This document shows, in pieces, positions 1 to 64,000 of a stretch of 64,000 nt of DNA (within the stretch, counting starts at the first letter, position 1; each line of letters begins with the position of its first letter). Both the position numbers and the translations under genes were made by a program. Where the stretch lies: assembly GCA_027493775.1 (NCBI GenBank), contig JAOSKE010000001.1, positions 1,072,917 through 1,136,916 on the forward strand, written 5' to 3'. The notes under the pieces were generated by a model. That model did no database searches, was not told the origin of the DNA, and saw only the letters and a program-made list of their open reading frames with translations. This stretch comes from Kiritimatiellia bacterium. GTDB lineage: Bacteria > Verrucomicrobiota > Kiritimatiellia > CAIVKH01.

Positions 1-284
1 CGCATGAGTTTTCGATTCCGCCGCGGGGCTCAGCGGTACCCGCCCCGGAGTGCTCAACCGCCAGGAGGTGCAGCGGCTGATCGACGCGCCGCGGAACATC
101 ACATCCACGTGCTGCGCCACTGCTTCGCCACGCACCTGATGGAAGAGGGCACGGACATCTACACGATCAAGCGCTGGATGGGCCACACCGCCCTGGTCAC
201 CACCGGGCCATTACATGCACGTCACCGCGGGAGCACCTGGCCCGGGTGAAGAGTCCGCTGGACCACCCGTACAACGCGGCCTGA
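1..284 (+). pseudogene. Tyrosine recombinase of element A, partial with internal deletion
   Basis: This is the C-terminal part of the 286-residue tyrosine recombinase found intact in copy B. The beginning lies outside the window. A roughly 310-bp stretch carrying the first catalytic Arg and the Lys is missing, and small indels around 40 and 205-235 shift the frame. The HxLRH box (in [10 protein letters not shown]) and the GH box (in WMGHTAL) are still recognisable. The Tyr region (TGRYMHV in the other copies) is disrupted by an indel. It would not encode a working enzyme as read here. Confidence 0.8.
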
Positions 285-1416
285 GTGAACGCGCCGCCCT
301 GCGGGTGGCCGATGTGTTCCGCGCCGGCTGGCCCGAGTACCTGCGCCGCCATCACGTCCCCGCCTTCCAGCTCAAAGCCGTCCGGCATCTGCTCGCCTGC
401 CGCACCCCGGCGCTCGGCGGGCACGTCTGGCGCTGCGCCTCTTGCGGGCGCCGGGCCGTGCTCTACAACTCCTGCCGCGACCGGCACTGTCCGACCTGCC
501 AGGGCGCGGCGCGCGAGAAGTGGCTGGCCCGGCGCATGTGCGAGCTGATCCCCGCCCCGTACTTCCACGTCGTCTTCACCCTGCCACACGAGCTCAACCC
601 GCTGCTGCGCCACAACCGCGAGACGTTGCTCGACCTCTTCTTTCGCGAAGTCAACGCCACCCTCCAGGAGTTTGCCCGCGATCCCCAATGGAAGCTCGAA
701 GGCCAACTCGGATTCCTCGCCGTCCTGCACACCTGGAGCCAGACGCTCGTCGAGCACGTCCACCTCCACTGCGCCGTGCCCGGCGGCGCGTGGCGGAAGA
801 ATGCGCACACCTGGGCGCCGGCCGCCGCAACTGGCTCTTCCGCGCCTCCTCGCTCGCCGACCGGTTCCGCAACCGCTACCTGCGCGCCGTGCGCAGGCGG
901 CTCGACCGGGGCACGCTGGTCCTGCCCGCCGGAACCGAAGACTGGAACGACGTCTGCGCGCGGCTTGCCGCCACCGACTGGATCGTCTACGCCAAGAAGC
1001 CCTTCGCCGGGCTTCCCGGCAGGCCCTCGAGTACCTCGGACGCTACACCCACAAGGTCGCCATCAGCGACTACCGCATCCTCCAGCTCGAAGATGGTCGC
1101 GTCACCTTCCGCTACCGGGATCGCGCCGACGGCGACACCGAAAAAGACGATGACCCTGTCCGCCGACGCCTTCATCGGGCGCTTCCTGCTCCACATCCTC
1201 CCGCCCGGCTTCCAGAAAGATCCGGTTCTACGGCTGGATGGCCCGCAACGTCCGCACTGAGAACCTCCGGCATATCCGGCAGGCCCTGAACGTGCCGCCG
1301 CCCGACGTCCCCCGAAGCCACCGCGTATCGCGCCCGACTGTCCCGCCTGTGGAAAGGCGACCCTGCTCATCGAAGGCCTGATCGGCAGAGCGCGGGGCCC
1401 TCCGCACCGCCCATGA
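285..1416 (+). pseudogene. IS91-family transposase of element A, frameshifted
   Basis: The gene starts at GTG 285, directly after the recombinase TGA, as in copies B and C. N-terminal zinc-binding domain: CASCGRR followed by CRDRHCPTCQG. HUH motif: EHVHLHCAVPGG. Y2 motif: YLGRYTHKVAISDYRI. These are the hallmarks of IS91-type rolling-circle (HUH, two-tyrosine) transposases. The frame is lost at G/C runs near 298, 820 and 1010-1025 and at an A run near 1141. Copy C, with compensating shifts, gives a 376-residue frame, so the intended protein is about 376 residues. The breaks could be sequencing errors. Confidence 0.8.
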
Positions 1417-1760
1417 ACCCGAAACCGACAACGATCCTCCTCCACCGGCGCAGCCCCACCGCCGCAACGCAGCGCTCTGCCCACAACCCGCAAAGGCAGC
1501 CGTCTGGAACACTCGTCCACGCCTCCCGCACACTGGGAACCTCGCGTCGCCGTATCGCAAACCGCCGCGTATCCTTCCGGAAACGCAACGACTCGGGAAA
1601 TGTCGGCTTGCCCGATCCACAAAACTCGTCTATAAATCCCATCGGTAACAGCGACCGCGCGGCTCCGTTCAACACGTTTTATCCGGAATGCCGCGGACCG
1701 CGGTTTTCCGCCAAGCCCACCGTCGGTCTTCGCGGCACTCCGCATAAAACGCTATTTGTT
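1417..1760 (+). other. Non-coding right end of element A
   Basis: About 340 bp follow the transposase stop, with no credible gene. The sequence is conserved in all three copies and ends with the attC-like palindrome at 1667-1764. In IS91 elements the replication-origin end (oriIS) lies downstream of the transposase, so this is the expected place for it. The oriIS assignment is inference. Confidence 0.6.
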
Positions 1761-1764
1761 CTGC
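1667..1764 (+). repeat. attC-like palindrome at right end of element A
   Basis: It starts with GTTCAAC (1667-1673) and ends with GTTCTGC (1758-1764). The left arm, ACGTTTTATCCGGAATGCCG, pairs with the right arm, CGGCACTCCGCATAAAACGC, with few mismatches. Six extra bases lie between the right arm and the terminal GTT. The last three bases of the element form the start of an attC R'-type box. It can be read as an attC site or as an IS91 origin hairpin. Confidence 0.6.
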
Positions 1765-1773
1765 ATAAGAAAT

Positions 1774-2709
1774 ATGATGATACCTACTAATCAATCCATC
1801 TGCGTGTTACTGGCTATCGTTGGGGCTGCGTGCTCTGCGCGACTCCCTCCTATCGTTCATGATATGCGTTCGGCTACAGGGCGCGAGGCGCAATCCCGCA
1901 TTTTTAATCGCATCGCTACAAACGCGCAGGAAAGAAGCGAGTTGTTTGCATACATGGATGCCCGTCCCGATAGCGTAGCTGCCGCCAAATCGAAATTATT
2001 GATGTTCTATGCGGATCAATCCAACAAGACCGCAGCACTTCCCACACCTCTCGATTTTAGCCCCATCAGTACGCCTCTGCATACTTGCGAAGGGCTCAAC
2101 TATAGATTCTCCTCGCCCTGGCCCGAATTTGTTGTGTCGGCTGGAAGTGAAGGGCAGTGGGTTGCTTTTCAGGATAACCAAGGGCGCATGATGATGATGT
2201 CGATATCCCTGACAACAAACGCCTTTGATGAGTTTGTTGTGCGAGAACTATCATCCGTAATAAATGACTTAAACTGGATTCAGGCCTTTGCCTTCCCGGA
2301 CAATAGAAATATTCATGGAATAGAATTTTATAGACGATGCCTAAGCATCGCTCCTCACGATTTGAGTTCATGCACGAATATGGATGGCGCTTTTCAATAT
2401 CTTGCGCGAATGATGATTAAACTGGTTCTTCTATCTGGCAATTCTTCGCCTATTGTCAACGAGGTGCGAACAGGTGATTATGAAGGTTATCAGGTCCAGG
2501 ACGCCAGCAAACCAGGGCGCTATATCATTCGCCTTTTCGACAACACTGGAAATCTTATTGAGCTGGTTTTCGGATTTAAGAAAGAGCAAAAGACTTCAAT
2601 TTCACAAGCAGATGTGAATTGCGTTCTCTTGTCATTAAAGAAAATCAATGACGCAGAACAAGCGGGTGCAGCGTACCCGCCACAAGGTGTCGGGTCCGCT
2701 GACCCGTGA
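1774..2709 (+). CDS. Putative secreted lipoprotein, unknown function (cassette gene)
   Basis: I do not recognise a family. The chosen start, ATG 1774, gives 311 residues. The N-terminus is hydrophobic (ICVLLAIVGAACSAR) and may be a lipoprotein signal with Cys at about residue 20; the lipobox (GAAC) is weak. The rest is soluble, without repeats or clear motifs. The gene directly follows the right end of element A, with only 13 bp between. Its last 19 or so codons lie inside the attC at 2653-2717, so the tail (AGAAYPPQGVGSADP) is specified by recombination-site DNA. Its base composition is clearly more A+T-rich than the flanking elements. Confidence 0.7.
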   Translation: MMIPTNQSICVLLAIVGAACSARLPPIVHDMRSATGREAQSRIFNRIATNAQERSELFAYMDARPDSVAAAKSKLLMFYADQSNKTAALPTPLDFSPISTPLHTCEGLNYRFSSPWPEFVVSAGSEGQWVAFQDNQGRMMMMSISLTTNAFDEFVVRELSSVINDLNWIQAFAFPDNRNIHGIEFYRRCLSIAPHDLSSCTNMDGAFQYLARMMIKLVLLSGNSSPIVNEVRTGDYEGYQVQDASKPGRYIIRLFDNTGNLIELVFGFKKEQKTSISQADVNCVLLSLKKINDAEQAGAAYPPQGVGSADP

Positions 2710-2717
2710 CGTTGAAC
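2653..2717 (+). repeat. attC recombination site
   Basis: R'' box GCAGAAC (2653-2659) and R' box GTTGAAC (2711-2717). The arms AACAAGCGGGTGCAGCG and CGCTGACCCGTGACGTT are imperfect inverted repeats with unpaired bases, as in integron attC sites. Element B begins at or within the R' box, so GAAC may belong to the element. Confidence 0.75.
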
Positions 2718-2719
2718 GG

Positions 2720-2761
2720 AACCGCTGCGCGGAGAAGGAGATATCTCGCGAGGCGGTTTTT
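2720..2761 (+). terminator. Hairpin with T-run at left end of element B
   Basis: The arms AACCGCTGCGCG (2720-2731) and CGCGAGGCGGTT (2747-2758) are followed by TTT. The inner stretch contains the palindrome GAGATATCTC. Copy C has the same structure at 10901-10942. It is placed to stop read-through from upstream cassettes, or to serve as the element's left-end structure. Confidence 0.5.
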
Positions 2762-2820
2762 GCTTTGATGAACGACTAGACTGGCTCCAGCGGCGCTCGG
2801 CATGAAGTCGAGAGGGCCGC

Positions 2821-3681
2821 GTGAAGGAGTCGGTCATGTCGGCACTGCGGGAATCGGTTTTGCTGGAGATGCGGCTGCGCGGGTTCGCGGCCAAGACGGT
2901 GGAGGCCTACATCCACGCGCTGGAGCAGTTGTGGGCGTTCTATCGTCGAGCGTTGGAGCGGTTGAGTTGCGCGGAGGTGCAGCGGTTCCTCGACGAGGTC
3001 ATCACGGTGCGCAAGCTGGCGTGGGCGACGGTGAACGTGTACTTCAGCGCGTACCGGTTTCTCTACGAGCAGGTGCTTCATCGCGCCCCGCATGAGTTTT
3101 CGATTCCGCCGCGGGGGCGCAGCGGTACCCGCCCCGGAGTGCTCAACCGCCAGGAGGTGCAGCGGCTGATCGACGCGCCGCGGAACATCAAGCACCGCAC
3201 GCTGCTGGCCATGACCTATGGGTCGGGTCTGCGCGTGAGCGAGGCGGTGCGCGTGCGCATCGCCGACATCGACCGCGGGCGCATGATGCTGCGGGTCGAG
3301 CAGGGCAAGGGGCGCCGGGACCGCTACACGATCCTCTCGGCGCGGGCGCTTGCGCTCCTGGAGGAACTGTGGCGCTGGGAGCGGCCCCAGGAGTACTTCT
3401 TCTTCACCCGTCGCGACCGCCACCAGCCGATCTGCGTCGGCACCGCCCAGGCCGTCTACTACGCCGCGCTGCGCACCAGCGGCGTGCGCCGCGTCGGCGG
3501 CATCCACGTGCTGCGCCACTGCTTCGCCACGCACCTGATGGAAGAGGGCACGGACATCTACACGATCAAGCGCTGGATGGGCCACACCGCCCTGGTCACC
3601 ACCGGCCGCTACATGCACGTCACCGCGGAGCACCTGGCCCGGGTGAAGAGTCCGCTGGACCACCCGTACAACGCGGCCTGA
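2821..3681 (+). CDS. Tyrosine recombinase (phage-integrase family) of element B
   Basis: 286 residues from GTG 2821 (ATG 2836 is an alternative five codons in). The N-terminal SAM-like DNA-binding domain spans about residues 10-95 and the catalytic domain about 110-286. All catalytic residues are visible: Arg138 (GSGLRVSEA), Lys163 (GKGRRDR), His229/Arg232 (HVLRH), His255 (WMGHTAL) and Tyr264 (TGRYMHV). It lacks the extra helical insert that marks integron integrases between the Lys and His boxes, so it is not IntI. Its stop is followed at once by the transposase GTG, so the two are probably co-translated. Its role in the element is unknown. Site-specific integration or resolution at the attC-like ends is an inference. 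Confidence 0.85.
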   Translation: MKESVMSALRESVLLEMRLRGFAAKTVEAYIHALEQLWAFYRRALERLSCAEVQRFLDEVITVRKLAWATVNVYFSAYRFLYEQVLHRAPHEFSIPPRGRSGTRPGVLNRQEVQRLIDAPRNIKHRTLLAMTYGSGLRVSEAVRVRIADIDRGRMMLRVEQGKGRRDRYTILSARALALLEELWRWERPQEYFFFTRRDRHQPICVGTAQAVYYAALRTSGVRRVGGIHVLRHCFATHLMEEGTDIYTIKRWMGHTALVTTGRYMHVTAEHLARVKSPLDHPYNAA

Positions 3682-4814
3682 GTGAACGCGCCGCCCCTGC
3701 GGGTGGCCGATGTGTTCCGCGCCGGCTGGGCCCGAGTACCTGCGCCGCCATCACGTCCCCGCCTTCCAGCTCAAAGCCGTCCGGCATCTGCTCGCCTGCC
3801 GCACCCCGGCGCTCGGCGGGCACGTCTGGCGCTGCGCCTCTTGCGGCCGCCGGGCCGTGCTCTACAACTCCTGCCGCGACCGGCACTGTCCGACCTGCCA
3901 GGGCGCGGCGCGCGAGAAGTGGCTGGCCCGGCGCATGCGCGAGCTGATCCCCGCCCCGTACTTCCACGTCGTCTTCACCCTGCCACACGAGCTCAACCCG
4001 CTGCTGCGCCACAACCGCGAGACGTTGCTCGACCTCTTCTTTCGCGAAGTCAACGCCACCCTCCAGGAGTTTGCCCGCGATCCCCAATGGAAGCTCGAAG
4101 GCCAACTCGGATTCCTCGCCGTCCTGCACACCTGGAGCCAGACGCTCGTCGAGCACGTCCACCTCCACTGCGCCGTGCCCGGCGGCGCGTGGCGGAAGAA
4201 TGCGCACACCTGGGCGCCGGGCCGCCGCAACTGGCTCTTCCGCGCCTCCTCGCTCGCCGACCGGTTCCGCAACCGCTACCTGCGCGCCGTGCGCAGGCGG
4301 CTCGACCGGGCCACGCTGGTCCTGCCCGCCGGAACCGAAGACTGGAACGACGTCTGCGCGCGGCTTGCCGCCACCGACTGGATCGTCTACGCCAAGAAGC
4401 CCTTCGCCGGGCCCCCGGCAGGTCCTCGAGTACCTCGGACGCTACACCCACAAGGTCGCCATCAGCGACTACCGCATCCTCCAGCTCGAAGATGGTCGCG
4501 TCACCTTCCGCTACCGGGATCGCGCCGACGGCGACACCGAAAAGACGATGACCCTGTCCGCCGACGCCTTCATCGGGCGCTTCCTGCTCCACATCCTCCC
4601 GCCCGGCTTCCAGAAGATCCGGTTCTACGGCTGGATGGCCCGCAACGTCCGCACTGAGAACCTCCGGCATATCCGGCAGGCCCTGAACGTGCCGCCGCCC
4701 GACGTCCCCCCGAAGCCACCGCGTATCGCGCCCGACTGTCCCGCCTGTGGAAAGGCGACCCTGCTCATCGAAGGCCTGATCGGCAGAGCGCGGGGTCCTC
4801 CGCACCGCCCATGA
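3682..4814 (+). pseudogene. IS91-family transposase of element B, two frameshifts
   Basis: GTG 3682 follows the recombinase stop without a gap. The zinc-binding N-terminus (CASCGRR, CRDRHCPTCQG), the HUH motif (HVHLHC) and the two-tyrosine motif YLGRY are all present, but in different frames. An extra G near 3729 and an extra C in the run near 4412 break the frame. Repaired, it would give about 376 residues ending in a short zinc-finger-like PDCPACGKATL stretch. Both breaks are at homopolymers that differ between copies, so sequencing error is as likely as decay. Confidence 0.8.
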
Positions 4815-5160
4815 ACCCGAAACCGACAACGATCCCTCCTCCACCGGCGCAGCCCCACCGCCGCAACGCAGCGCTCTGCCCACAACCCGCAAAGGCAGCC
4901 GTCTGGAACACTCGTCCACGCCTCCCGCACACTGGGAACCTCGCGTCGCCGTATCGCAAACCGCCGCGTATCCTTCCGGACAACGCAACGACTCGGGAAA
5001 TGTCGGCTTGCCCGGTCCACAAAACTCGTCTATAAATCCCATCGCTAACAGCGACCGCGCGGCTCCGTTCAACACGTTTTATCCGGAATGCCGCGGCCCG
5101 CGGTTTTCCGCCAAGCCCACCGTCGGTCTTCGCGGCACTCCGCATAAAACGCTATTTGTT
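4815..5160 (+). other. Non-coding right end of element B
   Basis: 346 bp without a supported gene, conserved with copies A and C. It contains the palindromic terminus described at 5067-5164. This is the probable oriIS end of an IS91-type element, by position only. Confidence 0.6.
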
Positions 5161-5164
5161 GGGC
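5067..5164 (+). repeat. attC-like palindrome at right end of element B
   Basis: R''-like GTTCAAC (5067-5073) and R' GTTGGGC (5158-5164, fits GTTRRRY). The arms ACGTTTTATCCGGAATGCCG and CGGCACTCCGCATAAAACGC pair. The R' box is completed by host or cassette DNA at 5161-5164. Confidence 0.6.
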
Positions 5165-5175
5165 GATAAAGAGAA

Positions 5176-5703
5176 ATGAAAATACTTGTCGGCATACTCA
5201 TAAGCATCGGGCTCAACGCAACCCTGACGCTGATCGGGCATGGACGATTCGCGTTCGACATAATGATTCTCGCTGCTTGTATATGGATCGCGGCGCCGCT
5301 ATTCATCTTCTCGGGTATCTTCCTCGCAATCGCCTACCGCAAGCCCCATCCCGTTATGATTGGTATTGGGCAATGGATTATGCTGGCATCACTCGTCCTT
5401 GGCTCCACATTAGCATCTATCACAATGGGGGGGCTTCTCAATCAAAGAGAGATCGGGAAGGCTAAGAAATACTGCGAACAACTAGCGGTGCGATTGGACC
5501 AGATGAAAGAACAAAGTGGATTGTACCCCACCAACCTTGTCGGAATGATCGAGCAAACAGACATTCCGAGAATCCTGAAGGACGGAAACCTGTACTACCA
5601 TTCCCAAGGCACCAACTATTCGATCACGTTCTCCGATCCCGGCGGAATGATGAACGGATGGGATTTCATCGGAAACACAAGAAAATGGAGCCGATTCGAT
5701 TGA
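5176..5703 (+). CDS. Membrane protein with pseudopilin-like C-terminal stretch, unknown function
   Basis: 175 residues, first gene of the cassette after element B, start ATG 5176. Three hydrophobic segments lie at about residues 3-22, 28-55 and 60-85. A soluble tail follows; its pattern (LDQMKEQSGLYPTNL, then LYYHSQGTNYSITFSDPGG) resembles the C-terminal part of type II secretion pseudopilins, where 'YPxxL' is followed by a beta-sheet. This resemblance is by eye and weak. The stop is 11 bp before the attC. Confidence 0.7.
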   Translation: MKILVGILISIGLNATLTLIGHGRFAFDIMILAACIWIAAPLFIFSGIFLAIAYRKPHPVMIGIGQWIMLASLVLGSTLASITMGGLLNQREIGKAKKYCEQLAVRLDQMKEQSGLYPTNLVGMIEQTDIPRILKDGNLYYHSQGTNYSITFSDPGGMMNGWDFIGNTRKWSRFD

Positions 5704-5714
5704 ACAAGAGGAAC

Positions 5715-5785
5715 GCCCAACCAGCGGGTGGAGCGTATTTTTCGCCCGGGGCGGGCAAAAAATCCGCTCACCGCTGACGTTGGGG
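5715..5785 (+). repeat. attC recombination site
   Basis: R'' GCCCAAC (5715-5721) and R' GTTGGGG (5779-5785). The arms AACCAGCGGGTGGAGCG and CGCTCACCGCTGACGTT are complementary with the usual extrahelical bases. Confidence 0.85.
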
Positions 5786-5786
5786 A

Positions 5787-6282
5787 ATGATGAAGAAAGG
5801 GAAAACAGCAATAATGCTGCTCGCCGCCATCATTGGCATGAGCGCTTGCCGCCCATTTGAGGAGAAATCACTTGGCCAACATGATGGTATTCCAGACAGC
5901 GGCGTATTGACAGAGATGATTCACGTAAGTTACCGCGCTGCTACTGACAAATGGTTTGGCGGCGACAACGCAAAGGCGTTTCGACTCACCATTCAGAACA
6001 CTTCCACTACTCGAATAAGCGGAATCACACTACGCGTAGACGAAGCGTTCACAAATTCCCTCGACAAAATGCTCTTCTATTTCCGGATTCGTGAAGGGGA
6101 ATAGCCCCCTTGAACGCGAGTATCTTGAAGCAAACGAGTCCATTGGCTTCAGCTTCTCCCACGATGCAAGCAATCACGGGATATTTCGAAACGACAAAGG
6201 GGAATCGCTACCTCCTGAAACACTGCCGCAGGCACTTGAAATCAACTCAACAATTGGATCCGGGAAATGGACATTCAAATGA
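5787..6282 (+). CDS. Putative lipoprotein, unknown function (frameshift in sequence)
   Basis: ATG 5787 overlaps the attC R' end by one base spacing, so the cassette has almost no leader. The N-terminus is a lipoprotein-type signal (IMLLAAIIGMSAC, Cys about 21). The frame ends early at 6104. Removing one G from the run at 6097-6100 joins it to a second frame (GNSPLEREYLEANESIGFSFSH) ending at 6282, giving about 164 residues. The region resembling 'AFRLTIQNTSTTRISGITLRV' suggests a beta-sandwich domain. No family is recognised. The stop is 2 bp before the next attC. Confidence 0.7.
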
Positions 6283-6284
6283 AA

Positions 6285-6355
6285 CCCCAACAAGGCGGTG
6301 GAGGGTACGGCTCACCCGCGGCGGGTTCGCCGCCTCCTCACCGCTGACGTTCGGT
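6285..6355 (+). repeat. attC recombination site
   Basis: R'' CCCCAAC (6285-6291) and R' GTTCGGT (6349-6355). Arms AACAAGGCGGTGGAGGG and CCTCACCGCTGACGTT. The central part GGCTCACCCGCGGCGGGTT is shared with the next site. Confidence 0.85.
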
Positions 6356-6366
6356 GAAATGAAGAT

Positions 6367-6747
6367 ATGAGACATCTGCTGGCAATACTGCTCCTCGCAC
6401 TCTCCGCCTACAGTATTGCTGTACGCCATGAGAACTTTCTGAATTCTCGTTCGGCTATTGCCAGAGCGCACTCAGCGAAAGCGCGAGAATTGAAAGCAGA
6501 ACTTGAGCGAAAGCAGAGCGACGAATACCACCAGAAAATGGCCGAAGAATGCGCGGCATTTATCACATGGCAAAGAGAGGAATGGTTCCGCAAGACAGAC
6601 GAATACGCATGGCTATCTAATGGAATCATCGCAATCACCCTGCTGTACCTCCCGAGCACATATTTGAAGAGGCGGAAAAGGAACACCGAACCAGGCGGTG
6701 GAGGGTACGGCTCACCCGCGGCGGGTTCGCCGTCCCCTCACCGCTGA
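6367..6747 (+). CDS. Small two-helix membrane protein, unknown function
   Basis: 126 residues from ATG 6367. A membrane segment lies at about residues 2-19, then a charged coiled-coil-like stretch (ARAHSAKARELKAELERKQ), then a second membrane segment near residues 83-98. The frame runs on through most of the attC at 6685-6755, so the last 20 or so residues (rich in Gly, Pro, Ser) are encoded by the recombination site. The function is unknown. Confidence 0.65.
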   Translation: MRHLLAILLLALSAYSIAVRHENFLNSRSAIARAHSAKARELKAELERKQSDEYHQKMAEECAAFITWQREEWFRKTDEYAWLSNGIIAITLLYLPSTYLKRRKRNTEPGGGGYGSPAAGSPSPHR

Positions 6748-6755
6748 CGTTGAGC
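6685..6755 (+). repeat. attC recombination site
   Basis: R'' ACCGAAC (6685-6691) and R' GTTGAGC (6749-6755, perfect GTTRRRY). Arms AACCAGGCGGTGGAGGG and CCCTCACCGCTGACGTT. Confidence 0.85.
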
Positions 6756-6802
6756 AAAATGAAGAAGATGTATATGCTCGCGTCACGGAAAGGAGATTGG
6801 CC

Positions 6803-9800
6803 ATGAACGCTCGCACTGTTGGTTGCTGTATACTTACCGCCGCACTGCTTACGACGACTCCGTACATCGCCACCGCGTATGAAGATTATTCCGGGTACGT
6901 GTCCGCAGTCGCGTCTAATGAGAACGCTTACCGGCAAGCCAACTATCTGATCGACAATCTGACGGACCTGGAAACCTTCTTCAAGGTCGACCATCAGGAC
7001 TTCTGGATGACCGGTGCTGTCATTCCGGGAACCGACCTCTGGACAGTCGTTGCCTCACCGGCGGATATTCCGATGGACTGGAACGCCCTTCCATCGGGAT
7101 TCACAAGCGCGCTGGTTTCCACCACCGATTACGGTGTGATCGTCTATCCCCTCCTGGTCCAAGAGAATCCCACCAATCATCAAGTGCAGTACATCGCGGG
7201 CGGCACGGTGATTCACACCATGCCGACGGTGTACACGAACACAAGCCGCTACGCGACAAACGCGCATCCGAATCTTTACGGCGGAGGATACACCCCGGAG
7301 CAAATCGCCGAGATCGAGGCCATGTACGCGCCTTCGCGTCTGGTCGTGGCCGTGGACATGGTCCGGCACACCAATCTTTACGCTCTTCTCTACAATCAAA
7401 TATTTGCCTCCGGCGAACCCAACTCCTACGGGCACGAAGTGCTGGAAGACACCGACGGCGACGGGGTCAGCAACCGGGATGAAATCCGATGGGGAACCGA
7501 CCCAAATGACCCCGGCAGTTTTCCGGGTTTCGCGAAAACCTTTCTGACCAACGCCAATGTGGCCGTTTCCTGGCCCGCGCCGAGCAATCGAAACTATCAG
7601 GTCGAACGGCGGGACGATCTGCTTTCAGGAGATTGGAGCGCGGCGTCGAGTTGGATCGGAGGCAATGACGCGCTTCTGACGCATGAAAACAGCAGCGGCG
7701 CGTCCAATCGCTTCTTCCGGTACCGGATTCAAGAGTTGGACATCAACGGGAACAACCTGCCCGACTGGTGGGAGGTCAAATACTGGGGCGGGCTGACGAC
7801 CAACACGCCATCCGGCGACAACGACGGGGACGGCTTGGACAATGGGGAGGAACTCTACTTCGGCTACTCGCCGTTGGTCTCCCAACGCGAACTGATCCAC
7901 AGCATCTACCACCCCGTTGTCGTGAGCGATAATTCGCCGACGAAAGATGATGGGACGGAGCGCTTCGATTTTCACGGTGGCGGCAGGCCGCTTTCGCTGG
8001 CGCAAGGCTCTGCGCAAGAAGCTTGGGGCGGCAGCCAGGCAACCCTGTACGGACGCCTCAACACCAACGCGGCCAATCTGGCCTTTCACAGCGGAGGCGC
8101 GTTTTTCAACAACGACGAGGAAATGCTGTATGTTGGGATATACGGCATGGAACGAGAATCCGACAACGCCTGGGTGTTTTTCATCGACTCCAACGCGGGA
8201 GGCGTGACCAATCTGCGCCACCTGAGCGGGCAGCCAAGGGCTCTCGGGAACGCGAAGAACATCCATTTCGACGCCACGCAGTTCACGCCGAATGTTGCGA
8301 TTATACTTGGTGCCAATGACGCCGACGGGAAAAACTACCCCGGCTACACGATTGCAGGGAACGAAGTCGGCCAGGGCGTTTATGATTTGGCGACGGGGGC
8401 CAGTTTCCCGGGATTCAACACGACTACGGGCGGTTGCTACATCTCGCAGTGGAGCCAAGGCGCAACCGAGGACTCACCCAACGGCGGTGTGGAGGTTGCG
8501 CTTTCGCTCAACGCATTGGGATGTCAACCTGGCCACACGGTCAAAGTCGCCGCGATACTGGTCGGCGGCATGAGCACATCGAACCGCTGGGTCTCTCCGC
8601 TGGTGTACGGCAAGAGCGTCAATCCGTCGGGCGGAGGATTCCAGAACCAGATCATCATTGGCGCCCCGGTTCAACTCGGCAGCGCGGCCATGTCCCTGCC
8701 GAATCCAGGGTATCCTGGTTTCAATGAAAACGACGTTCTCCTACAAGGGTTCTATTGGGACACCACTCCTGAAGAACATTGGTGGAACACTTACTCCAAC
8801 TACAATCTTCATGGAATAATCGCTAGTGCTGGATTCACTATGGTTTGGCTCCCCCCTGCGTACAAGGGGTCGAATGCCGGACGATCGGTCGGTTATGACC
8901 CGTACGATCATTATGACCTGGGTGAGTATTACCAGGCGGGTGGAACCTTCCCCAAGAGCACTAGAACCCGCTATGGACTTCGTTCCGAACTCGAATGGTT
9001 GATTGGCGCGCTGAAATCCAACGGGGTCGTTGTCCTAGAAGACATCGTTCTGAATCACATGGTCGGCGGCGCAAACAGTGGCTACACCTACACGAACCAC
9101 CCGACGCATACCAATGCGCCACAATTCCACAAAACCGCCCTTGATTTCCATCCCTCCACAAACGGCCACAATGACACGATGTTCCCCTACCACAACGACT
9201 ATGGATTCAGTTGGCCCGATGAGCAATCATACAGCGTTGACATCGCGCATCTTGTCCCAAACATGCGGCTCGGCCTCAAGCAGTGGGGCAACTGGCTCGC
9301 TGAGACAATCAAGTTTCAAGGCTGGCGGCTCGACCTGACTCAAGGGGTCGAGCCTTGGTACATCTGGGAGTGGCTCCACTACCGCAACATCCGTCCCGGC
9401 TTTGCTTTCTTGGAGTACTGGGAACCGGCCAACGGACGAGAGATGCAGGAATGGCTCGATCTCACCGGTCGCAAAGCCGCCATCTACGATTCCCACCTTC
9501 GCGAGTTGCTCAAACAGATGTGCGAATCGGGCAACACCTTCGATATGCGCAAGCTGATTGCCCCAAGCCTGCTCGGGCTTGAGCCAGACCACACAGTTGT
9601 TTATCTCGACAATCACGACACCTTCCGCACGGGCGAGACCAACAGCCTTGGGCAAGCCACCAAGCCCGGCATCATGGCGAACAAGCCTATGGGCTATGCC
9701 TACGCGTTCCACTCCAAAGGTCTTCCCATGGTGTTCTGGCGTGAGTATTTCGACTACGCATATCTGACAACCAATGCGCAGCCTGTGTGGGGGAGCAAGA

Positions 9801-10138
9801 TTCCGGGCGAAATCAATCGACTCATCAAGATTCGGAAAAAGGCTGTCGGAGGCCCCCTCGCCGTTCTTCACGCCGACGCAGACGTCTACGCACAGGAGCG
9901 CGCGGGTGGCGGCGGCAGACACAAAAGCCTGCTTGTTATCAACGACTCCTCCTCCATCCGTACGAATGCCATTCAAACGACTTGGTACAATACCGTGTTG
10001 GTTGATTTGGTGTCCACGAGCGGCTCGCCCCACACGGTGACGAGCGGCCCATCGGGTTCGGTCACGATCGCGATACCCGCCAAAACGTATCGCATCTATT
10101 CGACCACGAATGCGCTCAACGAGGTCAATAATCCATGA
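6803..10138 (+). CDS. Secreted GH13 alpha-amylase-type glycoside hydrolase with calcium-binding repeats
   Basis: 1,111 residues; start ATG 6803 with AAGGAG upstream. The signal peptide is at about residues 1-25. Two thrombospondin-type-3-like calcium loops (DTDGDGVSN near 216, DNDGDGLDN near 340) flank a roughly 100-residue beta-type region. The catalytic GH13 barrel runs from about residue 640. Its conserved regions are complete: DIVLNH (747-752), GWRLD with nucleophile Asp844, FLEYWE with acid/base Glu871, and DNHD with Asp939. It should hydrolyse alpha-1,4-glucans outside the cell. Gene and partner fill one attC-bounded unit of about 4.1 kb, very large for a cassette. It overlaps the next gene by ATGA. 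Confidence 0.9.
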   Translation: MNARTVGCCILTAALLTTTPYIATAYEDYSGYVSAVASNENAYRQANYLIDNLTDLETFFKVDHQDFWMTGAVIPGTDLWTVVASPADIPMDWNALPSGFTSALVSTTDYGVIVYPLLVQENPTNHQVQYIAGGTVIHTMPTVYTNTSRYATNAHPNLYGGGYTPEQIAEIEAMYAPSRLVVAVDMVRHTNLYALLYNQIFASGEPNSYGHEVLEDTDGDGVSNRDEIRWGTDPNDPGSFPGFAKTFLTNANVAVSWPAPSNRNYQVERRDDLLSGDWSAASSWIGGNDALLTHENSSGASNRFFRYRIQELDINGNNLPDWWEVKYWGGLTTNTPSGDNDGDGLDNGEELYFGYSPLVSQRELIHSIYHPVVVSDNSPTKDDGTERFDFHGGGRPLSLAQGSAQEAWGGSQATLYGRLNTNAANLAFHSGGAFFNNDEEMLYVGIYGMERESDNAWVFFIDSNAGGVTNLRHLSGQPRALGNAKNIHFDATQFTPNVAIILGANDADGKNYPGYTIAGNEVGQGVYDLATGASFPGFNTTTGGCYISQWSQGATEDSPNGGVEVALSLNALGCQPGHTVKVAAILVGGMSTSNRWVSPLVYGKSVNPSGGGFQNQIIIGAPVQLGSAAMSLPNPGYPGFNENDVLLQGFYWDTTPEEHWWNTYSNYNLHGIIASAGFTMVWLPPAYKGSNAGRSVGYDPYDHYDLGEYYQAGGTFPKSTRTRYGLRSELEWLIGALKSNGVVVLEDIVLNHMVGGANSGYTYTNHPTHTNAPQFHKTALDFHPSTNGHNDTMFPYHNDYGFSWPDEQSYSVDIAHLVPNMRLGLKQWGNWLAETIKFQGWRLDLTQGVEPWYIWEWLHYRNIRPGFAFLEYWEPANGREMQEWLDLTGRKAAIYDSHLRELLKQMCESGNTFDMRKLIAPSLLGLEPDHTVVYLDNHDTFRTGETNSLGQATKPGIMANKPMGYAYAFHSKGLPMVFWREYFDYAYLTTNAQPVWGSKIPGEINRLIKIRKKAVGGPLAVLHADADVYAQERAGGGGRHKSLLVINDSSSIRTNAIQTTWYNTVLVDLVSTSGSPHTVTSGPSGSVTIAIPAKTYRIYSTTNALNEVNNP

Positions 10139-10857
10139 AGACAATACCGCTTGCCATACTTGTTGCAGTCGCCACCATATCGGCGGCATCCGCCGATCTT
10201 GTTTACGACATTGATTACGAACCGCCAGCCTACACAAACGGGCAACAGATCGGCGGCGGGAACACAAGAACCATTAGCGACAGCATTCCCGGATTCACGA
10301 GTCAAGCCCTGCTTCTTCATGATGGCGGAGGTATCAGCTACTATGCGCCACAGCCGTATACAACTGGACTGCATTCCATTTCGTGGGATTTCGGAGTTCC
10401 TGTGGACCAGTCATCTACAGAGATTATTGGGATGCTGCTTGGATCAGCGCATGTAGATGTTACGATGAGCGGCAGCCCCTCCTCCTATCTAATAGAATAT
10501 GGCCCGTTCCCGCTTGGCGCACCTCGTCAGTCTGTTCCGTTCCAGATTGGTCAAGTATATTCTTTCCATATACTTCTGGACCTCGATAGTGCTCGGTACG
10601 CTCTTTATCTAAACGGCAATCAACTTCTCGACGACGCGCCTCTTCAGTTTGGCTCCAGCAGTCTTGACTACGTCAGCTTTGGTCAAAGCCAAACTCTCGG
10701 ACTACAAGCGGGTCTTGACAATTTCCGCTGGGAAGTAATCCCAGAGCCGATCTCAATTCTTCTAATTCTGCTGGGCGGCTCGTTCCTCATCTCTTCGAGC
10801 CGCAGAAAGCACGAACAGAAATTAGACGCTCAACAATCGCCTGCACCATTACGCTGA
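10135..10857 (+). CDS. PEP-CTERM sorting-domain protein
   Basis: 240 residues; its ATG overlaps the stop of the amylase gene (ATGA), so the two are co-translated. Signal peptide at about residues 1-20. The middle is beta-rich and looks like a lectin/glucanase-type jelly roll (LHSISWDFGVPVDQ, LDNFRWEV). The C-terminus is IPEP followed by a hydrophobic helix and SSSRRK, the layout of PEP-CTERM signals processed by exosortase. It is probably retained at the cell surface or in extracellular matrix. It may be a carbohydrate-binding partner of the amylase; that is inference from the neighbour. Confidence 0.8.
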   Translation: MKTIPLAILVAVATISAASADLVYDIDYEPPAYTNGQQIGGGNTRTISDSIPGFTSQALLLHDGGGISYYAPQPYTTGLHSISWDFGVPVDQSSTEIIGMLLGSAHVDVTMSGSPSSYLIEYGPFPLGAPRQSVPFQIGQVYSFHILLDLDSARYALYLNGNQLLDDAPLQFGSSSLDYVSFGQSQTLGLQAGLDNFRWEVIPEPISILLILLGGSFLISSSRRKHEQKLDAQQSPAPLR

Positions 10858-10898
10858 ACCCGTGGCGGGTTCAGCGAAGGTGAGGCGCGACGTTGAAC
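10828..10898 (+). repeat. attC recombination site
   Basis: R'' GCTCAAC (10828-10834) and R' GTTGAAC (10892-10898). Arms AACAATCGCCTGCACC and GGTGAGGCGCGACGTT. Element C begins at or inside the R' box, exactly as element B does at 2711. Confidence 0.8.
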
Positions 10899-11001
10899 GG
10901 AACCGCTTCGCGGAGAAGGAGATATCTCGCGAGGCGGTTTTTGCTTTGATGAACGACTAGACTGGCTCCAGCGGCGCTCGGCATGAAGTCGAGAGGGCCG
11001 C

Positions 11002-11862
11002 GTGAAGGAGTCGGTCATGTCGGCACTGCGGGAATCGGTTTTGCTGGAGATGCGGCTGCGCGGGTTCGCGGCCAAGACGGTGGAGGCCTACATCCACGCG
11101 CTGGAGCAGTTGTGGGCGTTCTATCGTCGAGCGTTGGAGCGGTTGAGTTGCGCGGAGGTGCAGCGGTTCCTCGACGAGGTCATCACGGTGCGCAAGCTGG
11201 CGTGGGCGACGGTGAACGTGTACTTCAGCGCGTACCGGTTTCTCTACGAGCAGGTGCTTCATCGCGCCCCGCATGAGTTTTCGATTCCGCCGCGGGGGCG
11301 CAGCGGTACCCGCCCCGGAGTGCTCAACCGCCAGGAGGTGCAGCGGCTGATCGACGCGCCGCGGAACATCAAGCACCGCGCGCTGCTGGCCATGACCTAT
11401 GGGTCGGGTCTGCGCGTGAGCGAGGCGGTGCGCGTGCGCATCGCCGACATCGACCGCGGGCGCATGATGCTGCGGGTCGAGCAGGGCAAGGGGCGCCGGG
11501 ACCGCTACACGATCCTCTCGGCGCGGGCGCTTGCGCTCCTGGAGGAACTGTGGCGCTGGGAGCGGCCCCAGGAGTACTTCTTCTTCAACCGTCGCGACCG
11601 CCACCAGCCGATCTGCGTCGGCACCGCCCAGGCCGTCTACTACGCCGCGCTGCGCACCAGCGGCGTGCGCCGCGTCGGCGGCATCCACGTGCTGCGCCAC
11701 TGCTTCGCCACGCACCTGATGGAAGAGGGCACGGACATCTACACGATCAAGCGCTGGATGGGCCACACCGCCCTGCTCACCACCGGCCGCTACATGCACG
11801 TCACCGCGGAGCACCTGGCCCGGGTGAAGAGTCCGCTGGACCACCCGTACAACGCGGCCTGA
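11002..11862 (+). CDS. Tyrosine recombinase of element C
   Basis: 286 residues from GTG 11002 (ATG 11017 alternative), differing from the copy B protein at a handful of residues. All six catalytic positions (Arg138, Lys163, His229, Arg232, His255, Tyr264) are kept, so it should be active. It is immediately followed by the transposase GTG. It lacks the IntI-specific insert. For its role see copy B. Confidence 0.85.
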   Translation: MKESVMSALRESVLLEMRLRGFAAKTVEAYIHALEQLWAFYRRALERLSCAEVQRFLDEVITVRKLAWATVNVYFSAYRFLYEQVLHRAPHEFSIPPRGRSGTRPGVLNRQEVQRLIDAPRNIKHRALLAMTYGSGLRVSEAVRVRIADIDRGRMMLRVEQGKGRRDRYTILSARALALLEELWRWERPQEYFFFNRRDRHQPICVGTAQAVYYAALRTSGVRRVGGIHVLRHCFATHLMEEGTDIYTIKRWMGHTALLTTGRYMHVTAEHLARVKSPLDHPYNAA

Positions 11863-12993
11863 GTGAACGCGCCGCCCCTGCGGGTGGCCGATGTGTTCCG
11901 CGCCGGCTGGCCCGAGTACCTGCGCCGCCATCACGTCCCCGCCTTCCAGCTCAAAGCCGTCCGGCATCTGCTCGCCTGCCGCACCCCGGCGCTCGGCGGG
12001 CACGTCTGGCGCTGCGCCTCTTGCGGCCGCCGGGCCGTGCTCTACAACTCCTGCCGCGACCGGCACTGTCCGACCTGCCAGGGCGCGGCGCGCGAGAAGT
12101 GGCTGGCCCGGCGCATGCGCGAGCTGATCCCCGCCCCGTACTTCCACGTCGTCTTCACCCCTGCCACACGAGCCAACCCGCTGCTGCGCCACAACCGCGA
12201 GACGTTGCTCGACCTCTTCTTTCGCGAAGTCAACGCCACCCTCCAGGAGTTTGCCCGCGATCCCCAATGGAAGCTCGAAGGCCAACTCGGATTCCTCGCC
12301 GTCCTGCACACCTGGAGCCAGACGCTCGTCGAGCACGTCCACCTCCACTGCGCCGTGCCCGGTGGCGCGTGGCGGAAGAATGCGCACACCTGGGCGCCGG
12401 CCGCCGCAACTGGCTCTTCCGCGCCTCCTCGCTCGCCGACCGGTTCCGCAACCGCTACCTGCGCGCCGTGCGCAGGCGGCTCGACCGGGCCACGCTGGTC
12501 CTGCCCGCCGGAACCGAAGACTGGAACGACGTCTGCGCGCGGCTTGCCGCCACCGACTGGATCGTCTACGCCAAGAAGCCCTTCGCCGGGCCCCGGCAGG
12601 GCCCTCGAGTACCTCGGACGCTACACCCACAAGGTCGCCATCAGCGACTACCGCATCCTCCAGCTCGAAGATGGTCGCGTCACCTTCCGCTACCGGGATC
12701 GCGCCGACGGCGACACCGAAAAGACGATGACCCTGTCCGCCGACGCCTTCATCGGGCGCTTCCTGCTCCACATCCTCCCGCCCGGCTTCCAGAAGATCCG
12801 GTTCTACGGCTGGATGGCCCGCAACGTCCGCACTGAGAACCTCCGGCATATCCGGCAGGCCCTGAACGTGCCGCCGCCCGACGTCCCCCCGAAGCCACCG
12901 CGTATCGCGCCCGACTGTCCCGCCTGCGGAAAGGCGACCCTGCTCATCGAAGGCCTGATCGGCAGAGCGCGGGGCCCTCCGCACCGCCCATGA
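11863..12993 (+). CDS. IS91-family HUH/Y2 transposase of element C (internal out-of-frame stretch)
   Basis: One open frame of 376 residues. Residues roughly 100-106 (FTPATRAN instead of FTLPHELN) and 178-245 are read in the wrong frame because of paired indels at C/G runs. Outside these stretches: zinc-binding cysteines at the N-terminus, EHVHLHCAVPGG (HUH) near residue 160 and YLGRYTHKVAISDYRI (paired catalytic tyrosines, spaced as in IS91) near residue 250. The C-terminus has a second Cys pair (PDCPACGKATL). Its role would be single-strand, rolling-circle-type transposition. Whether this exact copy is active depends on whether the indels are real. Confidence 0.8.
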   Translation: MNAPPLRVADVFRAGWPEYLRRHHVPAFQLKAVRHLLACRTPALGGHVWRCASCGRRAVLYNSCRDRHCPTCQGAAREKWLARRMRELIPAPYFHVVFTPATRANPLLRHNRETLLDLFFREVNATLQEFARDPQWKLEGQLGFLAVLHTWSQTLVEHVHLHCAVPGGAWRKNAHTWAPAAATGSSAPPRSPTGSATATCAPCAGGSTGPRWSCPPEPKTGTTSARGLPPPTGSSTPRSPSPGPGRALEYLGRYTHKVAISDYRILQLEDGRVTFRYRDRADGDTEKTMTLSADAFIGRFLLHILPPGFQKIRFYGWMARNVRTENLRHIRQALNVPPPDVPPKPPRIAPDCPACGKATLLIEGLIGRARGPPHRP

Positions 12994-13339
12994 ACCCGAA
13001 ACCGACAACGATCCCTCCTCCACCGGCGCAGCCCCACCGCCGCAACGCAGCGCTCTGCCCACAACCCGCAAAGGCAGCCGTCTGGAACACTCGTCCACGC
13101 CTCCCGCACACTGGGAACCTCGCGTCGCCGTATCGCAAACCGCCGCGTATCCTTCCGGAAACGCAACGACTCGGGAAATGTCGGCTTGCCCGGTCCCACA
13201 AAACCCGTCTATAAATCCCATCGGTAACAGCGACCGCGCGGCTCCGTTCAACACGTTTTATCCGGAATGCCGCGGACCGCGGTTTTCCGCCAAGCCCACC
13301 GTCGGTCTTCGCGGCACTCCGCATAAAACGCTATTTGTT
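12994..13339 (+). other. Non-coding right end of element C
   Basis: 346 bp, near-identical to 4815-5160, with no supported gene. It ends in the palindrome at 13246-13343. Confidence 0.6.
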
Positions 13340-13343
13340 AGGT
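13246..13343 (+). repeat. attC-like palindrome at right end of element C
   Basis: R''-like GTTCAAC (13246-13252) and R' GTTAGGT (13337-13343, fits GTTRRRY). Arms as in copies A and B. Confidence 0.6.
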
Positions 13344-13360
13344 GCCACAGGAGACATTAC

Positions 13361-13858
13361 GTGACTCACATGTCACAGAAGAACCAGATTATCGGCCTCG
13401 TCGGGTGGCTTGTTATTAGCTTCATTGCAGGAGGCATCGGCGCCGCTGCTTCAGTGCATGCCAGTTCGTTCTACGCGGAGCTTGTCCGTCCGGGTTGGGC
13501 GCCGCCGTCGGCAGTTTTTGGTCCAGTGTGGACAGTTCTGTACGCGCTTATGGGTATTGCCGCGTGGCTTGTCTGGCGAGCCAAAGGCTTCCGTGCCGCT
13601 CGCACATCACTCATCCTGTTTTTGGTGCAGCTCGCGGTAAACGCCCTGTGGAGCTGGCTTTTCTTCGGCTGGCATTTGGGAGTTCTGGCATTCGCAGACA
13701 TTCTGCTGCTGTGGTTGTTCATTGTTGCGACACTTGTTCTCTTCTGGCGTGTTCGGCTGTTGGCGGGTGTATTGCTCATTCCTTACCTACTTTGGGTCAG
13801 CTTTGCCTCGGCACTGTGCTATTCCGTCTGGCAACTCAACCCACAATTTCTGGGCTAA
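13361..13858 (+). CDS. tspO: TspO/MBR family membrane protein
   Basis: About 165 residues. GTG 13361 has AGGAG seven bases upstream, which favours it over ATG 13370. Five membrane helices with the family signature PGWAPPSAVFGPVWTVLY and the Trp/Asn-rich segment NALWSWLFFGWH. TspO proteins bind porphyrins and are linked to light and oxygen responses. It is the first gene of the cassette after element C, 21 bp from the junction. The next gene starts 5 bp after its stop, with no attC between them, so both travel together. Confidence 0.9.
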   Translation: MTHMSQKNQIIGLVGWLVISFIAGGIGAAASVHASSFYAELVRPGWAPPSAVFGPVWTVLYALMGIAAWLVWRAKGFRAARTSLILFLVQLAVNALWSWLFFGWHLGVLAFADILLLWLFIVATLVLFWRVRLLAGVLLIPYLLWVSFASALCYSVWQLNPQFLG

Positions 13859-13863
13859 CCGCC

Positions 13864-14304
13864 GTGCGTCTTTGGTCACTGCATCCCAAATACTTGGACG
13901 CAAAGGGTCTTGTTGCGCTTTGGCGTGAGGCTCTACTGGCCAAGGCCGTACTGCGCGGCGAAACGCGCGGTTACATTCATCATCCACAGCTGGAGCGGTT
14001 CCGCGAGCATCCGCAGCCACACTCAGCAATCAACGCTTACCTTGCCGCAATCCAAGATGAGGCAACGGCTCGGGGTTACAACTTCAACCGCGCCAAGGTT
14101 GGCCCGGTTCGGGCGGTTCGGAATATCTCGGTCACAGCGGGGCAGCTTGCAGATGAGTGGCACCACTTACAAAGCAAGCTGGCTGTTCGCAGCCCGGCGG
14201 TTCATGCGCAATGGAGCGAGGTAGCCACACCGAGTTGCCATCCGTTGTTCCATTGCAAGCCCGGTGGCGTCGCATCGTGGGAGCGCGCGTCAAGTGGCAC
14301 CTAA
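13864..14304 (+). CDS. Pyrimidine-dimer DNA glycosylase/endonuclease V family protein
   Basis: 146 residues from GTG 13864. The opening MRLWSLHPKYLDAKGLVALWREALLA and the following HHPQLERF are typical of the pyrimidine-dimer glycosylase (Pyr_excise) family, which removes UV-induced cyclobutane dimers. The second half (AVHAQWSEV onward) is less conserved and may be altered by an indel. It sits 5 bp behind tspO in the same cassette, and its TAA stop lies inside the attC R'' box. A light-stress pair is a plausible reading, by inference. Confidence 0.75.
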   Translation: MRLWSLHPKYLDAKGLVALWREALLAKAVLRGETRGYIHHPQLERFREHPQPHSAINAYLAAIQDEATARGYNFNRAKVGPVRAVRNISVTAGQLADEWHHLQSKLAVRSPAVHAQWSEVATPSCHPLFHCKPGGVASWERASSGT

Positions 14305-14370
14305 CAAGTCATTCAAGCCGACCGCCAAACCGCTACGCGGTTCGTCGGCGGCTTAATTCCGGCGTTGGGA
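14299..14370 (+). repeat. attC recombination site
   Basis: R'' ACCTAAC (14299-14305) and R' GTTGGGA (14364-14370). Inner arms ATTCAAGCCGACC and GGCGGCTTAATTCC; core hairpin AACCGC/GCGGTT. Confidence 0.8.
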
Positions 14371-14384
14371 GAAAGGAAAGAACT

Positions 14385-14915
14385 ATGAAGAACAAATCGT
14401 GGATTGGAATCGGCGTAGCGGCGCTTGTCATCGTGGGGATGTTTCGTATGTGTTCCGGCGGAGGAACCGAACGCGCCATTGAACGGGTGCTCGCGCTAGA
14501 CCACCAGTATTCGCAGGCGATGAGTGCGGACACGGCACAGACGGAGGACCCCAACCAGCAACTCGACGCCGTGGCCGCGCAGGTCTTTCAGTATACCACC
14601 CAAGCAAAAAGCATAGACCTCTCATCGGTTCCCAAGGATTTCGCCGCCGCCTACTACGGACATGTGTCCGCATGGGAGGATATGGGAACAACCATCCAGA
14701 GGCATCCATACATTCCCTCTACAATGGAAGGCGTTGTTGAGGGATTCATAAGAGGACTTCTCGGGGACTGGACAGGCGGGGCATTCGAGAAACAACAAAT
14801 GTTCGACGACTACGGTCGCCAGCTTCAGGCGAGGGATGACGAGATCAAGAGAACATGGCGAGAGGTGGAGACAATCGCAATCCGCAATGGTGCAAGCATC
14901 AAGACAGGAGAATAG
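14385..14915 (+). CDS. Membrane-anchored protein, unknown function
   Basis: 176 residues from ATG 14385, preceded by GAAAGGAAAG. One N-terminal membrane segment (residues 5-22), then a mostly helical soluble domain with a Gly-rich centre (VVEGFIRGLLGDWTGG). No family is recognised. It is co-cassetted with the 88-residue protein starting 5 bp after its stop. Confidence 0.7.
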   Translation: MKNKSWIGIGVAALVIVGMFRMCSGGGTERAIERVLALDHQYSQAMSADTAQTEDPNQQLDAVAAQVFQYTTQAKSIDLSSVPKDFAAAYYGHVSAWEDMGTTIQRHPYIPSTMEGVVEGFIRGLLGDWTGGAFEKQQMFDDYGRQLQARDDEIKRTWREVETIAIRNGASIKTGE

Positions 14916-14920
14916 GAACC

Positions 14921-15187
14921 ATGTATTCAATGCTGACTATTGATTTGAACAAGGATGTATCAGCAACGGTAAGGGACGCATTCTATGCTGAACTCCAGAA
15001 AAAGCAGTGGAAACGCATCCCCGAACTAACGACTCTCTGGTTTGCAACGTGGAAGGGCGGCACCACAGCAGATGCCGCAATCACGACCACGAAGCAAGAT
15101 GTCGAAGCGGCGGCACAGGCTTCAGGCGTCGCCCACTACGACGCATCCGTCGCAGTCAGCGGAAAGCCGGTAGTCTGGAAAAAATAG
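14921..15187 (+). CDS. Small soluble protein, unknown function
   Basis: 88 residues from ATG 14921, 5 bp after the preceding stop with AGGA just upstream. No signal peptide or membrane segment. The alternation of helix (DAFYAELQKKQW) and strands (TLWFATW, HYDASVAVSG) suggests a small alpha/beta fold. Second gene of its cassette; the stop is 3 bp before the attC. Confidence 0.65.
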   Translation: MYSMLTIDLNKDVSATVRDAFYAELQKKQWKRIPELTTLWFATWKGGTTADAAITTTKQDVEAAAQASGVAHYDASVAVSGKPVVWKK

Positions 15188-15190
15188 GAC

Positions 15191-15251
15191 TCCCAACCAT
15201 CGGCTGCTGCGTACGTCGCTACCGCGCCGCCGCAGAGCCGTGACGCTGTGC
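15191..15251 (+). repeat. attC site with altered R' box
   Basis: R'' TCCCAAC (15191-15197). Arms AACCATCGGCTGC and GCAGAGCCGTGACGCT. The R' box reads GCTGTGC (15245-15251) instead of GTTGTGC, so the conserved TT at the crossover point is lost. Confidence 0.7.
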
Positions 15252-15270
15252 TGAATGAAAGGAAGACAAT

Positions 15271-15987
15271 ATGTCACAAGCCCCGTGGGTAAAAATCGCT
15301 AACGCCGTTCGCGAATCCGTCGTACTTATCGAAACACCGGGCGGACGGGGCACGGGGTTCGTAGTTCCACCACCTCCGGGGTCTCCGCACCAAGCAATCA
15401 TCACGGCGTATCACGTGATTGACCACGCCCTTGATTGGCGTGAACCCATTAAGATCACGCACTTTCCGTCAGGAAAACAGGCCTTTCTAGACGTCAATGC
15501 CCGCGAGATTAACCCCAATGCCGCACGTGATATGGCACTCATCCAATTCGCGGCAAAAGACCTTCCGCTGCCTCCAAGCAAGGTTCAGATGCTCAAGGCA
15601 AAGACTCGGTTGAACGAAGGTGTCCAGACAGGATGGCTTGGCTACCCCGCTGTCGCACCGTTCAATCTCTGCTTCTTCACAGGACACATTAGCGCATGGC
15701 TGGAACCCGACGAGGCATATCTCGTCGATGGCGTGGCGATCAATGGCGTAAGTGGCGGCCCGGCCTTTTACGAAGACGAACACGGGAACATATGGATCAT
15801 CGGAATAGTGACTGAATACCGACCGAACCTAGCAACCGGAAATATTCTTCCTGGAGTCAGCCTGATCAGATCTACGAGTCCTGTAATGGAGTTCTACGTG
15901 ACCTTGCAGAAGCAGATCGAGGCCGCGACCGTGCAAGCCATTCCGAAGGCACAAAGCCAAGGCGGTTTACCAACAGGTCTGAAATAG
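15271..15987 (+). CDS. Trypsin-like serine protease without signal peptide
   Basis: 238 residues from ATG 15271, preceded by GAAAGGAAG. The catalytic triad is visible: His in ITAYHVID (about residue 50), Asp in ARDMALIQF (about 88) and Ser in NGVSGGPAF (about 161). There is no signal peptide or membrane helix, so the enzyme should be cytoplasmic. That is unusual for housekeeping DegP-type proteases but common in defence and regulatory proteases. No PDZ domain. Single gene of its cassette. The substrate is unknown. Confidence 0.85.
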   Translation: MSQAPWVKIANAVRESVVLIETPGGRGTGFVVPPPPGSPHQAIITAYHVIDHALDWREPIKITHFPSGKQAFLDVNAREINPNAARDMALIQFAAKDLPLPPSKVQMLKAKTRLNEGVQTGWLGYPAVAPFNLCFFTGHISAWLEPDEAYLVDGVAINGVSGGPAFYEDEHGNIWIIGIVTEYRPNLATGNILPGVSLIRSTSPVMEFYVTLQKQIEAATVQAIPKAQSQGGLPTGLK

Positions 15988-15990
15988 GAT

Positions 15991-16061
15991 GCACAACCAG
16001 AGGGTTCACCGTACGGCTCACCCGTGGCGGGCTCGCCGTCCGGTGACCCTCGACGTTCGGC
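15991..16061 (+). repeat. attC recombination site
   Basis: R'' GCACAAC (15991-15997) and R' GTTCGGC (16055-16061). Arms AACCAGAGGGTTCACCG and CGGTGACCCTCGACGTT, with the central GGCTCACCCGTGGCGGG found at other sites. Confidence 0.85.
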
Positions 16062-16122
16062 TGCAGGAAGAAGGAGCCATTCGGCAACCGTTGTCAAATA
16101 CGGCTCCACGAAAGGAAGAAGT

Positions 16123-16646
16123 ATGAAGAAGCTGATGGGAATTATGACGTGTCTGCTCCTGTTGAGTGCGGCATCCGGCCTCTCCGAGGAGAAGAAGCCC
16201 TCGATCGTAGTGAAAGGCGTGTACATCGGTATGGATGTGCAAGAAGCCGCAAAGCAAATCAAAACAAAGTTACCGGAAGGATGGGAGCTTTCTGGCCCCG
16301 ATAAAGATGACGAGGGGCCAGGCGGATACGCTATTACCGTCTATCTTTGGATCGGCGCCGCGTTGCCCGGGGAGTAATCATTGCCGATGCAGAAGGCAAA
16401 GTCACCACAATCAAACTAACCACCATGTTGGTGGACGACATGTTTCAAGCTGAGAATATGGAAGCCTCTGAGTTTGCAAAGAAATTTGCCGAATCGTACA
16501 AGATTCCATCGCTTGAACCGAAAGACTCATGGGACGGCTGGTACTACACCAGCCCGGAGGGCTACAAAGTTACAGTGTCCGACGAGAAAGACATATTCAT
16601 TCAAAAGACCCTGAGTGAGGAGGGTGTCAAGGCTGCATTTGATTGA
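16123..16646 (+). CDS. Secreted protein, unknown function (frameshift in sequence)
   Basis: ATG 16123 with AAAGGAAG upstream. Signal peptide MKKLMGIMTCLLLLSAASG. The first frame ends at 16377. A missing base in the CCCGGGG run at 16367-16373 would connect it to GVIIADAEGKVTTIKLT and the stop at 16646, for about 174 residues. The 'YIGMDVQEAAKQIKTKLPEG' segment resembles periplasmic proteins with a short helix-strand module, but no family is recognised. A second gene follows 7 bp later. Confidence 0.7.
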
Positions 16647-16653
16647 GCTAACC

Positions 16654-16917
16654 ATGGATACCATAGCCATCATTCTCAACCTCATCGGTACGTGCCTCTT
16701 GGCGTTGGGGACAAGCCACTACCTGAAGTGGTCGGTCTCGTTCTGAAGGCGCACCAGATGTTTCTTGAGCAGCCTTAATCAGGGCAAAATGCAACCCCTC
16801 ATCCCGAGAGTGGAAAAGCATCTTCAGAGTGCAAAGGCGCGAGATCGTCTTGCCATATTGGCAGGGGCCGGCCTAAACATTGTCGGAATTATCATACAGA
16901 TCATTCAAGCGACATAG
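16654..16917 (+). CDS. Small two-helix membrane protein, unknown function (two compensating frameshifts)
   Basis: It begins at ATG 16654 (MDTIAIILNLIGTCLLALGT, a membrane helix). As read, it stops after 30 residues. Restoring one G near 16728 and removing one C near 16773 gives an 87-residue protein: ...KVVGLVLKAHQMFLEQLNQGK..., then AILAGAGLNIVGIIIQIIQAT, a second membrane helix, ending at 16917. Both corrections are needed and the result is coherent from helix to helix, so I consider it a real gene with read errors. It ends 5 bp before the attC. Confidence 0.6.
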
Positions 16918-16922
16918 AAGAA

Positions 16923-16993
16923 GCCGAACAAGCGGCGGCACACGTACGCGAGGCCCGCTGCGGGTCTCGCGCCGGTGCGCCCTGACGTTCGAC
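16923..16993 (+). repeat. attC recombination site
   Basis: R'' GCCGAAC (16923-16929) and R' GTTCGAC (16987-16993). Arms AACAAGCGGCGGCAC and GTGCGCCCTGACGTT. Confidence 0.8.
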
Positions 16994-17005
16994 GGAGAAG
17001 ACAGA

Positions 17006-17503
17006 ATGAATAGATGGACGACCATCCTCTTGGCTCTGGCAGTGTCCCACACAGCATTCGGTGAGACCAATGCACCGACATTGGAACAGAGGATGAAGAA
17101 CATCATAATCCCGACGATAGAATTCCGTCAGGCAAACCCTATCGATGTCCTGAGCTTCCTCGTCGAAGGCGCCAGTGCCAGCGAACCAGATCCGAACAGA
17201 CTTGCTCCGTGTATCGGACAAGTCATAACGAATCAACCCATCGTTGCGGACAGCTACACCATTGATATCGAGGACGGAACCGATCTCGAACTTCGCACGC
17301 TGACATTCGAATACCGCCGCATCTCACTCTTTGAAGTACTCCATCGAGTCACACAGGAACTCGGGCTCGTATTCAGCCTTGAGGATGACAAGATCGAGTT
17401 CTTTACAAAGGACGGGAAACGACTAGTCAGAAGACAAATCGTCAAACCAGCGAGTGGTGCGCACGTCTCGCCCGCAGCGGACGATCCGCCCGCTCACCCG
17501 TAA
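17006..17503 (+). CDS. Secreted protein with secretin/STN-like domain
   Basis: 165 residues from ATG 17006, 12 bp after the attC. Signal peptide MNRWTTILLALAVSHTAFG. The segment IIIPTIEFRQANPIDVLSFL is followed by LRTLTFEYRRISLFEVLHRVTQELGLVFSLEDDKIEFFTKDG. It follows the STN/secretin N-domain pattern (strand-helix-helix-strand, 'LRxxxFxxxxLxEVLxxVxxxxGL'), found at the start of TonB receptors and secretins, but here without a barrel. The tail (GAHVSPAADDPPAHP) is encoded inside the degenerate attC. Confidence 0.65.
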   Translation: MNRWTTILLALAVSHTAFGETNAPTLEQRMKNIIIPTIEFRQANPIDVLSFLVEGASASEPDPNRLAPCIGQVITNQPIVADSYTIDIEDGTDLELRTLTFEYRRISLFEVLHRVTQELGLVFSLEDDKIEFFTKDGKRLVRRQIVKPASGAHVSPAADDPPAHP

Positions 17504-17511
17504 CATTCGGA
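17441..17511 (+). repeat. Degenerate attC site
   Basis: R'' GTCAAAC (17441-17447) and R' ATTCGGA (17505-17511, first base A instead of G). Arms AACCAGCGAGTGGTGCGC and CGCTCACCCGTAACATT still pair partly. The site overlaps the end of the preceding gene. Confidence 0.5.
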
Positions 17512-17638
17512 GAACAAAACCAACAACGATCAGGTGAGGCGAAAGTCCACTGAACCGCCGAAATTCGACTTGGACAATCTAGTCGAAAAAAACAGAATCA
17601 ATCTGTGGCTTTGTTGAGAACGGGCAAAACCCAATTCC
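17512..17638 (+). repeat. Non-coding cassette repeat, copy R1
   Basis: About 127 bp between two attC sites with no gene. Shared blocks with the copies near 22509, 28805, 30099, 33304 and 34646: GAGAACAAA at the start, then CGAAATTCGACTTGGA, TCTGTGGCTT (variant TCTGTGGGCTTGG), and GAGAACGGGCAAAACCCAAT before the next attC. No consistent reading frame survives in all copies. It is either a non-coding RNA, a structural element or relics of one founding cassette. Confidence 0.65.
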
Positions 17639-17705
17639 GAAGAACGCCTTCCACCGTACGCCTAGTCGTTCCCGCACCCAGCCGCCGGTGAGTCGGACGT
17701 TAGCG
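17639..17705 (+). repeat. attC recombination site
   Basis: R'' GAAGAAC (17639-17645) and R' GTTAGCG (17699-17705). Arms AACGCCTTCCACCG and CGGTGAGTCGGACGTT. Confidence 0.7.
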
Positions 17706-17771
17706 GAAAGAAGAAGGAATCGGTACACTGTCGATGGTCGTTGGTATATCCTCAACGGAAAGGAATAGGCA

Positions 17772-20276
17772 ATGCAAAAGTGTAGCGCAAGCGTCATGTG
17801 GTTGGTCTGCCTTATGGTCGGACTGGCAAGCACATGGTCACTAGCAACCGATGAGGCAAACCTATCCGCAGCGGACGAGCAAGCGTACCAAGAAGCGCAG
17901 GCTGCATGGAAGCGACTTGTTGAAGTTCACGAAGAAGCGGGTATTCCACCCCCACCGACCCACCCAAGCGTGAAAACTTTATCGAATACGCCGCACAACG
18001 CGCTGAGGCGGAGGCACAAGACTCCGCTATCCGCATCGAGGCAGAAGCGCGATGGCAACAACGCGTGAACGAGGCACAACCCTACTTGCGATCCCTGATA
18101 CATCGTGAAGATCCGTGCGCTGCGGATTCTCGCATCATTGTTGCTCAAGATGAGAAAGAGCGCTTGCTTCGGGCTGCCGACGAGAAATGGGCGAAGCGGG
18201 ATGAAGTTGAGCGTCAACTGGATGAAATTGCGGAACGTCTCGGTGTCGAACGCAGGATGGAGATTGCAGAAGGTCGCTACGCCATTCTAGCCGGGGAATT
18301 GAATGGAGAGCCAATTTGGGTTTCCAGTCAGAGTCAGATTGCCGCCGCTTCCATCAGTGCCCATGAGCTATGGCCGAGTAATACCGTATCATGGCCATCC
18401 TCCAGCACCGGACTCGATCTCACAGGCACAAGCATCTTTCTTGGCATATGGGAAGCCGAAGGCGCCGTTCGGACCACACACGCAGAGTTTGAAGGTCGGG
18501 TGGTGCAGGTCGATGGTTCAACAACCTTGGATGATCATGCCACCAGCGTGGCGGGCACAATGGCGGCGGGAGGAGTGTTCAATTTTTCCGTTTTTGGAAC
18601 AACCGATACGCACATGCGCGGCGTCGCTTTTGAAGCGGATGTCGACGCATATGACATCGAGTTCTTTGACGCCGAAATATATGATGCAACTGCGGGCACC
18701 ACGAATGAGCCGGGGTTGCGCATTTCAAATCATTCATGGGGATTGCGAGCCGGATGGAGGCAACAGTCATTCACATACTTTGACGGAATGGATTTCGTCC
18801 ATGTCACAAACGGATGGGTTTGGCAGGGGCCACTCAGCTTGGCCTATCCCAAGGACCCCAAATTCGGAATGTATCTCGAAGACGTGTCAGATGGTTATGG
18901 AAGCGCCCAACTGGACTCATTGCTTTCCGAGAATGCCACGCGTCACCTTCTGGTGTATGCGGCCGGGAACGCTCGCTTTAGTGGCCCGCAGACAGCGCCA
19001 TCCGTTTACTATGTCATAATAGGTTCGAGCCTATACATCTTTAACGACCCCGATCCCAATGAGCGAGTCTGGCGAAGTGGTGACGGCGACACATATGGAT
19101 TCAACACTGTACTGGCACCCAGTACGGCTAAAAACGTTCTAACTGTCGGTTCGGTTCAGGATGTGTACTACACCGTCGGCTCGCAAACACACTGGGGATA
19201 CGCAACCAACGCAGTCGTCATCCTGTCAACATTCAGCGGAACCGGCCCCACCGATGACGGACGCATCAAGCCGGATATCGTTGCCGTCGGCGAAGCGAAT
19301 CCGCTGGCAAGAAATTACCCCATTATCGCCCCCGGCGCGAACAGCGATGGTTACGTCATCGGTCAGGCCGGGGACCAGTTTCGCCGCACCCGGCGTCACT
19401 GCCGGGCTCGGTCTTGCGCTTCAGCGCCGAAGTCAGCTCTTCACAAACCTGACCGAAGAAGTTGACGCGCTGCGCGGTTCCACGCTCAAAGCCCTTGCGA
19501 TCCATACAGCTGACGACATTGGGAATCCGGGGCCGGAGTATCTGACCGGCTGGGGGCTTTTCAATGCAGCATCCGCCGCTTTGCATGTGGACCTCGACGC
19601 CGCGCATGGACGGGGTACCCACATCAAAGAAATCCATTTGGATGTCGGCCAGACAAACTCATGGCTTGTCTATCTCGATGGTTCCCCATTCAAAGCAACG
19701 GCAGTGTGGAGCGATCTTCCAGGTGAGCCTCCAACGGGACTGCCCGTTGATCCCGTCATCCCGATGCTGGTCAACAACCTCGACCTGTGGGTTGAGACGG
19801 AAGATGGCTCCCAACAGTTTCTTCCGTGGGTTCTCGATCCCGATCTGACCAACAAGAACGAAAACGTCAGAGCGGCACCCGCCACGACTGGATACGACGA
19901 CCGCAACAACGTAGAGCAAGTCTATATTGAAGCACCCACGGCGGGTGTGTATCGAATCGTCACGGTTCATGCGGGAGGGTTGCCCGGCGGGCCAAGTCCA
20001 ACCAACCGGTGGTTGTCGATTTTAACCTCGGGCGACACGCCGATCCCGCCCTCGATAGCTCATTGGGAGAATTCGCCCTCCACGAATGAATTTCTGATCG
20101 AGTTTGTCTGCGATCCGGGAGCTTATCTCATACTTGAAACAAGCACCGACCTCATGGCAGAGGACTCATGGCACGAAGAAGGCTTATTGGTCACGGAATC
20201 CTCTCTCAATGCTGTCTTGTTCAGCGCGAATGAAGACATATTGTTCTGGCGGCTTCGCCGACAGACGGGGGAATAA
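17772..20276 (+). CDS. Secreted subtilisin-family (S8) serine protease, two frameshifts in sequence
   Basis: ATG 17772 with AAAGGAAT upstream; signal peptide to about residue 25. A missing C at 17949-17953 and an extra G at 19370-19373 split the frame. Repaired, the product is about 834 residues. The propeptide-like region is a charged coiled coil (about residues 25-160). Catalytic domain: His in DDHATSVAGTM, oxyanion Asn in VYAAGNA, Ser in GTSFAAPG. The Asp position reads GIWEAEGAV, Glu in place of Asp. A C-terminal beta-rich region follows (VYRIVTVHAGGLPGG). It is followed 2 bp later by a PEP-CTERM gene in the same cassette. Confidence 0.85.
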
Positions 20277-20278
20277 CC

Positions 20279-20914
20279 ATGCGACGCTTAGCCCGCATAG
20301 CTGCGATCTGGGTTATTGTCGCTCACGCGGCTATCCCGGGCCGGGCGGATATTATCTTGAATTGGCTGGACACCCCAATCGACGTCTCAACGGACACCTC
20401 GCCCGTGTACTATTCGCTGGATTTGTCCGGCAGCGGTTTTGTTGACTTCACATTTGCGGCGTCTGTTGCGTCTGTCAGCGTGCGCAACGAAGGCAACAAC
20501 CGATACCTTATTTTCCCTTCGCCGCCGCCGAACATCGGCGGTGGCATTGAACCATTGTCGGAGGGTTTTGAAATCGGATCGAACAGTGTTAGCGAGGAAC
20601 TTGAATGGTTTGGACATGAGACGAGTTTTGCTTCCTTGGGTATCTGGTTGTCCACGGGCACCTCTGGACGTTTTGTCGGTCAACATGCCTATATGGGTAT
20701 CGAATTCGACATTGATGGTGCAACGCATTACGGGTGGATCAACCTCCGCGTCGGTGAACTAGGCCCAGGGGTCGAGATTTACGGATGGGCTTACGAATCC
20801 ACGCCAAACACGCCGATTCTGGCGGGCGCGATACCGGAACCAAGCACTCTGCTATTGCTTCTTGGTGGGACGACTCTTTTACTGGGCAGACGACAAAAGA
20901 GAAGATTCCGCTAA
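20279..20914 (+). CDS. PEP-CTERM sorting-domain protein
   Basis: 211 residues, starting 2 bp after the protease stop. Signal peptide at about residues 1-23. The middle is beta-rich (FVDFTFAASVASVSVRNEG, HYGWINLRVGE), resembling the secreted beta-sandwich proteins common among PEP-CTERM families. The C-terminus IPEPSTLLLLLGG-TLLLGRRQKRR is a textbook PEP motif, hydrophobic helix and basic tail. It should be anchored or sorted by an exosortase encoded elsewhere. It repeats the arrangement seen with the amylase. Confidence 0.85.
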   Translation: MRRLARIAAIWVIVAHAAIPGRADIILNWLDTPIDVSTDTSPVYYSLDLSGSGFVDFTFAASVASVSVRNEGNNRYLIFPSPPPNIGGGIEPLSEGFEIGSNSVSEELEWFGHETSFASLGIWLSTGTSGRFVGQHAYMGIEFDIDGATHYGWINLRVGELGPGVEIYGWAYESTPNTPILAGAIPEPSTLLLLLGGTTLLLGRRQKRRFR

Positions 20915-20980
20915 CCATCGGCTGCACCATTACGGTTGACCCGCAGACGGGCCAACCGAAGGTGAGCCGTGACGTTGGGA
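20909..20980 (+). repeat. attC recombination site
   Basis: R'' CGCTAAC (20909-20915) and R' GTTGGGA (20974-20980). Arms AACCATCGGCTGCACC and GGTGAGCCGTGACGTT. The core GGTTGACCCG pairs with CGGGCCAACC. Confidence 0.85.
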
Positions 20981-20986
20981 TAAACA

Positions 20987-21385
20987 ATGAGAAAAATGAT
21001 CATCATGGCAATAGCAGTTATTGTGATCGCGCTGGGAGCATTCATATACGCCGAAATGCTGCTCGGTGATTATCCGGGCATTCTAATCATTAAGGCATTT
21101 ACTACACTTGCGTTTGTTCCACTTATGCTAGGCATGCTTCTTGGGCTGCTTCCGAGGAAAGCACTGGGCTGGGGAATACTTCCGTGGTGCATTTCCCTTA
21201 TTCTTGTAGGCGTTAATTGGGCATTCTTTAGCAAATCGTGGATTACGATTCCTGATAATAATGCAGCTAGTATTATCATATCTTTTATTTTGCTGGGTAT
21301 ATTTGTACATCTTGGAACAGAAATGACAAAGGCAATGAAAAGAATTGAGGACTCCCAACATGCGCCTCCAGCGGACGCGGTGTGA
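20987..21385 (+). CDS. Four-helix membrane protein, unknown function
   Basis: 132 residues from ATG 20987, 6 bp after the attC. Four hydrophobic segments at about residues 3-22, 32-55, 63-82 and 92-110, then a short charged tail. A+T-rich compared with the surrounding chromosome. No family is recognised. The final residues (HAPPADAV) lie in the attC. Confidence 0.65.
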   Translation: MRKMIIMAIAVIVIALGAFIYAEMLLGDYPGILIIKAFTTLAFVPLMLGMLLGLLPRKALGWGILPWCISLILVGVNWAFFSKSWITIPDNNAASIIISFILLGIFVHLGTEMTKAMKRIEDSQHAPPADAV

Positions 21386-21417
21386 AGCACCGCGCCCGCT
21401 GAGGCTTGTTGTTGGAC
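21353..21417 (+). repeat. attC recombination site
   Basis: R'' TCCCAAC (21353-21359) and R' GTTGGAC (21411-21417, perfect GTTRRRY). Arms ATGCGCCTCCAGCGGACGCG and CGCGCCCGCTGAGGCTTGTT. Confidence 0.85.
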
Positions 21418-21423
21418 TCGGGA

Positions 21424-21789
21424 ATGAGAAGAAGAGGACTCAAGATTGCGGGTGCCGTCATTGTGGTCTTGATGTCGGCAGGCATTGTCGCGGACTACAT
21501 TGCTTATCGGCGTGACGCTCAGTGGTGGTCCAAACTGAGCGGCGACATCTACATTGGGATGCCGGTCACAGCTCTCCGCAAGTATCTTACGGACGACGGG
21601 ATAAAACATGGGATTACGGGATTGGTCGAATACAATCGGTCAGAAGGGCATTGGTTTGTCTTCCACAACCACAACAACTCGATCCTGTTTCGCGCAATGC
21701 ATGGCGGGATTGACGACCTCCTTCAAGGAGGCGTGGCGGTCTGGCTGGACCAGAATGACAATGTGAAGAACATCCACACGTTTGAATAG
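21424..21789 (+). CDS. Membrane-anchored protein, unknown function
   Basis: 121 residues from ATG 21424. The N-terminus carries basic residues, then a membrane anchor (residues 7-27). The outside part has DIYIGMPVTALRKYL and later GGVAVWLDQNDNVKNIHTF, a pattern like the SmpA/OmlA-type 'xxIxxGMxxxxVxxxLG' fold of small periplasmic proteins. That likeness is tentative. Single gene of its cassette. Confidence 0.65.
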   Translation: MRRRGLKIAGAVIVVLMSAGIVADYIAYRRDAQWWSKLSGDIYIGMPVTALRKYLTDDGIKHGITGLVEYNRSEGHWFVFHNHNNSILFRAMHGGIDDLLQGGVAVWLDQNDNVKNIHTFE

Positions 21790-21792
21790 GAG

Positions 21793-21867
21793 GTCCAACA
21801 ACGGCCTGCTCTCGTATTGCTCACCCGCGCGGCGCGGGCTCACAAACGGAGAGGCCGGGCGTTGGGG
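21793..21867 (+). repeat. attC recombination site
   Basis: R'' GTCCAAC (21793-21799) and R' GTTGGGG (21861-21867). Arms AACAACGGCCTGCTCTCG and GGAGAGGCCGGGCGTT. Confidence 0.8.
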
Positions 21868-21876
21868 CAAGAAGGG

Positions 21877-21907
21877 TGCCATATAAATGGCAATATATTT
21901 ATATTGC
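21877..21907 (+). promoter_or_regulatory. Paired palindromes upstream of brnTA
   Basis: TGCCATATAAATGGCA (21877-21892) overlaps GCAATATATTTATATTGC (21890-21907). Both are perfect inverted repeats, about 30-60 bp before the toxin start. They are A+T-rich and cover likely -10 sequences, so they are candidate operators for autoregulation by the antitoxin. Confidence 0.5.
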
Positions 21908-21938
21908 ACAACTCTCTTAATCGAGTATCTTGCCCCGC

Positions 21939-22229
21939 ATGGATAAGACGCGTTTTGAATGGGACGATTCCAAGGACAGAGAGAATCAGCGAAAGCACGG
22001 AATTCCATTCGGAATCGCTCAGTTCGCTTTTGCTGATTCCAAGCGCGTCATCCTGCTGGATGAAGGGCACAGCGTAGAAGAACAACGTTTCTACTGTTTA
22101 GGCAGAGTCGGCGACGGAATTGTGACCGTACGATTCTCATACAGGGGCAACGTGATACGGATATTCGGCGCAGGATACTGGCGGAAAGGAAAGACACTGT
22201 ATGAAAAGCAAAATCACATACACAAATGA
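21939..22229 (+). CDS. brnT: BrnT-type toxin of a type II toxin-antitoxin pair
   Basis: 96 residues from ATG 21939. Family hallmarks: FEWDDSKDRENQRKHGIPF at the N-terminus, then RFYCLGRVGDGIVTVRFSYRGNVIRIFGAG, the BrnT fold (RelE-like ribonuclease). Known BrnT toxins block translation until neutralised by BrnA. It overlaps the antitoxin gene by 29 bp, toxin first as is usual for brnTA. Chromosomal cassette arrays often carry such pairs, thought to stabilise the array. Confidence 0.9.
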   Translation: MDKTRFEWDDSKDRENQRKHGIPFGIAQFAFADSKRVILLDEGHSVEEQRFYCLGRVGDGIVTVRFSYRGNVIRIFGAGYWRKGKTLYEKQNHIHK

Positions 22230-22433
22230 GCCGATGGGGCGCACACGCATCGTAAGGGACTTTCTTCCCTCCCCGATCAACTCGCATTCAAAGAAGAGAA
22301 GGTCAAAGTGACGATATCGTTAAGTCGTGCCAGTCTGGACTTCTTCAAAGAGCAGGCTGAGCGACACCGGACCGGGTATCAGAAAATGATCCGGAATCTT
22401 CTCGATGCGTATGCTGTTCAACACATGAAATAG
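22201..22433 (+). CDS. brnA: BrnA-type antitoxin (frameshift in sequence)
   Basis: ATG 22201 lies inside brnT. A missing C in the run at 22271-22274 breaks the frame after about residue 24. Repaired, the product is about 77 residues ending ...VKVTISLSRASLDFFKEQAERHRTGYQKMIRNLLDAYAVQHMK (pieces: VKVTISLSRASLDFF; GYQKMIRNLLDAY). This is the ribbon-helix-helix domain with the GYQ signature of BrnA. It should bind BrnT and repress the operon. Confidence 0.8.
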
Positions 22434-22435
22434 AG

Positions 22436-22508
22436 CCCCAACCAGAGGGTGAGCGTATTTGCCCCCCCCGCAGACCGCTCGCAAATCCGCTCACCCTCGA
22501 CGTTCGGA
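22436..22508 (+). repeat. attC recombination site
   Basis: R'' CCCCAAC (22436-22442) and R' GTTCGGA (22502-22508). Arms AACCAGAGGGTGAGCG and CGCTCACCCTCGACGTT. Confidence 0.85.
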
Positions 22509-22646
22509 GAACAAAGCCAAACACAACCGGATGACTCGGCAACCTGCTGAATCCCGAAAATTCGCGTGGACAATTCACCCGGAAAATCCACAATCAGTCC
22601 GAGGGCTTGGTCGAGAGCGGGCGAAATCCAATTCCGAACAACGCTC
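22509..22646 (+). repeat. Non-coding cassette repeat, copy R2, with broken attC
   Basis: Begins GAACAAAGCC, contains GGAAAATCCACAATCAGTCC and GGGCTTGGTCGAGAGCGGG, and ends CCGAACAACGCTCTCCAG. That last stretch is the left half of an attC; the right half with its GACGTT box is missing. Confidence 0.6.
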
Positions 22647-22840
22647 TCCAGAGTGCCTTCTTCAGCGCAACGAAAAAGTTACGAGGCGTGATTAGCCCAT
22701 CTTTCGCTATTCGACCTCGAAAACGACTATTTCTGCCCTCCTTGCGAGCGAGTTCTCCTTTATTTATAGGGTTGAGTTTCCCAAACAGTCTGCGGGGCAG
22801 ACCCAGCCCATTGACGGACGGTTTTCTCGAAAATCGTCGC
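22647..22840 (+). other. Unassigned stretch before transposase remnant
   Basis: About 190 bp with no attC right half, no supported gene and no clear repeat. It probably marks a past insertion or deletion that joined the broken attC to the transposase remnant. Confidence 0.4.
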
Positions 22841-23332
22841 ATGTACCTGAAGTGTCACAAGCGTCTCAAAGACGGCAAAGAACACCGCTACTGGAGCATC
22901 GTCGAAAGTGTTCGCAGGGGCGAGGGAACGTATTTATTGCGCACGAATCTGACTGCGGGTAGGCCGGAAGAGTTGTGGAAGCAGTACATTGTTCTGACGG
23001 AGATCAAACAGGACTTGAGCATTCGGCCGATTTACCACCAGAAGGATAAACGAACCGAAGCGCACATCTTTGTGTCGTTCCGGGCCTACTGCCTGCAGCT
23101 TACGTTGAAGCACCGGGCCAGAGTGAGGGCGCCCGGTCTGACGCCGCGCGCGATTCTTGAGAAGTTCAAAGCGATGCAGATGCTTGATGTGCATCTTCCA
23201 ACGACCGATGGGCGGGTTTTGATCCTTCCGCGCTACACGCAACCAGGGAAGGATCTGAAATTGCTCATGCATCAACTGAATCTGACCCTGCCAGATCAGT
23301 CCTCTGCTCAAACAAACAAGGGGGGCAAGTAG
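22841..23332 (+). pseudogene. IS1634/IS4-type transposase remnant
   Basis: The N-terminus MYLKCHKRLKDGKEHRYWSIVE and the C-terminal run LSIRPIYHQKDKRTEAHIFV ... MLDVHLPTTDGRVLILPRYTQP match the two ends of IS1634-type DDE transposases as I know them. The whole catalytic middle (some 300 residues) is missing, and the junction lies near residue 50. The element's ends were not found. It is a dead relic marking an older insertion at the broken attC. Confidence 0.7.
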
Positions 23333-23442
23333 CTACCCCCCCCCACTGGCACACACGGTTCCATCTCGAATATTGCCGGTGTTAAAACTTGCGCATTCAG
23401 GCGGCATGTTTCAGAATCTCTTTCTCGCGAGGAGGATTCTGG

Positions 23443-26400
23443 ATGAAGCGCCTTTTGATGACGTATGTATCGGGTTGCGTGGCTCTCTTTTTCACCCTTT
23501 CACTTCCGTCCAGTGCGCAAACGCACGATATCGAGTCTCCACCAACCGACCGACAACTCCAAACAGAAGAGGCGCGTGCGCACACGGCGGGCCGACTCAC
23601 GCTTGGCGGCCGCGTCGGCGAGAGCGTTGCGGAAGGCTACCTTGACGTACTCCAGCCGCTGATCGGCTGGGGCGACGGCATCGTTTTCTTCAACCCCAAG
23701 CTCTCCGGCTCGGACGACGACGAACAGGAGTTGAGCCTCGGTATCGGCGCGCGGTCGCTTCTGCCCGGCCTCCATGCGATCGCGGGGATCAATGTGTTCT
23801 ACGATGCGCGACGGACCGCTCATGACCACACGTTCGACCAAATCGGCGTCGGCGCTGAATTGCTGACAACGTGGGTGGATGCGCGCGCGAACTATTACTG
23901 GCCCGACAACAAGCACGAACGCATTGACCGCACGAGCGACACGACGGTCAGCCAGTCGCAGAGCTATTCGTTGAGTGACATCTATGCGAGACGGCATCAG
24001 TTTCTCCAAAACGAAAGCGTCGTGACGCGCACCACCCGAACCACCCACTACTTTGATCGCTTCGAGGAAGCGCTTGAGGGCTACGACGCGGAGGTCGGCC
24101 TCCGCCTGCCCTATCTGCCCGAGTGGCTGGAGACGCGTGTATTCGCCGGCTACTATTCATTTGAAGGCGACTATACCGCGGATATCAACGGCTTCCGCGG
24201 GCGTCTCGAAATCCGTGCACTCCCCGCGCTAACAATTGATGCGGAGCTGTACGAGAACGATAAACTGACGGGCAGCGATTATTTCTTCGGCGCCCGCGCG
24301 AATCTCCCGTTCGATGCGTTCGAGCTGGCCCACGGTCGCAATCCGTTCGCAGGGACGAGCGATCAACTGAAGGCCGCGCGCCGCACGCTGCGCGATCGGT
24401 TGCTCGAGATGGTGATTCGCGACCCGCACATCCGCCTGAACGAATCGGGCTACATTGAAGATGTCCCGGCGCGCGAGGTGAAAAGCGACACGGACACGCG
24501 CACGAAAAAGCTGCTGGTGATGGACGATGTGAGCTTCGTCAACGATCGGAATACGGGCATGGAAAACGGCACGGCGGAGCACCCGTGGAGCACCGTGCAA
24601 GAGGGCGTGGATGGGTCGTTCGGCCAGCGCAACGTCTATGTGTGGCAAGGCGCGGCGCCCTATCGCGAAAACGTCGTCATTGCGGCAAACGACGTGAAAC
24701 TGCGCGGTGAAGGCGAGCCGATTTACGGCTATGGCGGGCGCACGTATGGCGGCACGCGCTATCCGTTGCTTGACGGCAATGTGGGCGGGGTCAACGGCCC
24801 CTCCGTTCGCGTGAAGAGCAATCGCGTGCTCATTCAAGGATTTGAAATTGCGCGGACGCCGGGCGGCGCAGATCCCCTGTTTTGGGACGACCTTGGGTTC
24901 GGGCTGCCCCTCGCACAAATCGGCATTCTCGCGGAAAACGCGGGACAGCTTCTCATCCGAAACAATCGCATCAACAATCAAAATCTCGGCGTGGCGTCGC
25001 TCTATGATCCATCCTTTCCGGGCGCGCCGACCGACCTATTGCTTCACATTTCGGAAAACAACTTCCGCGATCTCCAGACGGGCGTTTGGTTGCAAGGCGC
25101 CGGTTCGGGCGGTCGCTTCTCCGCAACGATCAACAACAATGAGATTGGACTGGGTACCACCTTTGGTCTCTCTGCGAATATCAGGGCAGATGATGTGAGC
25201 CTGGACATTCTCGACAACCGCTTCCTCCATCCGAACACGCTCCTCACCCTTTTCTTTCCTGCGATCGTCAACTCTCTTTCCACCCGCCTGATCGGCAACA
25301 CCTTCACGCAGGGCGGCGATGTGACACTGGCGGCTCCCCTGATTGCGGGCGATGCATTTGTTGATGTTTCTGACAACACGTTTGCCGCTGGGTATTCGTA
25401 TGTGAACGTCATCTTCTCTAGCGTCGGCGGCGAGTCTGTCGCCCGAATGAATCGCAACGTTATGGACACAGGCTTTCTGCAAACGGCGGTATACGACACG
25501 GGGGGAGGCTCCACGATGGAGGCCATCGGCAATACCCTACGCAACGCCCCGACGACCGGGATCACGTTGACGGGTGGCAATAGCGGCGGCCCGCTCACCG
25601 TGACGGCGAACGACAACACAATCATCAATGCGGCAGGCATTGGAATTTCTGTCGCGCAACTAGGCGTCGCCAGCAACAACCTCCTCGTCAGCCTGCGCGG
25701 CAATACGGTTGAAAACGCCGCGGGGCACGGAATCATCGCTATGTTCGGATCCGTCGAGGGCGACGCCACATGGGTTATTGAAAACAACACGCTCGTGAAT
25801 AATGGGGGAGCTGGTCTCGTCGCGTTAACGGGGGTCACCATGGGCGACCTGACGGTGAACGCGGACGCAAATCAGGCGACGGGCAACGGAGGGCCCGGAT
25901 TCCAGATTGACGCCCCTCTTGTCGGCGGCGATGCGAGCATTGCCATTCGCAACAGCCAATTCGACGGCAATGGCGGACACGGGCTCTCTGTCAACGTGTC
26001 CGCCATCGGGACACTAGACCTTCTGATTGATCCCACCACCGCAAACAACAATGCCGGACCCGGGATGGCCATAACGACCCTAAGCGGCGGCAGCACACTT
26101 CTCACCATGGAAGATGTTACGGCCAGTGGAAACGGCGGGCCCGGCATGATTATCTCCGCCGTCAGTACGCAGGCCTCCGTTCAGGCGGGCTTTATGAACG
26201 TAGCGGCCAATAGCAACGCATCGCCGGGCATGATCGTCTCCCTGAATGCCGTGGAGGACATTTTTGTGGCCGGCGCGGGAGGAATGGGTTTCGTGCCGAA
26301 TGGGATCCAGGCCAACAACAACCTTGGGCCAGGTTTGATCTTGAACGCGATGTCTTCCTCTGGATCCGTCGCTTTCATTGCGAGTTCCTTGGAGGCAAAC

Positions 26401-28659
26401 GGAAATCAGGCACCGGGACTTCTTGTCGACTTACTTGCGCAGGAAAGTGCTGCCGCGATTCTGGGCACGGTAACAGCGGACAACAATTTTGGACCCGGCG
26501 TTATCCTAACGGCACAGAGCGCCAGCGATGAAGCCGCGGTCATCGCGGGGAGCCTGCAAGCGACCAACAATATGGGCGGTGGCGCCAGCTTTGTGATGCA
26601 AGGCGCGCTCGGTTCGACCGCCATGCTGGGCACAGACTTCCTCGCCCTCGGGGACGACTTCGCCGGAGGGCCCGTGAACACGAGCGATAACACAGGCAAC
26701 GGCCTCTCGATCAACGCCACATCCAGCAGTGGCGCCGTGTCCGTACTTGTGGGCGAATTGACGGCCAGTCGCAACACGGGCAACGGTGCAACAACATTTT
26801 TCGCTGCGCAAGACGACGCGACCGTCATGCTGGGCCTTGACCCAAGCGGCGGAATGCCGCTCATCTTGGACGTGGAGGCGAACGACAACGGCGGCGGCGG
26901 AATCATGCTGTCCGGGTCGTCGCAAGCGGGCGATGTGCTGGGACTTGTCCTCGGCGGTGAGGCGAGTGGCAATGCCTCGTTGGGGCTATTCATGAGCGGA
27001 ACGGCAAACCAAGGGGATGCCGTCTTGATGGTGGGGACCGGTTCCTCGAACGGAACGTTCTCCGCTCAAGGCAACGGTGCTGGTGGCATGATCGCGATAC
27101 TCAACGCCACAAATGGATCTGCGTCCGCGCAGCTTATTGCCGGAAACCTCAGCAACAATGGCGGCAACGGCGGACAATTCGTCGCCATCGCAAAGGACGG
27201 GGCAAGCGTAGTCTTCGGAGACTCCTACTACATGGGGGGTGACGCGCCCACGACAGTGATCGCAACGAACAACGCGGGCATCGGGCTCTACGTGATGGCG
27301 AACAGTCAGAATGGAACCGCACTGCTACTCACAGAGGCACTGCAGATCTCCGACAACCTCGGAGGCGGACTCCTTGCAACCGTGATCGGGCAAGACGACG
27401 TCGTCGTCGCCTTGGGCTTGGATCCGTCCCCTGGCGGAGGAGTCACTGCCGCACCGGTTGAGCTGAACCGCAACGGGGGAATTGGCGCATCAATCACCGC
27501 AATATCATCAGAGGGAGCGTCTTCGGTGCTCATCCCACAGTTTGAAGCAAATGAAAACGTCTCTCATGGATTGACGTTCCTCATTTCGGCCCAAGAGGAC
27601 GCCACGCTGGAACTCGGCGGTTCTGCAGGGCTGCAATTCACCAACATCATCGCAGGCAGCGGCGTCGCAAACGCAAACCAAGATTCAGGAATCATGGCCA
27701 CGCTGACGTCCACAAGCAACTCGGCGACCGTCGCGCTTGGCACAATTGAGGCGAGCGGAAATACCTTGATGGGCTTGGAGTTGACAACCACCGCAATCGA
27801 AGGCGAGGCGAGCATTTTGAGCGGAACCATCGCCAGCGATCCACTCGCCTCCATAACCGCAAACACAAACGGCACCTCTGGCGTGGCACTTTCCCTCGCT
27901 GGCGAGTTAACCACCGCTGCAATCGAAAACCTGCAAGCAAACAACAACGGCGAATTCGGTGTGGCTGCGCAACTGAACGCCACCACGGAGGCGCACGTCA
28001 TGCTGGGTCTTGGCTCCAGCCTCACCAATGTGTTCCCCGGCGTCCTGCAGGCCAACGGAAATGCCACGAACGGCGTCTTCATTGCTGCCAACGCCCCCGT
28101 CGGCCTGAGCAGCGTTCGAGTGGGATCCTTCCAAGCGAATGCGAACGGAGGCAACGGCGTTTCCATTCTCAGCTTCGCCAGCGACTTCTCCCTCGCACTC
28201 GGGCGCGGCATTGCGCCGGACGCTGTGAGCGCGACGGGGGAAGCGTCGGGCAATCAGCAAAATGGCGTCAGCATACTCGCCCTCGCGACCAACAACTTCA
28301 CCGCAACCATCGCCGATGTCACCGCGTCCACAAATGCGGGCAACGGCATGAGCATGGACATTCTCGGGAACAATATGAGTGCGCACGGGGAAGGCAACCA
28401 GTTCCGCCAAAACAGCGGCGACGGCCTTTACATTACGGCGCTGGCTTTCGCTCCGATGGTCTTTGACTTCGGCGGCATCGCCAGCCCGGGTCAAAACTCA
28501 TTCACCGGCAACGGCGGCTACGGGCTCAACGGCTTTGGGGTCTTCACGCTGGTTTCCGCCGAGCAGAACTGGTGGGGCAGTGCATCGCCCGTTCTAGGCG
28601 TGGACTACAGCGTCAACGTGAATGCGGGGTCGCCGCTCGCGGCGGATCCGAATCCGTAA
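23443..28659 (+). CDS. Giant inverse autotransporter (intimin/invasin-type barrel) with beta-helix passenger
   Basis: 1,738 residues from ATG 23443, with GAGGAGG upstream. Signal peptide at about residues 1-26. An inverse-autotransporter beta-barrel lies at about residues 45-305 (GRLTLGGRVGESVAEGYLDVLQPL, GARSLLPGLHAIAGINVFYDARR, typical of the LPXTA/intimin-like family). A linker follows. From about 385 to the end are parallel beta-helix repeats rich in NNxGxG (recurring 'ANNNxGPGL/GNGGxGxxI' motifs, about 25 copies). The barrel would insert in the outer membrane and expose the helix outside. A surface adhesin or polysaccharide-binding role is inferred. It lies in a unit without internal attC sites, so it may not be a normal cassette. 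Confidence 0.85.
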   Translation: MKRLLMTYVSGCVALFFTLSLPSSAQTHDIESPPTDRQLQTEEARAHTAGRLTLGGRVGESVAEGYLDVLQPLIGWGDGIVFFNPKLSGSDDDEQELSLGIGARSLLPGLHAIAGINVFYDARRTAHDHTFDQIGVGAELLTTWVDARANYYWPDNKHERIDRTSDTTVSQSQSYSLSDIYARRHQFLQNESVVTRTTRTTHYFDRFEEALEGYDAEVGLRLPYLPEWLETRVFAGYYSFEGDYTADINGFRGRLEIRALPALTIDAELYENDKLTGSDYFFGARANLPFDAFELAHGRNPFAGTSDQLKAARRTLRDRLLEMVIRDPHIRLNESGYIEDVPAREVKSDTDTRTKKLLVMDDVSFVNDRNTGMENGTAEHPWSTVQEGVDGSFGQRNVYVWQGAAPYRENVVIAANDVKLRGEGEPIYGYGGRTYGGTRYPLLDGNVGGVNGPSVRVKSNRVLIQGFEIARTPGGADPLFWDDLGFGLPLAQIGILAENAGQLLIRNNRINNQNLGVASLYDPSFPGAPTDLLLHISENNFRDLQTGVWLQGAGSGGRFSATINNNEIGLGTTFGLSANIRADDVSLDILDNRFLHPNTLLTLFFPAIVNSLSTRLIGNTFTQGGDVTLAAPLIAGDAFVDVSDNTFAAGYSYVNVIFSSVGGESVARMNRNVMDTGFLQTAVYDTGGGSTMEAIGNTLRNAPTTGITLTGGNSGGPLTVTANDNTIINAAGIGISVAQLGVASNNLLVSLRGNTVENAAGHGIIAMFGSVEGDATWVIENNTLVNNGGAGLVALTGVTMGDLTVNADANQATGNGGPGFQIDAPLVGGDASIAIRNSQFDGNGGHGLSVNVSAIGTLDLLIDPTTANNNAGPGMAITTLSGGSTLLTMEDVTASGNGGPGMIISAVSTQASVQAGFMNVAANSNASPGMIVSLNAVEDIFVAGAGGMGFVPNGIQANNNLGPGLILNAMSSSGSVAFIASSLEANGNQAPGLLVDLLAQESAAAILGTVTADNNFGPGVILTAQSASDEAAVIAGSLQATNNMGGGASFVMQGALGSTAMLGTDFLALGDDFAGGPVNTSDNTGNGLSINATSSSGAVSVLVGELTASRNTGNGATTFFAAQDDATVMLGLDPSGGMPLILDVEANDNGGGGIMLSGSSQAGDVLGLVLGGEASGNASLGLFMSGTANQGDAVLMVGTGSSNGTFSAQGNGAGGMIAILNATNGSASAQLIAGNLSNNGGNGGQFVAIAKDGASVVFGDSYYMGGDAPTTVIATNNAGIGLYVMANSQNGTALLLTEALQISDNLGGGLLATVIGQDDVVVALGLDPSPGGGVTAAPVELNRNGGIGASITAISSEGASSVLIPQFEANENVSHGLTFLISAQEDATLELGGSAGLQFTNIIAGSGVANANQDSGIMATLTSTSNSATVALGTIEASGNTLMGLELTTTAIEGEASILSGTIASDPLASITANTNGTSGVALSLAGELTTAAIENLQANNNGEFGVAAQLNATTEAHVMLGLGSSLTNVFPGVLQANGNATNGVFIAANAPVGLSSVRVGSFQANANGGNGVSILSFASDFSLALGRGIAPDAVSATGEASGNQQNGVSILALATNNFTATIADVTASTNAGNGMSMDILGNNMSAHGEGNQFRQNSGDGLYITALAFAPMVFDFGGIASPGQNSFTGNGGYGLNGFGVFTLVSAEQNWWGSASPVLGVDYSVNVNAGSPLAADPNP

Positions 28660-28695
28660 GACGAATCGGTATCCGTAATCCTCGTGTGCGACACC

Positions 28696-28717
28696 GCCCG
28701 AGACAGTCTGTCTGGGC
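28696..28717 (+). terminator. Possible terminator hairpin after autotransporter
   Basis: GCCCGAGACA (28696-28705) pairs with TGTCTGGGC (28709-28717), with one bulged G and a 3-base loop, 36 bp after the stop. The downstream T content (CAGTTTGTC) is modest. Confidence 0.4.
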
Positions 28718-28804
28718 CACAGTTTGTCTATGCGCAGGTCAAGACATTGTACAATTTGACGAGCATTCCGGCACAGGCTTCTACAGATTCTCTGAGCCGG
28801 TTCA

Positions 28805-28934
28805 GAGAACGAAATCAACAACGAGCAGGTGACGCGAAAGTCCACGGCATTCCGGAAATTCGACTTGGATAATCTATCCGAAAAATCCACAATCATACCG
28901 TGGGCTTGGTTGAGAACAGACAAAACCCAATTCC
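28805..28934 (+). repeat. Non-coding cassette repeat, copy R3
   Basis: Contains GAGAACGAAATCAACAACGA, GCGAAAGTCCAC, GAAATTCGACTTGGATAATC, GTGGGCTTGGTTGAGAACAG and CAAAACCCAATTCCGA, directly before an attC. It is the best match to R1. The gap from 28660 to 28804 otherwise holds only the hairpin at 28696. Confidence 0.65.
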
Positions 28935-29001
28935 GAGCAACGCCCTCCACCGTACCGCTGGTCGCCCTCGCGCCCAGCCGCGGGTGAGGCGGACGTTGAG
29001 G
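28935..29001 (+). repeat. attC recombination site
   Basis: R'' GAGCAAC (28935-28941) and R' GTTGAGG (28995-29001). Arms AACGCCCTCCACCG and CGGGTGAGGCGGACGTT. Confidence 0.75.
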
Positions 29002-29006
29002 GCTAG

Positions 29007-30098
29007 ATGAACAAACGCGTAACAGCATCAATCCTGCTCTTGAGCGCCATCATTTTCGGGTGCGGGAATGCTGGTACCCCCCTGATGTGGGCATCTATAA
29101 TTCACCTATTCATCGGAAACGCACTTATCGGGATTCTTGAGGGATTACTGATAGCGCAAGTGTTTAAGCTCCACCGAGGCAAGTCTATTGGAGTGCTTGT
29201 TGTAGCGAATTATATCTCCACATGGGCTGGCGGCATAACGCTCACGTTTTTTTCGAGCAGATTATCCATCGACCTCTATTCAGGCCGCTGGTTCATTCCT
29301 TTAGCCGCACTGCTGTTCCTTGCTCTAACTATACTTCTCGAATGGCCACTGATCACCCTGCTCTTTAAAGGTCATGCCCGTAACTGGAGACAAGGGTTTA
29401 AGGCTTCAATAATAGCACAATGCGCCTCGTACCTTTTGATTGCTGGCTGGTATTTACTTGCCAGTGGATTTGACCTCTACACCACAGCAAAGGTGACGTC
29501 GGCAAAGTCATTTATCGTCAATTCAAATGCCATTGTTTATTTCATTGGCCAAGATGGACAGGCCTACAAACAGGGCCTTAAAAACAATCATCCCGCACTA
29601 CTCGAAAGAATTAATTCAACAAACAAAAATGACCGACTGGCGCTTATCCCATCATCTGAACAAGGTTACTTAGATTTAGTCGCGAGACTTGAAACAGGTC
29701 ATCGTTCATCAATAACAAATCTACTCCTCCGAGCGATAACAACGAATGCTGCTGTGGGCGGAGGGGGCTGGACAAAACCTATAAATGACTATACGGATGG
29801 AAACTGGGGCAACTTTGGCAGTGCAGCAGACTTGCGGACTTCAACTGATCGCGAATGGGAGGTACGCACCGGGTTTTGGGCGATTGAAGGAATTAATCTC
29901 AAAAACACCAATACCGGGAAACGCATTCATCTCTCTGTTGAAACTCCGTTTTTGCAATGGTATGCGAGAAATGCGACCGTCCTTCCGGGTGACGAGGTGG
30001 TATTTCAGTTAGGCCAGCAAATATGTTTATTTAACCGGGAAAAACGGCTTATTGTCAAATTGGCTTCCGGACGAGGTCCTGTTGTAATCATCGAATGA
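29007..30098 (+). CDS. Polytopic membrane protein with soluble C-terminal domain, unknown function
   Basis: 363 residues from ATG 29007, 5 bp after the attC. Five to six hydrophobic segments lie in the first 160 residues (for example LIGILEGLLIAQVF, FIPLAALLFLALTILLEW). A soluble region of about 200 residues follows, with Gly-rich and beta-type stretches (GDEVVFQLGQQICLFNREKRLIVK). The early part slightly recalls energy-coupling or CbiM-like membrane proteins, but I cannot assign a family. A+T-rich relative to its neighbours. Confidence 0.65.
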   Translation: MNKRVTASILLLSAIIFGCGNAGTPLMWASIIHLFIGNALIGILEGLLIAQVFKLHRGKSIGVLVVANYISTWAGGITLTFFSSRLSIDLYSGRWFIPLAALLFLALTILLEWPLITLLFKGHARNWRQGFKASIIAQCASYLLIAGWYLLASGFDLYTTAKVTSAKSFIVNSNAIVYFIGQDGQAYKQGLKNNHPALLERINSTNKNDRLALIPSSEQGYLDLVARLETGHRSSITNLLLRAITTNAAVGGGGWTKPINDYTDGNWGNFGSAADLRTSTDREWEVRTGFWAIEGINLKNTNTGKRIHLSVETPFLQWYARNATVLPGDEVVFQLGQQICLFNREKRLIVKLASGRGPVVIIE

Positions 30099-30185
30099 AC
30101 AAAGCGAATCGCCGAACATGCGTCTCTGGCAGAATACGGCGAAATGCACGGCGCGGCTGGTTGAAAACGGACGAAACCCCATTCC
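30099..30185 (+). repeat. Non-coding cassette repeat, copy R4 (partial)
   Basis: Only the right half is well kept: GGCTGGTTGAAAACGGACGA, then AAACCCCATTCCGAACAACG into the attC. It begins with GAACAAAGCG like the others. Confidence 0.5.
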
Positions 30186-30229
30186 GAACAACGCTATCCA
30201 CCGTACGGCTGGTGAGACGAGCGTTGGGG
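30186..30229 (+). repeat. Short attC recombination site
   Basis: R'' GAACAAC (30186-30192) and R' GTTGGGG (30223-30229). Arms AACGCTATCCACC and GGTGAGACGAGCGTT with a very short centre. Confidence 0.65.
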
Positions 30230-30336
30230 CAGGGATGAAAGGGAAACGGCGTACTGTCATTTCGGCAACATATAAAGTACAGTACGCGTAACAAACCCGA
30301 GGCCCCGGCTGCAAGGCGAGGAGTGGGCAGGGAGGG

Positions 30337-31197
30337 GTGAAGCGAAGGGACGGAAGAATGGATGCATACAAGGATTTTACAGCAAGGTTGAAACTGCTCG
30401 CGAGCAAGCACCCGGAGTTGATCACGATGACTCTCAGCAACATCTTCACGATGAGGCTAATCGGGAACAAGACTCACGGCGATCTCGCCGAGATAGCCGT
30501 CGCGGAGTTCATCAACCAGTACATGTATGATTTCCGATCCATCCATGTCGGCAAGGACTTGTATCGTGCCAAGTCGCACGAGGAGGACATCAAGATCATC
30601 AACGAGATTACCAAGTCCGAGTTCCCTGTAAGTTTGAAAGCCTATGGTGACGGCCCACTTCAACTTTCTACAGACAAGGACTTCCAGATGTTCCCCCGGC
30701 TCGCACGGGAAAAAGGCGAGATCACCGGCAAAGCGAATATCCGCTCTATCTTCACTGATCCTGCTTTTGCCATGTTCAGGCAGATCAATGTCCTTCCGCT
30801 GATCTATGACGAGAAGAAGCAACGATGTAACATTCTCGTCTTTGACTACGAGAAGGCGCAGACTCAAACGGCGCGGATTATCCGGGAAGATGCAGGACGC
30901 GGACGAAAGCACCCGGTCTTCCGGTTCTACGACGAGGCAGGAGACTACGTTTGCGAAGTGAGGTACGGCGATGCCGCTGCGAATGCTCTCCAACGCGGGC
31001 TGTGGACGCATACCAAGAATGGCCTGAAGTATTTTGACAGCGTCACGAACGGATGGATCGACTATTCGCACAACCATGTGTTAGTGCAATTGTTTTCGCA
31101 TGCCCTCGTCTCCTCAAGTGCCAGCCACGAAATGGCACTGGACAAGATCAAGAAAGACATCATTCGCCTGAAACAGAAGACCGGACTTCGCAAATGA
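30337..31197 (+). CDS. Probable type II restriction endonuclease
   Basis: 286 residues from GTG 30337; ATG 30358 (MDAYKDF) is an equally likely start. The family is not certain from sequence alone. The call rests on its tight pairing with a DNA adenine methyltransferase (ATGA overlap), the lack of membrane segments, and a layout typical of type II enzymes: an acidic helical N-terminal half, then EFPVSLKAYGDGPLQLSTDKD. That Lys, with the nearby acidic residues, could be part of a PD-(D/E)xK-like centre. The gene follows a 100-bp leader after the attC. Confidence 0.65.
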   Translation: MKRRDGRMDAYKDFTARLKLLASKHPELITMTLSNIFTMRLIGNKTHGDLAEIAVAEFINQYMYDFRSIHVGKDLYRAKSHEEDIKIINEITKSEFPVSLKAYGDGPLQLSTDKDFQMFPRLAREKGEITGKANIRSIFTDPAFAMFRQINVLPLIYDEKKQRCNILVFDYEKAQTQTARIIREDAGRGRKHPVFRFYDEAGDYVCEVRYGDAAANALQRGLWTHTKNGLKYFDSVTNGWIDYSHNHVLVQLFSHALVSSSASHEMALDKIKKDIIRLKQKTGLRK

Positions 31198-32330
31198 TTC
31201 AGTCTCCGACACTGTTTTCCGACATCGTTGTTGATGCCCCTTCAACCGAGGGGATCAAATATGCTGGCTCAAAACTTAAACTTTTGCCGCATATTCTGGA
31301 ATTATCTAAGAAGGTTGATGCGCACACGATCCTCGATGGATTCTCGGGAACAACCCGTGTTTCACAAGCCTTGGCCAAAACGGGGTATCGCGTCATTGCC
31401 AACGACGTGTCGGTTTGGTCGGAGGTGTTCGGCACCTGTTACTTGAAGAATACGAAACAGCGGCAGGAGTATGAGGAATTGATCAGGCACTTAAACGCCG
31501 TGCCGCCAGTTGATGGCTGGTTCACAGAACACTATGGGGGGCTCCCCAACGAAGGATCTGCTGTTCAGGCAGACGGGCTAAAAAAGCCGTGGCAGGTTCA
31601 TAATACGCGCAAATTGGATGCCATACGAACAGAAATTGATCGGCTCTGCCTTTCTCCATTGGACAAGGCAGTTGCGTTGACAAGCCTCATCCTGGCTCTG
31701 GATTCGGTTGATAGTACGCTTGGCCACTATGTCGCGTACCTTCAAAACTGGTCGCCGCGTTCGTACAAAGAACTTACCCTTCGGGTGCCACAGGTGTTCG
31801 TCACCGAACAGTCCCACGAGGTTTTTCGAGGCGACATCTTCGATCTGGCCGGTAGTCGCCCCGTCGATCTCGCGTATTTCGATCCTCCGTACGGCTCAAA
31901 CAACGAAAAGATGCCGCCTTCCCGTGTCCGGTACGCATCCTACTACCACTTGTGGACAACGATTTGTCTGAACGACGTTCCATCGCTGTTTGGAAAGGCA
32001 CGCCGCCGCGCCGACACCTCAGACACTGTAGCCGGTTCTGTGTTCGAGGAGTTTCGACGCAGTGGGAGCGGCCATTTTCTGGCAGTCGAGGCGATTGACC
32101 GGTTATTACGAGAAACGCAAGCGAGGTGGATCATTCTTTCGTACAGTTCTGGCGGCAGGGCAACGGCTGGAGAATTAGGTGATGTGCTATCGGAAAACGG
32201 CACGATCCTTGACGCCGTGAAAATCGACTACAAGAGGAATGTGATGGCCGAGATGAAGTGGACCAATGAATGGTTGCGCGACACCGACGACCCGAATCGT
32301 GAGTTCCTCTTCCTGATCGAGAAAACATGA
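31194..32330 (+). CDS. DNA N6-adenine methyltransferase (D12 class)
   Basis: 378 residues; ATG 31194 overlaps the endonuclease stop. Motif I-like KYAGSKLKLLPHI and LDGFSGTTRVSQAL bind AdoMet, and the catalytic DPPY box is in LAYFDPPYGSNN. It lacks a fused specificity domain, as expected for a stand-alone type II modification enzyme. It should methylate adenine in the site cut by the partner enzyme; the recognition site cannot be read from the sequence. The stop is 4 bp before the attC, so the pair forms a compact 2.1-kb cassette. Confidence 0.85.
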   Translation: MIQSPTLFSDIVVDAPSTEGIKYAGSKLKLLPHILELSKKVDAHTILDGFSGTTRVSQALAKTGYRVIANDVSVWSEVFGTCYLKNTKQRQEYEELIRHLNAVPPVDGWFTEHYGGLPNEGSAVQADGLKKPWQVHNTRKLDAIRTEIDRLCLSPLDKAVALTSLILALDSVDSTLGHYVAYLQNWSPRSYKELTLRVPQVFVTEQSHEVFRGDIFDLAGSRPVDLAYFDPPYGSNNEKMPPSRVRYASYYHLWTTICLNDVPSLFGKARRRADTSDTVAGSVFEEFRRSGSGHFLAVEAIDRLLRETQARWIILSYSSGGRATAGELGDVLSENGTILDAVKIDYKRNVMAEMKWTNEWLRDTDDPNREFLFLIEKT

Positions 32331-32334
32331 AAAG

Positions 32335-32394
32335 CCCCAACCGTCCGCTGCGGGGCATCTCGCTTCGCGCCGCCCCAGCGCGGTGACGTTGTGC
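32335..32394 (+). repeat. attC recombination site
   Basis: R'' CCCCAAC (32335-32341) and R' GTTGTGC (32388-32394). Arms AACCGTCCGCTGCGGGGC and GCCCCAGCGCGGTGACGTT. Confidence 0.8.
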
Positions 32395-32421
32395 AATAAA
32401 ATAGTGCGGAATAAGGCTATC

Positions 32422-32778
32422 ATGGATATTGCGAGGATCGGCATATTTACGGGGCTGCTTTTCCTGGTCATCACGTCTTGGCGAAGAGCAGGGAAACGCA
32501 CTGCGTTAGAGAAGGCACAAGAAGCTGCATGGTGCATTGGGATACTTCTTGCATTGGATGCATTCATTCCCGTGCATTATTTCGGATCTGATGGGCGAAT
32601 CGGGTACTTTACTGCAATAGAGAATTTAGCGGGGTTCTCACACCCAACAAAGTGGATTAGGTCAACAGAGATGGTTTTGGCAATTATGTTATTGGGAGCG
32701 GCAGTCTATTCGTCCGTAAAGAATCGAAATATAAAAAGGGATCCCGAACCTGCGTCCCCGAGAAAAGACGTCTCGTAA
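32422..32778 (+). CDS. Small membrane protein, unknown function
   Basis: 118 residues from ATG 32422 (an upstream GTG inside the attC is less likely). Three hydrophobic segments at about residues 5-20, 36-53 and 83-100, then a basic tail. No family is recognised. Its tail runs into the degenerate attC. Confidence 0.55.
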   Translation: MDIARIGIFTGLLFLVITSWRRAGKRTALEKAQEAAWCIGILLALDAFIPVHYFGSDGRIGYFTAIENLAGFSHPTKWIRSTEMVLAIMLLGAAVYSSVKNRNIKRDPEPASPRKDVS

Positions 32779-32809
32779 GCACTCCGCCACTGCAGCCTGT
32801 CGCTAGAAC
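32743..32809 (+). repeat. Degenerate attC site
   Basis: R'' CCCGAAC (32743-32749). The R' position reads GCTAGAA (32802-32808), with C for the first T. Arm pairing is poor. It is placed by spacing between two cassette genes. Confidence 0.35.
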
Positions 32810-32812
32810 AAA

Positions 32813-33295
32813 GTGAATGACCAGAAACAACGGAAGCGGAACTTATTCGGTGCCGTGGCGTTTGCGACAGTTGTGCTTGGCGCAGTTCATATGCTCACTT
32901 TCGTATGGCTTACCGCTCTCGTTTATCGAGACAACATCCGAGGATACGTCCCTGCGGGTATAACGGGTGTCACGGTTCTTGGAGTAGCGACGCTGGCCCT
33001 CGTTGTGTATCTCGCCATCGTGTGGCGTAAACAGGGCAAGCCTATCGACTTTATCCCCGTAGGATGCCTAGGTGCCATACTAGGCGTTCTTGCCGCATCG
33101 CTTTACTGTCGATTGTTAATCAAGATGCTTGGCTACACCCTGCAAAAGGATGTCGGCATTAGCGCGATCGGAGCAATCCTGTTCATTGTGATCGCTGTTA
33201 TGATTCAGATAAGAATACGGAGACAAGGAAAAAGCCAAGTAGCAGGTAGAGCACACGTCTCGACTGCGGTTGATAACCCACCCGCCCACCAATGA
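32813..33295 (+). CDS. Four-helix membrane protein, unknown function
   Basis: 160 residues from GTG 32813, which is the only start in frame near the cassette beginning. Hydrophobic segments at about residues 12-34, 43-66, 77-98 and 116-136. The tail (AGRAHVSTAVDNPPAHQ) is nearly the same as that of the STN-like protein ending at 17503, because both are encoded by homologous attC DNA. The function is unknown. Confidence 0.6.
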   Translation: MNDQKQRKRNLFGAVAFATVVLGAVHMLTFVWLTALVYRDNIRGYVPAGITGVTVLGVATLALVVYLAIVWRKQGKPIDFIPVGCLGAILGVLAASLYCRLLIKMLGYTLQKDVGISAIGAILFIVIAVMIQIRIRRQGKSQVAGRAHVSTAVDNPPAHQ

Positions 33296-33303
33296 AGTTC
33301 GGA
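33231..33303 (+). repeat. Degenerate attC site
   Basis: R' GTTCGGA at 33297-33303 is good. The left side (AGTAGCAGGTAGAGCACACG) matches the site at 17441 but has lost the AAC of R''. Confidence 0.4.
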
Positions 33304-33431
33304 GAACAAAGACACGCACGGAGAAATCACGCCGACAACTGCGAAAACTCGAATATTCGACTTGGACAAGCCGCCCAGACAATCAAAAATCAGTCTGTGG
33401 GCTTGGTTGAGAATAGATGAAACGTAATTCT
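33304..33431 (+). repeat. Non-coding cassette repeat, copy R5
   Basis: GAACAAAGACACGCACGG, then ATATTCGACTTGGACAAGCC, TCAGTCTGTGGGCTTGGTTG and AAACGTAATTCTGAACAACG. It stands alone between two attC sites, like R1. The frame that is open in other copies has a stop here. Confidence 0.6.
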
Positions 33432-33498
33432 GAACAACGGCCTCCACGGTTCAGTTTTTCACCCTCCGACCAGCCGCCGGTAAGGCGGACGGTTGGTT
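33432..33498 (+). repeat. attC recombination site
   Basis: R'' GAACAAC (33432-33438) and R' GTTGGTT (33492-33498), with an extra G before the box. Arms AACGGCCTCCACGG and CCGGTAAGGCGGACGGTT. Confidence 0.6.
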
Positions 33499-33520
33499 TA
33501 CCGAAACTCAAGTATCGCTA

Positions 33521-33548
33521 TTGACAACCATAATGGTTGTATTATGGT
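33521..33548 (+). promoter_or_regulatory. vapBC promoter with operator palindrome
   Basis: TTGACA (33521-33526) and TATGGT (33543-33548), 16 bp apart. Between and overlapping them is the perfect 17-bp palindrome ACAACCATAATGGTTGT (33524-33540). Binding of a VapB-type antitoxin there would block the promoter. Confidence 0.6.
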
Positions 33549-33554
33549 TTATTT

Positions 33555-33794
33555 ATGCCAAGCATTACCCTAAAAGATATCCCTCAGGCCGTGCACACGG
33601 CGCTGAAACAGCGGGCAAGGCAACACGGTAGAAGCCTAAACAAAGAAGCGCTGGCCAGCCTTGAAGCGGCTGTTTTTCCCACAAAAGTGGATGTTGATGA
33701 CCTTCTCCAAGAAATACAACGCCATCGAGCCTCTCTTCCCGGAAAGCTCACAGATCGTCTGCTCCGCGACGCCACGCAAGTAGATCGTCCATGA
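33555..33794 (+). CDS. vapB: VapB-type antitoxin (FitA-like ribbon-helix-helix)
   Basis: 79 residues from ATG 33555. N-terminal MPSITLKDIPQAVHTALKQRARQHGRSLNKEALASLE is a FitA/VapB-type ribbon-helix-helix DNA-binding domain. The C-terminal half would wrap the toxin. Its ATGA overlap with vapC and the palindrome upstream support an autoregulated pair. Confidence 0.85.
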   Translation: MPSITLKDIPQAVHTALKQRARQHGRSLNKEALASLEAAVFPTKVDVDDLLQEIQRHRASLPGKLTDRLLRDATQVDRP

Positions 33795-34195
33795 TTGTGG
33801 CCGATTCAAACCTGCTGGCGTACCTGCTTATTCCGGGCGAGAAAAGCGGATTGGCCGATAAAATCCTTCAAAAGGATCCCACTTGGGTTGCGCCACTTCT
33901 ATGTAGATCAGAATTGCGAAACATCCTGGCGCTCTATGTGCGGCGGGAAGGAATGACCCTTTCACAGGCACAGCAAACGATGGAGAAGGCAGAAAGCCTC
34001 CTGCGAAACCGAGAGTATGCCATAGCGTCGGACCCAGTACTGGAATTAACAGCTCGGCATTCGGTTACCGCCTACGATGCGGAATTTGTAGTTTTGGCCA
34101 AACAATTAGGCGTGCCACTCATCACATTTGATAAGCCTCTGCGAAAAGCATTTCCTGAACTGGCCATTGATCCAGAGAAGTTCAACGAAGGCTGA
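33791..34195 (+). CDS. vapC: VapC-type PIN-domain toxin ribonuclease
   Basis: 134 residues; ATG 33791 overlaps the vapB stop. The PIN-domain acidic residues are visible: Asp in IVADSNLLAYL (residue 5), Glu in CRSELRNIL (about 42) and Asp in VTAYDAEFVVLA (about 96), with a further Asp in ITFDKPL. VapC toxins cleave tRNA or rRNA. The gene ends right at the attC. Confidence 0.9.
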   Translation: MIVADSNLLAYLLIPGEKSGLADKILQKDPTWVAPLLCRSELRNILALYVRREGMTLSQAQQTMEKAESLLRNREYAIASDPVLELTARHSVTAYDAEFVVLAKQLGVPLITFDKPLRKAFPELAIDPEKFNEG

Positions 34196-34266
34196 TGCCA
34201 ACAAGAGGCCCGACCGTATGGCTCACCCGTGGCGGGTTCGCCATCCGGTCAGCCTTAGCGTTCGCC
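34196..34266 (+). repeat. attC recombination site (last clear one of the array)
   Basis: R'' TGCCAAC (34196-34202) and R' GTTCGCC (34260-34266). Arms AACAAGAGGCCCGACCG and CGGTCAGCCTTAGCGTT, with the centre GGCTCACCCGTGGCGGGTT. Confidence 0.8.
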
Positions 34267-34290
34267 GCTCAGAGATTGAATAGGGCTGTC

Positions 34291-34527
34291 ATGCCACTCA
34301 TTGTTCACCTAATTCTTGGTTTCATCTGGTGGGTCGTCGCCTTCCCAATTGTATGGGCAATCGCAACGCCGTTCATATTGCACAGTTAAGTATCAGGCGA
34401 GGGAAAGTATTGGGACAAGGTGAAGCGGCGATACAGGGGCGTGACTGATTTTTGGAAGGAGTACGGCGTCCTACTCACTCCACAAACCGGAGACGTTGAC
34501 GAAGATAGAATCGGCGCTCTTCGCTGA
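34291..34527 (+). pseudogene. Small membrane protein with in-frame stop, unknown function
   Basis: ATG 34291 encodes MPLIVHLILGFIWWVVAFPIVWAIATPFILHS (pieces LILGFIWWVV and VWAIATPFIL), one long hydrophobic segment, and then meets TAA at 34387-34389. The same frame continues for 45 more codons without a stop (YWDKVKRRYRGVTDFWKEYG) to 34527, so the original protein was probably 78 residues. The nonsense codon is either a real mutation or a read error. It is the last gene of the array. Confidence 0.55.
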
Positions 34528-34845
34528 ATCGAGAACATGAAACAGCGAACAACGCGATTGATACCTATTGAGGTCCACGATTGTGGGGATGTGATTTTGA
34601 ACGGAACTTCTCGGCAGACCCCAAAAGGGTTGTCGCGGACGCTCGGAGAACAAAATCAAACACCATGAGAAAGCGCGAAAACTCGCTGAATCCGAAATTT
34701 GATTATTATCTCGGAGGCAGAGCGCTGGTTTCGCTTGAGGATCGGCGAGTTTCGCCAGCGAAAACTTTCTCCAGCGTAGAAGCTAGTTGTGTTCCCCCTC
34801 CTGAAGCGCGCGGCGCGGCTGGGGGGGCGAGACCTTAGAGTGCGA
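34528..34845. other. End of cassette array and spacer before panB
   Basis: No supported gene. It holds a sequence like an attC left side (GCGAACAACGCG near 34547), a right side with GCTCGGA near 34641, and the repeat R6 start at 34646. Further on, a G+C-rich inverted repeat (CCCCCTCC...GGGGGGG, about 34794-34830) lies downstream of panB on its strand and could be that gene's terminator. Confidence 0.5.
34646..34705 (+). repeat. Non-coding cassette repeat, copy R6 (truncated)
   Basis: GAGAACAAAATCAAACACCA, then CGAAAACTCGCTGAATCCGA and AATTTGATT. It matches the first half of R1-R3. The second half and the following attC are missing, so the array ends in a deletion or a junction with the chromosome. 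Confidence 0.5.
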
Positions 34846-35640
34846 TTAGTATTCGTGTTCGGGGGCGGGGAAGGTGCCGGATTCTACTTCTTCTTTAAAG
34901 GAGGAGAATGAGCGCTGTAGCTCTGAACGGAGGTCGGCGTATTTCTTTGCAAATTTAGGGGGGCGCTCGGTGAGGCCAAGGAGGTCGTTGACAACTAAAA
35001 CTTGTCCGTCGCAGTGCGGACCGGCACCGATGCCGATGGTGGGCACGCTGATCGCTTCCGTAATGCGGCGGGCGGTGTCGGAAGGCATTCCTTCCAAGAC
35101 CAGTGCAAAGATTCCTGCGTCTTCCAATGCGCGGGCGTCGCGAATGAGGCGTTCAATATCGGACTCGGTTTTGCCCTGTACGCGAAATCCACCCATGGCG
35201 TGGACGCTCTGAGGGGTTAATCCGATGTGGCCCAACACGGGGATTCCGTTTTCAACCAATGCCCGAACATGGGGAGCGCGGATTTCGCCGCCTTCGAGTT
35301 TCACCCCGTCCACTCCGGCTTCCTTGATGCAACGACCGGCGTTGAGGATCGCCTCCTCGATGGAAACCTGATAGGTGAGAAAGGGAAGGTCGGCAATCAC
35401 CATCGCGTTCTTTGCGCCGCGGCTGACGGCGGCGCTGTGGTGGAGCATCTGTTCCAAGGTAACCGGAAGGGTGTTCTCATAGCCGAGCACGGTCATGCCG
35501 AGGGAGTCGCCGACCAGGAGCATCGGAATTTCGGCCTCGTCCATCAGTTGGGCTGTGGTGTAGTCGTAGGCTGTCAGCATCGCGAAGCGTTGCTTGCCCT
35601 TTAGCGCTCGAATACGCGGCGCTGTCCACTTTGTGCTCAT
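34846..35640 (-). CDS. panB: 3-methyl-2-oxobutanoate hydroxymethyltransferase
   Basis: 264 residues, full length for PanB. It makes ketopantoate from 2-oxoisovalerate and methylene-tetrahydrofolate in pantothenate (CoA) synthesis. The Mg-binding segment LLVGDSLGMTVLGYENTLPVTLEQMLHH and GIPVLGHIGLTPQ, with GAGPHCDGQVLVVNDLLGL, are all conserved. The gene overlaps the end of smpB (ATGA), so both are in one transcript read leftward. It is the first ordinary chromosomal gene beyond the cassette array. Confidence 0.95.
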   Translation of the reverse strand: MSTKWTAPRIRALKGKQRFAMLTAYDYTTAQLMDEAEIPMLLVGDSLGMTVLGYENTLPVTLEQMLHHSAAVSRGAKNAMVIADLPFLTYQVSIEEAILNAGRCIKEAGVDGVKLEGGEIRAPHVRALVENGIPVLGHIGLTPQSVHAMGGFRVQGKTESDIERLIRDARALEDAGIFALVLEGMPSDTARRITEAISVPTIGIGAGPHCDGQVLVVNDLLGLTERPPKFAKKYADLRSELQRSFSSFKEEVESGTFPAPEHEY

Positions 35641-36110
35641 CGTCGCCTCATTGCCCGACGCGCCTCGCGGTCGGCATCGCGTTTTTTGATCGTTTCCCGT
35701 TTGTCTTCAAATTGTTTTCCACGGCCAAGGCCCAGCTCTACCTTCACCCGCCCGTTGCGCAGATGCAAGTTCAGCGGAAGCAGGGTGTGTCCCTTGATTG
35801 CGGTCAAGCCAACCAATCGTTCAATCTCTTTACGGTGCAACAGGAGGCGCTTCGGACGATCCGGTTCCTGTTTATCCGCTGGCCCGTGCGAGTAGGGCTG
35901 TACACGGACACCGTATAAAAGAACCTGTCCGTTCTCGACTGCGGCATAGCCTTCCTGAAGGCTGACTTCGCCAGCGCGGATGGACTTCACCTCGGTGCCG
36001 CGCAGCTCGATTCCGGCCTCAAGTTTTTCGAGAATATGATAGTCGTGGAAGGCCTTGCGATTGCTGGCAATGATCTTGGCGCCTGATGGTTCTTTTGCAG
36101 CGTCACTCAT
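35637..36110 (-). CDS. smpB: SsrA (tmRNA)-binding protein SmpB
   Basis: 157 residues, normal length. IIASNRKAFHDYHILEKLEAGIELRGTEVKSIRAG is the typical SmpB start, and the basic C-terminal tail (DKRETIKKRDADREARRAMRRR) reaches into the ribosome in trans-translation. It rescues stalled ribosomes together with tmRNA. Coupled to panB downstream. Confidence 0.95.
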   Translation of the reverse strand: MSDAAKEPSGAKIIASNRKAFHDYHILEKLEAGIELRGTEVKSIRAGEVSLQEGYAAVENGQVLLYGVRVQPYSHGPADKQEPDRPKRLLLHRKEIERLVGLTAIKGHTLLPLNLHLRNGRVKVELGLGRGKQFEDKRETIKKRDADREARRAMRRR

Positions 36111-36159
36111 TGTGGCGACATTTTAGCGCAAACGTGGAAAGAATGGAGCATTTAAGGCC

Positions 36160-36186
36160 CGGGCCCAAATGTCAAATTTGGGCCCG
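36160..36186. terminator. Perfect hairpin between rpoZ and smpB
   Basis: CGGGCCCAAAT (36160-36170) and ATTTGGGCCCG (36176-36186) are perfect 11-bp arms with a 5-base loop, located after rpoZ and before smpB on the minus strand. There is no T-run, so it is either a weak terminator, an attenuator or an RNA-processing signal. Confidence 0.5.
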
Positions 36187-36216
36187 AAAGCAACATTCCT
36201 GTAAACCTGTGCGCGA

Positions 36217-36462
36217 TTAGAGCGACAACAGCGAGTCGCTCGACGAAGGACCGGCTGGCGCCACGAATGCGATTTCCGCCGCCAGTTTGCCTTCCGCGAT
36301 TTCCTTCAACGCAATATCCATCGGCGGTTGGTTGTGGCTGTCCGGCTTGACCAGGGGATGCTGGCCGCTCACCAACTGGCGCACGCGGCGCGAGACCATA
36401 TTGACCAACATGGGCACGTTGTTCACGCGTTCTTTGGCACGTTCGAGATATGAAATGTTCAT
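36217..36462 (-). CDS. rpoZ: RNA polymerase omega subunit-like protein
   Basis: 81 residues from the ATG at 36462 (MNISYLERAKERVNNVPMLVNMVSRRVRQL). The YLERA...V.N...LV.....R.RQL pattern followed by a segment ending IALKEIAEGKL matches omega subunits, which have the same size and stabilise the beta' subunit. Position next to smpB is plausible. Longer upstream starts (TTG 36489) add no conserved sequence. Confidence 0.8.
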   Translation of the reverse strand: MNISYLERAKERVNNVPMLVNMVSRRVRQLVSGQHPLVKPDSHNQPPMDIALKEIAEGKLAAEIAFVAPAGPSSSDSLLSL

Positions 36463-36617
36463 GCGGACTAGTTCTCCAACCAAGGGCAAATAAGCGGGCG
36501 AGACTAGCCCACCCTCCCCTCTCCGTCAAGCACAGTTCGGGCCAAATTCGGTTTTACGGAGATGTGCCGCGACGCCCCCGCCCGCTCCTTTTAAATGAGG
36601 AAGCGCGGCGGGGCCGC

Positions 36618-36668
36618 TTGACTCATCCCGATACGGGTCGTAGGTTTTGCTCTCTGAAACGAGCAAAA
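36618..36668 (+). promoter_or_regulatory. Promoter and leader hairpin before Fe-S carrier gene
   Basis: TTGACT (36618-36623) and TAGGTT (36641-36646) with 17 bp between. The transcript would begin with the hairpin TTTTGCTC (36645-36652) / GAGCAAAA (36661-36668), perfect 8-bp arms, directly ahead of the GAGGT ribosome site. Confidence 0.45.
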
Positions 36669-36679
36669 GCGAGGTAACC

Positions 36680-37000
36680 ATGGCAATTCAAATTTCCGAG
36701 AAGGCAAAGCAGGAGCTGGCCAAGCTTGATGTGCGCGGCGCTAATTTTCTGCGTATTTCGACCGTGGCAGGTGGCTGCCAGGGCATGACGTATTCGGCCA
36801 GCATTGACGATGAACAATTGGAGGGCGACCGGGTTTTGTTTGAGGAAAACGAGCTTCGCGTGGTCACCGACGAGGAGAGCGTGGGGTACATTGACGGGCT
36901 GCAGATTGATTACTCCGACGACCTGATTTCCGCCGGGTTCCGCTTCAAAAACCAACGCGCAGCCCGCGCCTGTGGCTGCGGTTCATCTTTCTCAGTCTAA
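36680..37000 (+). CDS. A-type iron-sulfur cluster carrier (IscA/ErpA family)
   Basis: 106 residues from ATG 36680. The three conserved cysteines are present: one in VAGGCQGMTYS and the pair in ACGCGSSF at the C-terminus. The HesB/IscA fold carries nascent Fe-S clusters to apoproteins. With so many Fe-S enzymes in this window (PFOR, Ech, Hox) such a carrier fits. IscA and ErpA cannot be told apart from this sequence alone. Confidence 0.9.
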   Translation: MAIQISEKAKQELAKLDVRGANFLRISTVAGGCQGMTYSASIDDEQLEGDRVLFEENELRVVTDEESVGYIDGLQIDYSDDLISAGFRFKNQRAARACGCGSSFSV

Positions 37001-37015
37001 CCCCCACCCGCCTCC

Positions 37016-37234
37016 ATGTCTGTCAAACCCATTGAACTGCTCGGCGGCGAGTCCGTCTATTGCATCAACCAAAGTCAACTCAAGAGCGCGTTCCGCCTAG
37101 CAAACGAAGACGCGGAGAGCGGCCCACGCATTCGCTCCGAAATTGCGGCGCTGGAGGAAAAACTTTCACGCAACGAGCGGGCCGCGCTGGCGTTTGTTCT
37201 AATTGATCGCCTTCTGAAAACCAGCGAACACTAA
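37016..37234 (+). CDS. Small soluble protein, unknown function
   Basis: 72 residues from ATG 37016, 15 bp after the Fe-S carrier gene, so probably co-transcribed. Helical and charged (RIRSEIAALEEKLSRNERAALAFVLIDRLLKT); an early Cys (ESVYCINQ) is the only one. No family recognised. Confidence 0.6.
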   Translation: MSVKPIELLGGESVYCINQSQLKSAFRLANEDAESGPRIRSEIAALEEKLSRNERAALAFVLIDRLLKTSEH

Positions 37235-37328
37235 CCCGATCACTGGGCAGTCGCCGGAAAAAGGGTTTTCTAGGACGGGAAACACCGCTACCGTACGCCC
37301 TCTGTAAAAACGAATCGGAGAAGCTTCA

Positions 37329-38618
37329 ATGGCGAAAGCAAAACAGAAGGAAGTTATTGGTCTTGTCGGCCTAGGCTATGTCGGCCTGCCCCTCGCCATC
37401 GCTTTCTCGAAAAAATACAAGGTCGTCGGGTTCGACGCGAAATCGGCGCGCATCGCAGAACTGAACTCCGGCAGGGATCACACGGGCGAAACAAAGCCCG
37501 CCGATCTGCGCCACGGCAACCTCCGCTTCACCGACAACCCGCAAGACCTCGCGCAATGCACCTTCATCGTCGTTGCCGTCCCCACTCCGATCAATCAGGC
37601 GAAAGAGCCGGACCTCTCTCCACTCGTTCAGTCCTCCACGACGGTCGGTCGGATTTTGAAGCGCGGCATGATGGTGGTGTATGAGAGCACGGTTTATCCG
37701 GGAGTGACGGAGGAAATTTGTCTGCCGATTCTTGAAAAAGAATCGGGCCTGAAGCTCGGCGAGTTCCAACTCGGCTATTCACCGGAGCGCATCAATCCGG
37801 GCGACAAAGAGCGGACGGTGACAAAGATCGTCAAGGTCGTCAGCGGTCACGATGAAAAGGCGCTGAATCGCTGCGCGGCTGTGTACGGTTCAATTATCAC
37901 GGCGGGGATTCACCGCGCGGCAAACATCAAGACCGCGGAGGCGGCAAAGGTGATTGAGAACGTGCAACGCGATTTGAACATCGCGCTGATGAACGAGCTT
38001 TCAAAAATATTTTCGCGCCTCGGCATCAATACCCACGACGTGATTGAAGCGTCCGCGACAAAGTGGAACTTTCACAAATATCATCCCGGACTGGTCGGCG
38101 GGCACTGCATCGGCGTTGATCCGTACTATCTGACCGCCCGCGCGCTCTCGCTGGGCTATCACCCCGAAGTCATTCTCGCCGGACGTCGCATCAACGACTC
38201 CATGGGCGCATACCTCGGCGAACTCTGCATTCGCGAGATGATTGCAGCCGGACGTCTGCCGAAAAATGCGCGGGTCTGGGTACTCGGAATGACGTTCAAA
38301 GAAAATGTCCCCGACTTTCGCAACACCCGCGCAGAAGATGTTGTCGCCTATCTACGCGGATTTGGCTGCGACGTCACGACGTGGGAGCCGATGGGCACTC
38401 CCGAGGAGGTCGAGGAGCACTTCGCGCTGAAAACAACACTGCCCAAACAGGCGAAAGACCTTGATGCGGTTATTTTGATCAACGCACACGATGCGTTTCG
38501 TTCGCTCACATTGAAGACGCTCCGCAAGAAGTGCCGCACACCTGTGCTTGTTGATGCGAAAAGTTTTTACTCCAAGCCGGAAGCGCAGCGACTTGGCTTC
38601 CGGTATGTCTGCCTATAG
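37329..38618 (+). CDS. UDP-N-acetylhexosamine 6-dehydrogenase (WbpA/TviB type)
   Basis: 429 residues from ATG 37329. N-terminal NAD-binding motif GLVGLGYVGLPLA, the conserved ESTVYPGVTEE segment, the middle NVQRDLNIALMNEL region and the catalytic Cys in GLVGGHCIGVDPYYL. It oxidises UDP-N-acetylglucosamine or UDP-N-acetylgalactosamine to the uronic acid for surface polysaccharide. No other polysaccharide gene is adjacent, so its pathway partners lie elsewhere. Confidence 0.9.
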   Translation: MAKAKQKEVIGLVGLGYVGLPLAIAFSKKYKVVGFDAKSARIAELNSGRDHTGETKPADLRHGNLRFTDNPQDLAQCTFIVVAVPTPINQAKEPDLSPLVQSSTTVGRILKRGMMVVYESTVYPGVTEEICLPILEKESGLKLGEFQLGYSPERINPGDKERTVTKIVKVVSGHDEKALNRCAAVYGSIITAGIHRAANIKTAEAAKVIENVQRDLNIALMNELSKIFSRLGINTHDVIEASATKWNFHKYHPGLVGGHCIGVDPYYLTARALSLGYHPEVILAGRRINDSMGAYLGELCIREMIAAGRLPKNARVWVLGMTFKENVPDFRNTRAEDVVAYLRGFGCDVTTWEPMGTPEEVEEHFALKTTLPKQAKDLDAVILINAHDAFRSLTLKTLRKKCRTPVLVDAKSFYSKPEAQRLGFRYVCL

Positions 38619-38627
38619 GAATACGCC

Positions 38628-39002
38628 ATGACTTTGATTTGGATGGCGCTCGCAGGCGCGGCTGGCGCACTGGCTCGCTACGGAACGTCGTCGTTCGTCC
38701 AACGTTTGAGCGGCCACGCATTCCCTTGGGGAACCTTCGTGGTCAACATCATCGGCTGCTTCCTTTTCGGCTTTCTGTGGGCGTTGATTGAGCAGCGACA
38801 AGCGTCACTCGGGCATCTTCGGCTTGCCGTGCTGGTCGGATTTCTCGGCTCCTTCACCACCTTCTCCTCCTTTGCGCACGACACGGGCGCGTTGCTTCGC
38901 GGAGCGGAGTGGATGGCCGCGGCAGCGAATATCGTCGGACAAAACGCACTGGGTCTCCTCGCGCTCTTTGCAGGAATCGCTGTCGCGCGTGCGCTCACCT
39001 GA
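38628..39002 (+). CDS. crcB: Fluoride channel CrcB/Fluc
   Basis: 124 residues from ATG 38628, 9 bp after the dehydrogenase stop. Four membrane helices; signatures GALARYGTSS, FPWGTFVVNIIGCFLFG and GFLGSFTTFSSF. It exports fluoride as a dual-topology dimer. No fluoride riboswitch is visible upstream, as the gene is tightly coupled to its neighbour. Confidence 0.95.
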   Translation: MTLIWMALAGAAGALARYGTSSFVQRLSGHAFPWGTFVVNIIGCFLFGFLWALIEQRQASLGHLRLAVLVGFLGSFTTFSSFAHDTGALLRGAEWMAAAANIVGQNALGLLALFAGIAVARALT

Positions 39003-39086
39003 GAAAAACGAAAATCGCCTTGCCAAAATTAATGACGGGGCGCAGTCTGCACGAGACTTAACGCGGCCCGTGAAGCCTATAGCACT

Positions 39087-40067
39087 ATGATTCGTTCCTT
39101 TGTATTCAGTCAGGGCAAGTTGGTGGGTCAGGACCTCGGCCTGGACTTCATCAAGGTCATGCTTGTGGATGATGATGCCCAGATATGGGTTGATCTGGAG
39201 CAGGCGACGCCGGAGGAAAACAAATCCCTCCTCGAAAACATCTTCAACTTCCATCCGCTCGCGATTGAGGACTGCATTTCGCCGCTCGAACAGCCGAAGG
39301 TGGAGGATTATGAGGGCTATGTCTTCCTCGTCATGCACGCCGTGGATTACTCCACGGAAGAGCGCTGCTTTCAAACAAACGAGCTGACGGTCTTTATCGG
39401 AAAGAATTTTCTCGTCACCTATCACGACCGCCCGCTGCGAAGCATCACGCAGACGATTGACCGCGTGATGAAAAACTCCGGCAGCGTCGCGCGTGCGCCG
39501 GACCGCTTGACATACACCCTGCTCGACCTGCTGCTTGACCAATATCTGCCCGCGATTGAACAGTTGGACTTGCAGATTGAAGCCCTGGAGCGCGAGGCCG
39601 TGGATCCGCAGTCGCGCACCTTTCTTCAGGATGTTCTTCACTTGAAGGGCGAGGTTTCACGACTCCGCACCATCATTGGGCCACAACGCGAAGTCATGGC
39701 GCGCATCGCACGCGGCGAATTCAGGATCATCCGCTCGCACCTGCTCCCCTACTTCCGCGACCTGCACGACTCGTTGATCCGCCTGAGTGCGCAGGCGGAC
39801 AATTATCGCGACGCGCTGACCAACCTGATCACCGTCCAGTTGAATATGCAGCAGGCGCAGACGAACGAAGTGGTGAAGGTGCTGACCGTGGTGGCGACAC
39901 TGTCGCTTCCAATCGTCGCGATCAGCAGTTGGTACGGAATGAACATTCAGCACTGGCCCAACGAAGACTGGCCCTCATGGCCATGGTCGTACATCGTTAT
40001 TTTTGGGATAAATGCGGTAGTGACGGGCGCCATTTACTGGATTTTGCGGCGCAAGAATTTGCTCTAA
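39087..40067 (+). CDS. corA: CorA-family magnesium/divalent-cation channel
   Basis: 326 residues from ATG 39087. A large cytoplasmic N-terminal domain, a long stalk helix, and two C-terminal membrane helices with the selectivity motif YGMNI (about residue 287) that defines the family. The second helix ends in a basic tail (RRKNLL). It carries Mg2+ (or Co2+/Ni2+) into the cell; nickel supply would matter for the hydrogenases here, but this is speculation. Confidence 0.95.
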   Translation: MIRSFVFSQGKLVGQDLGLDFIKVMLVDDDAQIWVDLEQATPEENKSLLENIFNFHPLAIEDCISPLEQPKVEDYEGYVFLVMHAVDYSTEERCFQTNELTVFIGKNFLVTYHDRPLRSITQTIDRVMKNSGSVARAPDRLTYTLLDLLLDQYLPAIEQLDLQIEALEREAVDPQSRTFLQDVLHLKGEVSRLRTIIGPQREVMARIARGEFRIIRSHLLPYFRDLHDSLIRLSAQADNYRDALTNLITVQLNMQQAQTNEVVKVLTVVATLSLPIVAISSWYGMNIQHWPNEDWPSWPWSYIVIFGINAVVTGAIYWILRRKNLL

Positions 40068-40091
40068 CGAAAGAGAGGCGCACGAGCGGGC

Positions 40092-41386
40092 ATGAAGAAA
40101 AACTTTATTCTCGATACGAACGTCCTGCTGCACGAAGCCACTGCGATCCAACGGTTCAAAGACAACCACGTCATCATCCCGCTGAAAGTCATCGAAGAGC
40201 TGGATCACTTCAAAAAGACCAAAGCGAGTTGGGCCGCAACGCCCGTCATGTCTCCCGCTTACTCGACGACCTGCGCCAGAGCGGAAAGCTCAACAAGGGC
40301 GTGAACCTGCCGCAGGACGGAACGCTTCGCATCGCATTTCCCGGCAAAACCTGGCAAAACGGCGTCACGGCGGACGAACAGATACTTGATCTCGCGAGCG
40401 AGATGCAAAAACCCGACGGGCCACGCACCATCATCATCACCAAGGATATCAACCTGCGACTCAAGGCCGATGCGTTGGGCTTGGATGCGCAGGATTACGA
40501 GGGCGATCAGGTTGACATCGCCGACCTCTACACAGGTCATGCGGACTTGACTGTTTCAAGCGATCTGCTGGACACCTTCCGGCGCGAGGGGCGCGTCGCC
40601 GCGCCGAACGATGGCAAGGCATTTTGGCCGAATCAATATGTGCTGCTTCGACACGATGCGGATCAGGAGCATACCGTCCTCGTCCGCTTCGATGCGGAGA
40701 GCGGGCAGTTTGTCCCGCTGATTCCAACACCCGACGAGGTAAAGACCGTCCAGCCGCGCAACAAGGAGCAGCACTACGCGATGGATGCATTGCTCAACGA
40801 CAGCATCAAAGTGGTCACAATCGTCGGCAAGGCCGGCACGGGGAAAACGTTACTCGCGGTTGCGGCGGCGATTTATAAAACGATGTACGAAAAGCGCTAT
40901 CGCCGAATGCTGATCTGTCGTCCAACTGTGCCGATGGGAAAAGACATCGGTTTCCTGCCCGGCACCCTTGAGGAAAAACTTACGCCGTGGATGCAGCCGA
41001 TTTATGACGCGATGGATTTTCTGTCGAATGGCGGCAAGCGCTGGAAAAAGAATCGGGACGGATCGCATGATGACGATGATCGAATCGGCATCGAGCCGCT
41101 CACCTACATTCGTGGGCGCAGCATCCCCAATCAGTTCATCGTTGTGGATGAAGCCCAGAACCTGACACCGCTTGAAGCAAAGACCGTGCTGACCCGCGTC
41201 GGGCCGGGGACAAAAATTGTGCTCACCGGCGACATTTATCAGATAGACAATCCCTTCCTCGACAGCATGTCCAACGGACTCTCCGCCGTGGTTGAAAAAT
41301 TTCGACCGCACAACATCGCGGCCAACATCGTCCTCGGACGCGGCGTCCGCTCAGAAGTGGCCGAACTCGCGGCGAATCTTCTATGA
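40092..41386 (+). CDS. phoH: PhoH-like ATPase with N-terminal PIN domain (frameshift in sequence)
   Basis: Real start ATG 40092 (MKKNFILDTNVLLHEATAI, the PIN-domain opening). One A is missing at 40221-40223; restoring it joins to KSELGRNARHVSRLLDDL and gives about 432 residues. The C-terminal half is the PhoH ATPase: Walker A GKAGTGKTLLA, Walker B FIVVDEAQNLTPLEAKTVLTR. Such PIN-PhoH proteins are RNA helicase/ribonucleases. The stop overlaps the next ATG. Confidence 0.9.
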
Positions 41387-42295
41387 ACACCCGTCGGCTA
41401 CACCGCGTGATCGCGGCACTGCTCACGCTAATCAGTCTGTGGGGAATCGCGGGCTGGTGGCCGCGCTGGGGGCAACAGCGCCGGACTGGACTCGTCTAAT
41501 GCCGATGCCCGCAGCGCTTCTGTCGGCAGCGCTCTGGTGGGTTTTCTATGCGCGCGGTCGCCACGTCATGCGGCGCGTTGTGATGGCGCTGGTTCTCGCC
41601 GGTCTCGTTGCCGGGTTCTGGCAGGACACCGGCGGAATCGCCCGCGCACCCGGCGACCCGGCAATGCCTGCTTTCCGCATCGAACAGTGGACCATCCATT
41701 CGCGAACCCCACGGGCCGCCATCCTTGCCACACTGGACAAAGACAGTCCACACATTCGTGTGCTCAACGTCGCGGATAACACGATATTCGATGGAGAAAT
41801 GCTGCGTCGAGCCCGGCTACGAGGCGGTGTGAGAAGCGAAAATATCTACATCTTCTCGCGCTACCCAATGAGCAAACGCGACGCGCCCACGCTAAAAGAT
41901 GCAGATGCCTTGCTCGTGTCCTTCGATACGGCGGATGGGCAAATAGATTTACTCGCCCTAAACGCGCACAAAAAACTATCTGCCGCTTCTATAAAAACAC
42001 TCGCACAATGGCTCGGCGAGCGCGATCAACGCACACCGCTAATCCTCGCCGGCCACGAGGGACTAAACACAACCGATGCCGCGTGGCAACCGGTACGAAA
42101 GTGGTTGCGCCCGGCATTTGAAGAAGCCGGTTTCGGCTGGCCCTACTCCCAATCCGCGCCCATCGCGCTTTTTTTTCTTTCGACCATCTTTGGGTCAGCA
42201 GAAACCTTCGCGTAAAGGCATCGTCCTATCATTCCATACCGAAGGCAAGGCACAGGCTCCAAACCGCGTCACTCGCGCTATCGGGCAGCCCATGA
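41383..42295 (+). CDS. Endonuclease/exonuclease/phosphatase-like membrane protein, degenerate active site (two frameshifts)
   Basis: ATG 41383 overlaps the phoH stop. An N-terminal membrane segment (VIAALLTLISLWGIAGWW) and two more helices come first. Frame breaks at the G-run 41468-41472 and the T-run 42170-42176, once repaired, give about 304 residues ending at 42295. The last part (FDHLWVSRNL) then lines up with YAIDHAWVSTNI of the following gene. Catalytic positions differ from active members: the GDFN box reads AGHEG, and the final SDH is replaced by ARH. It is probably an inactive paralogue of its neighbour. Confidence 0.65.
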
Positions 42296-43236
42296 AATTT
42301 TTGCGCAGCTCCATGCGCCTCACGCGGCGTGTCGTCTTTCCATGCGTCGGCATGCTCTGGCTGCTCGGCTGGTGGCTTGGCGACCGGCAGCCACCGTTGC
42401 TTTGGCTCTTCTACATTCCCGCGCCGCTCATCGCCGCGTGGGGTCTGATTGACTGGGCGCTTCGACTCTATCGCGCGGGATGGGCGCGCAGCGGAATAAC
42501 CATCGCCATCACACTGCTCGCACTGAGCAAAACCCTCCTGTTCGACTCGCGCTGGAACCGTCCAACTCCGCCGCCGCCGGGTGCCATTCACGTGGAACAC
42601 TGGAATGTCGCGCACGCGCCATTCGGCTATGCCCCTGTACTCCGCGCGTTGGACGCGGACAATGCAGACCTGATTGTTTTCGACGAAGCAAAATACAGCG
42701 CCGACCTCGCCGATCTCACAGAAAAAGAACTCGGTCTAACCCACGTCTTTCACGATCAAGGCATGGCCATCCTCTCCCGCTACCCCTTCGAGCCGCAAGG
42801 AACCATCTCTCTGCCCAACGCCCGCGCATGGTGGGCGATCATCGAAACGCCCCGCGGCCCGCTCCACGTGCTGACAATGGATTTGCTCTCCCACCCCGCG
42901 CTGGACCGTGCGCCCACAATGGATGCGCTTACAATGTGGCTGCAGGATCGCACCGACACAGCGCCGCTGATCATCGTCGGAGATTTCAACACCACGCGCA
43001 GCGCCCGTGCGCTCGATCCGCTCCGCAAATTCATGAGACACGCCTACGAAGCTGGCGGACGCGGATGGCCCTATTCATGGCCGCTCCCCATTCCCGTGTA
43101 CGCGATAGACCACGCATGGGTTTCAACAAATATCGTTGTTCACAACTACCGCCTGCGCACTTCCGCCATGAGCGACCACGCTCGACAGGATTTTACGATT
43201 TCATTTGCCAGTGCGCCCAAAAGCGACAATGACTGA
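42292..43236 (+). CDS. Endonuclease/exonuclease/phosphatase family membrane protein
   Basis: 314 residues from ATG 42292 (ATGA overlap with the gene before). Three membrane helices in the first 90 residues, then the DNase I-like fold: HVEHWNVAH, VFDEAKYS (catalytic Glu), GMAILSRYPF, VGDFNTTRS (Asp-Asn), IDHAWVS and MSDHARQDF (Asp-His). All key residues are present, so it should hydrolyse phosphodiesters or phosphoesters at the membrane. The substrate is unknown. Confidence 0.8.
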   Translation: MKFLRSSMRLTRRVVFPCVGMLWLLGWWLGDRQPPLLWLFYIPAPLIAAWGLIDWALRLYRAGWARSGITIAITLLALSKTLLFDSRWNRPTPPPPGAIHVEHWNVAHAPFGYAPVLRALDADNADLIVFDEAKYSADLADLTEKELGLTHVFHDQGMAILSRYPFEPQGTISLPNARAWWAIIETPRGPLHVLTMDLLSHPALDRAPTMDALTMWLQDRTDTAPLIIVGDFNTTRSARALDPLRKFMRHAYEAGGRGWPYSWPLPIPVYAIDHAWVSTNIVVHNYRLRTSAMSDHARQDFTISFASAPKSDND

Positions 43237-43242
43237 CGGCGC

Positions 43243-44730
43243 ATGACAGAACCGACAACATTCAGCGCCCTCAATTACACGATTTTGGCCATCTACCTGC
43301 TCGCAATGATCGCCATCGGCTGGCGCTTCGCGGGCAACCAAAAAACAACCGAAGACTTCTTCCTTGCGGGTCGTAAAATGCCCTGGCTCGCAGTCGCGAT
43401 GAGCATGTACGCATCGCTCACGAGCGCCATCACGTTCATCGCCATTCCTGCAACAGCCTACGAGGAAAACATCGCCTTCCTCGTCGTGAGTCTGATGAGC
43501 CCCCTCGTCACACCCGTGCTGATCTTTTTGTTCTATCCGTTTTATCTTCGTCTGCGCGTGACCACGTCGTACGAATATATCAACCAACGCTTCGGTCGCC
43601 CCGCGCGCCTCACGGTGTCGGTGCTTTTCATCCTCGCCCGATTGGGTTGGCTCGGGACGGTCATTTACGCGCCAGCGCTCGCACTTTCTGTCGTCTCCGG
43701 AATCCCGCTTTGGGTCAGCATCCTCTCGATAGGATTTTTTGCGACGATCTACACCACGCTCGGCGGAATGGCCGCAGTGATTTGGACGGATGTGGTGCAA
43801 TTCGTCATTATGATCGGCGGCGCGATCTGGCTCGCCATCACGTTGGGCGCAAACGTCCCCAACGGCGTGGAAGGAATTATGCGCCTCGCCGCAGACAGCG
43901 GCCGGCTGCACGTGCTCGACTGGAAACTCAGCCTCTACGCCATGAGCGGCCCGATTGTCGGGATCACCTATTTCTTTCAGTTGATGCAGGACTACGGCAC
44001 AGACCAAACCACCGTGCAACGCCTGCTCGCGGTGCCAACAATGCGCGGAGTAGGCAAGGCGCTGATCTTCAATGCCGCGGTGGATTTCTTTATCATTGGG
44101 TTGTTGTTGTTCATCGGCCTCGGTCTCTTTGCATTCCATCAAACACTTCCCAATCAGCTCCCTGACGGTTTGGGGCGCGATCAGGTATTGCCCTTCTACA
44201 TTATTCACGCGCTGCCAAATGGCGTGTCCGGGCTTCTCATCACCGCGCTTTTTGCGGCAGCCATGTCCAGTATGGACTCGGGCATCAACTGCATTTCCAC
44301 CGTGATCATTCACGATTTGCTCAAGCCGTTGCGTAAAACGCCGCACGAAGACGCGCGCGATGTAAAACTCGCTCGCACGCTCACGTTTGTAATCGGCACG
44401 GCCGCCACCGGCGTTGCGTTTTATGTGTCCGGCTTTGGACACCTGCTCAAGGCGTATAGCGGAATTATCAGCCTGTTCAACGCGCCGATCCTTGCGCTCT
44501 TTCTCCTCGGAATGCTCTCCACTCGCGTGCGCTTCGCGCCATGGCTGCTTGCCTCCATCCTCGCAGTCGGCGCCAATCTTTGGGTGCAGCACCAGACCGC
44601 AGTGCACTGGATTTACTACTTCCCGCTCTCCCTCGGCATTTCGCTTTTCGGCGGCTATCTCTTTAGCGCCCTCACCCCCGGCCCGCGCGCCGAGCGCGAT
44701 CTGACCGTATGGCGGCGCACGCAATTGTGA
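43243..44730 (+). CDS. Sodium:solute symporter (SSS family)
   Basis: 495 residues from ATG 43243, 6 bp after the preceding stop. About 13 membrane helices. The family segment DFFLAGRKMPWLAVAMSMYASLTSAITFIAIPATAY is clear, as are AAMSSMDSGINCIST (sodium-site helix) and GGMAAVIWTDVVQFVIM. Sodium-driven uptake of a sugar, sialic acid or a similar small molecule. The substrate cannot be read from sequence. Confidence 0.9.
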   Translation: MTEPTTFSALNYTILAIYLLAMIAIGWRFAGNQKTTEDFFLAGRKMPWLAVAMSMYASLTSAITFIAIPATAYEENIAFLVVSLMSPLVTPVLIFLFYPFYLRLRVTTSYEYINQRFGRPARLTVSVLFILARLGWLGTVIYAPALALSVVSGIPLWVSILSIGFFATIYTTLGGMAAVIWTDVVQFVIMIGGAIWLAITLGANVPNGVEGIMRLAADSGRLHVLDWKLSLYAMSGPIVGITYFFQLMQDYGTDQTTVQRLLAVPTMRGVGKALIFNAAVDFFIIGLLLFIGLGLFAFHQTLPNQLPDGLGRDQVLPFYIIHALPNGVSGLLITALFAAAMSSMDSGINCISTVIIHDLLKPLRKTPHEDARDVKLARTLTFVIGTAATGVAFYVSGFGHLLKAYSGIISLFNAPILALFLLGMLSTRVRFAPWLLASILAVGANLWVQHQTAVHWIYYFPLSLGISLFGGYLFSALTPGPRAERDLTVWRRTQL

Positions 44731-44784
44731 CCGGAACGCCAAAAGTAATTTCACATCTTTCTCTATTTCTTTGCACGATGTAGC

Positions 44785-46083
44785 ATGGTTTGTTCGTTAT
44801 CTGATATGCCTGCCAACCGGATTATTCTAACTCTCGGCCTCACCGCCGCGCTCCTTTCACCCATCCCCACCCGCGCGGACTCGCTCGCTGCTCTGACGTG
44901 GGAGGAAGCGCGCAAAATGACGGGCGAGACCAACCCAGCCCTCGAAGCGCAACGCGAGGCGCTCGAACAGGCACGCTTCAATTATCAGGCCGCACGCGCA
45001 ACGTACTGGCCGACGATCTCTGGTTCGGCGGGCTACACGCGTTCTGACTCAGATGGACAAGACGGTGGACCATCCGACCGTGCGTCAATGGGGCTCTCGG
45101 CCCAATATCCTCTATTTTCAGGCTTTGCCGACCGGGCGCGCGTTCAGCAGTCAGAAGCCGCGCTGAACCGCGCAACAGCCGACTGGATCGGCGCACAGGC
45201 GGATGTCAGCGCAACCCTGCGCCGCGCGTTCCTTCGCCTGCTCTACGCACAGGAGCGCGTAACGATGGCCGAGTCCATTGCAGACCGACGCAGCCAAAAC
45301 CTAGACCTCGTCCAACTCCGTTTCGACAGCGGAAGTGAAAACCGCGGTTCATTGCTGCGTACAAAAGCAGCGACGAGCCAGGCCAAATCCGACCTCGAAC
45401 AGGCAAGACGCGGCGTAGCCGTGCAGCAACGCGAGCTATCAAACGCAATGGGGCAAAGCGATAAGGATTCGTGGGTGGTACAAGGCGACTGGACAAGCGT
45501 CGAGCCCGAGACGGATCCCTTGTGGAATGAACTCGCGCGGGCGACGCCCTCTGTTCGCGCAGCGGAGGCCAGCGTCGAAAGCAGCAAAGCATCTGTTGTT
45601 ATCGCGCGCGGCGCGATTGTTCCCGACCTCTCACTTCGCGGAGGCATTGATCGCAGCGGCGACGATTGGCCGCCCGACAACGATTCGTGGAGCATTGGCG
45701 CGACGCTATCCGTTCCCCTCTTCGCCGGCGGCCAGAATATCAACAAGCTCGCTTCTGCAAATGCAGCGCTCCGCCAAAGCGAGGCGCAACTGCAAACGGC
45801 GGAGCAGAACGCGCTGTTGGATTTGAAAACCGCATGGACCAACCTGCGTGATGCACAGCAGCGGCGCACGGTACAGGCCGAATTTCTTGAAGCTTCGGAA
45901 GTGCGCGCGGAAATCGCCCGCGAGCAATACGCCAACGGACTCCTGAGCTTTCAAAACTGGGATCAGATCGAAGACGAGCTAATTCAGAGTCAGCAATCAC
46001 TTCTTTCCAGCGATCGTGACGCGGCGATCGCGGCTGCGGAATGGGACCGCGTCCGAGGAATCTCAATCATACCCTTGCCATGA
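44785..46083 (+). CDS. TolC-family outer-membrane efflux protein
   Basis: 432 residues from ATG 44785; ATG 44806 (MPANRII) is an alternative that gives a tidier signal peptide. The two tandem TolC repeats are visible: LTWEEARKMTGETNPALEAQREALEQA with YPLFSGFADRARVQQSEAALNRA, then VPLFAGGQNINKLASANAALRQSEAQLQTAEQNALLDLKTAW. It forms the outer-membrane channel for the macAB genes that follow (ATGA overlap with macA). Confidence 0.9.
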   Translation: MVCSLSDMPANRIILTLGLTAALLSPIPTRADSLAALTWEEARKMTGETNPALEAQREALEQARFNYQAARATYWPTISGSAGYTRSDSDGQDGGPSDRASMGLSAQYPLFSGFADRARVQQSEAALNRATADWIGAQADVSATLRRAFLRLLYAQERVTMAESIADRRSQNLDLVQLRFDSGSENRGSLLRTKAATSQAKSDLEQARRGVAVQQRELSNAMGQSDKDSWVVQGDWTSVEPETDPLWNELARATPSVRAAEASVESSKASVVIARGAIVPDLSLRGGIDRSGDDWPPDNDSWSIGATLSVPLFAGGQNINKLASANAALRQSEAQLQTAEQNALLDLKTAWTNLRDAQQRRTVQAEFLEASEVRAEIAREQYANGLLSFQNWDQIEDELIQSQQSLLSSDRDAAIAAAEWDRVRGISIIPLP

Positions 46084-47036
46084 AAAAAATAACTCTAATC
46101 ATTGTAGCGCTGGCCATCGTCGGCGGCGGCTGGTGGTGGTGGCGCGGACGCGCACAAAACAGCGAAGCGCCGACCTTTACCGAGGCAACAGTGGAACGGG
46201 GCAATATCCGCGAAACCGTTCTCGCAACGGGAACGCTGGAGCCGCAAATCCGTCTCGAACTCTCCAGTCCGACAGATGGACGCGTCGAAGAGGTGCTCGT
46301 GAAGGAGGGCGACGCGGTGCAACGCGGCCAGATTGTGGCGTGGGTCAGCTCGACCGAACGCACAACATTACTCGACGCCGCTCGAGCACGCGGACCGGAA
46401 GAACTGGCGAAATGGGAAAAATTTTACAATCCGACGCCAGTGATATCTCCGCTCGATGGCACGGTCATCGCGCGCGTGCTTGAACCTGGCCAGACGGTTT
46501 CATCCGACAAGGCCATTCTTGTCCTCTCCGACCGTTTGATTGTCCGCGCACAGGTTGACGAAACGGATATGGCCCATATCGCGCTCGAACAACATGCGGA
46601 AATTCGACTCGACGCCTATCAGAACCAAATGCTGCCCGCCCGCGTGGAGCACATCGCGTTTGAGTCGGAGACCGTGAACAACGTCACCATCTACAACGTG
46701 GAGGTGTTGCCACTGGACCCACCCCCCTTCATTCGCAGCGGAATGTCGGCAGCAGTCACGTTTATTGTCAAAGAGACGAACGACGTGTTGATTCTTCCAA
46801 TGAGCGCGGTGAAGGGCCAGGGAAATAAACGCTCTGTGAAGGTTGCGGGCAACACCCATAACGGCGAGCCGATTTCGAAGGAAGTCGCCGTGGGAATGGA
46901 CGACGGAAAAAATATTGAGATTCTAGCGGGCCTCGCAGAGGGCGATCGGGTTTTAGTCCCTTCGTTTGACTTTGGAGCCTCGGCGGACAACGGAAAGACC
47001 TCACCGCTCTCGCCATTCGGGCGACGCCGTCACTAG
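46080..47036 (+). CDS. macA: MacA-like membrane fusion protein
   Basis: 318 residues from ATG 46080. N-terminal membrane anchor, then the biotinyl-lipoyl halves (GTLEPQIRLELSSPTDGRVEEVLVKEGDAV and NPTPVISPLDGTVIARVLEPGQTV) and the beta-barrel domain. The alpha-helical hairpin between the lipoyl halves is nearly absent (about 40 residues), unlike standard MacA. This suggests either a deletion in this copy or direct contact with a longer TolC. It links MacB to the TolC channel. Confidence 0.85.
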   Translation: MKKITLIIVALAIVGGGWWWWRGRAQNSEAPTFTEATVERGNIRETVLATGTLEPQIRLELSSPTDGRVEEVLVKEGDAVQRGQIVAWVSSTERTTLLDAARARGPEELAKWEKFYNPTPVISPLDGTVIARVLEPGQTVSSDKAILVLSDRLIVRAQVDETDMAHIALEQHAEIRLDAYQNQMLPARVEHIAFESETVNNVTIYNVEVLPLDPPPFIRSGMSAAVTFIVKETNDVLILPMSAVKGQGNKRSVKVAGNTHNGEPISKEVAVGMDDGKNIEILAGLAEGDRVLVPSFDFGASADNGKTSPLSPFGRRRH

Positions 47037-47070
47037 GTGAAACATTTCTCACTACACGACAGCTAAAACG

Positions 47071-49050
47071 ATGGCCGGGAAGAAGTTCATAGAGATCAAA
47101 GACATCACCAAGGTGTATCACCTCGGCAATGAACGGGTGGATGCGCTTCGCGGCGTCTCGCTTTCGATTGCGCAAAGCGACTTCGTTGCCATCATGGGCG
47201 CATCCGGCTCGGGCAAATCCACTCTGATGCACATTCTCGGGCTATTGGATGTGCCAAGTAGCGGATCCTACCAACTGCACGGCCGCGAGTTGTCGGATTG
47301 CGACGAGGACGAGTTAGCGCGTATTCGCAACGAGGAATACGGTTTTGTTTTTCAGCAGTTCAACCTGCTCTCGCGCACCACCGCGCGCGAGAACACCGCG
47401 CTGCCCTTGCTCTACAGTCGCGATGGCGCGAATCCCGAACGAGTAAAAGAATTGTTGGAGCGCGTCGGACTGGGAAATCGCCTGGAGCACAATCCGAATG
47501 AGCTGTCCGGCGGACAGCAGCAGCGCGTCGCCATCGCACGCGCATTGACGACGCGGCCACGGGTCATCTTCGCGGACGAGCCGACGGGAAATTTGGACAC
47601 TGCCAGCTCCCACGAAATTATGAACCTGCTCAAAGATCTCAACAAGCAGGGCATCACGATCATCCTCGTGACGCACGAGCGAGACATCGCGGAGTACGCG
47701 CGCCGCATCGTCCACATGCGTGACGGCTCAATTTTGCGGGAAGAAACAAACGAGGCCGCCGGCCCGGCGCCCAGCCTGATCGAACGACCGGAAATCCCGC
47801 CACTCTCCAAACGCGCGGCATGGCGACACGACTTGCGGGCATTCGGCAATTATTTCCATCTCGCCGGACGTGCGCTCTGGGCGCACAAAATGCGGGCATT
47901 TCTCTCCATGCTCGGAATTTTGATCGGCGTGGCCTCGGTCATTGCGATGCTCGGAATTGGCGCGGGCGCAAAGGACGCCATACGCACCCAATTCTCCAGT
48001 CTCGGCTCAAATCTGCTGATCCTGCGCCCCGGTGCGCGGCAGACCGGCGGCGTGCGCATGCAGTCGGGACAGACCAGCCGACTGACCGTGGAAGACGGCC
48101 ACGCCATCAGCGACAACATCCCGGCGATTGAATACGTCTCCGGGACAATCTCAACGCGCGGACAGGTGGTGTTTCAGGGGCAAAACTGGAACACGCAAAT
48201 TGACGGAGTCGAACCGGATAATGAAATCATCCGCGATTTGAAACCCACCGCCGGGCGCTTCATCACCGGTGACGATATGCAAAGTCGCACACGCGTGGCG
48301 CTGGTCGGGCGCACCGTCGTCCGGGAGTTGTTCAAGGGACAAAATCCGATCGGCGAGCAGATTCGAATCAACCGCGTAATCTTTCAAGTCGTCGGGGTGC
48401 TGCCCGAAAAAGGCTCCACGACCTGGCGTGATCGCGACGATGTGATCGTCATTCCGCTCACCACTGCAATGTATCGCCTCGCTGGCATGAACTACGTCAA
48501 CGCGATTGAAATGCAGGTCCGTGAGGGCGAGGACGTGAACAAGGCGCAGGACGCGGTTATGGCGTATATGCGCCAACGCCAACACCTCCCGCCGAATGCG
48601 CCGGACAATGTCTTTGTTCAAAATATGGCAGAGATGCTCGCGGCGCTGACCGAGACCAGCCGCACAATGTCCGTACTGCTCTCCGGCATCGCGGCCATCT
48701 CCCTCGTTGTCGGCGGCATCGGCATTATGAACATTATGCTGGTCTCTGTGACCGAGCGCGTCCGCGAGATCGGCGTCCGCAAGGCGGTGGGCGCGCGGCG
48801 CCGCGATATTCTGGGTCAATTCCTTGTGGAGGCCGTGGCGGTCAGCATCACGGGCGGGCTGCTCGGCCTCGCACTCGGCGCCGGCGCGGCCCTGGCGCTG
48901 TCGGTCTTTGCCCAATGGAGCGTCATCATCACACCCCAGGCCGTGGTCATGGCTGTCGGATTCTCCGCGCTGACGGGGCTTGTCTTCGGCATCTGGCCCG
49001 CACGCAAAGCCGCGATGCTCAATCCGATTGACGCGCTGCGTCACGAATAA
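47071..49050 (+). CDS. macB: MacB-type ABC transporter (fused ATPase and permease)
   Basis: 659 residues from ATG 47071. The ATPase domain comes first (Walker A MGASGSGKSTL, signature LSGGQQQR, Walker B VIFADEPTGNLD). Then a membrane helix near residue 280, the MacB periplasmic domain, and three C-terminal FtsX helices (GIGIMNIMLVSVTERVREIGVRKAVGA). With macA and tolC it forms a tripartite export pump for peptides, macrolides or lipoproteins. Confidence 0.95.
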   Translation: MAGKKFIEIKDITKVYHLGNERVDALRGVSLSIAQSDFVAIMGASGSGKSTLMHILGLLDVPSSGSYQLHGRELSDCDEDELARIRNEEYGFVFQQFNLLSRTTARENTALPLLYSRDGANPERVKELLERVGLGNRLEHNPNELSGGQQQRVAIARALTTRPRVIFADEPTGNLDTASSHEIMNLLKDLNKQGITIILVTHERDIAEYARRIVHMRDGSILREETNEAAGPAPSLIERPEIPPLSKRAAWRHDLRAFGNYFHLAGRALWAHKMRAFLSMLGILIGVASVIAMLGIGAGAKDAIRTQFSSLGSNLLILRPGARQTGGVRMQSGQTSRLTVEDGHAISDNIPAIEYVSGTISTRGQVVFQGQNWNTQIDGVEPDNEIIRDLKPTAGRFITGDDMQSRTRVALVGRTVVRELFKGQNPIGEQIRINRVIFQVVGVLPEKGSTTWRDRDDVIVIPLTTAMYRLAGMNYVNAIEMQVREGEDVNKAQDAVMAYMRQRQHLPPNAPDNVFVQNMAEMLAALTETSRTMSVLLSGIAAISLVVGGIGIMNIMLVSVTERVREIGVRKAVGARRRDILGQFLVEAVAVSITGGLLGLALGAGAALALSVFAQWSVIITPQAVVMAVGFSALTGLVFGIWPARKAAMLNPIDALRHE

Positions 49051-49104
49051 AACAGGCCGCAGACTAATTATCTTGATATCAAGGTGTTTTTAGAAGCGCT
49101 GCGA

Positions 49105-50073
49105 TTACCGAAACAACCAGTGTCCGAGAAGCATTTGTGCAGGAACGGTGATGACGGCAAAGAGGGTCGTCACGAGGGTCATCTGGCTGACCAAGTCGCG
49201 ATCACCGCCGTAGCGCTCGACCAGCACGCCGCAACTGACGGCAACGGGCATTGCCGCAATCATCACGGACGTTTGCCAAACGACCGCGGGCAGTTCGATC
49301 CAATGCGAGCACATCCACAACACCAGTGTCGTGATCAGCGGAAGCCACAACAGGCGGGCGCGCGTGGCGCGGCGGGTAACCGTATGAATCCGCCAGCCGC
49401 TCGGAATCGCTCCCAACTGTGCGCCGGTGACCAGCATGGAAAGTGGAATGGTCAGCGAGCCAATGGCTTCAACGAGTCGCCAGAAGTGGCCATAAAGATT
49501 TGTCTGCCCGATCCAATCGTGGCTTGGTGGCCAAAGAGCCGCAACAAGGACGCCGGCAACACTCGCAACCAGTCCGGGGTTCAGCAGGTGAACAAGTCCC
49601 GTCCGCATCGTGTTTTTGAATCCGCGCAAAATGCCGACGCTCGTCGTCCATAGATAAAACTGCGCGGTGACATTCACGAGCAACACGGTGGCCAGCCCTT
49701 CCTCGCCATAAAGCAAGGCGGCAATTGGGAGCGGAAAAAACAACCAATTCGGCATCGCAGAAGCGAGCCAGGCCGTGCGTCGCGGTTCGGGCGGCAGGTC
49801 GCGAACGAAAAGCAATCCGCCCATCAACGCAACGCCCATCAGAATGACGCCGAGCAGGAGCATATACCCCTGCTCCGTCGCGGGGCTGCGTCCGACAATC
49901 TGCAACATTTGAATAAAAGTCAGACACGGAAAGCAGACATCCACACAGAGCCGCCCCAGCAGGCGCGTAGCCGTTTCGCCCAGCCACACGCGGCGACGCG
50001 CAATCCAGCCCGCGCACAGCACGAGAAAGAGAATGCCCATCCGAAACGCAACCGCGCTGACTTCGTGATTCAT
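49105..50073 (-). CDS. AEC (auxin efflux carrier) family permease
   Basis: 322 residues from the ATG at 50073 (MNHEVSAVAFRMG; a GTG start 24 bp upstream is less likely). Ten hydrophobic segments in two repeats of five, with family-like PNWLFFPLPIAALLYGEEGL and AVSCGVLVERYGGDRDLVSQMTLVTTLFAVITVP at the end. The last is the typical 'TLxSxxT' helix of AEC carriers. It transports organic anions or dicarboxylates; the substrate is unknown. Convergent with macB. Confidence 0.85.
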   Translation of the reverse strand: MNHEVSAVAFRMGILFLVLCAGWIARRRVWLGETATRLLGRLCVDVCFPCLTFIQMLQIVGRSPATEQGYMLLLGVILMGVALMGGLLFVRDLPPEPRRTAWLASAMPNWLFFPLPIAALLYGEEGLATVLLVNVTAQFYLWTTSVGILRGFKNTMRTGLVHLLNPGLVASVAGVLVAALWPPSHDWIGQTNLYGHFWRLVEAIGSLTIPLSMLVTGAQLGAIPSGWRIHTVTRRATRARLLWLPLITTLVLWMCSHWIELPAVVWQTSVMIAAMPVAVSCGVLVERYGGDRDLVSQMTLVTTLFAVITVPAQMLLGHWLFR

Positions 50074-50132
50074 ACGGGCACTGTTGTAGCCGCGCACTCA
50101 ACGCGCGGCGACAAGTTTAAGGGGGCGGCAGA

Positions 50133-50582
50133 CTAGAGGTCTTCCATCTCAATCGCGTCGCGTACGGTTTGTTTTTTCTCCCGATCAATCATTTCGGCGA
50201 GTTCCACAAAGAAACCACGCACGTCGTCGTTCAGCGCGTCCTCGCTGACCAGTCTCAATTTTGCCGAGAGACATTTGTCCATTTCGAGCACGGAGTTAAA
50301 CATGTCATCCGGATCGTCGGCGTCCACCCTGACCATATCCACGCACTGTTTGAAAGGCGCGCCCTGCACCGTTTTGAACGCCGTGCCCAGCACCGAACGC
50401 GGGGCGCTGCTCTGGTACTGTTCGAGCGCGTCGTCCACGTGCCGCTCGCGCTCCTCAAGATAGGAAAGCACGAGTCTCAGGCGTTCGTTTTCGGCCGTTG
50501 CGGCAGCGAGACGAAGCCGCTCCGCCAAATCCGCATGCAATCCACGGATTTGCTCGATCATGCTGTTCACGGTGTCCGCCAT
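50133..50582 (-). CDS. Small all-helical protein, unknown function
   Basis: 149 residues from the ATG at 50582, with AAGGAGG upstream on that strand. Coiled, charged helices throughout (LHADLAERLRLAAATAENERLRLVLSYLEERERHVDDAL). The pattern of His/Glu in the first helix pair recalls ferritin-like proteins, but I do not see a complete metal site. No membrane segment. Longer upstream frames lack a ribosome site. Confidence 0.65.
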   Translation of the reverse strand: MADTVNSMIEQIRGLHADLAERLRLAAATAENERLRLVLSYLEERERHVDDALEQYQSSAPRSVLGTAFKTVQGAPFKQCVDMVRVDADDPDDMFNSVLEMDKCLSAKLRLVSEDALNDDVRGFFVELAEMIDREKKQTVRDAIEMEDL

Positions 50583-50830
50583 ATCGGCCTCCTTATTCCG
50601 GTCTTTCTGACCTATCGTTAATGTACACCATCTTAGGCTGCGCGACCATCGGGCATTCCATGAGGGGGCAATCGGGTCACGCCCTGATACCGTAAAAGAC
50701 ATGGGCCGGTTAATCTCTTATCAGCAAATCCCGAAGGAGTAGCCATCGGCAGTAAAGGCTGAAAGCGAAATGCAAAAACTCAACACAGGAGGATTGAACA
50801 GCGCGGGGTCGCTGGCGAAACGGAACTTGA

Positions 50831-54543
<3,713 letters not shown>

Positions 54544-54596
54544 GGCTTCGGCGTTTGGGCCGGATTGGAAGCATGAATTAAGGAAGGAATAAAGTC

Positions 54597-55607
54597 ATGG
54601 ACCTGCGCACGACGTATATGGGGTTGAAATTGAAAAACCCGATCGCGGCTTCTTCGTCGCCACTGTCCGACAGTGTCGGAAAAATCAAACAGTTGGAAGA
54701 CGCGGGCGCGGGCGCGGTCGTGATGTTCTCCGTTTTCGAAGAACAACTGCGCCAGGAAACAGCGGCGCTCGAAGACGCGCTCACCGCCGGAACCAACAGC
54801 TTCGCCGAATCGCTTTCGTACCTCCCCAGCCCCGGCGACTTTAGCGTGAAGCCGGACGCCTATCTGAAAATTATCGAAGAGGCGGTGGAGGACTGCGAAA
54901 TTCCAATCATCGGCAGCTTGAACGGCATCAGCAACGAAGGCTGGATCAACTACGCAAAACACATTGAACAGGCGGGGGCGAAGGGGCTGGAACTGAATAT
55001 CTACTGGCTTCCAACCGATCTCACGTTGCCTGGGTCGGAAGTGGAGCAGCGCTATCTCGACATCATTCAAGCGGTAAAAAGCTCCGTCAAGATTCCGGTC
55101 GCGCTGAAAATGAATCCGTTTTTTAGCTCCATCGCAAATTTTGCGCACCGCGTGGATCAAATCGGCGTTGACGCGCTGGTGCTGTTCAACCGGTTCTATC
55201 AACCGGACTTCGATATTGAGGAGCGCGAGGTCGCGCCGCATTTGAAATTGAGCACACCCTACGAAATCCGCCTGCCGCTGCTCTGGATCGCGATGCTCTA
55301 CGGGCGCGTCAACTGCTCGCTCGGCGCATCGCGCGGCGTGCAGAGCGCAACGGAAGTCATCAAGTATGTCATGGCCGGCGCGGACGCGGTGATGACCGCC
55401 TCCGCCCTGCTCCACCACGGCATCCCCTTTGTCGGCACCATGCTGAAGGAAATGGAAGAGTGGATGCAGAAGAACGAATACGAATCCGTCGAGCAAATGA
55501 AGGGCTGCATGAGCCAGCAGAATGTCGCGGAACCGACAATGTACGAACGCGCAAACTATCTGAAGACGCTCGGCAGCTACAAATCCATCCTGAGCGGCAA
55601 TGTGTAG
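54597..55607 (+). CDS. Dihydroorotate-dehydrogenase-like protein linked to PFOR
   Basis: 336 residues from ATG 54597, with AAGGAAGG upstream. A class-1 DHOD-type TIM barrel (MDLRTTYMGLKLKNPIAASSSPLSDSVGKIKQLEDAGAGAVVMFSVFEEQL, shown here in pieces: LKLKNPIAASSSPLSD and VALKMNPFFSSIANFA). Such proteins occur beside nifJ in many anaerobes and are annotated as DHOD-like. Their true substrate is uncertain, as pyrimidine synthesis normally has a separate PyrD. The position between nifJ and the ferredoxin suggests a role in the electron chain or flavin-linked oxidation. Confidence 0.8.
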   Translation: MDLRTTYMGLKLKNPIAASSSPLSDSVGKIKQLEDAGAGAVVMFSVFEEQLRQETAALEDALTAGTNSFAESLSYLPSPGDFSVKPDAYLKIIEEAVEDCEIPIIGSLNGISNEGWINYAKHIEQAGAKGLELNIYWLPTDLTLPGSEVEQRYLDIIQAVKSSVKIPVALKMNPFFSSIANFAHRVDQIGVDALVLFNRFYQPDFDIEEREVAPHLKLSTPYEIRLPLLWIAMLYGRVNCSLGASRGVQSATEVIKYVMAGADAVMTASALLHHGIPFVGTMLKEMEEWMQKNEYESVEQMKGCMSQQNVAEPTMYERANYLKTLGSYKSILSGNV

Positions 55608-55637
55608 ATAAAAACTCAATAAGGAGAGGACAAAACA

Positions 55638-55829
55638 ATGAAGGCGAGAATAGACGAAATGGCATGCACCGGATGCGGCGTCTGCAGCGAAACCGCGCCC
55701 GATGTATTTGAATTGGGCGACGACAATATCGCCAAGGTTAAGGTGGAGACCGTGCCCGAGGGCAGCGAAGACGCTGTCCGCGAAGCCGCCGGGAACTGCC
55801 CTGTGACCTGCATCGAAGTGGAGGAATAG
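55638..55829 (+). CDS. Single-cluster [4Fe-4S] ferredoxin
   Basis: 63 residues from ATG 55638. Cluster ligands: CTGCGVC near the N-terminus and the last Cys in NCPVTCIEVEE, a one-cluster ferredoxin of the Thermotoga/Desulfovibrio type. Preceded by AGGAGAGG. It is the natural carrier between PFOR and the Ech hydrogenase in the same operon. Confidence 0.9.
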   Translation: MKARIDEMACTGCGVCSETAPDVFELGDDNIAKVKVETVPEGSEDAVREAAGNCPVTCIEVEE

Positions 55830-55860
55830 AGCAAAACAGGATCGGCCGGGAAGGTGCGCG

Positions 55861-57747
55861 ATGACACTGCCCCTCTTTTTAATTCTGTTCCCGCTGGCGC
55901 TGGCCGGTGTGATCGCCCTCATCGGTGGTCACGCCCCGACGCGCTCGGCAACGATCAAGTTGGGGGCGATCATCGTGGCCATCGGGCCGCTGATCCTGCT
56001 CGCGCAAAATTGGCGGGGCGATGCCGTATTCTTCGAGCTGCGCACTGCATGGGCGAACACCGCGGTGCTCGGCGCGGAAATCACGGTCACACTTGCCCTG
56101 CTGATCATCGGTCTGCGCGGGAAGCAATTAACCATCACCGCGCTAACGCTGATTCAGGCGCTGCTGATGGGCTTTGTCGAATTTGGCGGACACGGCCACG
56201 CCGAAGTCGCCGCGCCGCTGTTCACCGACAGTTTTTCGATCATCATGGCGCACATTGTTGGCGTTGTGGGCGGGCTGATCGTCTGGCACGCGGCGGGCTA
56301 TATGCCTGCGTATCACAAGCGCCACGGTGAAATTCCGGATCGTCAGCGCGGTTTTTTCGCCTCCATTTTTCTGTTTCTCGGGGCGATGTTTGCGCTCGTC
56401 TTCGCAAATCACATCGGCTGGCTCTTTCTTGCTTGGGAAGTCACCACACTTTGCTCCTTCCTGCTGATCGGCTACTCCGGCACGCCGGAAGCGCGCAAGA
56501 ATGCGTTCCTCGCGCTGCGCCTGAACCTGATCGGCGGCGTCGCATTCGCGGGCGCACTTCTCTATCTCACGCGAACCGGCGGATCGCTCGCCCTCAACGA
56601 AATCATTCAGAGCAGTCAGGCTGTGGCGCTCATTCCCGTCGCGCTGATTTGCTTTGCCGGGCTCACGAAGGCGGCGCAGATGCCGTTTTCCGCGTGGCTC
56701 CTTGGCGCGATGGTCGCGCCGACTCCCGTCTCCGCCTTGCTCCACGCGAGCACGATGGTGAAGGCGGGCGTGTATGTGTTCGTCCGATTCGCGCCAGTGC
56801 TTCAAAATACAACAGTCGGACTGCTTTTCGCGCTCATCGGCGCAACCACGTTCCTGCTCGCCTCGTGCATTGCCATCTCGCAGAGCAACGCGAAACGGGT
56901 TCTCGCCTATTCCACGATTGCGAACCTCGGCCTCGTCGTCACCTGCGCCAGCGTCGGAAATCCGCAGGCGGTGTGGGCGGCCATTCTGCTGATTGTTTTC
57001 CACGCCATTGCGAAGGCGCTTCTATTCATCGCCGTAGGCTCCACAGAACTCGCAATCGGAAGTCGCGACATCGAGGATATGGAGGGGTTGATCGCGCGGC
57101 GTCCGGAAATTGCCGTGGCGATTTTAATCGGAATTGCGGGAATGTTCCTTGCGCCGTTCGGAATGTTGATCAGCAAGTGGGCGGCAATTGAAGCGCTGAT
57201 GAACAGCCATCCGATTCTCCCCATTGCCATCGCGTTCGGCAGCTCCGCCACGCTGTTCTTCTGGGCGAAATGGATGGGCAAACTGCTCAGCACGGTGAAG
57301 CAAACCTTCCCTCCCCCCAACCCGGTCGGCGGCGATGAAAAGGTCGCTCTGTTTCTGCTCAGCGCGCTGAGTCTCGGGTTGTGCGCACTCTGGCCTGTTC
57401 TCTCCGGTGTCGCGATCAAGCCCTTCCTCCTCGCGACCTACGGCACGTTTGTTGAAATGAATCGCGGCACGATTCTTATCCTGTCCCTCATGCTGCTCCT
57501 CGTCGCCGCGCTTCCGCTGAGCCTGCTCTACAAAGGCGGGGCAAAATTGAGGATCACAACGCCCTACCTAAGTGGCGCAAATGTTGAAGACCCCAATCGC
57601 TTCACCGGCTCAATCGCCGATACGCAGCCCGTGGCGACGCGCGGTTATTATCTTGCGGAGATTTTCGCCGAACCGCGTCTTACCCACGCGGGCTGGATCG
57701 CAACCCTTCTTCTTCTCGCCGCCGTCGGCGTGGTGGTGAACTTATGA
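55861..57747 (+). CDS. echA: Ech hydrogenase subunit A (NuoL/MrpA-like ion pump)
   Basis: 628 residues from ATG 55861, 31 bp after the ferredoxin. About 16 membrane helices. The antiporter core is typical: LFLAWEVTTLCSFLLIGY, and KAAQMPFSAWLLGAMVAPTPVSALLHASTMVKAGVYVFVR with its conserved Lys and His residues. It carries protons or Na+ across the membrane when ferredoxin is oxidised. Its stop overlaps the echB start (ATGA). Confidence 0.92.
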   Translation: MTLPLFLILFPLALAGVIALIGGHAPTRSATIKLGAIIVAIGPLILLAQNWRGDAVFFELRTAWANTAVLGAEITVTLALLIIGLRGKQLTITALTLIQALLMGFVEFGGHGHAEVAAPLFTDSFSIIMAHIVGVVGGLIVWHAAGYMPAYHKRHGEIPDRQRGFFASIFLFLGAMFALVFANHIGWLFLAWEVTTLCSFLLIGYSGTPEARKNAFLALRLNLIGGVAFAGALLYLTRTGGSLALNEIIQSSQAVALIPVALICFAGLTKAAQMPFSAWLLGAMVAPTPVSALLHASTMVKAGVYVFVRFAPVLQNTTVGLLFALIGATTFLLASCIAISQSNAKRVLAYSTIANLGLVVTCASVGNPQAVWAAILLIVFHAIAKALLFIAVGSTELAIGSRDIEDMEGLIARRPEIAVAILIGIAGMFLAPFGMLISKWAAIEALMNSHPILPIAIAFGSSATLFFWAKWMGKLLSTVKQTFPPPNPVGGDEKVALFLLSALSLGLCALWPVLSGVAIKPFLLATYGTFVEMNRGTILILSLMLLLVAALPLSLLYKGGAKLRITTPYLSGANVEDPNRFTGSIADTQPVATRGYYLAEIFAEPRLTHAGWIATLLLLAAVGVVVNL

Positions 57748-58620
57748 GCACGACGACCTCCATCATCGCCGCGGCGCTTTTCATCGTAGCCGCGCCAATT
57801 CTCGCCGGACTGCTCAACGGCATGGATCGGATCGTCAGCGCACGGATGCAAAGCCGTATCGGACCGCCTCTGCTCCAGCCCTTCTACGACCTTTTCAAGC
57901 TGTTCCAAAAAGAGCGGATCGCGGTGAACAAATCGGGCCACTTCTTCCTGCTCGGCTACCTGCTCTTCACCGTCATCGCCGGAGTGGAGTTTTTCATCGG
58001 CGGCGACTTGCTGATTGTGCTTTTCGCCCTCGCGCTCGGTAGCGTCTTGTTTGTGCTCGGCGCCTTCGCCGCAGGCTCGCCCTTCAGCAGCATCGGCGCG
58101 GAACGCGAATTGATCCAGCTCATGGCGAGCGAGCCGATGCTGCTGATTGCGGCAATGGGCTTTTATGTCGCAACCGGCTCATTCCAGGCGCGCGAGATTT
58201 TGGCGCAACCCGCCCTCTTGATCGTCCTGCTGCCGGGCGTCTTTGTCGGCCTCGTCTATGTGCTGACGATCAAGCTGCGCAAATCACCCTTTGACCTCGC
58301 GACCTCGCACCACGCGCACCAGGAAATCATCAAGGGAATCACGACCGAATTTTCCGGGCCCTATCTTGCGATCATCGAAATCGCGCACTGGTACGAAACC
58401 GTTCTTCTCCTCGGCTTCCTCTATCTCTTTTTTCGCGCCTTGGCCCTGGCTCGGCGTCATCGCGCTGGCGCTCGTGTACTTCCTCGAAATCCTCGCGGAC
58501 AACACGAACGCGCGGCTGTATTGGCAATGGGTGCTTCGCTCTTCGTGGGCATTCACACTGATCGCTGGCGCGGGAAATCTGATTGTGATCCACCACCTGC
58601 TCGGGAGGGGTGCGCCATGA
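57744..58620 (+). CDS. echB: Ech hydrogenase subunit B (NuoH-like; frameshift in sequence)
   Basis: ATG 57744. One extra T in the run at 58428-58433 breaks the frame. Corrected, the protein is about 291 residues ending NLIVIHHLLGRGAP at 58620. The signature loops are present: DRIVSARMQSRIGPPLLQPFYDLFKLFQKE and SPFDLATSHHAHQEIIKGITTEFSGPYLAIIEIAHW, the quinone-cavity region of complex I that in Ech anchors the hydrogenase module. Eight helices or so. It overlaps echC by ATGA. Confidence 0.9.
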
Positions 58621-59045
58621 GTCTGCTCAAGAAATCGCCGTGGATTCTCCACTATGACGGCGCGAGCTGCAACGGCTGCGACATTGAAGTGCTTGCCTGC
58701 CTCACCCCGCGCTACGACGTGGAGCGGCTCGGCATCATCAACACCGGCAACCCCAAACACGCGGACATTTTGCTCATCACAGGAAACATCAACGAGCAAT
58801 GCCTGCCGGTTGTGAAAACCATCTACGAGCAGATGCCGAATCCAAAGGTCGTCATCGCCGTCGGGATCTGCGCGACGTCCGGCGGAATCTTTCGCGATTG
58901 CTACAACACGCGCGGCGGCGTGGACACAACAATTCCGGTGGATGTGTATGTCCCCGGCTGCGCCGTGCGCCCGGAGGCGATCATTGACGGCGTCGTGCAG
59001 GCGCTTGCGATTCTTGAACAAAAACACGCGGAAATGAAGGCATGA
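58617..59045 (+). CDS. echC: Ech hydrogenase subunit C (small subunit, NuoB-like)
   Basis: 142 residues from ATG 58617. The proximal [4Fe-4S] ligands are visible: Cys pair in GASCNGCDIEVLAC, Cys in VAVGICATSGG-type segment, and YVPGCAVRPE. It passes electrons from ferredoxin to the NiFe site in EchE. Short form without C-terminal extension, as in other Ech enzymes. The next gene overlaps by ATGA. Confidence 0.92.
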   Translation: MSLLKKSPWILHYDGASCNGCDIEVLACLTPRYDVERLGIINTGNPKHADILLITGNINEQCLPVVKTIYEQMPNPKVVIAVGICATSGGIFRDCYNTRGGVDTTIPVDVYVPGCAVRPEAIIDGVVQALAILEQKHAEMKA

Positions 59046-59476
59046 GCGCACCGATACAAAACTATATCGAAGTCATCCCCCCGCGGCTGCTGGAAGCGGT
59101 GCGCGCACAGCAACTCGCGGGCGCGCGGCTGGTGCAAATCTGCTGCACGAGACTGGAAGAATTTGAAATCCTCTACAGCTTCTCGCGCCCCGGCTTCTTT
59201 GAGCACCTTCGCATCCGAATTCCCGACTCTTCGGTCGCGGTTCCGAGCATCAGCCCGATTTATTCCGGTTCCTTCGCGTACGAAAACGAAATTCACGACC
59301 TGTTCGGAATTTCATTCACCGGCCTGAACATTGATTACCGGGGCAACTTTTTTCAAAACATCGGTTTTTGCGCCGATGGCGGCGCGGGAAATGAAAACCG
59401 AGGTAAACGTGGCGAAATAAAAGTTCCAAGGATTGGAAGTTTGACAAGAAAGCAGTTCCAAGGGTTGGAAAAATAG
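59042..59476 (+). CDS. echD: Ech hydrogenase subunit D (NuoC-like)
   Basis: 144 residues from ATG 59042. The core IRIPDSSVAVPSISPIYSGSFAYENEIHDLFGISFTGLNIDYRG is the usual 30-kDa-subunit (NuoC) motif. The last 30 residues (GNENRGKRGEIKVPRIGSLTRK) are not typical and may be a poorly conserved tail. It connects the large subunit to the membrane part. Confidence 0.85.
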   Translation: MSAPIQNYIEVIPPRLLEAVRAQQLAGARLVQICCTRLEEFEILYSFSRPGFFEHLRIRIPDSSVAVPSISPIYSGSFAYENEIHDLFGISFTGLNIDYRGNFFQNIGFCADGGAGNENRGKRGEIKVPRIGSLTRKQFQGLEK

Positions 59477-60556
59477 ATGGCGAACAGAACAATCATTCCA
59501 TTTGGCCCGCAACACCCGGTTCTCCCGGAGCCGATTCATATTGATTTGGTGATCGAAGACGAACAGGTGGTGGAGGCGATCCCCTCGTTCGGCTTCATCC
59601 ACCGCGGTCTGGAGAAGCTCGCGGAAAAGCGGGACTTCACCGAGTTCACTTTCATTGCCGAGCGCATTTGCGGAATCTGCAGCTACATCCACGGAATGGG
59701 TTACTGCCAGGCCATCGAAGCGGTCATGGGCCTGCAAATCCCGGAACGCGCGACGTATCTGCGCACCATGTGGAGCGAGTTGTCCCGAATCCACAGCCAC
59801 ATGATGTGGATGGGCCTGCTCGCGGATGCATTCGGCTTTGAGAATCTATTCATGGCGTGCTGGCGGCTGCGCGAAGGGGTTCTCGACGTTATCGAGGAAA
59901 CTTCCGGCGGACGCGTGATTTTCGGCGCGGCCAAGGTGGGCGGGGTCCGGCGCGATGTGTCGGACGAGGTGTTAAGTCGCATTCCCGCGCAACTCAAAAT
60001 TGTGGAAGACCAACTGCGCGACATCACCAACGTATTCCGCGATGACTATTCCACGCGCCAACGCCTCTGTGGAGTGGGAACGCTGTCGGAGCAGGATGCT
60101 TATGACCTCGGCGCCGTCGGCCCGGTGTTGCGCGGAAGCGGCGCGAAGCTGGATACGCGAATGGAGGGCTACGCGGCCTACGACAAATTGGATGTTGAAC
60201 CGATTGTGGAAACGGCGGGCGATTGCTGGGCGCGCACAATGGTGCGCATTCGCGAGGTCTATCAATCGTTTGATCTGCTGCGACAGGTCATCCCGATGAT
60301 TCCCGCCGGACCGGTGGATATGAAAGTCACCGGTGCGCCGAAGGGCGAATACGCCGCGCGATTGGAGCAACCGCGCGGCGAGGTAATTTATTACGTCAAA
60401 GGCAACGGCGGAAAACAGCTCGACCGCTTCCGCGTGCGGACGCCGACGTTTGCGAATATTCCGCCGCTACTGAAAATGTTGCAAGGCTGCCAACTTGCCG
60501 ATGTGCCGGTGATTGTTCTGACGATTGACCCCTGTATTAGTTGCGCCGAACGATGA
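59477..60556 (+). CDS. echE: Ech [NiFe]-hydrogenase large subunit (NuoD-like)
   Basis: 359 residues from ATG 59477, directly after the echD stop. Both NiFe ligand motifs are intact: Cys65 and Cys68 in ERICGICSYIH, and Cys353 and Cys356 in IDPCISCAER at the very end. The protein stops three residues after the last ligand, so there is no C-terminal peptide for a maturation protease to remove, as known for other Ech enzymes. It therefore is a true hydrogenase and not a NuoD of complex I. Confidence 0.95.
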   Translation: MANRTIIPFGPQHPVLPEPIHIDLVIEDEQVVEAIPSFGFIHRGLEKLAEKRDFTEFTFIAERICGICSYIHGMGYCQAIEAVMGLQIPERATYLRTMWSELSRIHSHMMWMGLLADAFGFENLFMACWRLREGVLDVIEETSGGRVIFGAAKVGGVRRDVSDEVLSRIPAQLKIVEDQLRDITNVFRDDYSTRQRLCGVGTLSEQDAYDLGAVGPVLRGSGAKLDTRMEGYAAYDKLDVEPIVETAGDCWARTMVRIREVYQSFDLLRQVIPMIPAGPVDMKVTGAPKGEYAARLEQPRGEVIYYVKGNGGKQLDRFRVRTPTFANIPPLLKMLQGCQLADVPVIVLTIDPCISCAER

Positions 60557-61017
60557 AAAAAAGCCCGTTCAAGATGACAAAAGTGGCGCTGGAAAATCTT
60601 TTCCGGCGGCCCGCGACTGTGCCCTATCCACTCGAGCGCAAGCCGATGTATCCGGCAACGCGCGGACACATTGCCATAGACAAGGACAAGTGCATTCTTT
60701 GCCTGATCTGCGACAAGCGCTGCCCGACCGGCGCAATCAAGGTGGATCGCATCGGCAAAACGTGGGCGATTGACCGGCTGAGCTGCATCCAATGCAACTA
60801 CTGCGTCGAGGTCTGCCCGAAAAAATGTCTCTGGATGGAAAATCTCTATGCGACGCCCACGCAGGAAAAACTCGCGTTCGTCGTTCCAATTCCCTACACG
60901 CCGCCGACGCCAAAACCCAAGGCGGCCGCGACGCCCCCTCCACAACGCCGACAACCACCCCACCAGGCACGGAGGCCGGATAATGCAAAAGGAAGCGCCA
61001 TACGCAATCGCGATTGA
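60553..61017 (+). CDS. echF: Ech hydrogenase subunit F (two-cluster ferredoxin-like, NuoI-type)
   Basis: 154 residues; ATG 60553 overlaps the echE stop. Two [4Fe-4S] sites: CILCLICDKRCP and CIQCNYCVEVCP. The C-terminal 50 residues are Pro/Ala/Arg-rich (TPPTPKPKAAATPPPQRRQPP) and not part of the usual subunit. The frame overlaps the start of the flavin-reductase gene by 35 bp. It accepts electrons from soluble ferredoxin. Confidence 0.9.
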   Translation: MKKSPFKMTKVALENLFRRPATVPYPLERKPMYPATRGHIAIDKDKCILCLICDKRCPTGAIKVDRIGKTWAIDRLSCIQCNYCVEVCPKKCLWMENLYATPTQEKLAFVVPIPYTPPTPKPKAAATPPPQRRQPPHQARRPDNAKGSAIRNRD

Positions 61018-61492
61018 GAGCCGATACCCGGAGCAAATCGCCATCGCGATCGCGCGAGACTCGAAGGGCAATTACAACCCGATCACCATCGGGTGGGTAA
61101 TGCCGACATCCATCCATCCGCCGATGCTTGCGCTATCCATCGGCAGTGACCGTTGGTCGGCGGAGGCCATTCGCCAGGCGCGCGAATTTGTCCTCGCCTA
61201 CCCGTCGGAAATGCAGGCGGAGGCGGCGAAGTGTTTCGGTTCGCACTCGGGGCGCGACACCCAAAAATTTGCGACCGTGCATTGTGAAACGGAACGGGCA
61301 CGCAAGGTGGACAGCCTGATTTTAACCGATGCAGTGGCAAATTTTGAATGCCGGCTCGTGACCGAGCTAAAAACGGGCGATCATGTGATTTTCGTCGGCG
61401 AGGTGCTCTGCTCGCACACCAACGCAAACCCCGCCAACCGGCTGTTCACGCTGATCCGATCACAACACATGGGTGGATTTCGACAAAACTGA
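60983..61492 (+). CDS. Flavin-reductase-like FMN-binding split-barrel protein
   Basis: 169 residues from ATG 60983. PITIGWVMPTSIHPPMLALSIG and SEMQAEAAKCFGSHSGRD, then ECRLVTELKTGDHVIFVGEVLCSHTN, follow the flavin-reductase/HpaC-type split barrel that binds FMN and NAD(P)H. In anaerobes, relatives act as electron carriers or O2-reducing partners. Its position between the Ech and Hox modules suggests a role in that electron network or in oxygen protection, by inference. Confidence 0.85.
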   Translation: MQKEAPYAIAIESRYPEQIAIAIARDSKGNYNPITIGWVMPTSIHPPMLALSIGSDRWSAEAIRQAREFVLAYPSEMQAEAAKCFGSHSGRDTQKFATVHCETERARKVDSLILTDAVANFECRLVTELKTGDHVIFVGEVLCSHTNANPANRLFTLIRSQHMGGFRQN

Positions 61493-61500
61493 GGCTCACA

Positions 61501-62001
61501 ATGAACGCACAAGCGACATACCCCCCGACCGACGACAAACGCTGGCGTCTCGTGGAAAACACCATGCGGCGCCACGGCAATCAGCCCGCCGCGCTGATTG
61601 AAACGCTGCACACGGTGCAGGAGTGCTTCGGCTATCTCGAAGCAAATGCACTAAGCTACGTGGCGACAACGCTCCGCGTGCCACTGAGCAAGGTCTATGG
61701 CGTCGCCACGTTCTATCATTTCTTCACACTGAAACCGCAGGGGCGGCACACCTGCGCAGTCTGTCTCGGAACCGCGTGCTACATCAAGGGCGCACAAACG
61801 CTGCTCGACGCGATCAAGGAGCGCTACGGAATTACGCCGGGGCAAACAACGGAGGACCAGAATCTTTCACTCGTCACCGCGCGTTGCGTGGGCGCGTGCG
61901 GCATCGCAGCGGCAGGCTCGCTGGACGGCGAAGTGCATGGAAAGTTGACGGCGGAAGAACTGTTGTCGCGAATTCAGGAGACAATCAGCCATGACACCTG
62001 A
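61501..62001 (+). CDS. hoxE: NAD-linked hydrogenase diaphorase subunit HoxE (NuoE-like)
   Basis: 166 residues from ATG 61501. Thioredoxin-like [2Fe-2S] fold with Cys ligands in [11 protein letters not shown] and ARCVGACG, and the [23 protein letters not shown] segment shared by NuoE and HoxE. Together with the next two genes it forms the NADH-reacting part of a bidirectional hydrogenase. It overlaps hoxF by 11 bp. Confidence 0.88.
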
Positions 62002-63646
62002 GGAACAACTTCTCCACATCGCCGAGGAACATCGCGCGGCGCAACAAAGTTTCACCGGCTCCCTAAAAGTCTGTGTCGCTGCCGGGTGTGTATCCTGCCA
62101 AAGCGATCAACTCAAAAAAGCGCTTGATGCCGCCGCGAAAAAGAGCGGCGCGGACAAGACGTGCAAAATCAAGGGCGTCGGCTGTCTCGGTTTGTGCGCG
62201 CAAGGCCCGCTCGTAATTTCCGAGCCGGACGGAACGCTGTATCACCATGTCCAGCCAGCGGACGCAGAAGAACTGATCGCGGCCATCAGCGCCAGGAAGC
62301 CGGTCGAACGGCTCGCCGCGCCGGCGAATCAACCGTTCTATACGCGCCAGAAGCGGATTGTGACGGAGAACTTTGATCGCATTGACCCCGAAAAAATCGA
62401 GGACTACATCGCCGTCGGTGGATACGGCGCGTTGATCGGCGCCATCACAACCAGGACTCCGGCGGAAATCATCGAAGAAATTGTAAAGGCGGGGCTGCGC
62501 GGTCGCGGCGGCGGTGGGTATCCGACCGGCCTGAAGTGGTCCACCGTTGCGAAAGCGCCCGGTGCTGAAAAATACGTGATTTGCAACGCAGACGAAGGCG
62601 ACCCCGGCGCGTTTATGGATCGCAGCGTTCTTGAAAGCGACCCTCACCGCATCCTTGAGGGTATGGCGCTCGCGGCATTCGCAATCGGCGCACAGCGAGG
62701 CTATGTGTACGCGCGGGCGGAATATCCGCTTGCCATCAAGCGGCTGAAGCTGGCGATCGGGCAGGCGGAAAAACGCGGGTTGCTCGGACGCGACATCGGC
62801 GGAACATCGTTCAGCTTCACCATCGAAATCCGGCTTGGCGCAGGCGCGTTTGTGTGCGGCGAGGAGACGGCACTCATCGCCTCCATCGAAGGTGGACGCG
62901 GTTCGCCTCGCCCAAGGCCGCCTTACCCCGCCGAGAAGGGGCTGTGGGGAAAGCCCACGCTGATCAACAATGTCGAAACATTCGCAAACGTGTCCGCAAT
63001 CATTCGCAACGGAAGCGAGTGGTACTCCGCGATCGGCACGGAAAAGAGCCGGGGCACAAAGGTCTTCGCGCTCGCAGGCCGAATCAACAACACCGGCTTG
63101 ATTGAAGTAGCGATGGGCATCACGTTGCGCGAAATTATTTTCGACATCGGCGGCGGTATCCCGGAAGGCCGCAAATTCAAGGCGGTGCAAACCGGCGGGC
63201 CCTCGGGCGGATGTATTCCCGAACAATTTCTCGATATGGAGGTGGAATACGAATCGCTCGCGAAGGTCGGCTCGATCATGGGGTCGGGCGGAATGATCGT
63301 AATGGACGAAACCTCCTGCATGGTGGATGTCGCAAAGTTCTTCATGGAGTTCTGCAAGTCCGAATCGTGCGGCAAATGCGTGCCGTGCCGGGTGGGCACG
63401 GCGCAGATGTACGACCTGCTTTGCAAAATCAGCGAGGGCCGGGCCACGCGCGATGACCTCGCGCTGTTGGAAGACCTCTGCGACATGGTCAAGCACACGA
63501 GTCTGTGCGGGCTGGGTCAGACCGCTCCCAACCCGGTGCTGAGTACGCTCCGCTTCTTCCGCGACGAATATCTCGCGCATATTGATGAAAAACGCTGCCC
63601 GGCAGGCGTCTGCAAGATGCGCACAGCAATGGAGGTCCACGCATGA
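61991..63646 (+). CDS. hoxF: NAD-linked hydrogenase diaphorase subunit HoxF (NuoF-like)
   Basis: 551 residues from ATG 61991. The N-terminal [2Fe-2S] part has [11 protein letters not shown] and [19 protein letters not shown] sites: [16 protein letters not shown] and [17 protein letters not shown]. The C-terminal [4Fe-4S] site has [13 protein letters not shown] and [14 protein letters not shown]. It ends with RCPAGVCKM and lacks the extra C-terminal ferredoxin domain of electron-bifurcating HydB proteins. That favours Hox over Hyd. Confidence 0.88.
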
Positions 63647-64000
63647 GCGCCCCCGCCCGCGTAATTACACTGCATATTGACGACCGTGAAGTCGGAGCGC
63701 ACACGGATCAGACCATTCTGGACGTTGCGCGCGAGAACGGAATTTTCATTCCCACGCTCTGTCACCTCAAGGGGCTTACGCCGATCGGCGCATGCCGTAT
63801 TTGCCTCGTGGAGGTCGCGGGTTTCAACAAACTGCTTCCGGCGTGCGCGACGAAAGTGACGGATGGAATGCGGGTGGTCACCCACTCGGAACGGCTCGAT
63901 CGCTACCGGCGGCGCGTGGTGGAGTTTCTCTTCGCGTCGGGCAATCACGTATGCTCGGTCTGCGTGTCGAACAACAACTGTGAGCTGCAATCCATGGCGC
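63643..64000 (+). CDS. hoxU: Diaphorase subunit HoxU (NuoG N-terminal-like), cut by window end
   Basis: 119 residues are visible from ATG 63643 (ATGA overlap). [2Fe-2S] ligands in [24 protein letters not shown] and LLPACATKV, then the His-Cys ligated [4Fe-4S] segment [15 protein letters not shown]. This is the N-terminal ferredoxin domain shared by HoxU, NuoG and HydA. HoxU is favoured because it follows hoxEF. The hydrogenase subunits HoxY and HoxH would be expected just beyond the window. Confidence 0.8.

Follow-up and report, generated by a model that had tools for sequence, protein, structure and literature searches.

The repeated unit described here is probably an IS91-family transposon that bears a tyrosine recombinase (TyrR) and whose attC-like right terminus, foldable as single-stranded DNA, lets it double as a gene cassette and multiply by copy-out/paste-in. 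Judged from their flanking sequences, its copies occupy the G/TT core in attC boxes, in attI and in attI-like sites.

Copies of the unit in the source genome

The unit of ~2.45 kb combines a XerC/IntI-like TyrR gene with an IS91 Y2 transposase gene. Ten copies with constant ends were detected in the 3.2-Mb source genome (G000). Copies A, B and C lie in the window, which is the whole 64,000-nt stretch of DNA that was analysed, where the following features were annotated.

1-1760, +, copy A of the unit; truncated on the left by a scaffold gap (673 N upstream), with an internal deletion and an intact right end, followed by cassette GTTCTGC
1667-1760, +, attC-like right end of copy A (R'' GTTCAAC ... 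hairpin ... GTT)
2653-2713, +, attC of the cassette preceding copy B
2711-5160, +, copy B, complete unit/cassette, GTTGAACGG ... CTATTTGTT
2711-2750, +, left end of copy B, GTTGAACGGAACCGC..., kept in relatives whose TyrR identity is as low as 48%
2821-3681, +, tyrosine recombinase gene of copy B, 286 aa, intact and with the whole catalytic set R-K-H-R-H-Y
3682-4814, +, IS91-type Y2 transposase gene of copy B, disrupted by single-base indels; the copies' consensus has an open frame of 376 codons
5067-5160, +, attC-like right end of copy B; fold of the bottom strand -32 kcal/mol (z -6.0), of the top strand -25.7
5715-5781, +, ordinary attC (control) of the cassette following copy B
10828-10894, +, attC of the cassette preceding copy C
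10892-13339, +, copy C, complete unit/cassette
11002-11862, +, tyrosine recombinase gene of copy C, intact
11863-12993, +, IS91-type Y2 transposase gene of copy C, with compensating indels enclosing frame-shifted stretches
13246-13339, +, attC-like right end of copy C
14299-14366, +, ordinary attC (control) of the cassette following copy C

As the original prediction had it, copies B and C both begin right after an attC (2653-2713 and 10828-10894), and copies A, B and C share the terminus ...CTATTTGTT with right junctions of GTTCTGC, GTTGGGC and GTTAGGT, respectively. Throughout the source genome, the placement exceeded what chance would give: right ends fell at GTT in 9 of the 10 copies and left ends directly followed an attC in 7 of the 8 that were readable; the exceptional eighth, on contig C5, has a truncated right end and a flank that is of low complexity and doubtful in its assembly. 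Eight different sequences, each beginning at GTT, were found across the nine right junctions that could be read. Every well-resolved copy in this genome sits in an attC context, placed between other cassettes with G/TT boundaries that are backed by unit-free copies of the neighboring cassettes. The predicted framing as a cassette between attC sites was accordingly right as to placement and needed one correction, in that the unit's own right end is also attC-like. The possibility that the element splits an attC in this genome was ruled out, since both neighboring cassettes retain complete sites.

A segment composed of an element, the X cassette and another element is common to contigs C1 and C3, and a gap and low-complexity sequence are found near copies A and C5b. 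The cassette chain of the window jumps from 14364 to 21410, where attC sites near 16000, 16930 and 17450 were probably skipped.

The attC-like right end and its recombinase

The last 94 bp of the unit constitute an attC-like site with an R'' box, a hairpin and GTT. The unit opens with GTTGAAC, of which its R'' sequence GTTCAAC is an exact reverse complement (7/7 in copies B and C, extending to 10 bp), and the ordinary cassettes of the same array obey the identical rule, their R'' being complementary to their own first bases. Because it has its own attC-like end with an R'' complementary to its own start, each copy of the unit amounts to a complete cassette. The right and left ends together would rebuild an attC-like site upon circularisation. 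The bottom strand folded more stably in 11 of 13 GTT-core element ends and in all five ATT-core ends, and was likewise favored in 16 of 17 ordinary attCs. Extrahelical bases on the R'' side were present in only 2/13 element ends versus 15/17 ordinary attCs (P=1e-4). A scan of the whole window against Rfam gave no match.

Domain searches agreed with the gene pair originally claimed, with PF00589 for the tyrosine recombinase and PF04986 and PF14319 for the IS91 Y2 transposase. The transposase contains Y2_Tnp and Zn_Tnp_IS91 domains and scored 324 bits for NF033538, the cut-off of which is 125; individual transposase copies in the source genome carry indels. TyrR carries the tyrosine recombinase catalytic set R-K-H-R-H/W-Y and its closest solved structure is IntI4 (2a3v), but its score against the IntI profile TIGR02249 (155.6 bits) was under the curated cut-off of 265. 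The catalytic K and H are separated by 64-71 residues in TyrR versus 106-107 in three IntI, and the IntI insert of ~40 residues is absent. In the TyrR tree, the deep branches of which are weak, the GTT-core elements require two changes and form no clean clade (L153, on a long branch, and L058); L053 and L054 were counted as one lineage because their TyrR sequences are identical. By these features, TyrR and its ends are apparently a co-adapted pair that resembles the integron machinery yet is distinct from it.

Relatives, target sites and mechanism

The same ends were found in relatives with 66%, 48% and ~40% TyrR identity, other phyla included, and the end structure was family-wide, extending to Gammaproteobacteria, Legionella, Polaromonas and E. 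coli class 1 integrons. Relatives sit at attC in the metagenome-assembled genomes G145 and G169, lie near intI in Thiodictyon and at attI in Pseudoalteromonas, and in E. coli reside in the class 1 integrons of two IncC resistance plasmids. A gene-less, MITE-like derivative of 140 bp carries the same ends, and a rhizobial branch has the same architecture with an ATT core on plasmids outside any integron. To judge from these records, the ends and both genes remain together from the phylum of the window to E. coli. IntI was found in G000, G289, G321, G163, G175, G169 and G310, which are most of the genomes with readable metagenome-assembled copies, and the IntI-free plasmid records with copies were two of Legionella, one of Polaromonas and one of Thiothrix. 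The tyrosine recombinase genes adjoining some plasmid copies (L052, L054, L057 and L070) were Xer-like, not IntI. Array-like repeats on contig C141 of G289 likewise end in ...ATAAAACGCTATTCGTT.

Copies are placed at attC in G000, G145, G169, L048, L051 and L153, and mostly elsewhere in G289, G321, G163 and G175; the lineages contrast sharply, with almost no attC placement in G289 and G321. The copies outside attC, including those on several plasmids, occupy attI-like ATAA-N4/5-GTT or other GTT sites. ATAA-N4/5|GTT was present at 16 of 29 non-attC targets against a background of 1.8%, a significance that is overstated because some flanks are near-duplicates (the G163 pair, C35/C539 of G321 and the Legionella pair), and it resembles the L and R boxes of attI. 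We had considered these non-array targets as Xer/dif palindromes, since those of Legionella and Polaromonas look palindromic, but dropped this reading because in the larger set only the left ATAA-N4/5-GTT half was general and it was attI L/R box-like. When the element flanks were searched for the IS91 target GAAC/CAAG, no such rule emerged, and the flanks meet at GTT.

The comparison with empty sites suggested in the original prediction gave precise results, with 303/303 nt matching at the aadA1 attC of an E. coli class 1 integron and 128/129 nt in G289. The empty sites hold one GTT, the insert has GTT at both ends and nothing else is duplicated. The unit had been proposed to be either a self-mobile cassette or an attC-targeting transposon. 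Its complete cassette structure and the clean insertion into the E. coli attC agree with this, while targeting of attC only does not hold across the lineages: most copies in G289, G321, G163, G175 and several plasmids, though not in G000, lie outside attC, which is in part the outcome it had named as counting against it. From the flanks, the specificity therefore seems to lie in the GTT core of tyrosine-recombinase-like sites and to extend beyond attC.

In the mechanism that we favor, the HUH/Y2 transposase would peel a bottom-strand single-stranded circle off the right end in the manner of IS91 rolling-circle transposition. The junction of this circle, ...CTATTTGTTGAACGG, would then fold, and a tyrosine recombinase would insert it at a GTT site. 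The inserting enzyme would preferably be the element's TyrR, and the integron IntI might also serve in integron hosts. The result would be copy-out/paste-in multiplication, which ordinary cassettes do not have. The role of TyrR itself as the catalyst is putative, given that IntI is present in most of the genomes with readable metagenome-assembled copies and is known to use attG and secondary GTT sites. More tentatively, the elements may be self-replicating cassettes with an insert-less recombinase and a hairpin without extrahelical bases, in which rolling-circle single-stranded DNA feeds GTT/ATT paste-in; they could then represent a living sister, or possibly a source, of the integron-cassette system.

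Host IntI could alternatively move the unit alone, through attC x attI, attC x attC and attG reactions, with TyrR and Y2 as mere cargo for such insertions. This is somewhat unlikely, although the unit obeys the cassette rule, IntI occurs in the seven genomes listed above, the targets resemble attC R' boxes or attI-like ATAA-N4/5-GTT, and IntI accepts 5'-GNT-3'/GTTRRRY secondary sites. The extrahelical bases used by IntI are missing from most ends, the ATT-core architecture occurs on rhizobial plasmids outside integrons, copies are found in the four IntI-free plasmid records, and both genes stay linked with the ends across phyla, all of which argue against it.

Classical IS91 rolling-circle transposition by Y2 alone, with the hairpin as oriIS, GTT as the HUH target and an incidental link to integrons, would leave no need for an intact, conserved TyrR. 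The target of IS91 is GAAC/CAAG, whereas ATAA-N4/5-GTT has the L-box/spacer/R-box layout typical of tyrosine recombinases; the R-box complementarity of the left and right ends is also a recombinase-site feature, and the copies prefer attC, attI and the surroundings of recombinase genes. We consider this explanation improbable even though IS91 elements are known for structured ends and no target duplications, and the hairpin occupies the right end, from which an oriIS would displace the bottom strand. It is very improbable that homologous recombination or assembly duplication multiplied one cassette segment with no mobility of its own: the segment shared by C1 and C3 and the gap and low-complexity sequence by copies A and C5b would fit, but not the diversity of right junctions, all starting from GTT, or the empty sites in other hosts.

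If the TyrR-transposon reading is right, a widespread IS91 subgroup can enter integrons as cassettes and multiply there without depending on excision by IntI. Members are already present in the class 1 integrons of the two IncC plasmids. The reading would also point to a function for the integrase that TyrR-IS91 elements encode, and would make the origin of attC and of its single-strand recombination testable with a recombinase and a site from which just the two corresponding specialisations of IntI and attC are missing.

Comparison with known systems

The original prediction knew of no described IS91-type unit at attC, and here the finding was partly anticipated by two reports. For ISShvi3, called IS91-like, a position beside attC was noted as forming 'a new gene cassette structure' (PMC9229058), and the element is compared here by its description; attC sites at or right after ISCR28, the IS91/ISCR element of the sul4 module, were mentioned as data not shown and read as possible passive shuffling (PMC12772301). 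Pairing with TyrR and the end architecture are not described for ISCR28. The IS91 elements with an upstream integrase, ISAzo26 and ISShvi3, have the same gene order and families as our unit, and L057, annotated as ISAzo26, has related ends. In the literature searched on this integrase-bearing group, we found no attC-like right terminus, GTT/ATT core, ATAA-N-GTT targets or precise empty sites. The unit matches the IS91 family at large in its Y2 transposase, structured right end and absence of target duplication, and differs in the GAAC/CAAG target.

IS1111-attC elements and group IIC-attC introns are likewise mobile and insert at attC, but with unrelated enzymes (a DEDD transposase with seekRNA and a reverse transcriptase with a ribozyme, respectively), and they target attC, whereas our unit has an attC-like end of its own and behaves as a cassette. 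With integron cassettes and attC it shares the R''/R' boxes, unpaired spacer, variable loop, bottom-strand bias and cassette framing; unlike them, it encodes a TyrR and an HUH transposase of its own, has a site without extrahelical bases and is also found outside arrays at a shared target motif. A tyrosine recombinase integrates a folded single-stranded hairpin in the CTX phage, through XerCD at dif. This resembles the mechanism proposed here, except that the phage has no recombinase of its own and uses dif, not attC/attI.

Boundaries and genes of the unit

Three copies of a unit encoding a tyrosine recombinase (TyrR) and an IS91 Y2 transposase were present in the window:

1-1760, copy A, truncated, with 673 N in the scaffold upstream
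2711-5160, copy B, 2,450 bp
10892-13339, copy C, 2,448 bp, ~99% identical to copy B

The original prediction that copies B and C start right after an attC was borne out when the window was read again, with the left end GTTGAACGG immediately 3' of an attC. All three copies have the right end CTATTTGTT immediately 5' of the following cassette. The last 94 bp of the unit are attC-like: the first seven bases of the unit, read as their reverse complement, give exactly its R'' box, GTTCAAC (over ten bases, GTTGAACGGA/TCCGTTCAAC). A cassette-to-cassette scan by the mechanical rule that R'' is the reverse complement of the cassette start, which had just 26 candidate hairpins to draw on across the 64 kb, rebuilt the array 1758, 2711, 5158, 5779, 6349, 6749, 10892, 13337, 14364 with 7/7 matches at every step, units B and C included; some attC sites were probably passed over in the next step, from 14364 to 21410. 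As it follows the cassette rule along with its array neighbours, the unit is, by its sequence, a complete integron cassette. The cassette at 6749-10894, encoding an amylase-like secreted protein and a PEP-CTERM-type protein, is unusually large for a cassette at 4.1 kb.

The whole genome contained 10 copies, spread over contigs C1, C3, C4 and C5. Nine of the ten right ends were at GTT, and an attC directly preceded seven of the eight readable left ends, the eighth having a low-complexity flank. Copies of the neighbouring cassettes were found elsewhere in the genome without the unit at exactly identical boundaries: the 5779-6351 cassette has another cassette after it in the window and the unit after it on C4, and the one starting at 5158 is preceded by the unit in the window and by another attC on C4. 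A true integron integrase (IntI; 402 bits) was found elsewhere on the window's own contig.

TyrR matched Phage_integrase, and its best NCBIfam model was integron integrase at 155.6 bits, below the cut-off of 265; the second gene was identified as an IS91 Y2 transposase (NF033538, 324 bits). The transposase frame is broken by indels in single copies from this genome, and their consensus has both frames open (291 codons for TyrR and 376 for the transposase). All six catalytic residues are present in the window TyrR; in one relative (L050), Q replaces the second catalytic H. The spacing from the catalytic K to H is 64-71 residues in the TyrR family versus 106-107 in three IntI, where the extra region between K and H includes the helix contacting attC.

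Right-end hairpin and conserved ends in relatives

With the circular junction restored for folding, the bottom strand folded more stably than its complement in 11/13 GTT-core and all 5 ATT-core ends examined, G-T pairs being mostly on the bottom strand, and ordinary attC sites were biased towards the same strand (16/17). On the R'' side, 15 of 17 ordinary attCs carried one extrahelical base, versus 2 of 13 element ends (Fisher P 1.1e-4); IntI reads extrahelical bases (PMC3053210). TyrR lacks the extra K-H region of IntI and the ends lack extrahelical bases; with corresponding features missing from both enzyme and site, the two would be a cognate pair belonging to the element rather than a captured attC.

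In a gammaproteobacterial MAG (TyrR identity 66%) and the related genome G310 (48%, with both genes intact), the element has a left end GTTGAACGGAACCGC and a right end ...GATAAAACG(C/T)TATT(T/C)GTT. Plasmid elements of E. coli, Polaromonas, Legionella, Thiothrix, Thiodictyon, Vibrio and Pseudoalteromonas share the layout of the unit; their left ends follow GTTGAAC(T/G)AA(A/G/T)CCGC and their right ends G(C/T)(C/T)CAAC-hairpin-GTT. An equivalent layout with an ATT core, GGATTGAAC ... GTTCAATCC-hairpin-GATT, was found in rhizobial plasmid elements, around which no integron context was seen. Hundreds of plasmid records have such a TyrR. Of 388 genomes from the window's phylum, 14 contained the pattern GTTGAACKRAACCGCT, a few of them probably through chance matches in coding sequence, and none contained the reversed control.

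A gene-less 140-bp copy on contig C95 of the related genome G289 (L343/L370), a MITE-like cassette of the left end and attC-like right end only, suggests that the two ends suffice in cis. On C141 of the same genome (L372), toxin-antitoxin-like small gene units, each ending in ...GGATAAAA(C/T)(G/A)CTATTCGTT or similar, are putative cassettes with ends resembling the element's right end. At L359-L369 (G289) and in the MAG L048, the right-end hairpin loop contains an outward sigma70-like promoter facing the next cassette (e.g. CTTGTC-N17-TATACT); none was seen in the copies of the window's genome.

Insertion contexts and empty sites

Targeting of attC, as originally predicted, held in part: copies in the window's genome and in the MAGs G145, G169 and L048 were in arrays or at attC, as were two E. 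coli units, but most copies of G289, G321, G163 and G175 lay outside integrons, together with those of Legionella, Polaromonas and Pseudoalteromonas HL-AS1. Two E. coli IncC plasmids (L051 and L153) carry units in class 1 integrons; in pM216_AC2 the unit lies in a class 1 integron between aac(6')-IIa and aadA4, and in RCS41_p it interrupts the aadA1 attC at its R'' box, in opposite orientation. No further close copy of the L051 unit was found in 5,426 E. coli genomes, and PLSDB plasmids had no other close copy of either unit, barring a 254-bp L153-type remnant in Shewanella ANA-3. A Pseudoalteromonas copy and one G289 copy were at attI or adjoining intI, and intI was near the Thiodictyon element.

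The proposed comparison with empty sites yielded a precise one-GTT empty attC in E. coli, where the RCS41_p flanks joined through one GTT equal uninterrupted sequences (303/303 nt). In G289, the C142 left flank, GTT and the C141 right flank are contiguous on C82 (128/129 nt), which makes this another empty site.

ATAA was located 4-5 nt upstream of GTT in 16 of 29 non-attC left flanks versus 1.8% of control positions (nominal P 7e-21, which overstates the significance, since some flanks are near-duplicates). This ATAA-N4/5-GTT target resembles the attI1 layout of L box, 5-nt spacer and GTT, and also the attI2 core AATAAAATGTT (PMC12901181). Xer-like tyrosine recombinase genes were close to several non-integron copies (L052, L054, L057 and L070), and a tendency to insert close to recombinase sites may be widespread. 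The L057 element, an ISAzo26 copy, has a 30-bp palindrome, GACCCTTATGGAAAGCTTTCCATAAGGGTC, immediately to its left (~3840-3870).

Proposed insertion mechanism and known systems

A published proposal for IS91 and ISCR elements is that Y2 initiates at an oriIS lying downstream of the transposase gene and terminates at an upstream terIS, producing single-stranded circles. Here, the Y2 transposase would displace the bottom strand, that with the best-folding junction, and a tyrosine recombinase would insert the folded single-stranded circle at a GTT site, a step modelled on the like insertion of cassettes by IntI. We think that the element's own TyrR inserts at attI-like sites and that TyrR or IntI can insert at attC. 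The main rival, still plausible, is that IntI performs all insertion, attG-type secondary sites included, and IntI was indeed above its cut-off in 7 of 10 genomes tested; against it, however, stand the missing extrahelical bases at the element ends, the existence of the ATT-core branch and, among plasmid records only, the presence of the element in records free of IntI.

Integrase-encoding IS91 elements have been known before. Our literature search, which left most subscription journals outside, found no account of an attC-like terminus as a family trait, nor of the GTT/ATT core, ATAA-N-GTT targets, empty sites or missing extrahelical bases. ISShvi3 has been described adjoining an attC, giving a cassette structure (PMC9229058), and attC sites have been remarked, without data, at the end of ISCR28 (PMC12772301).
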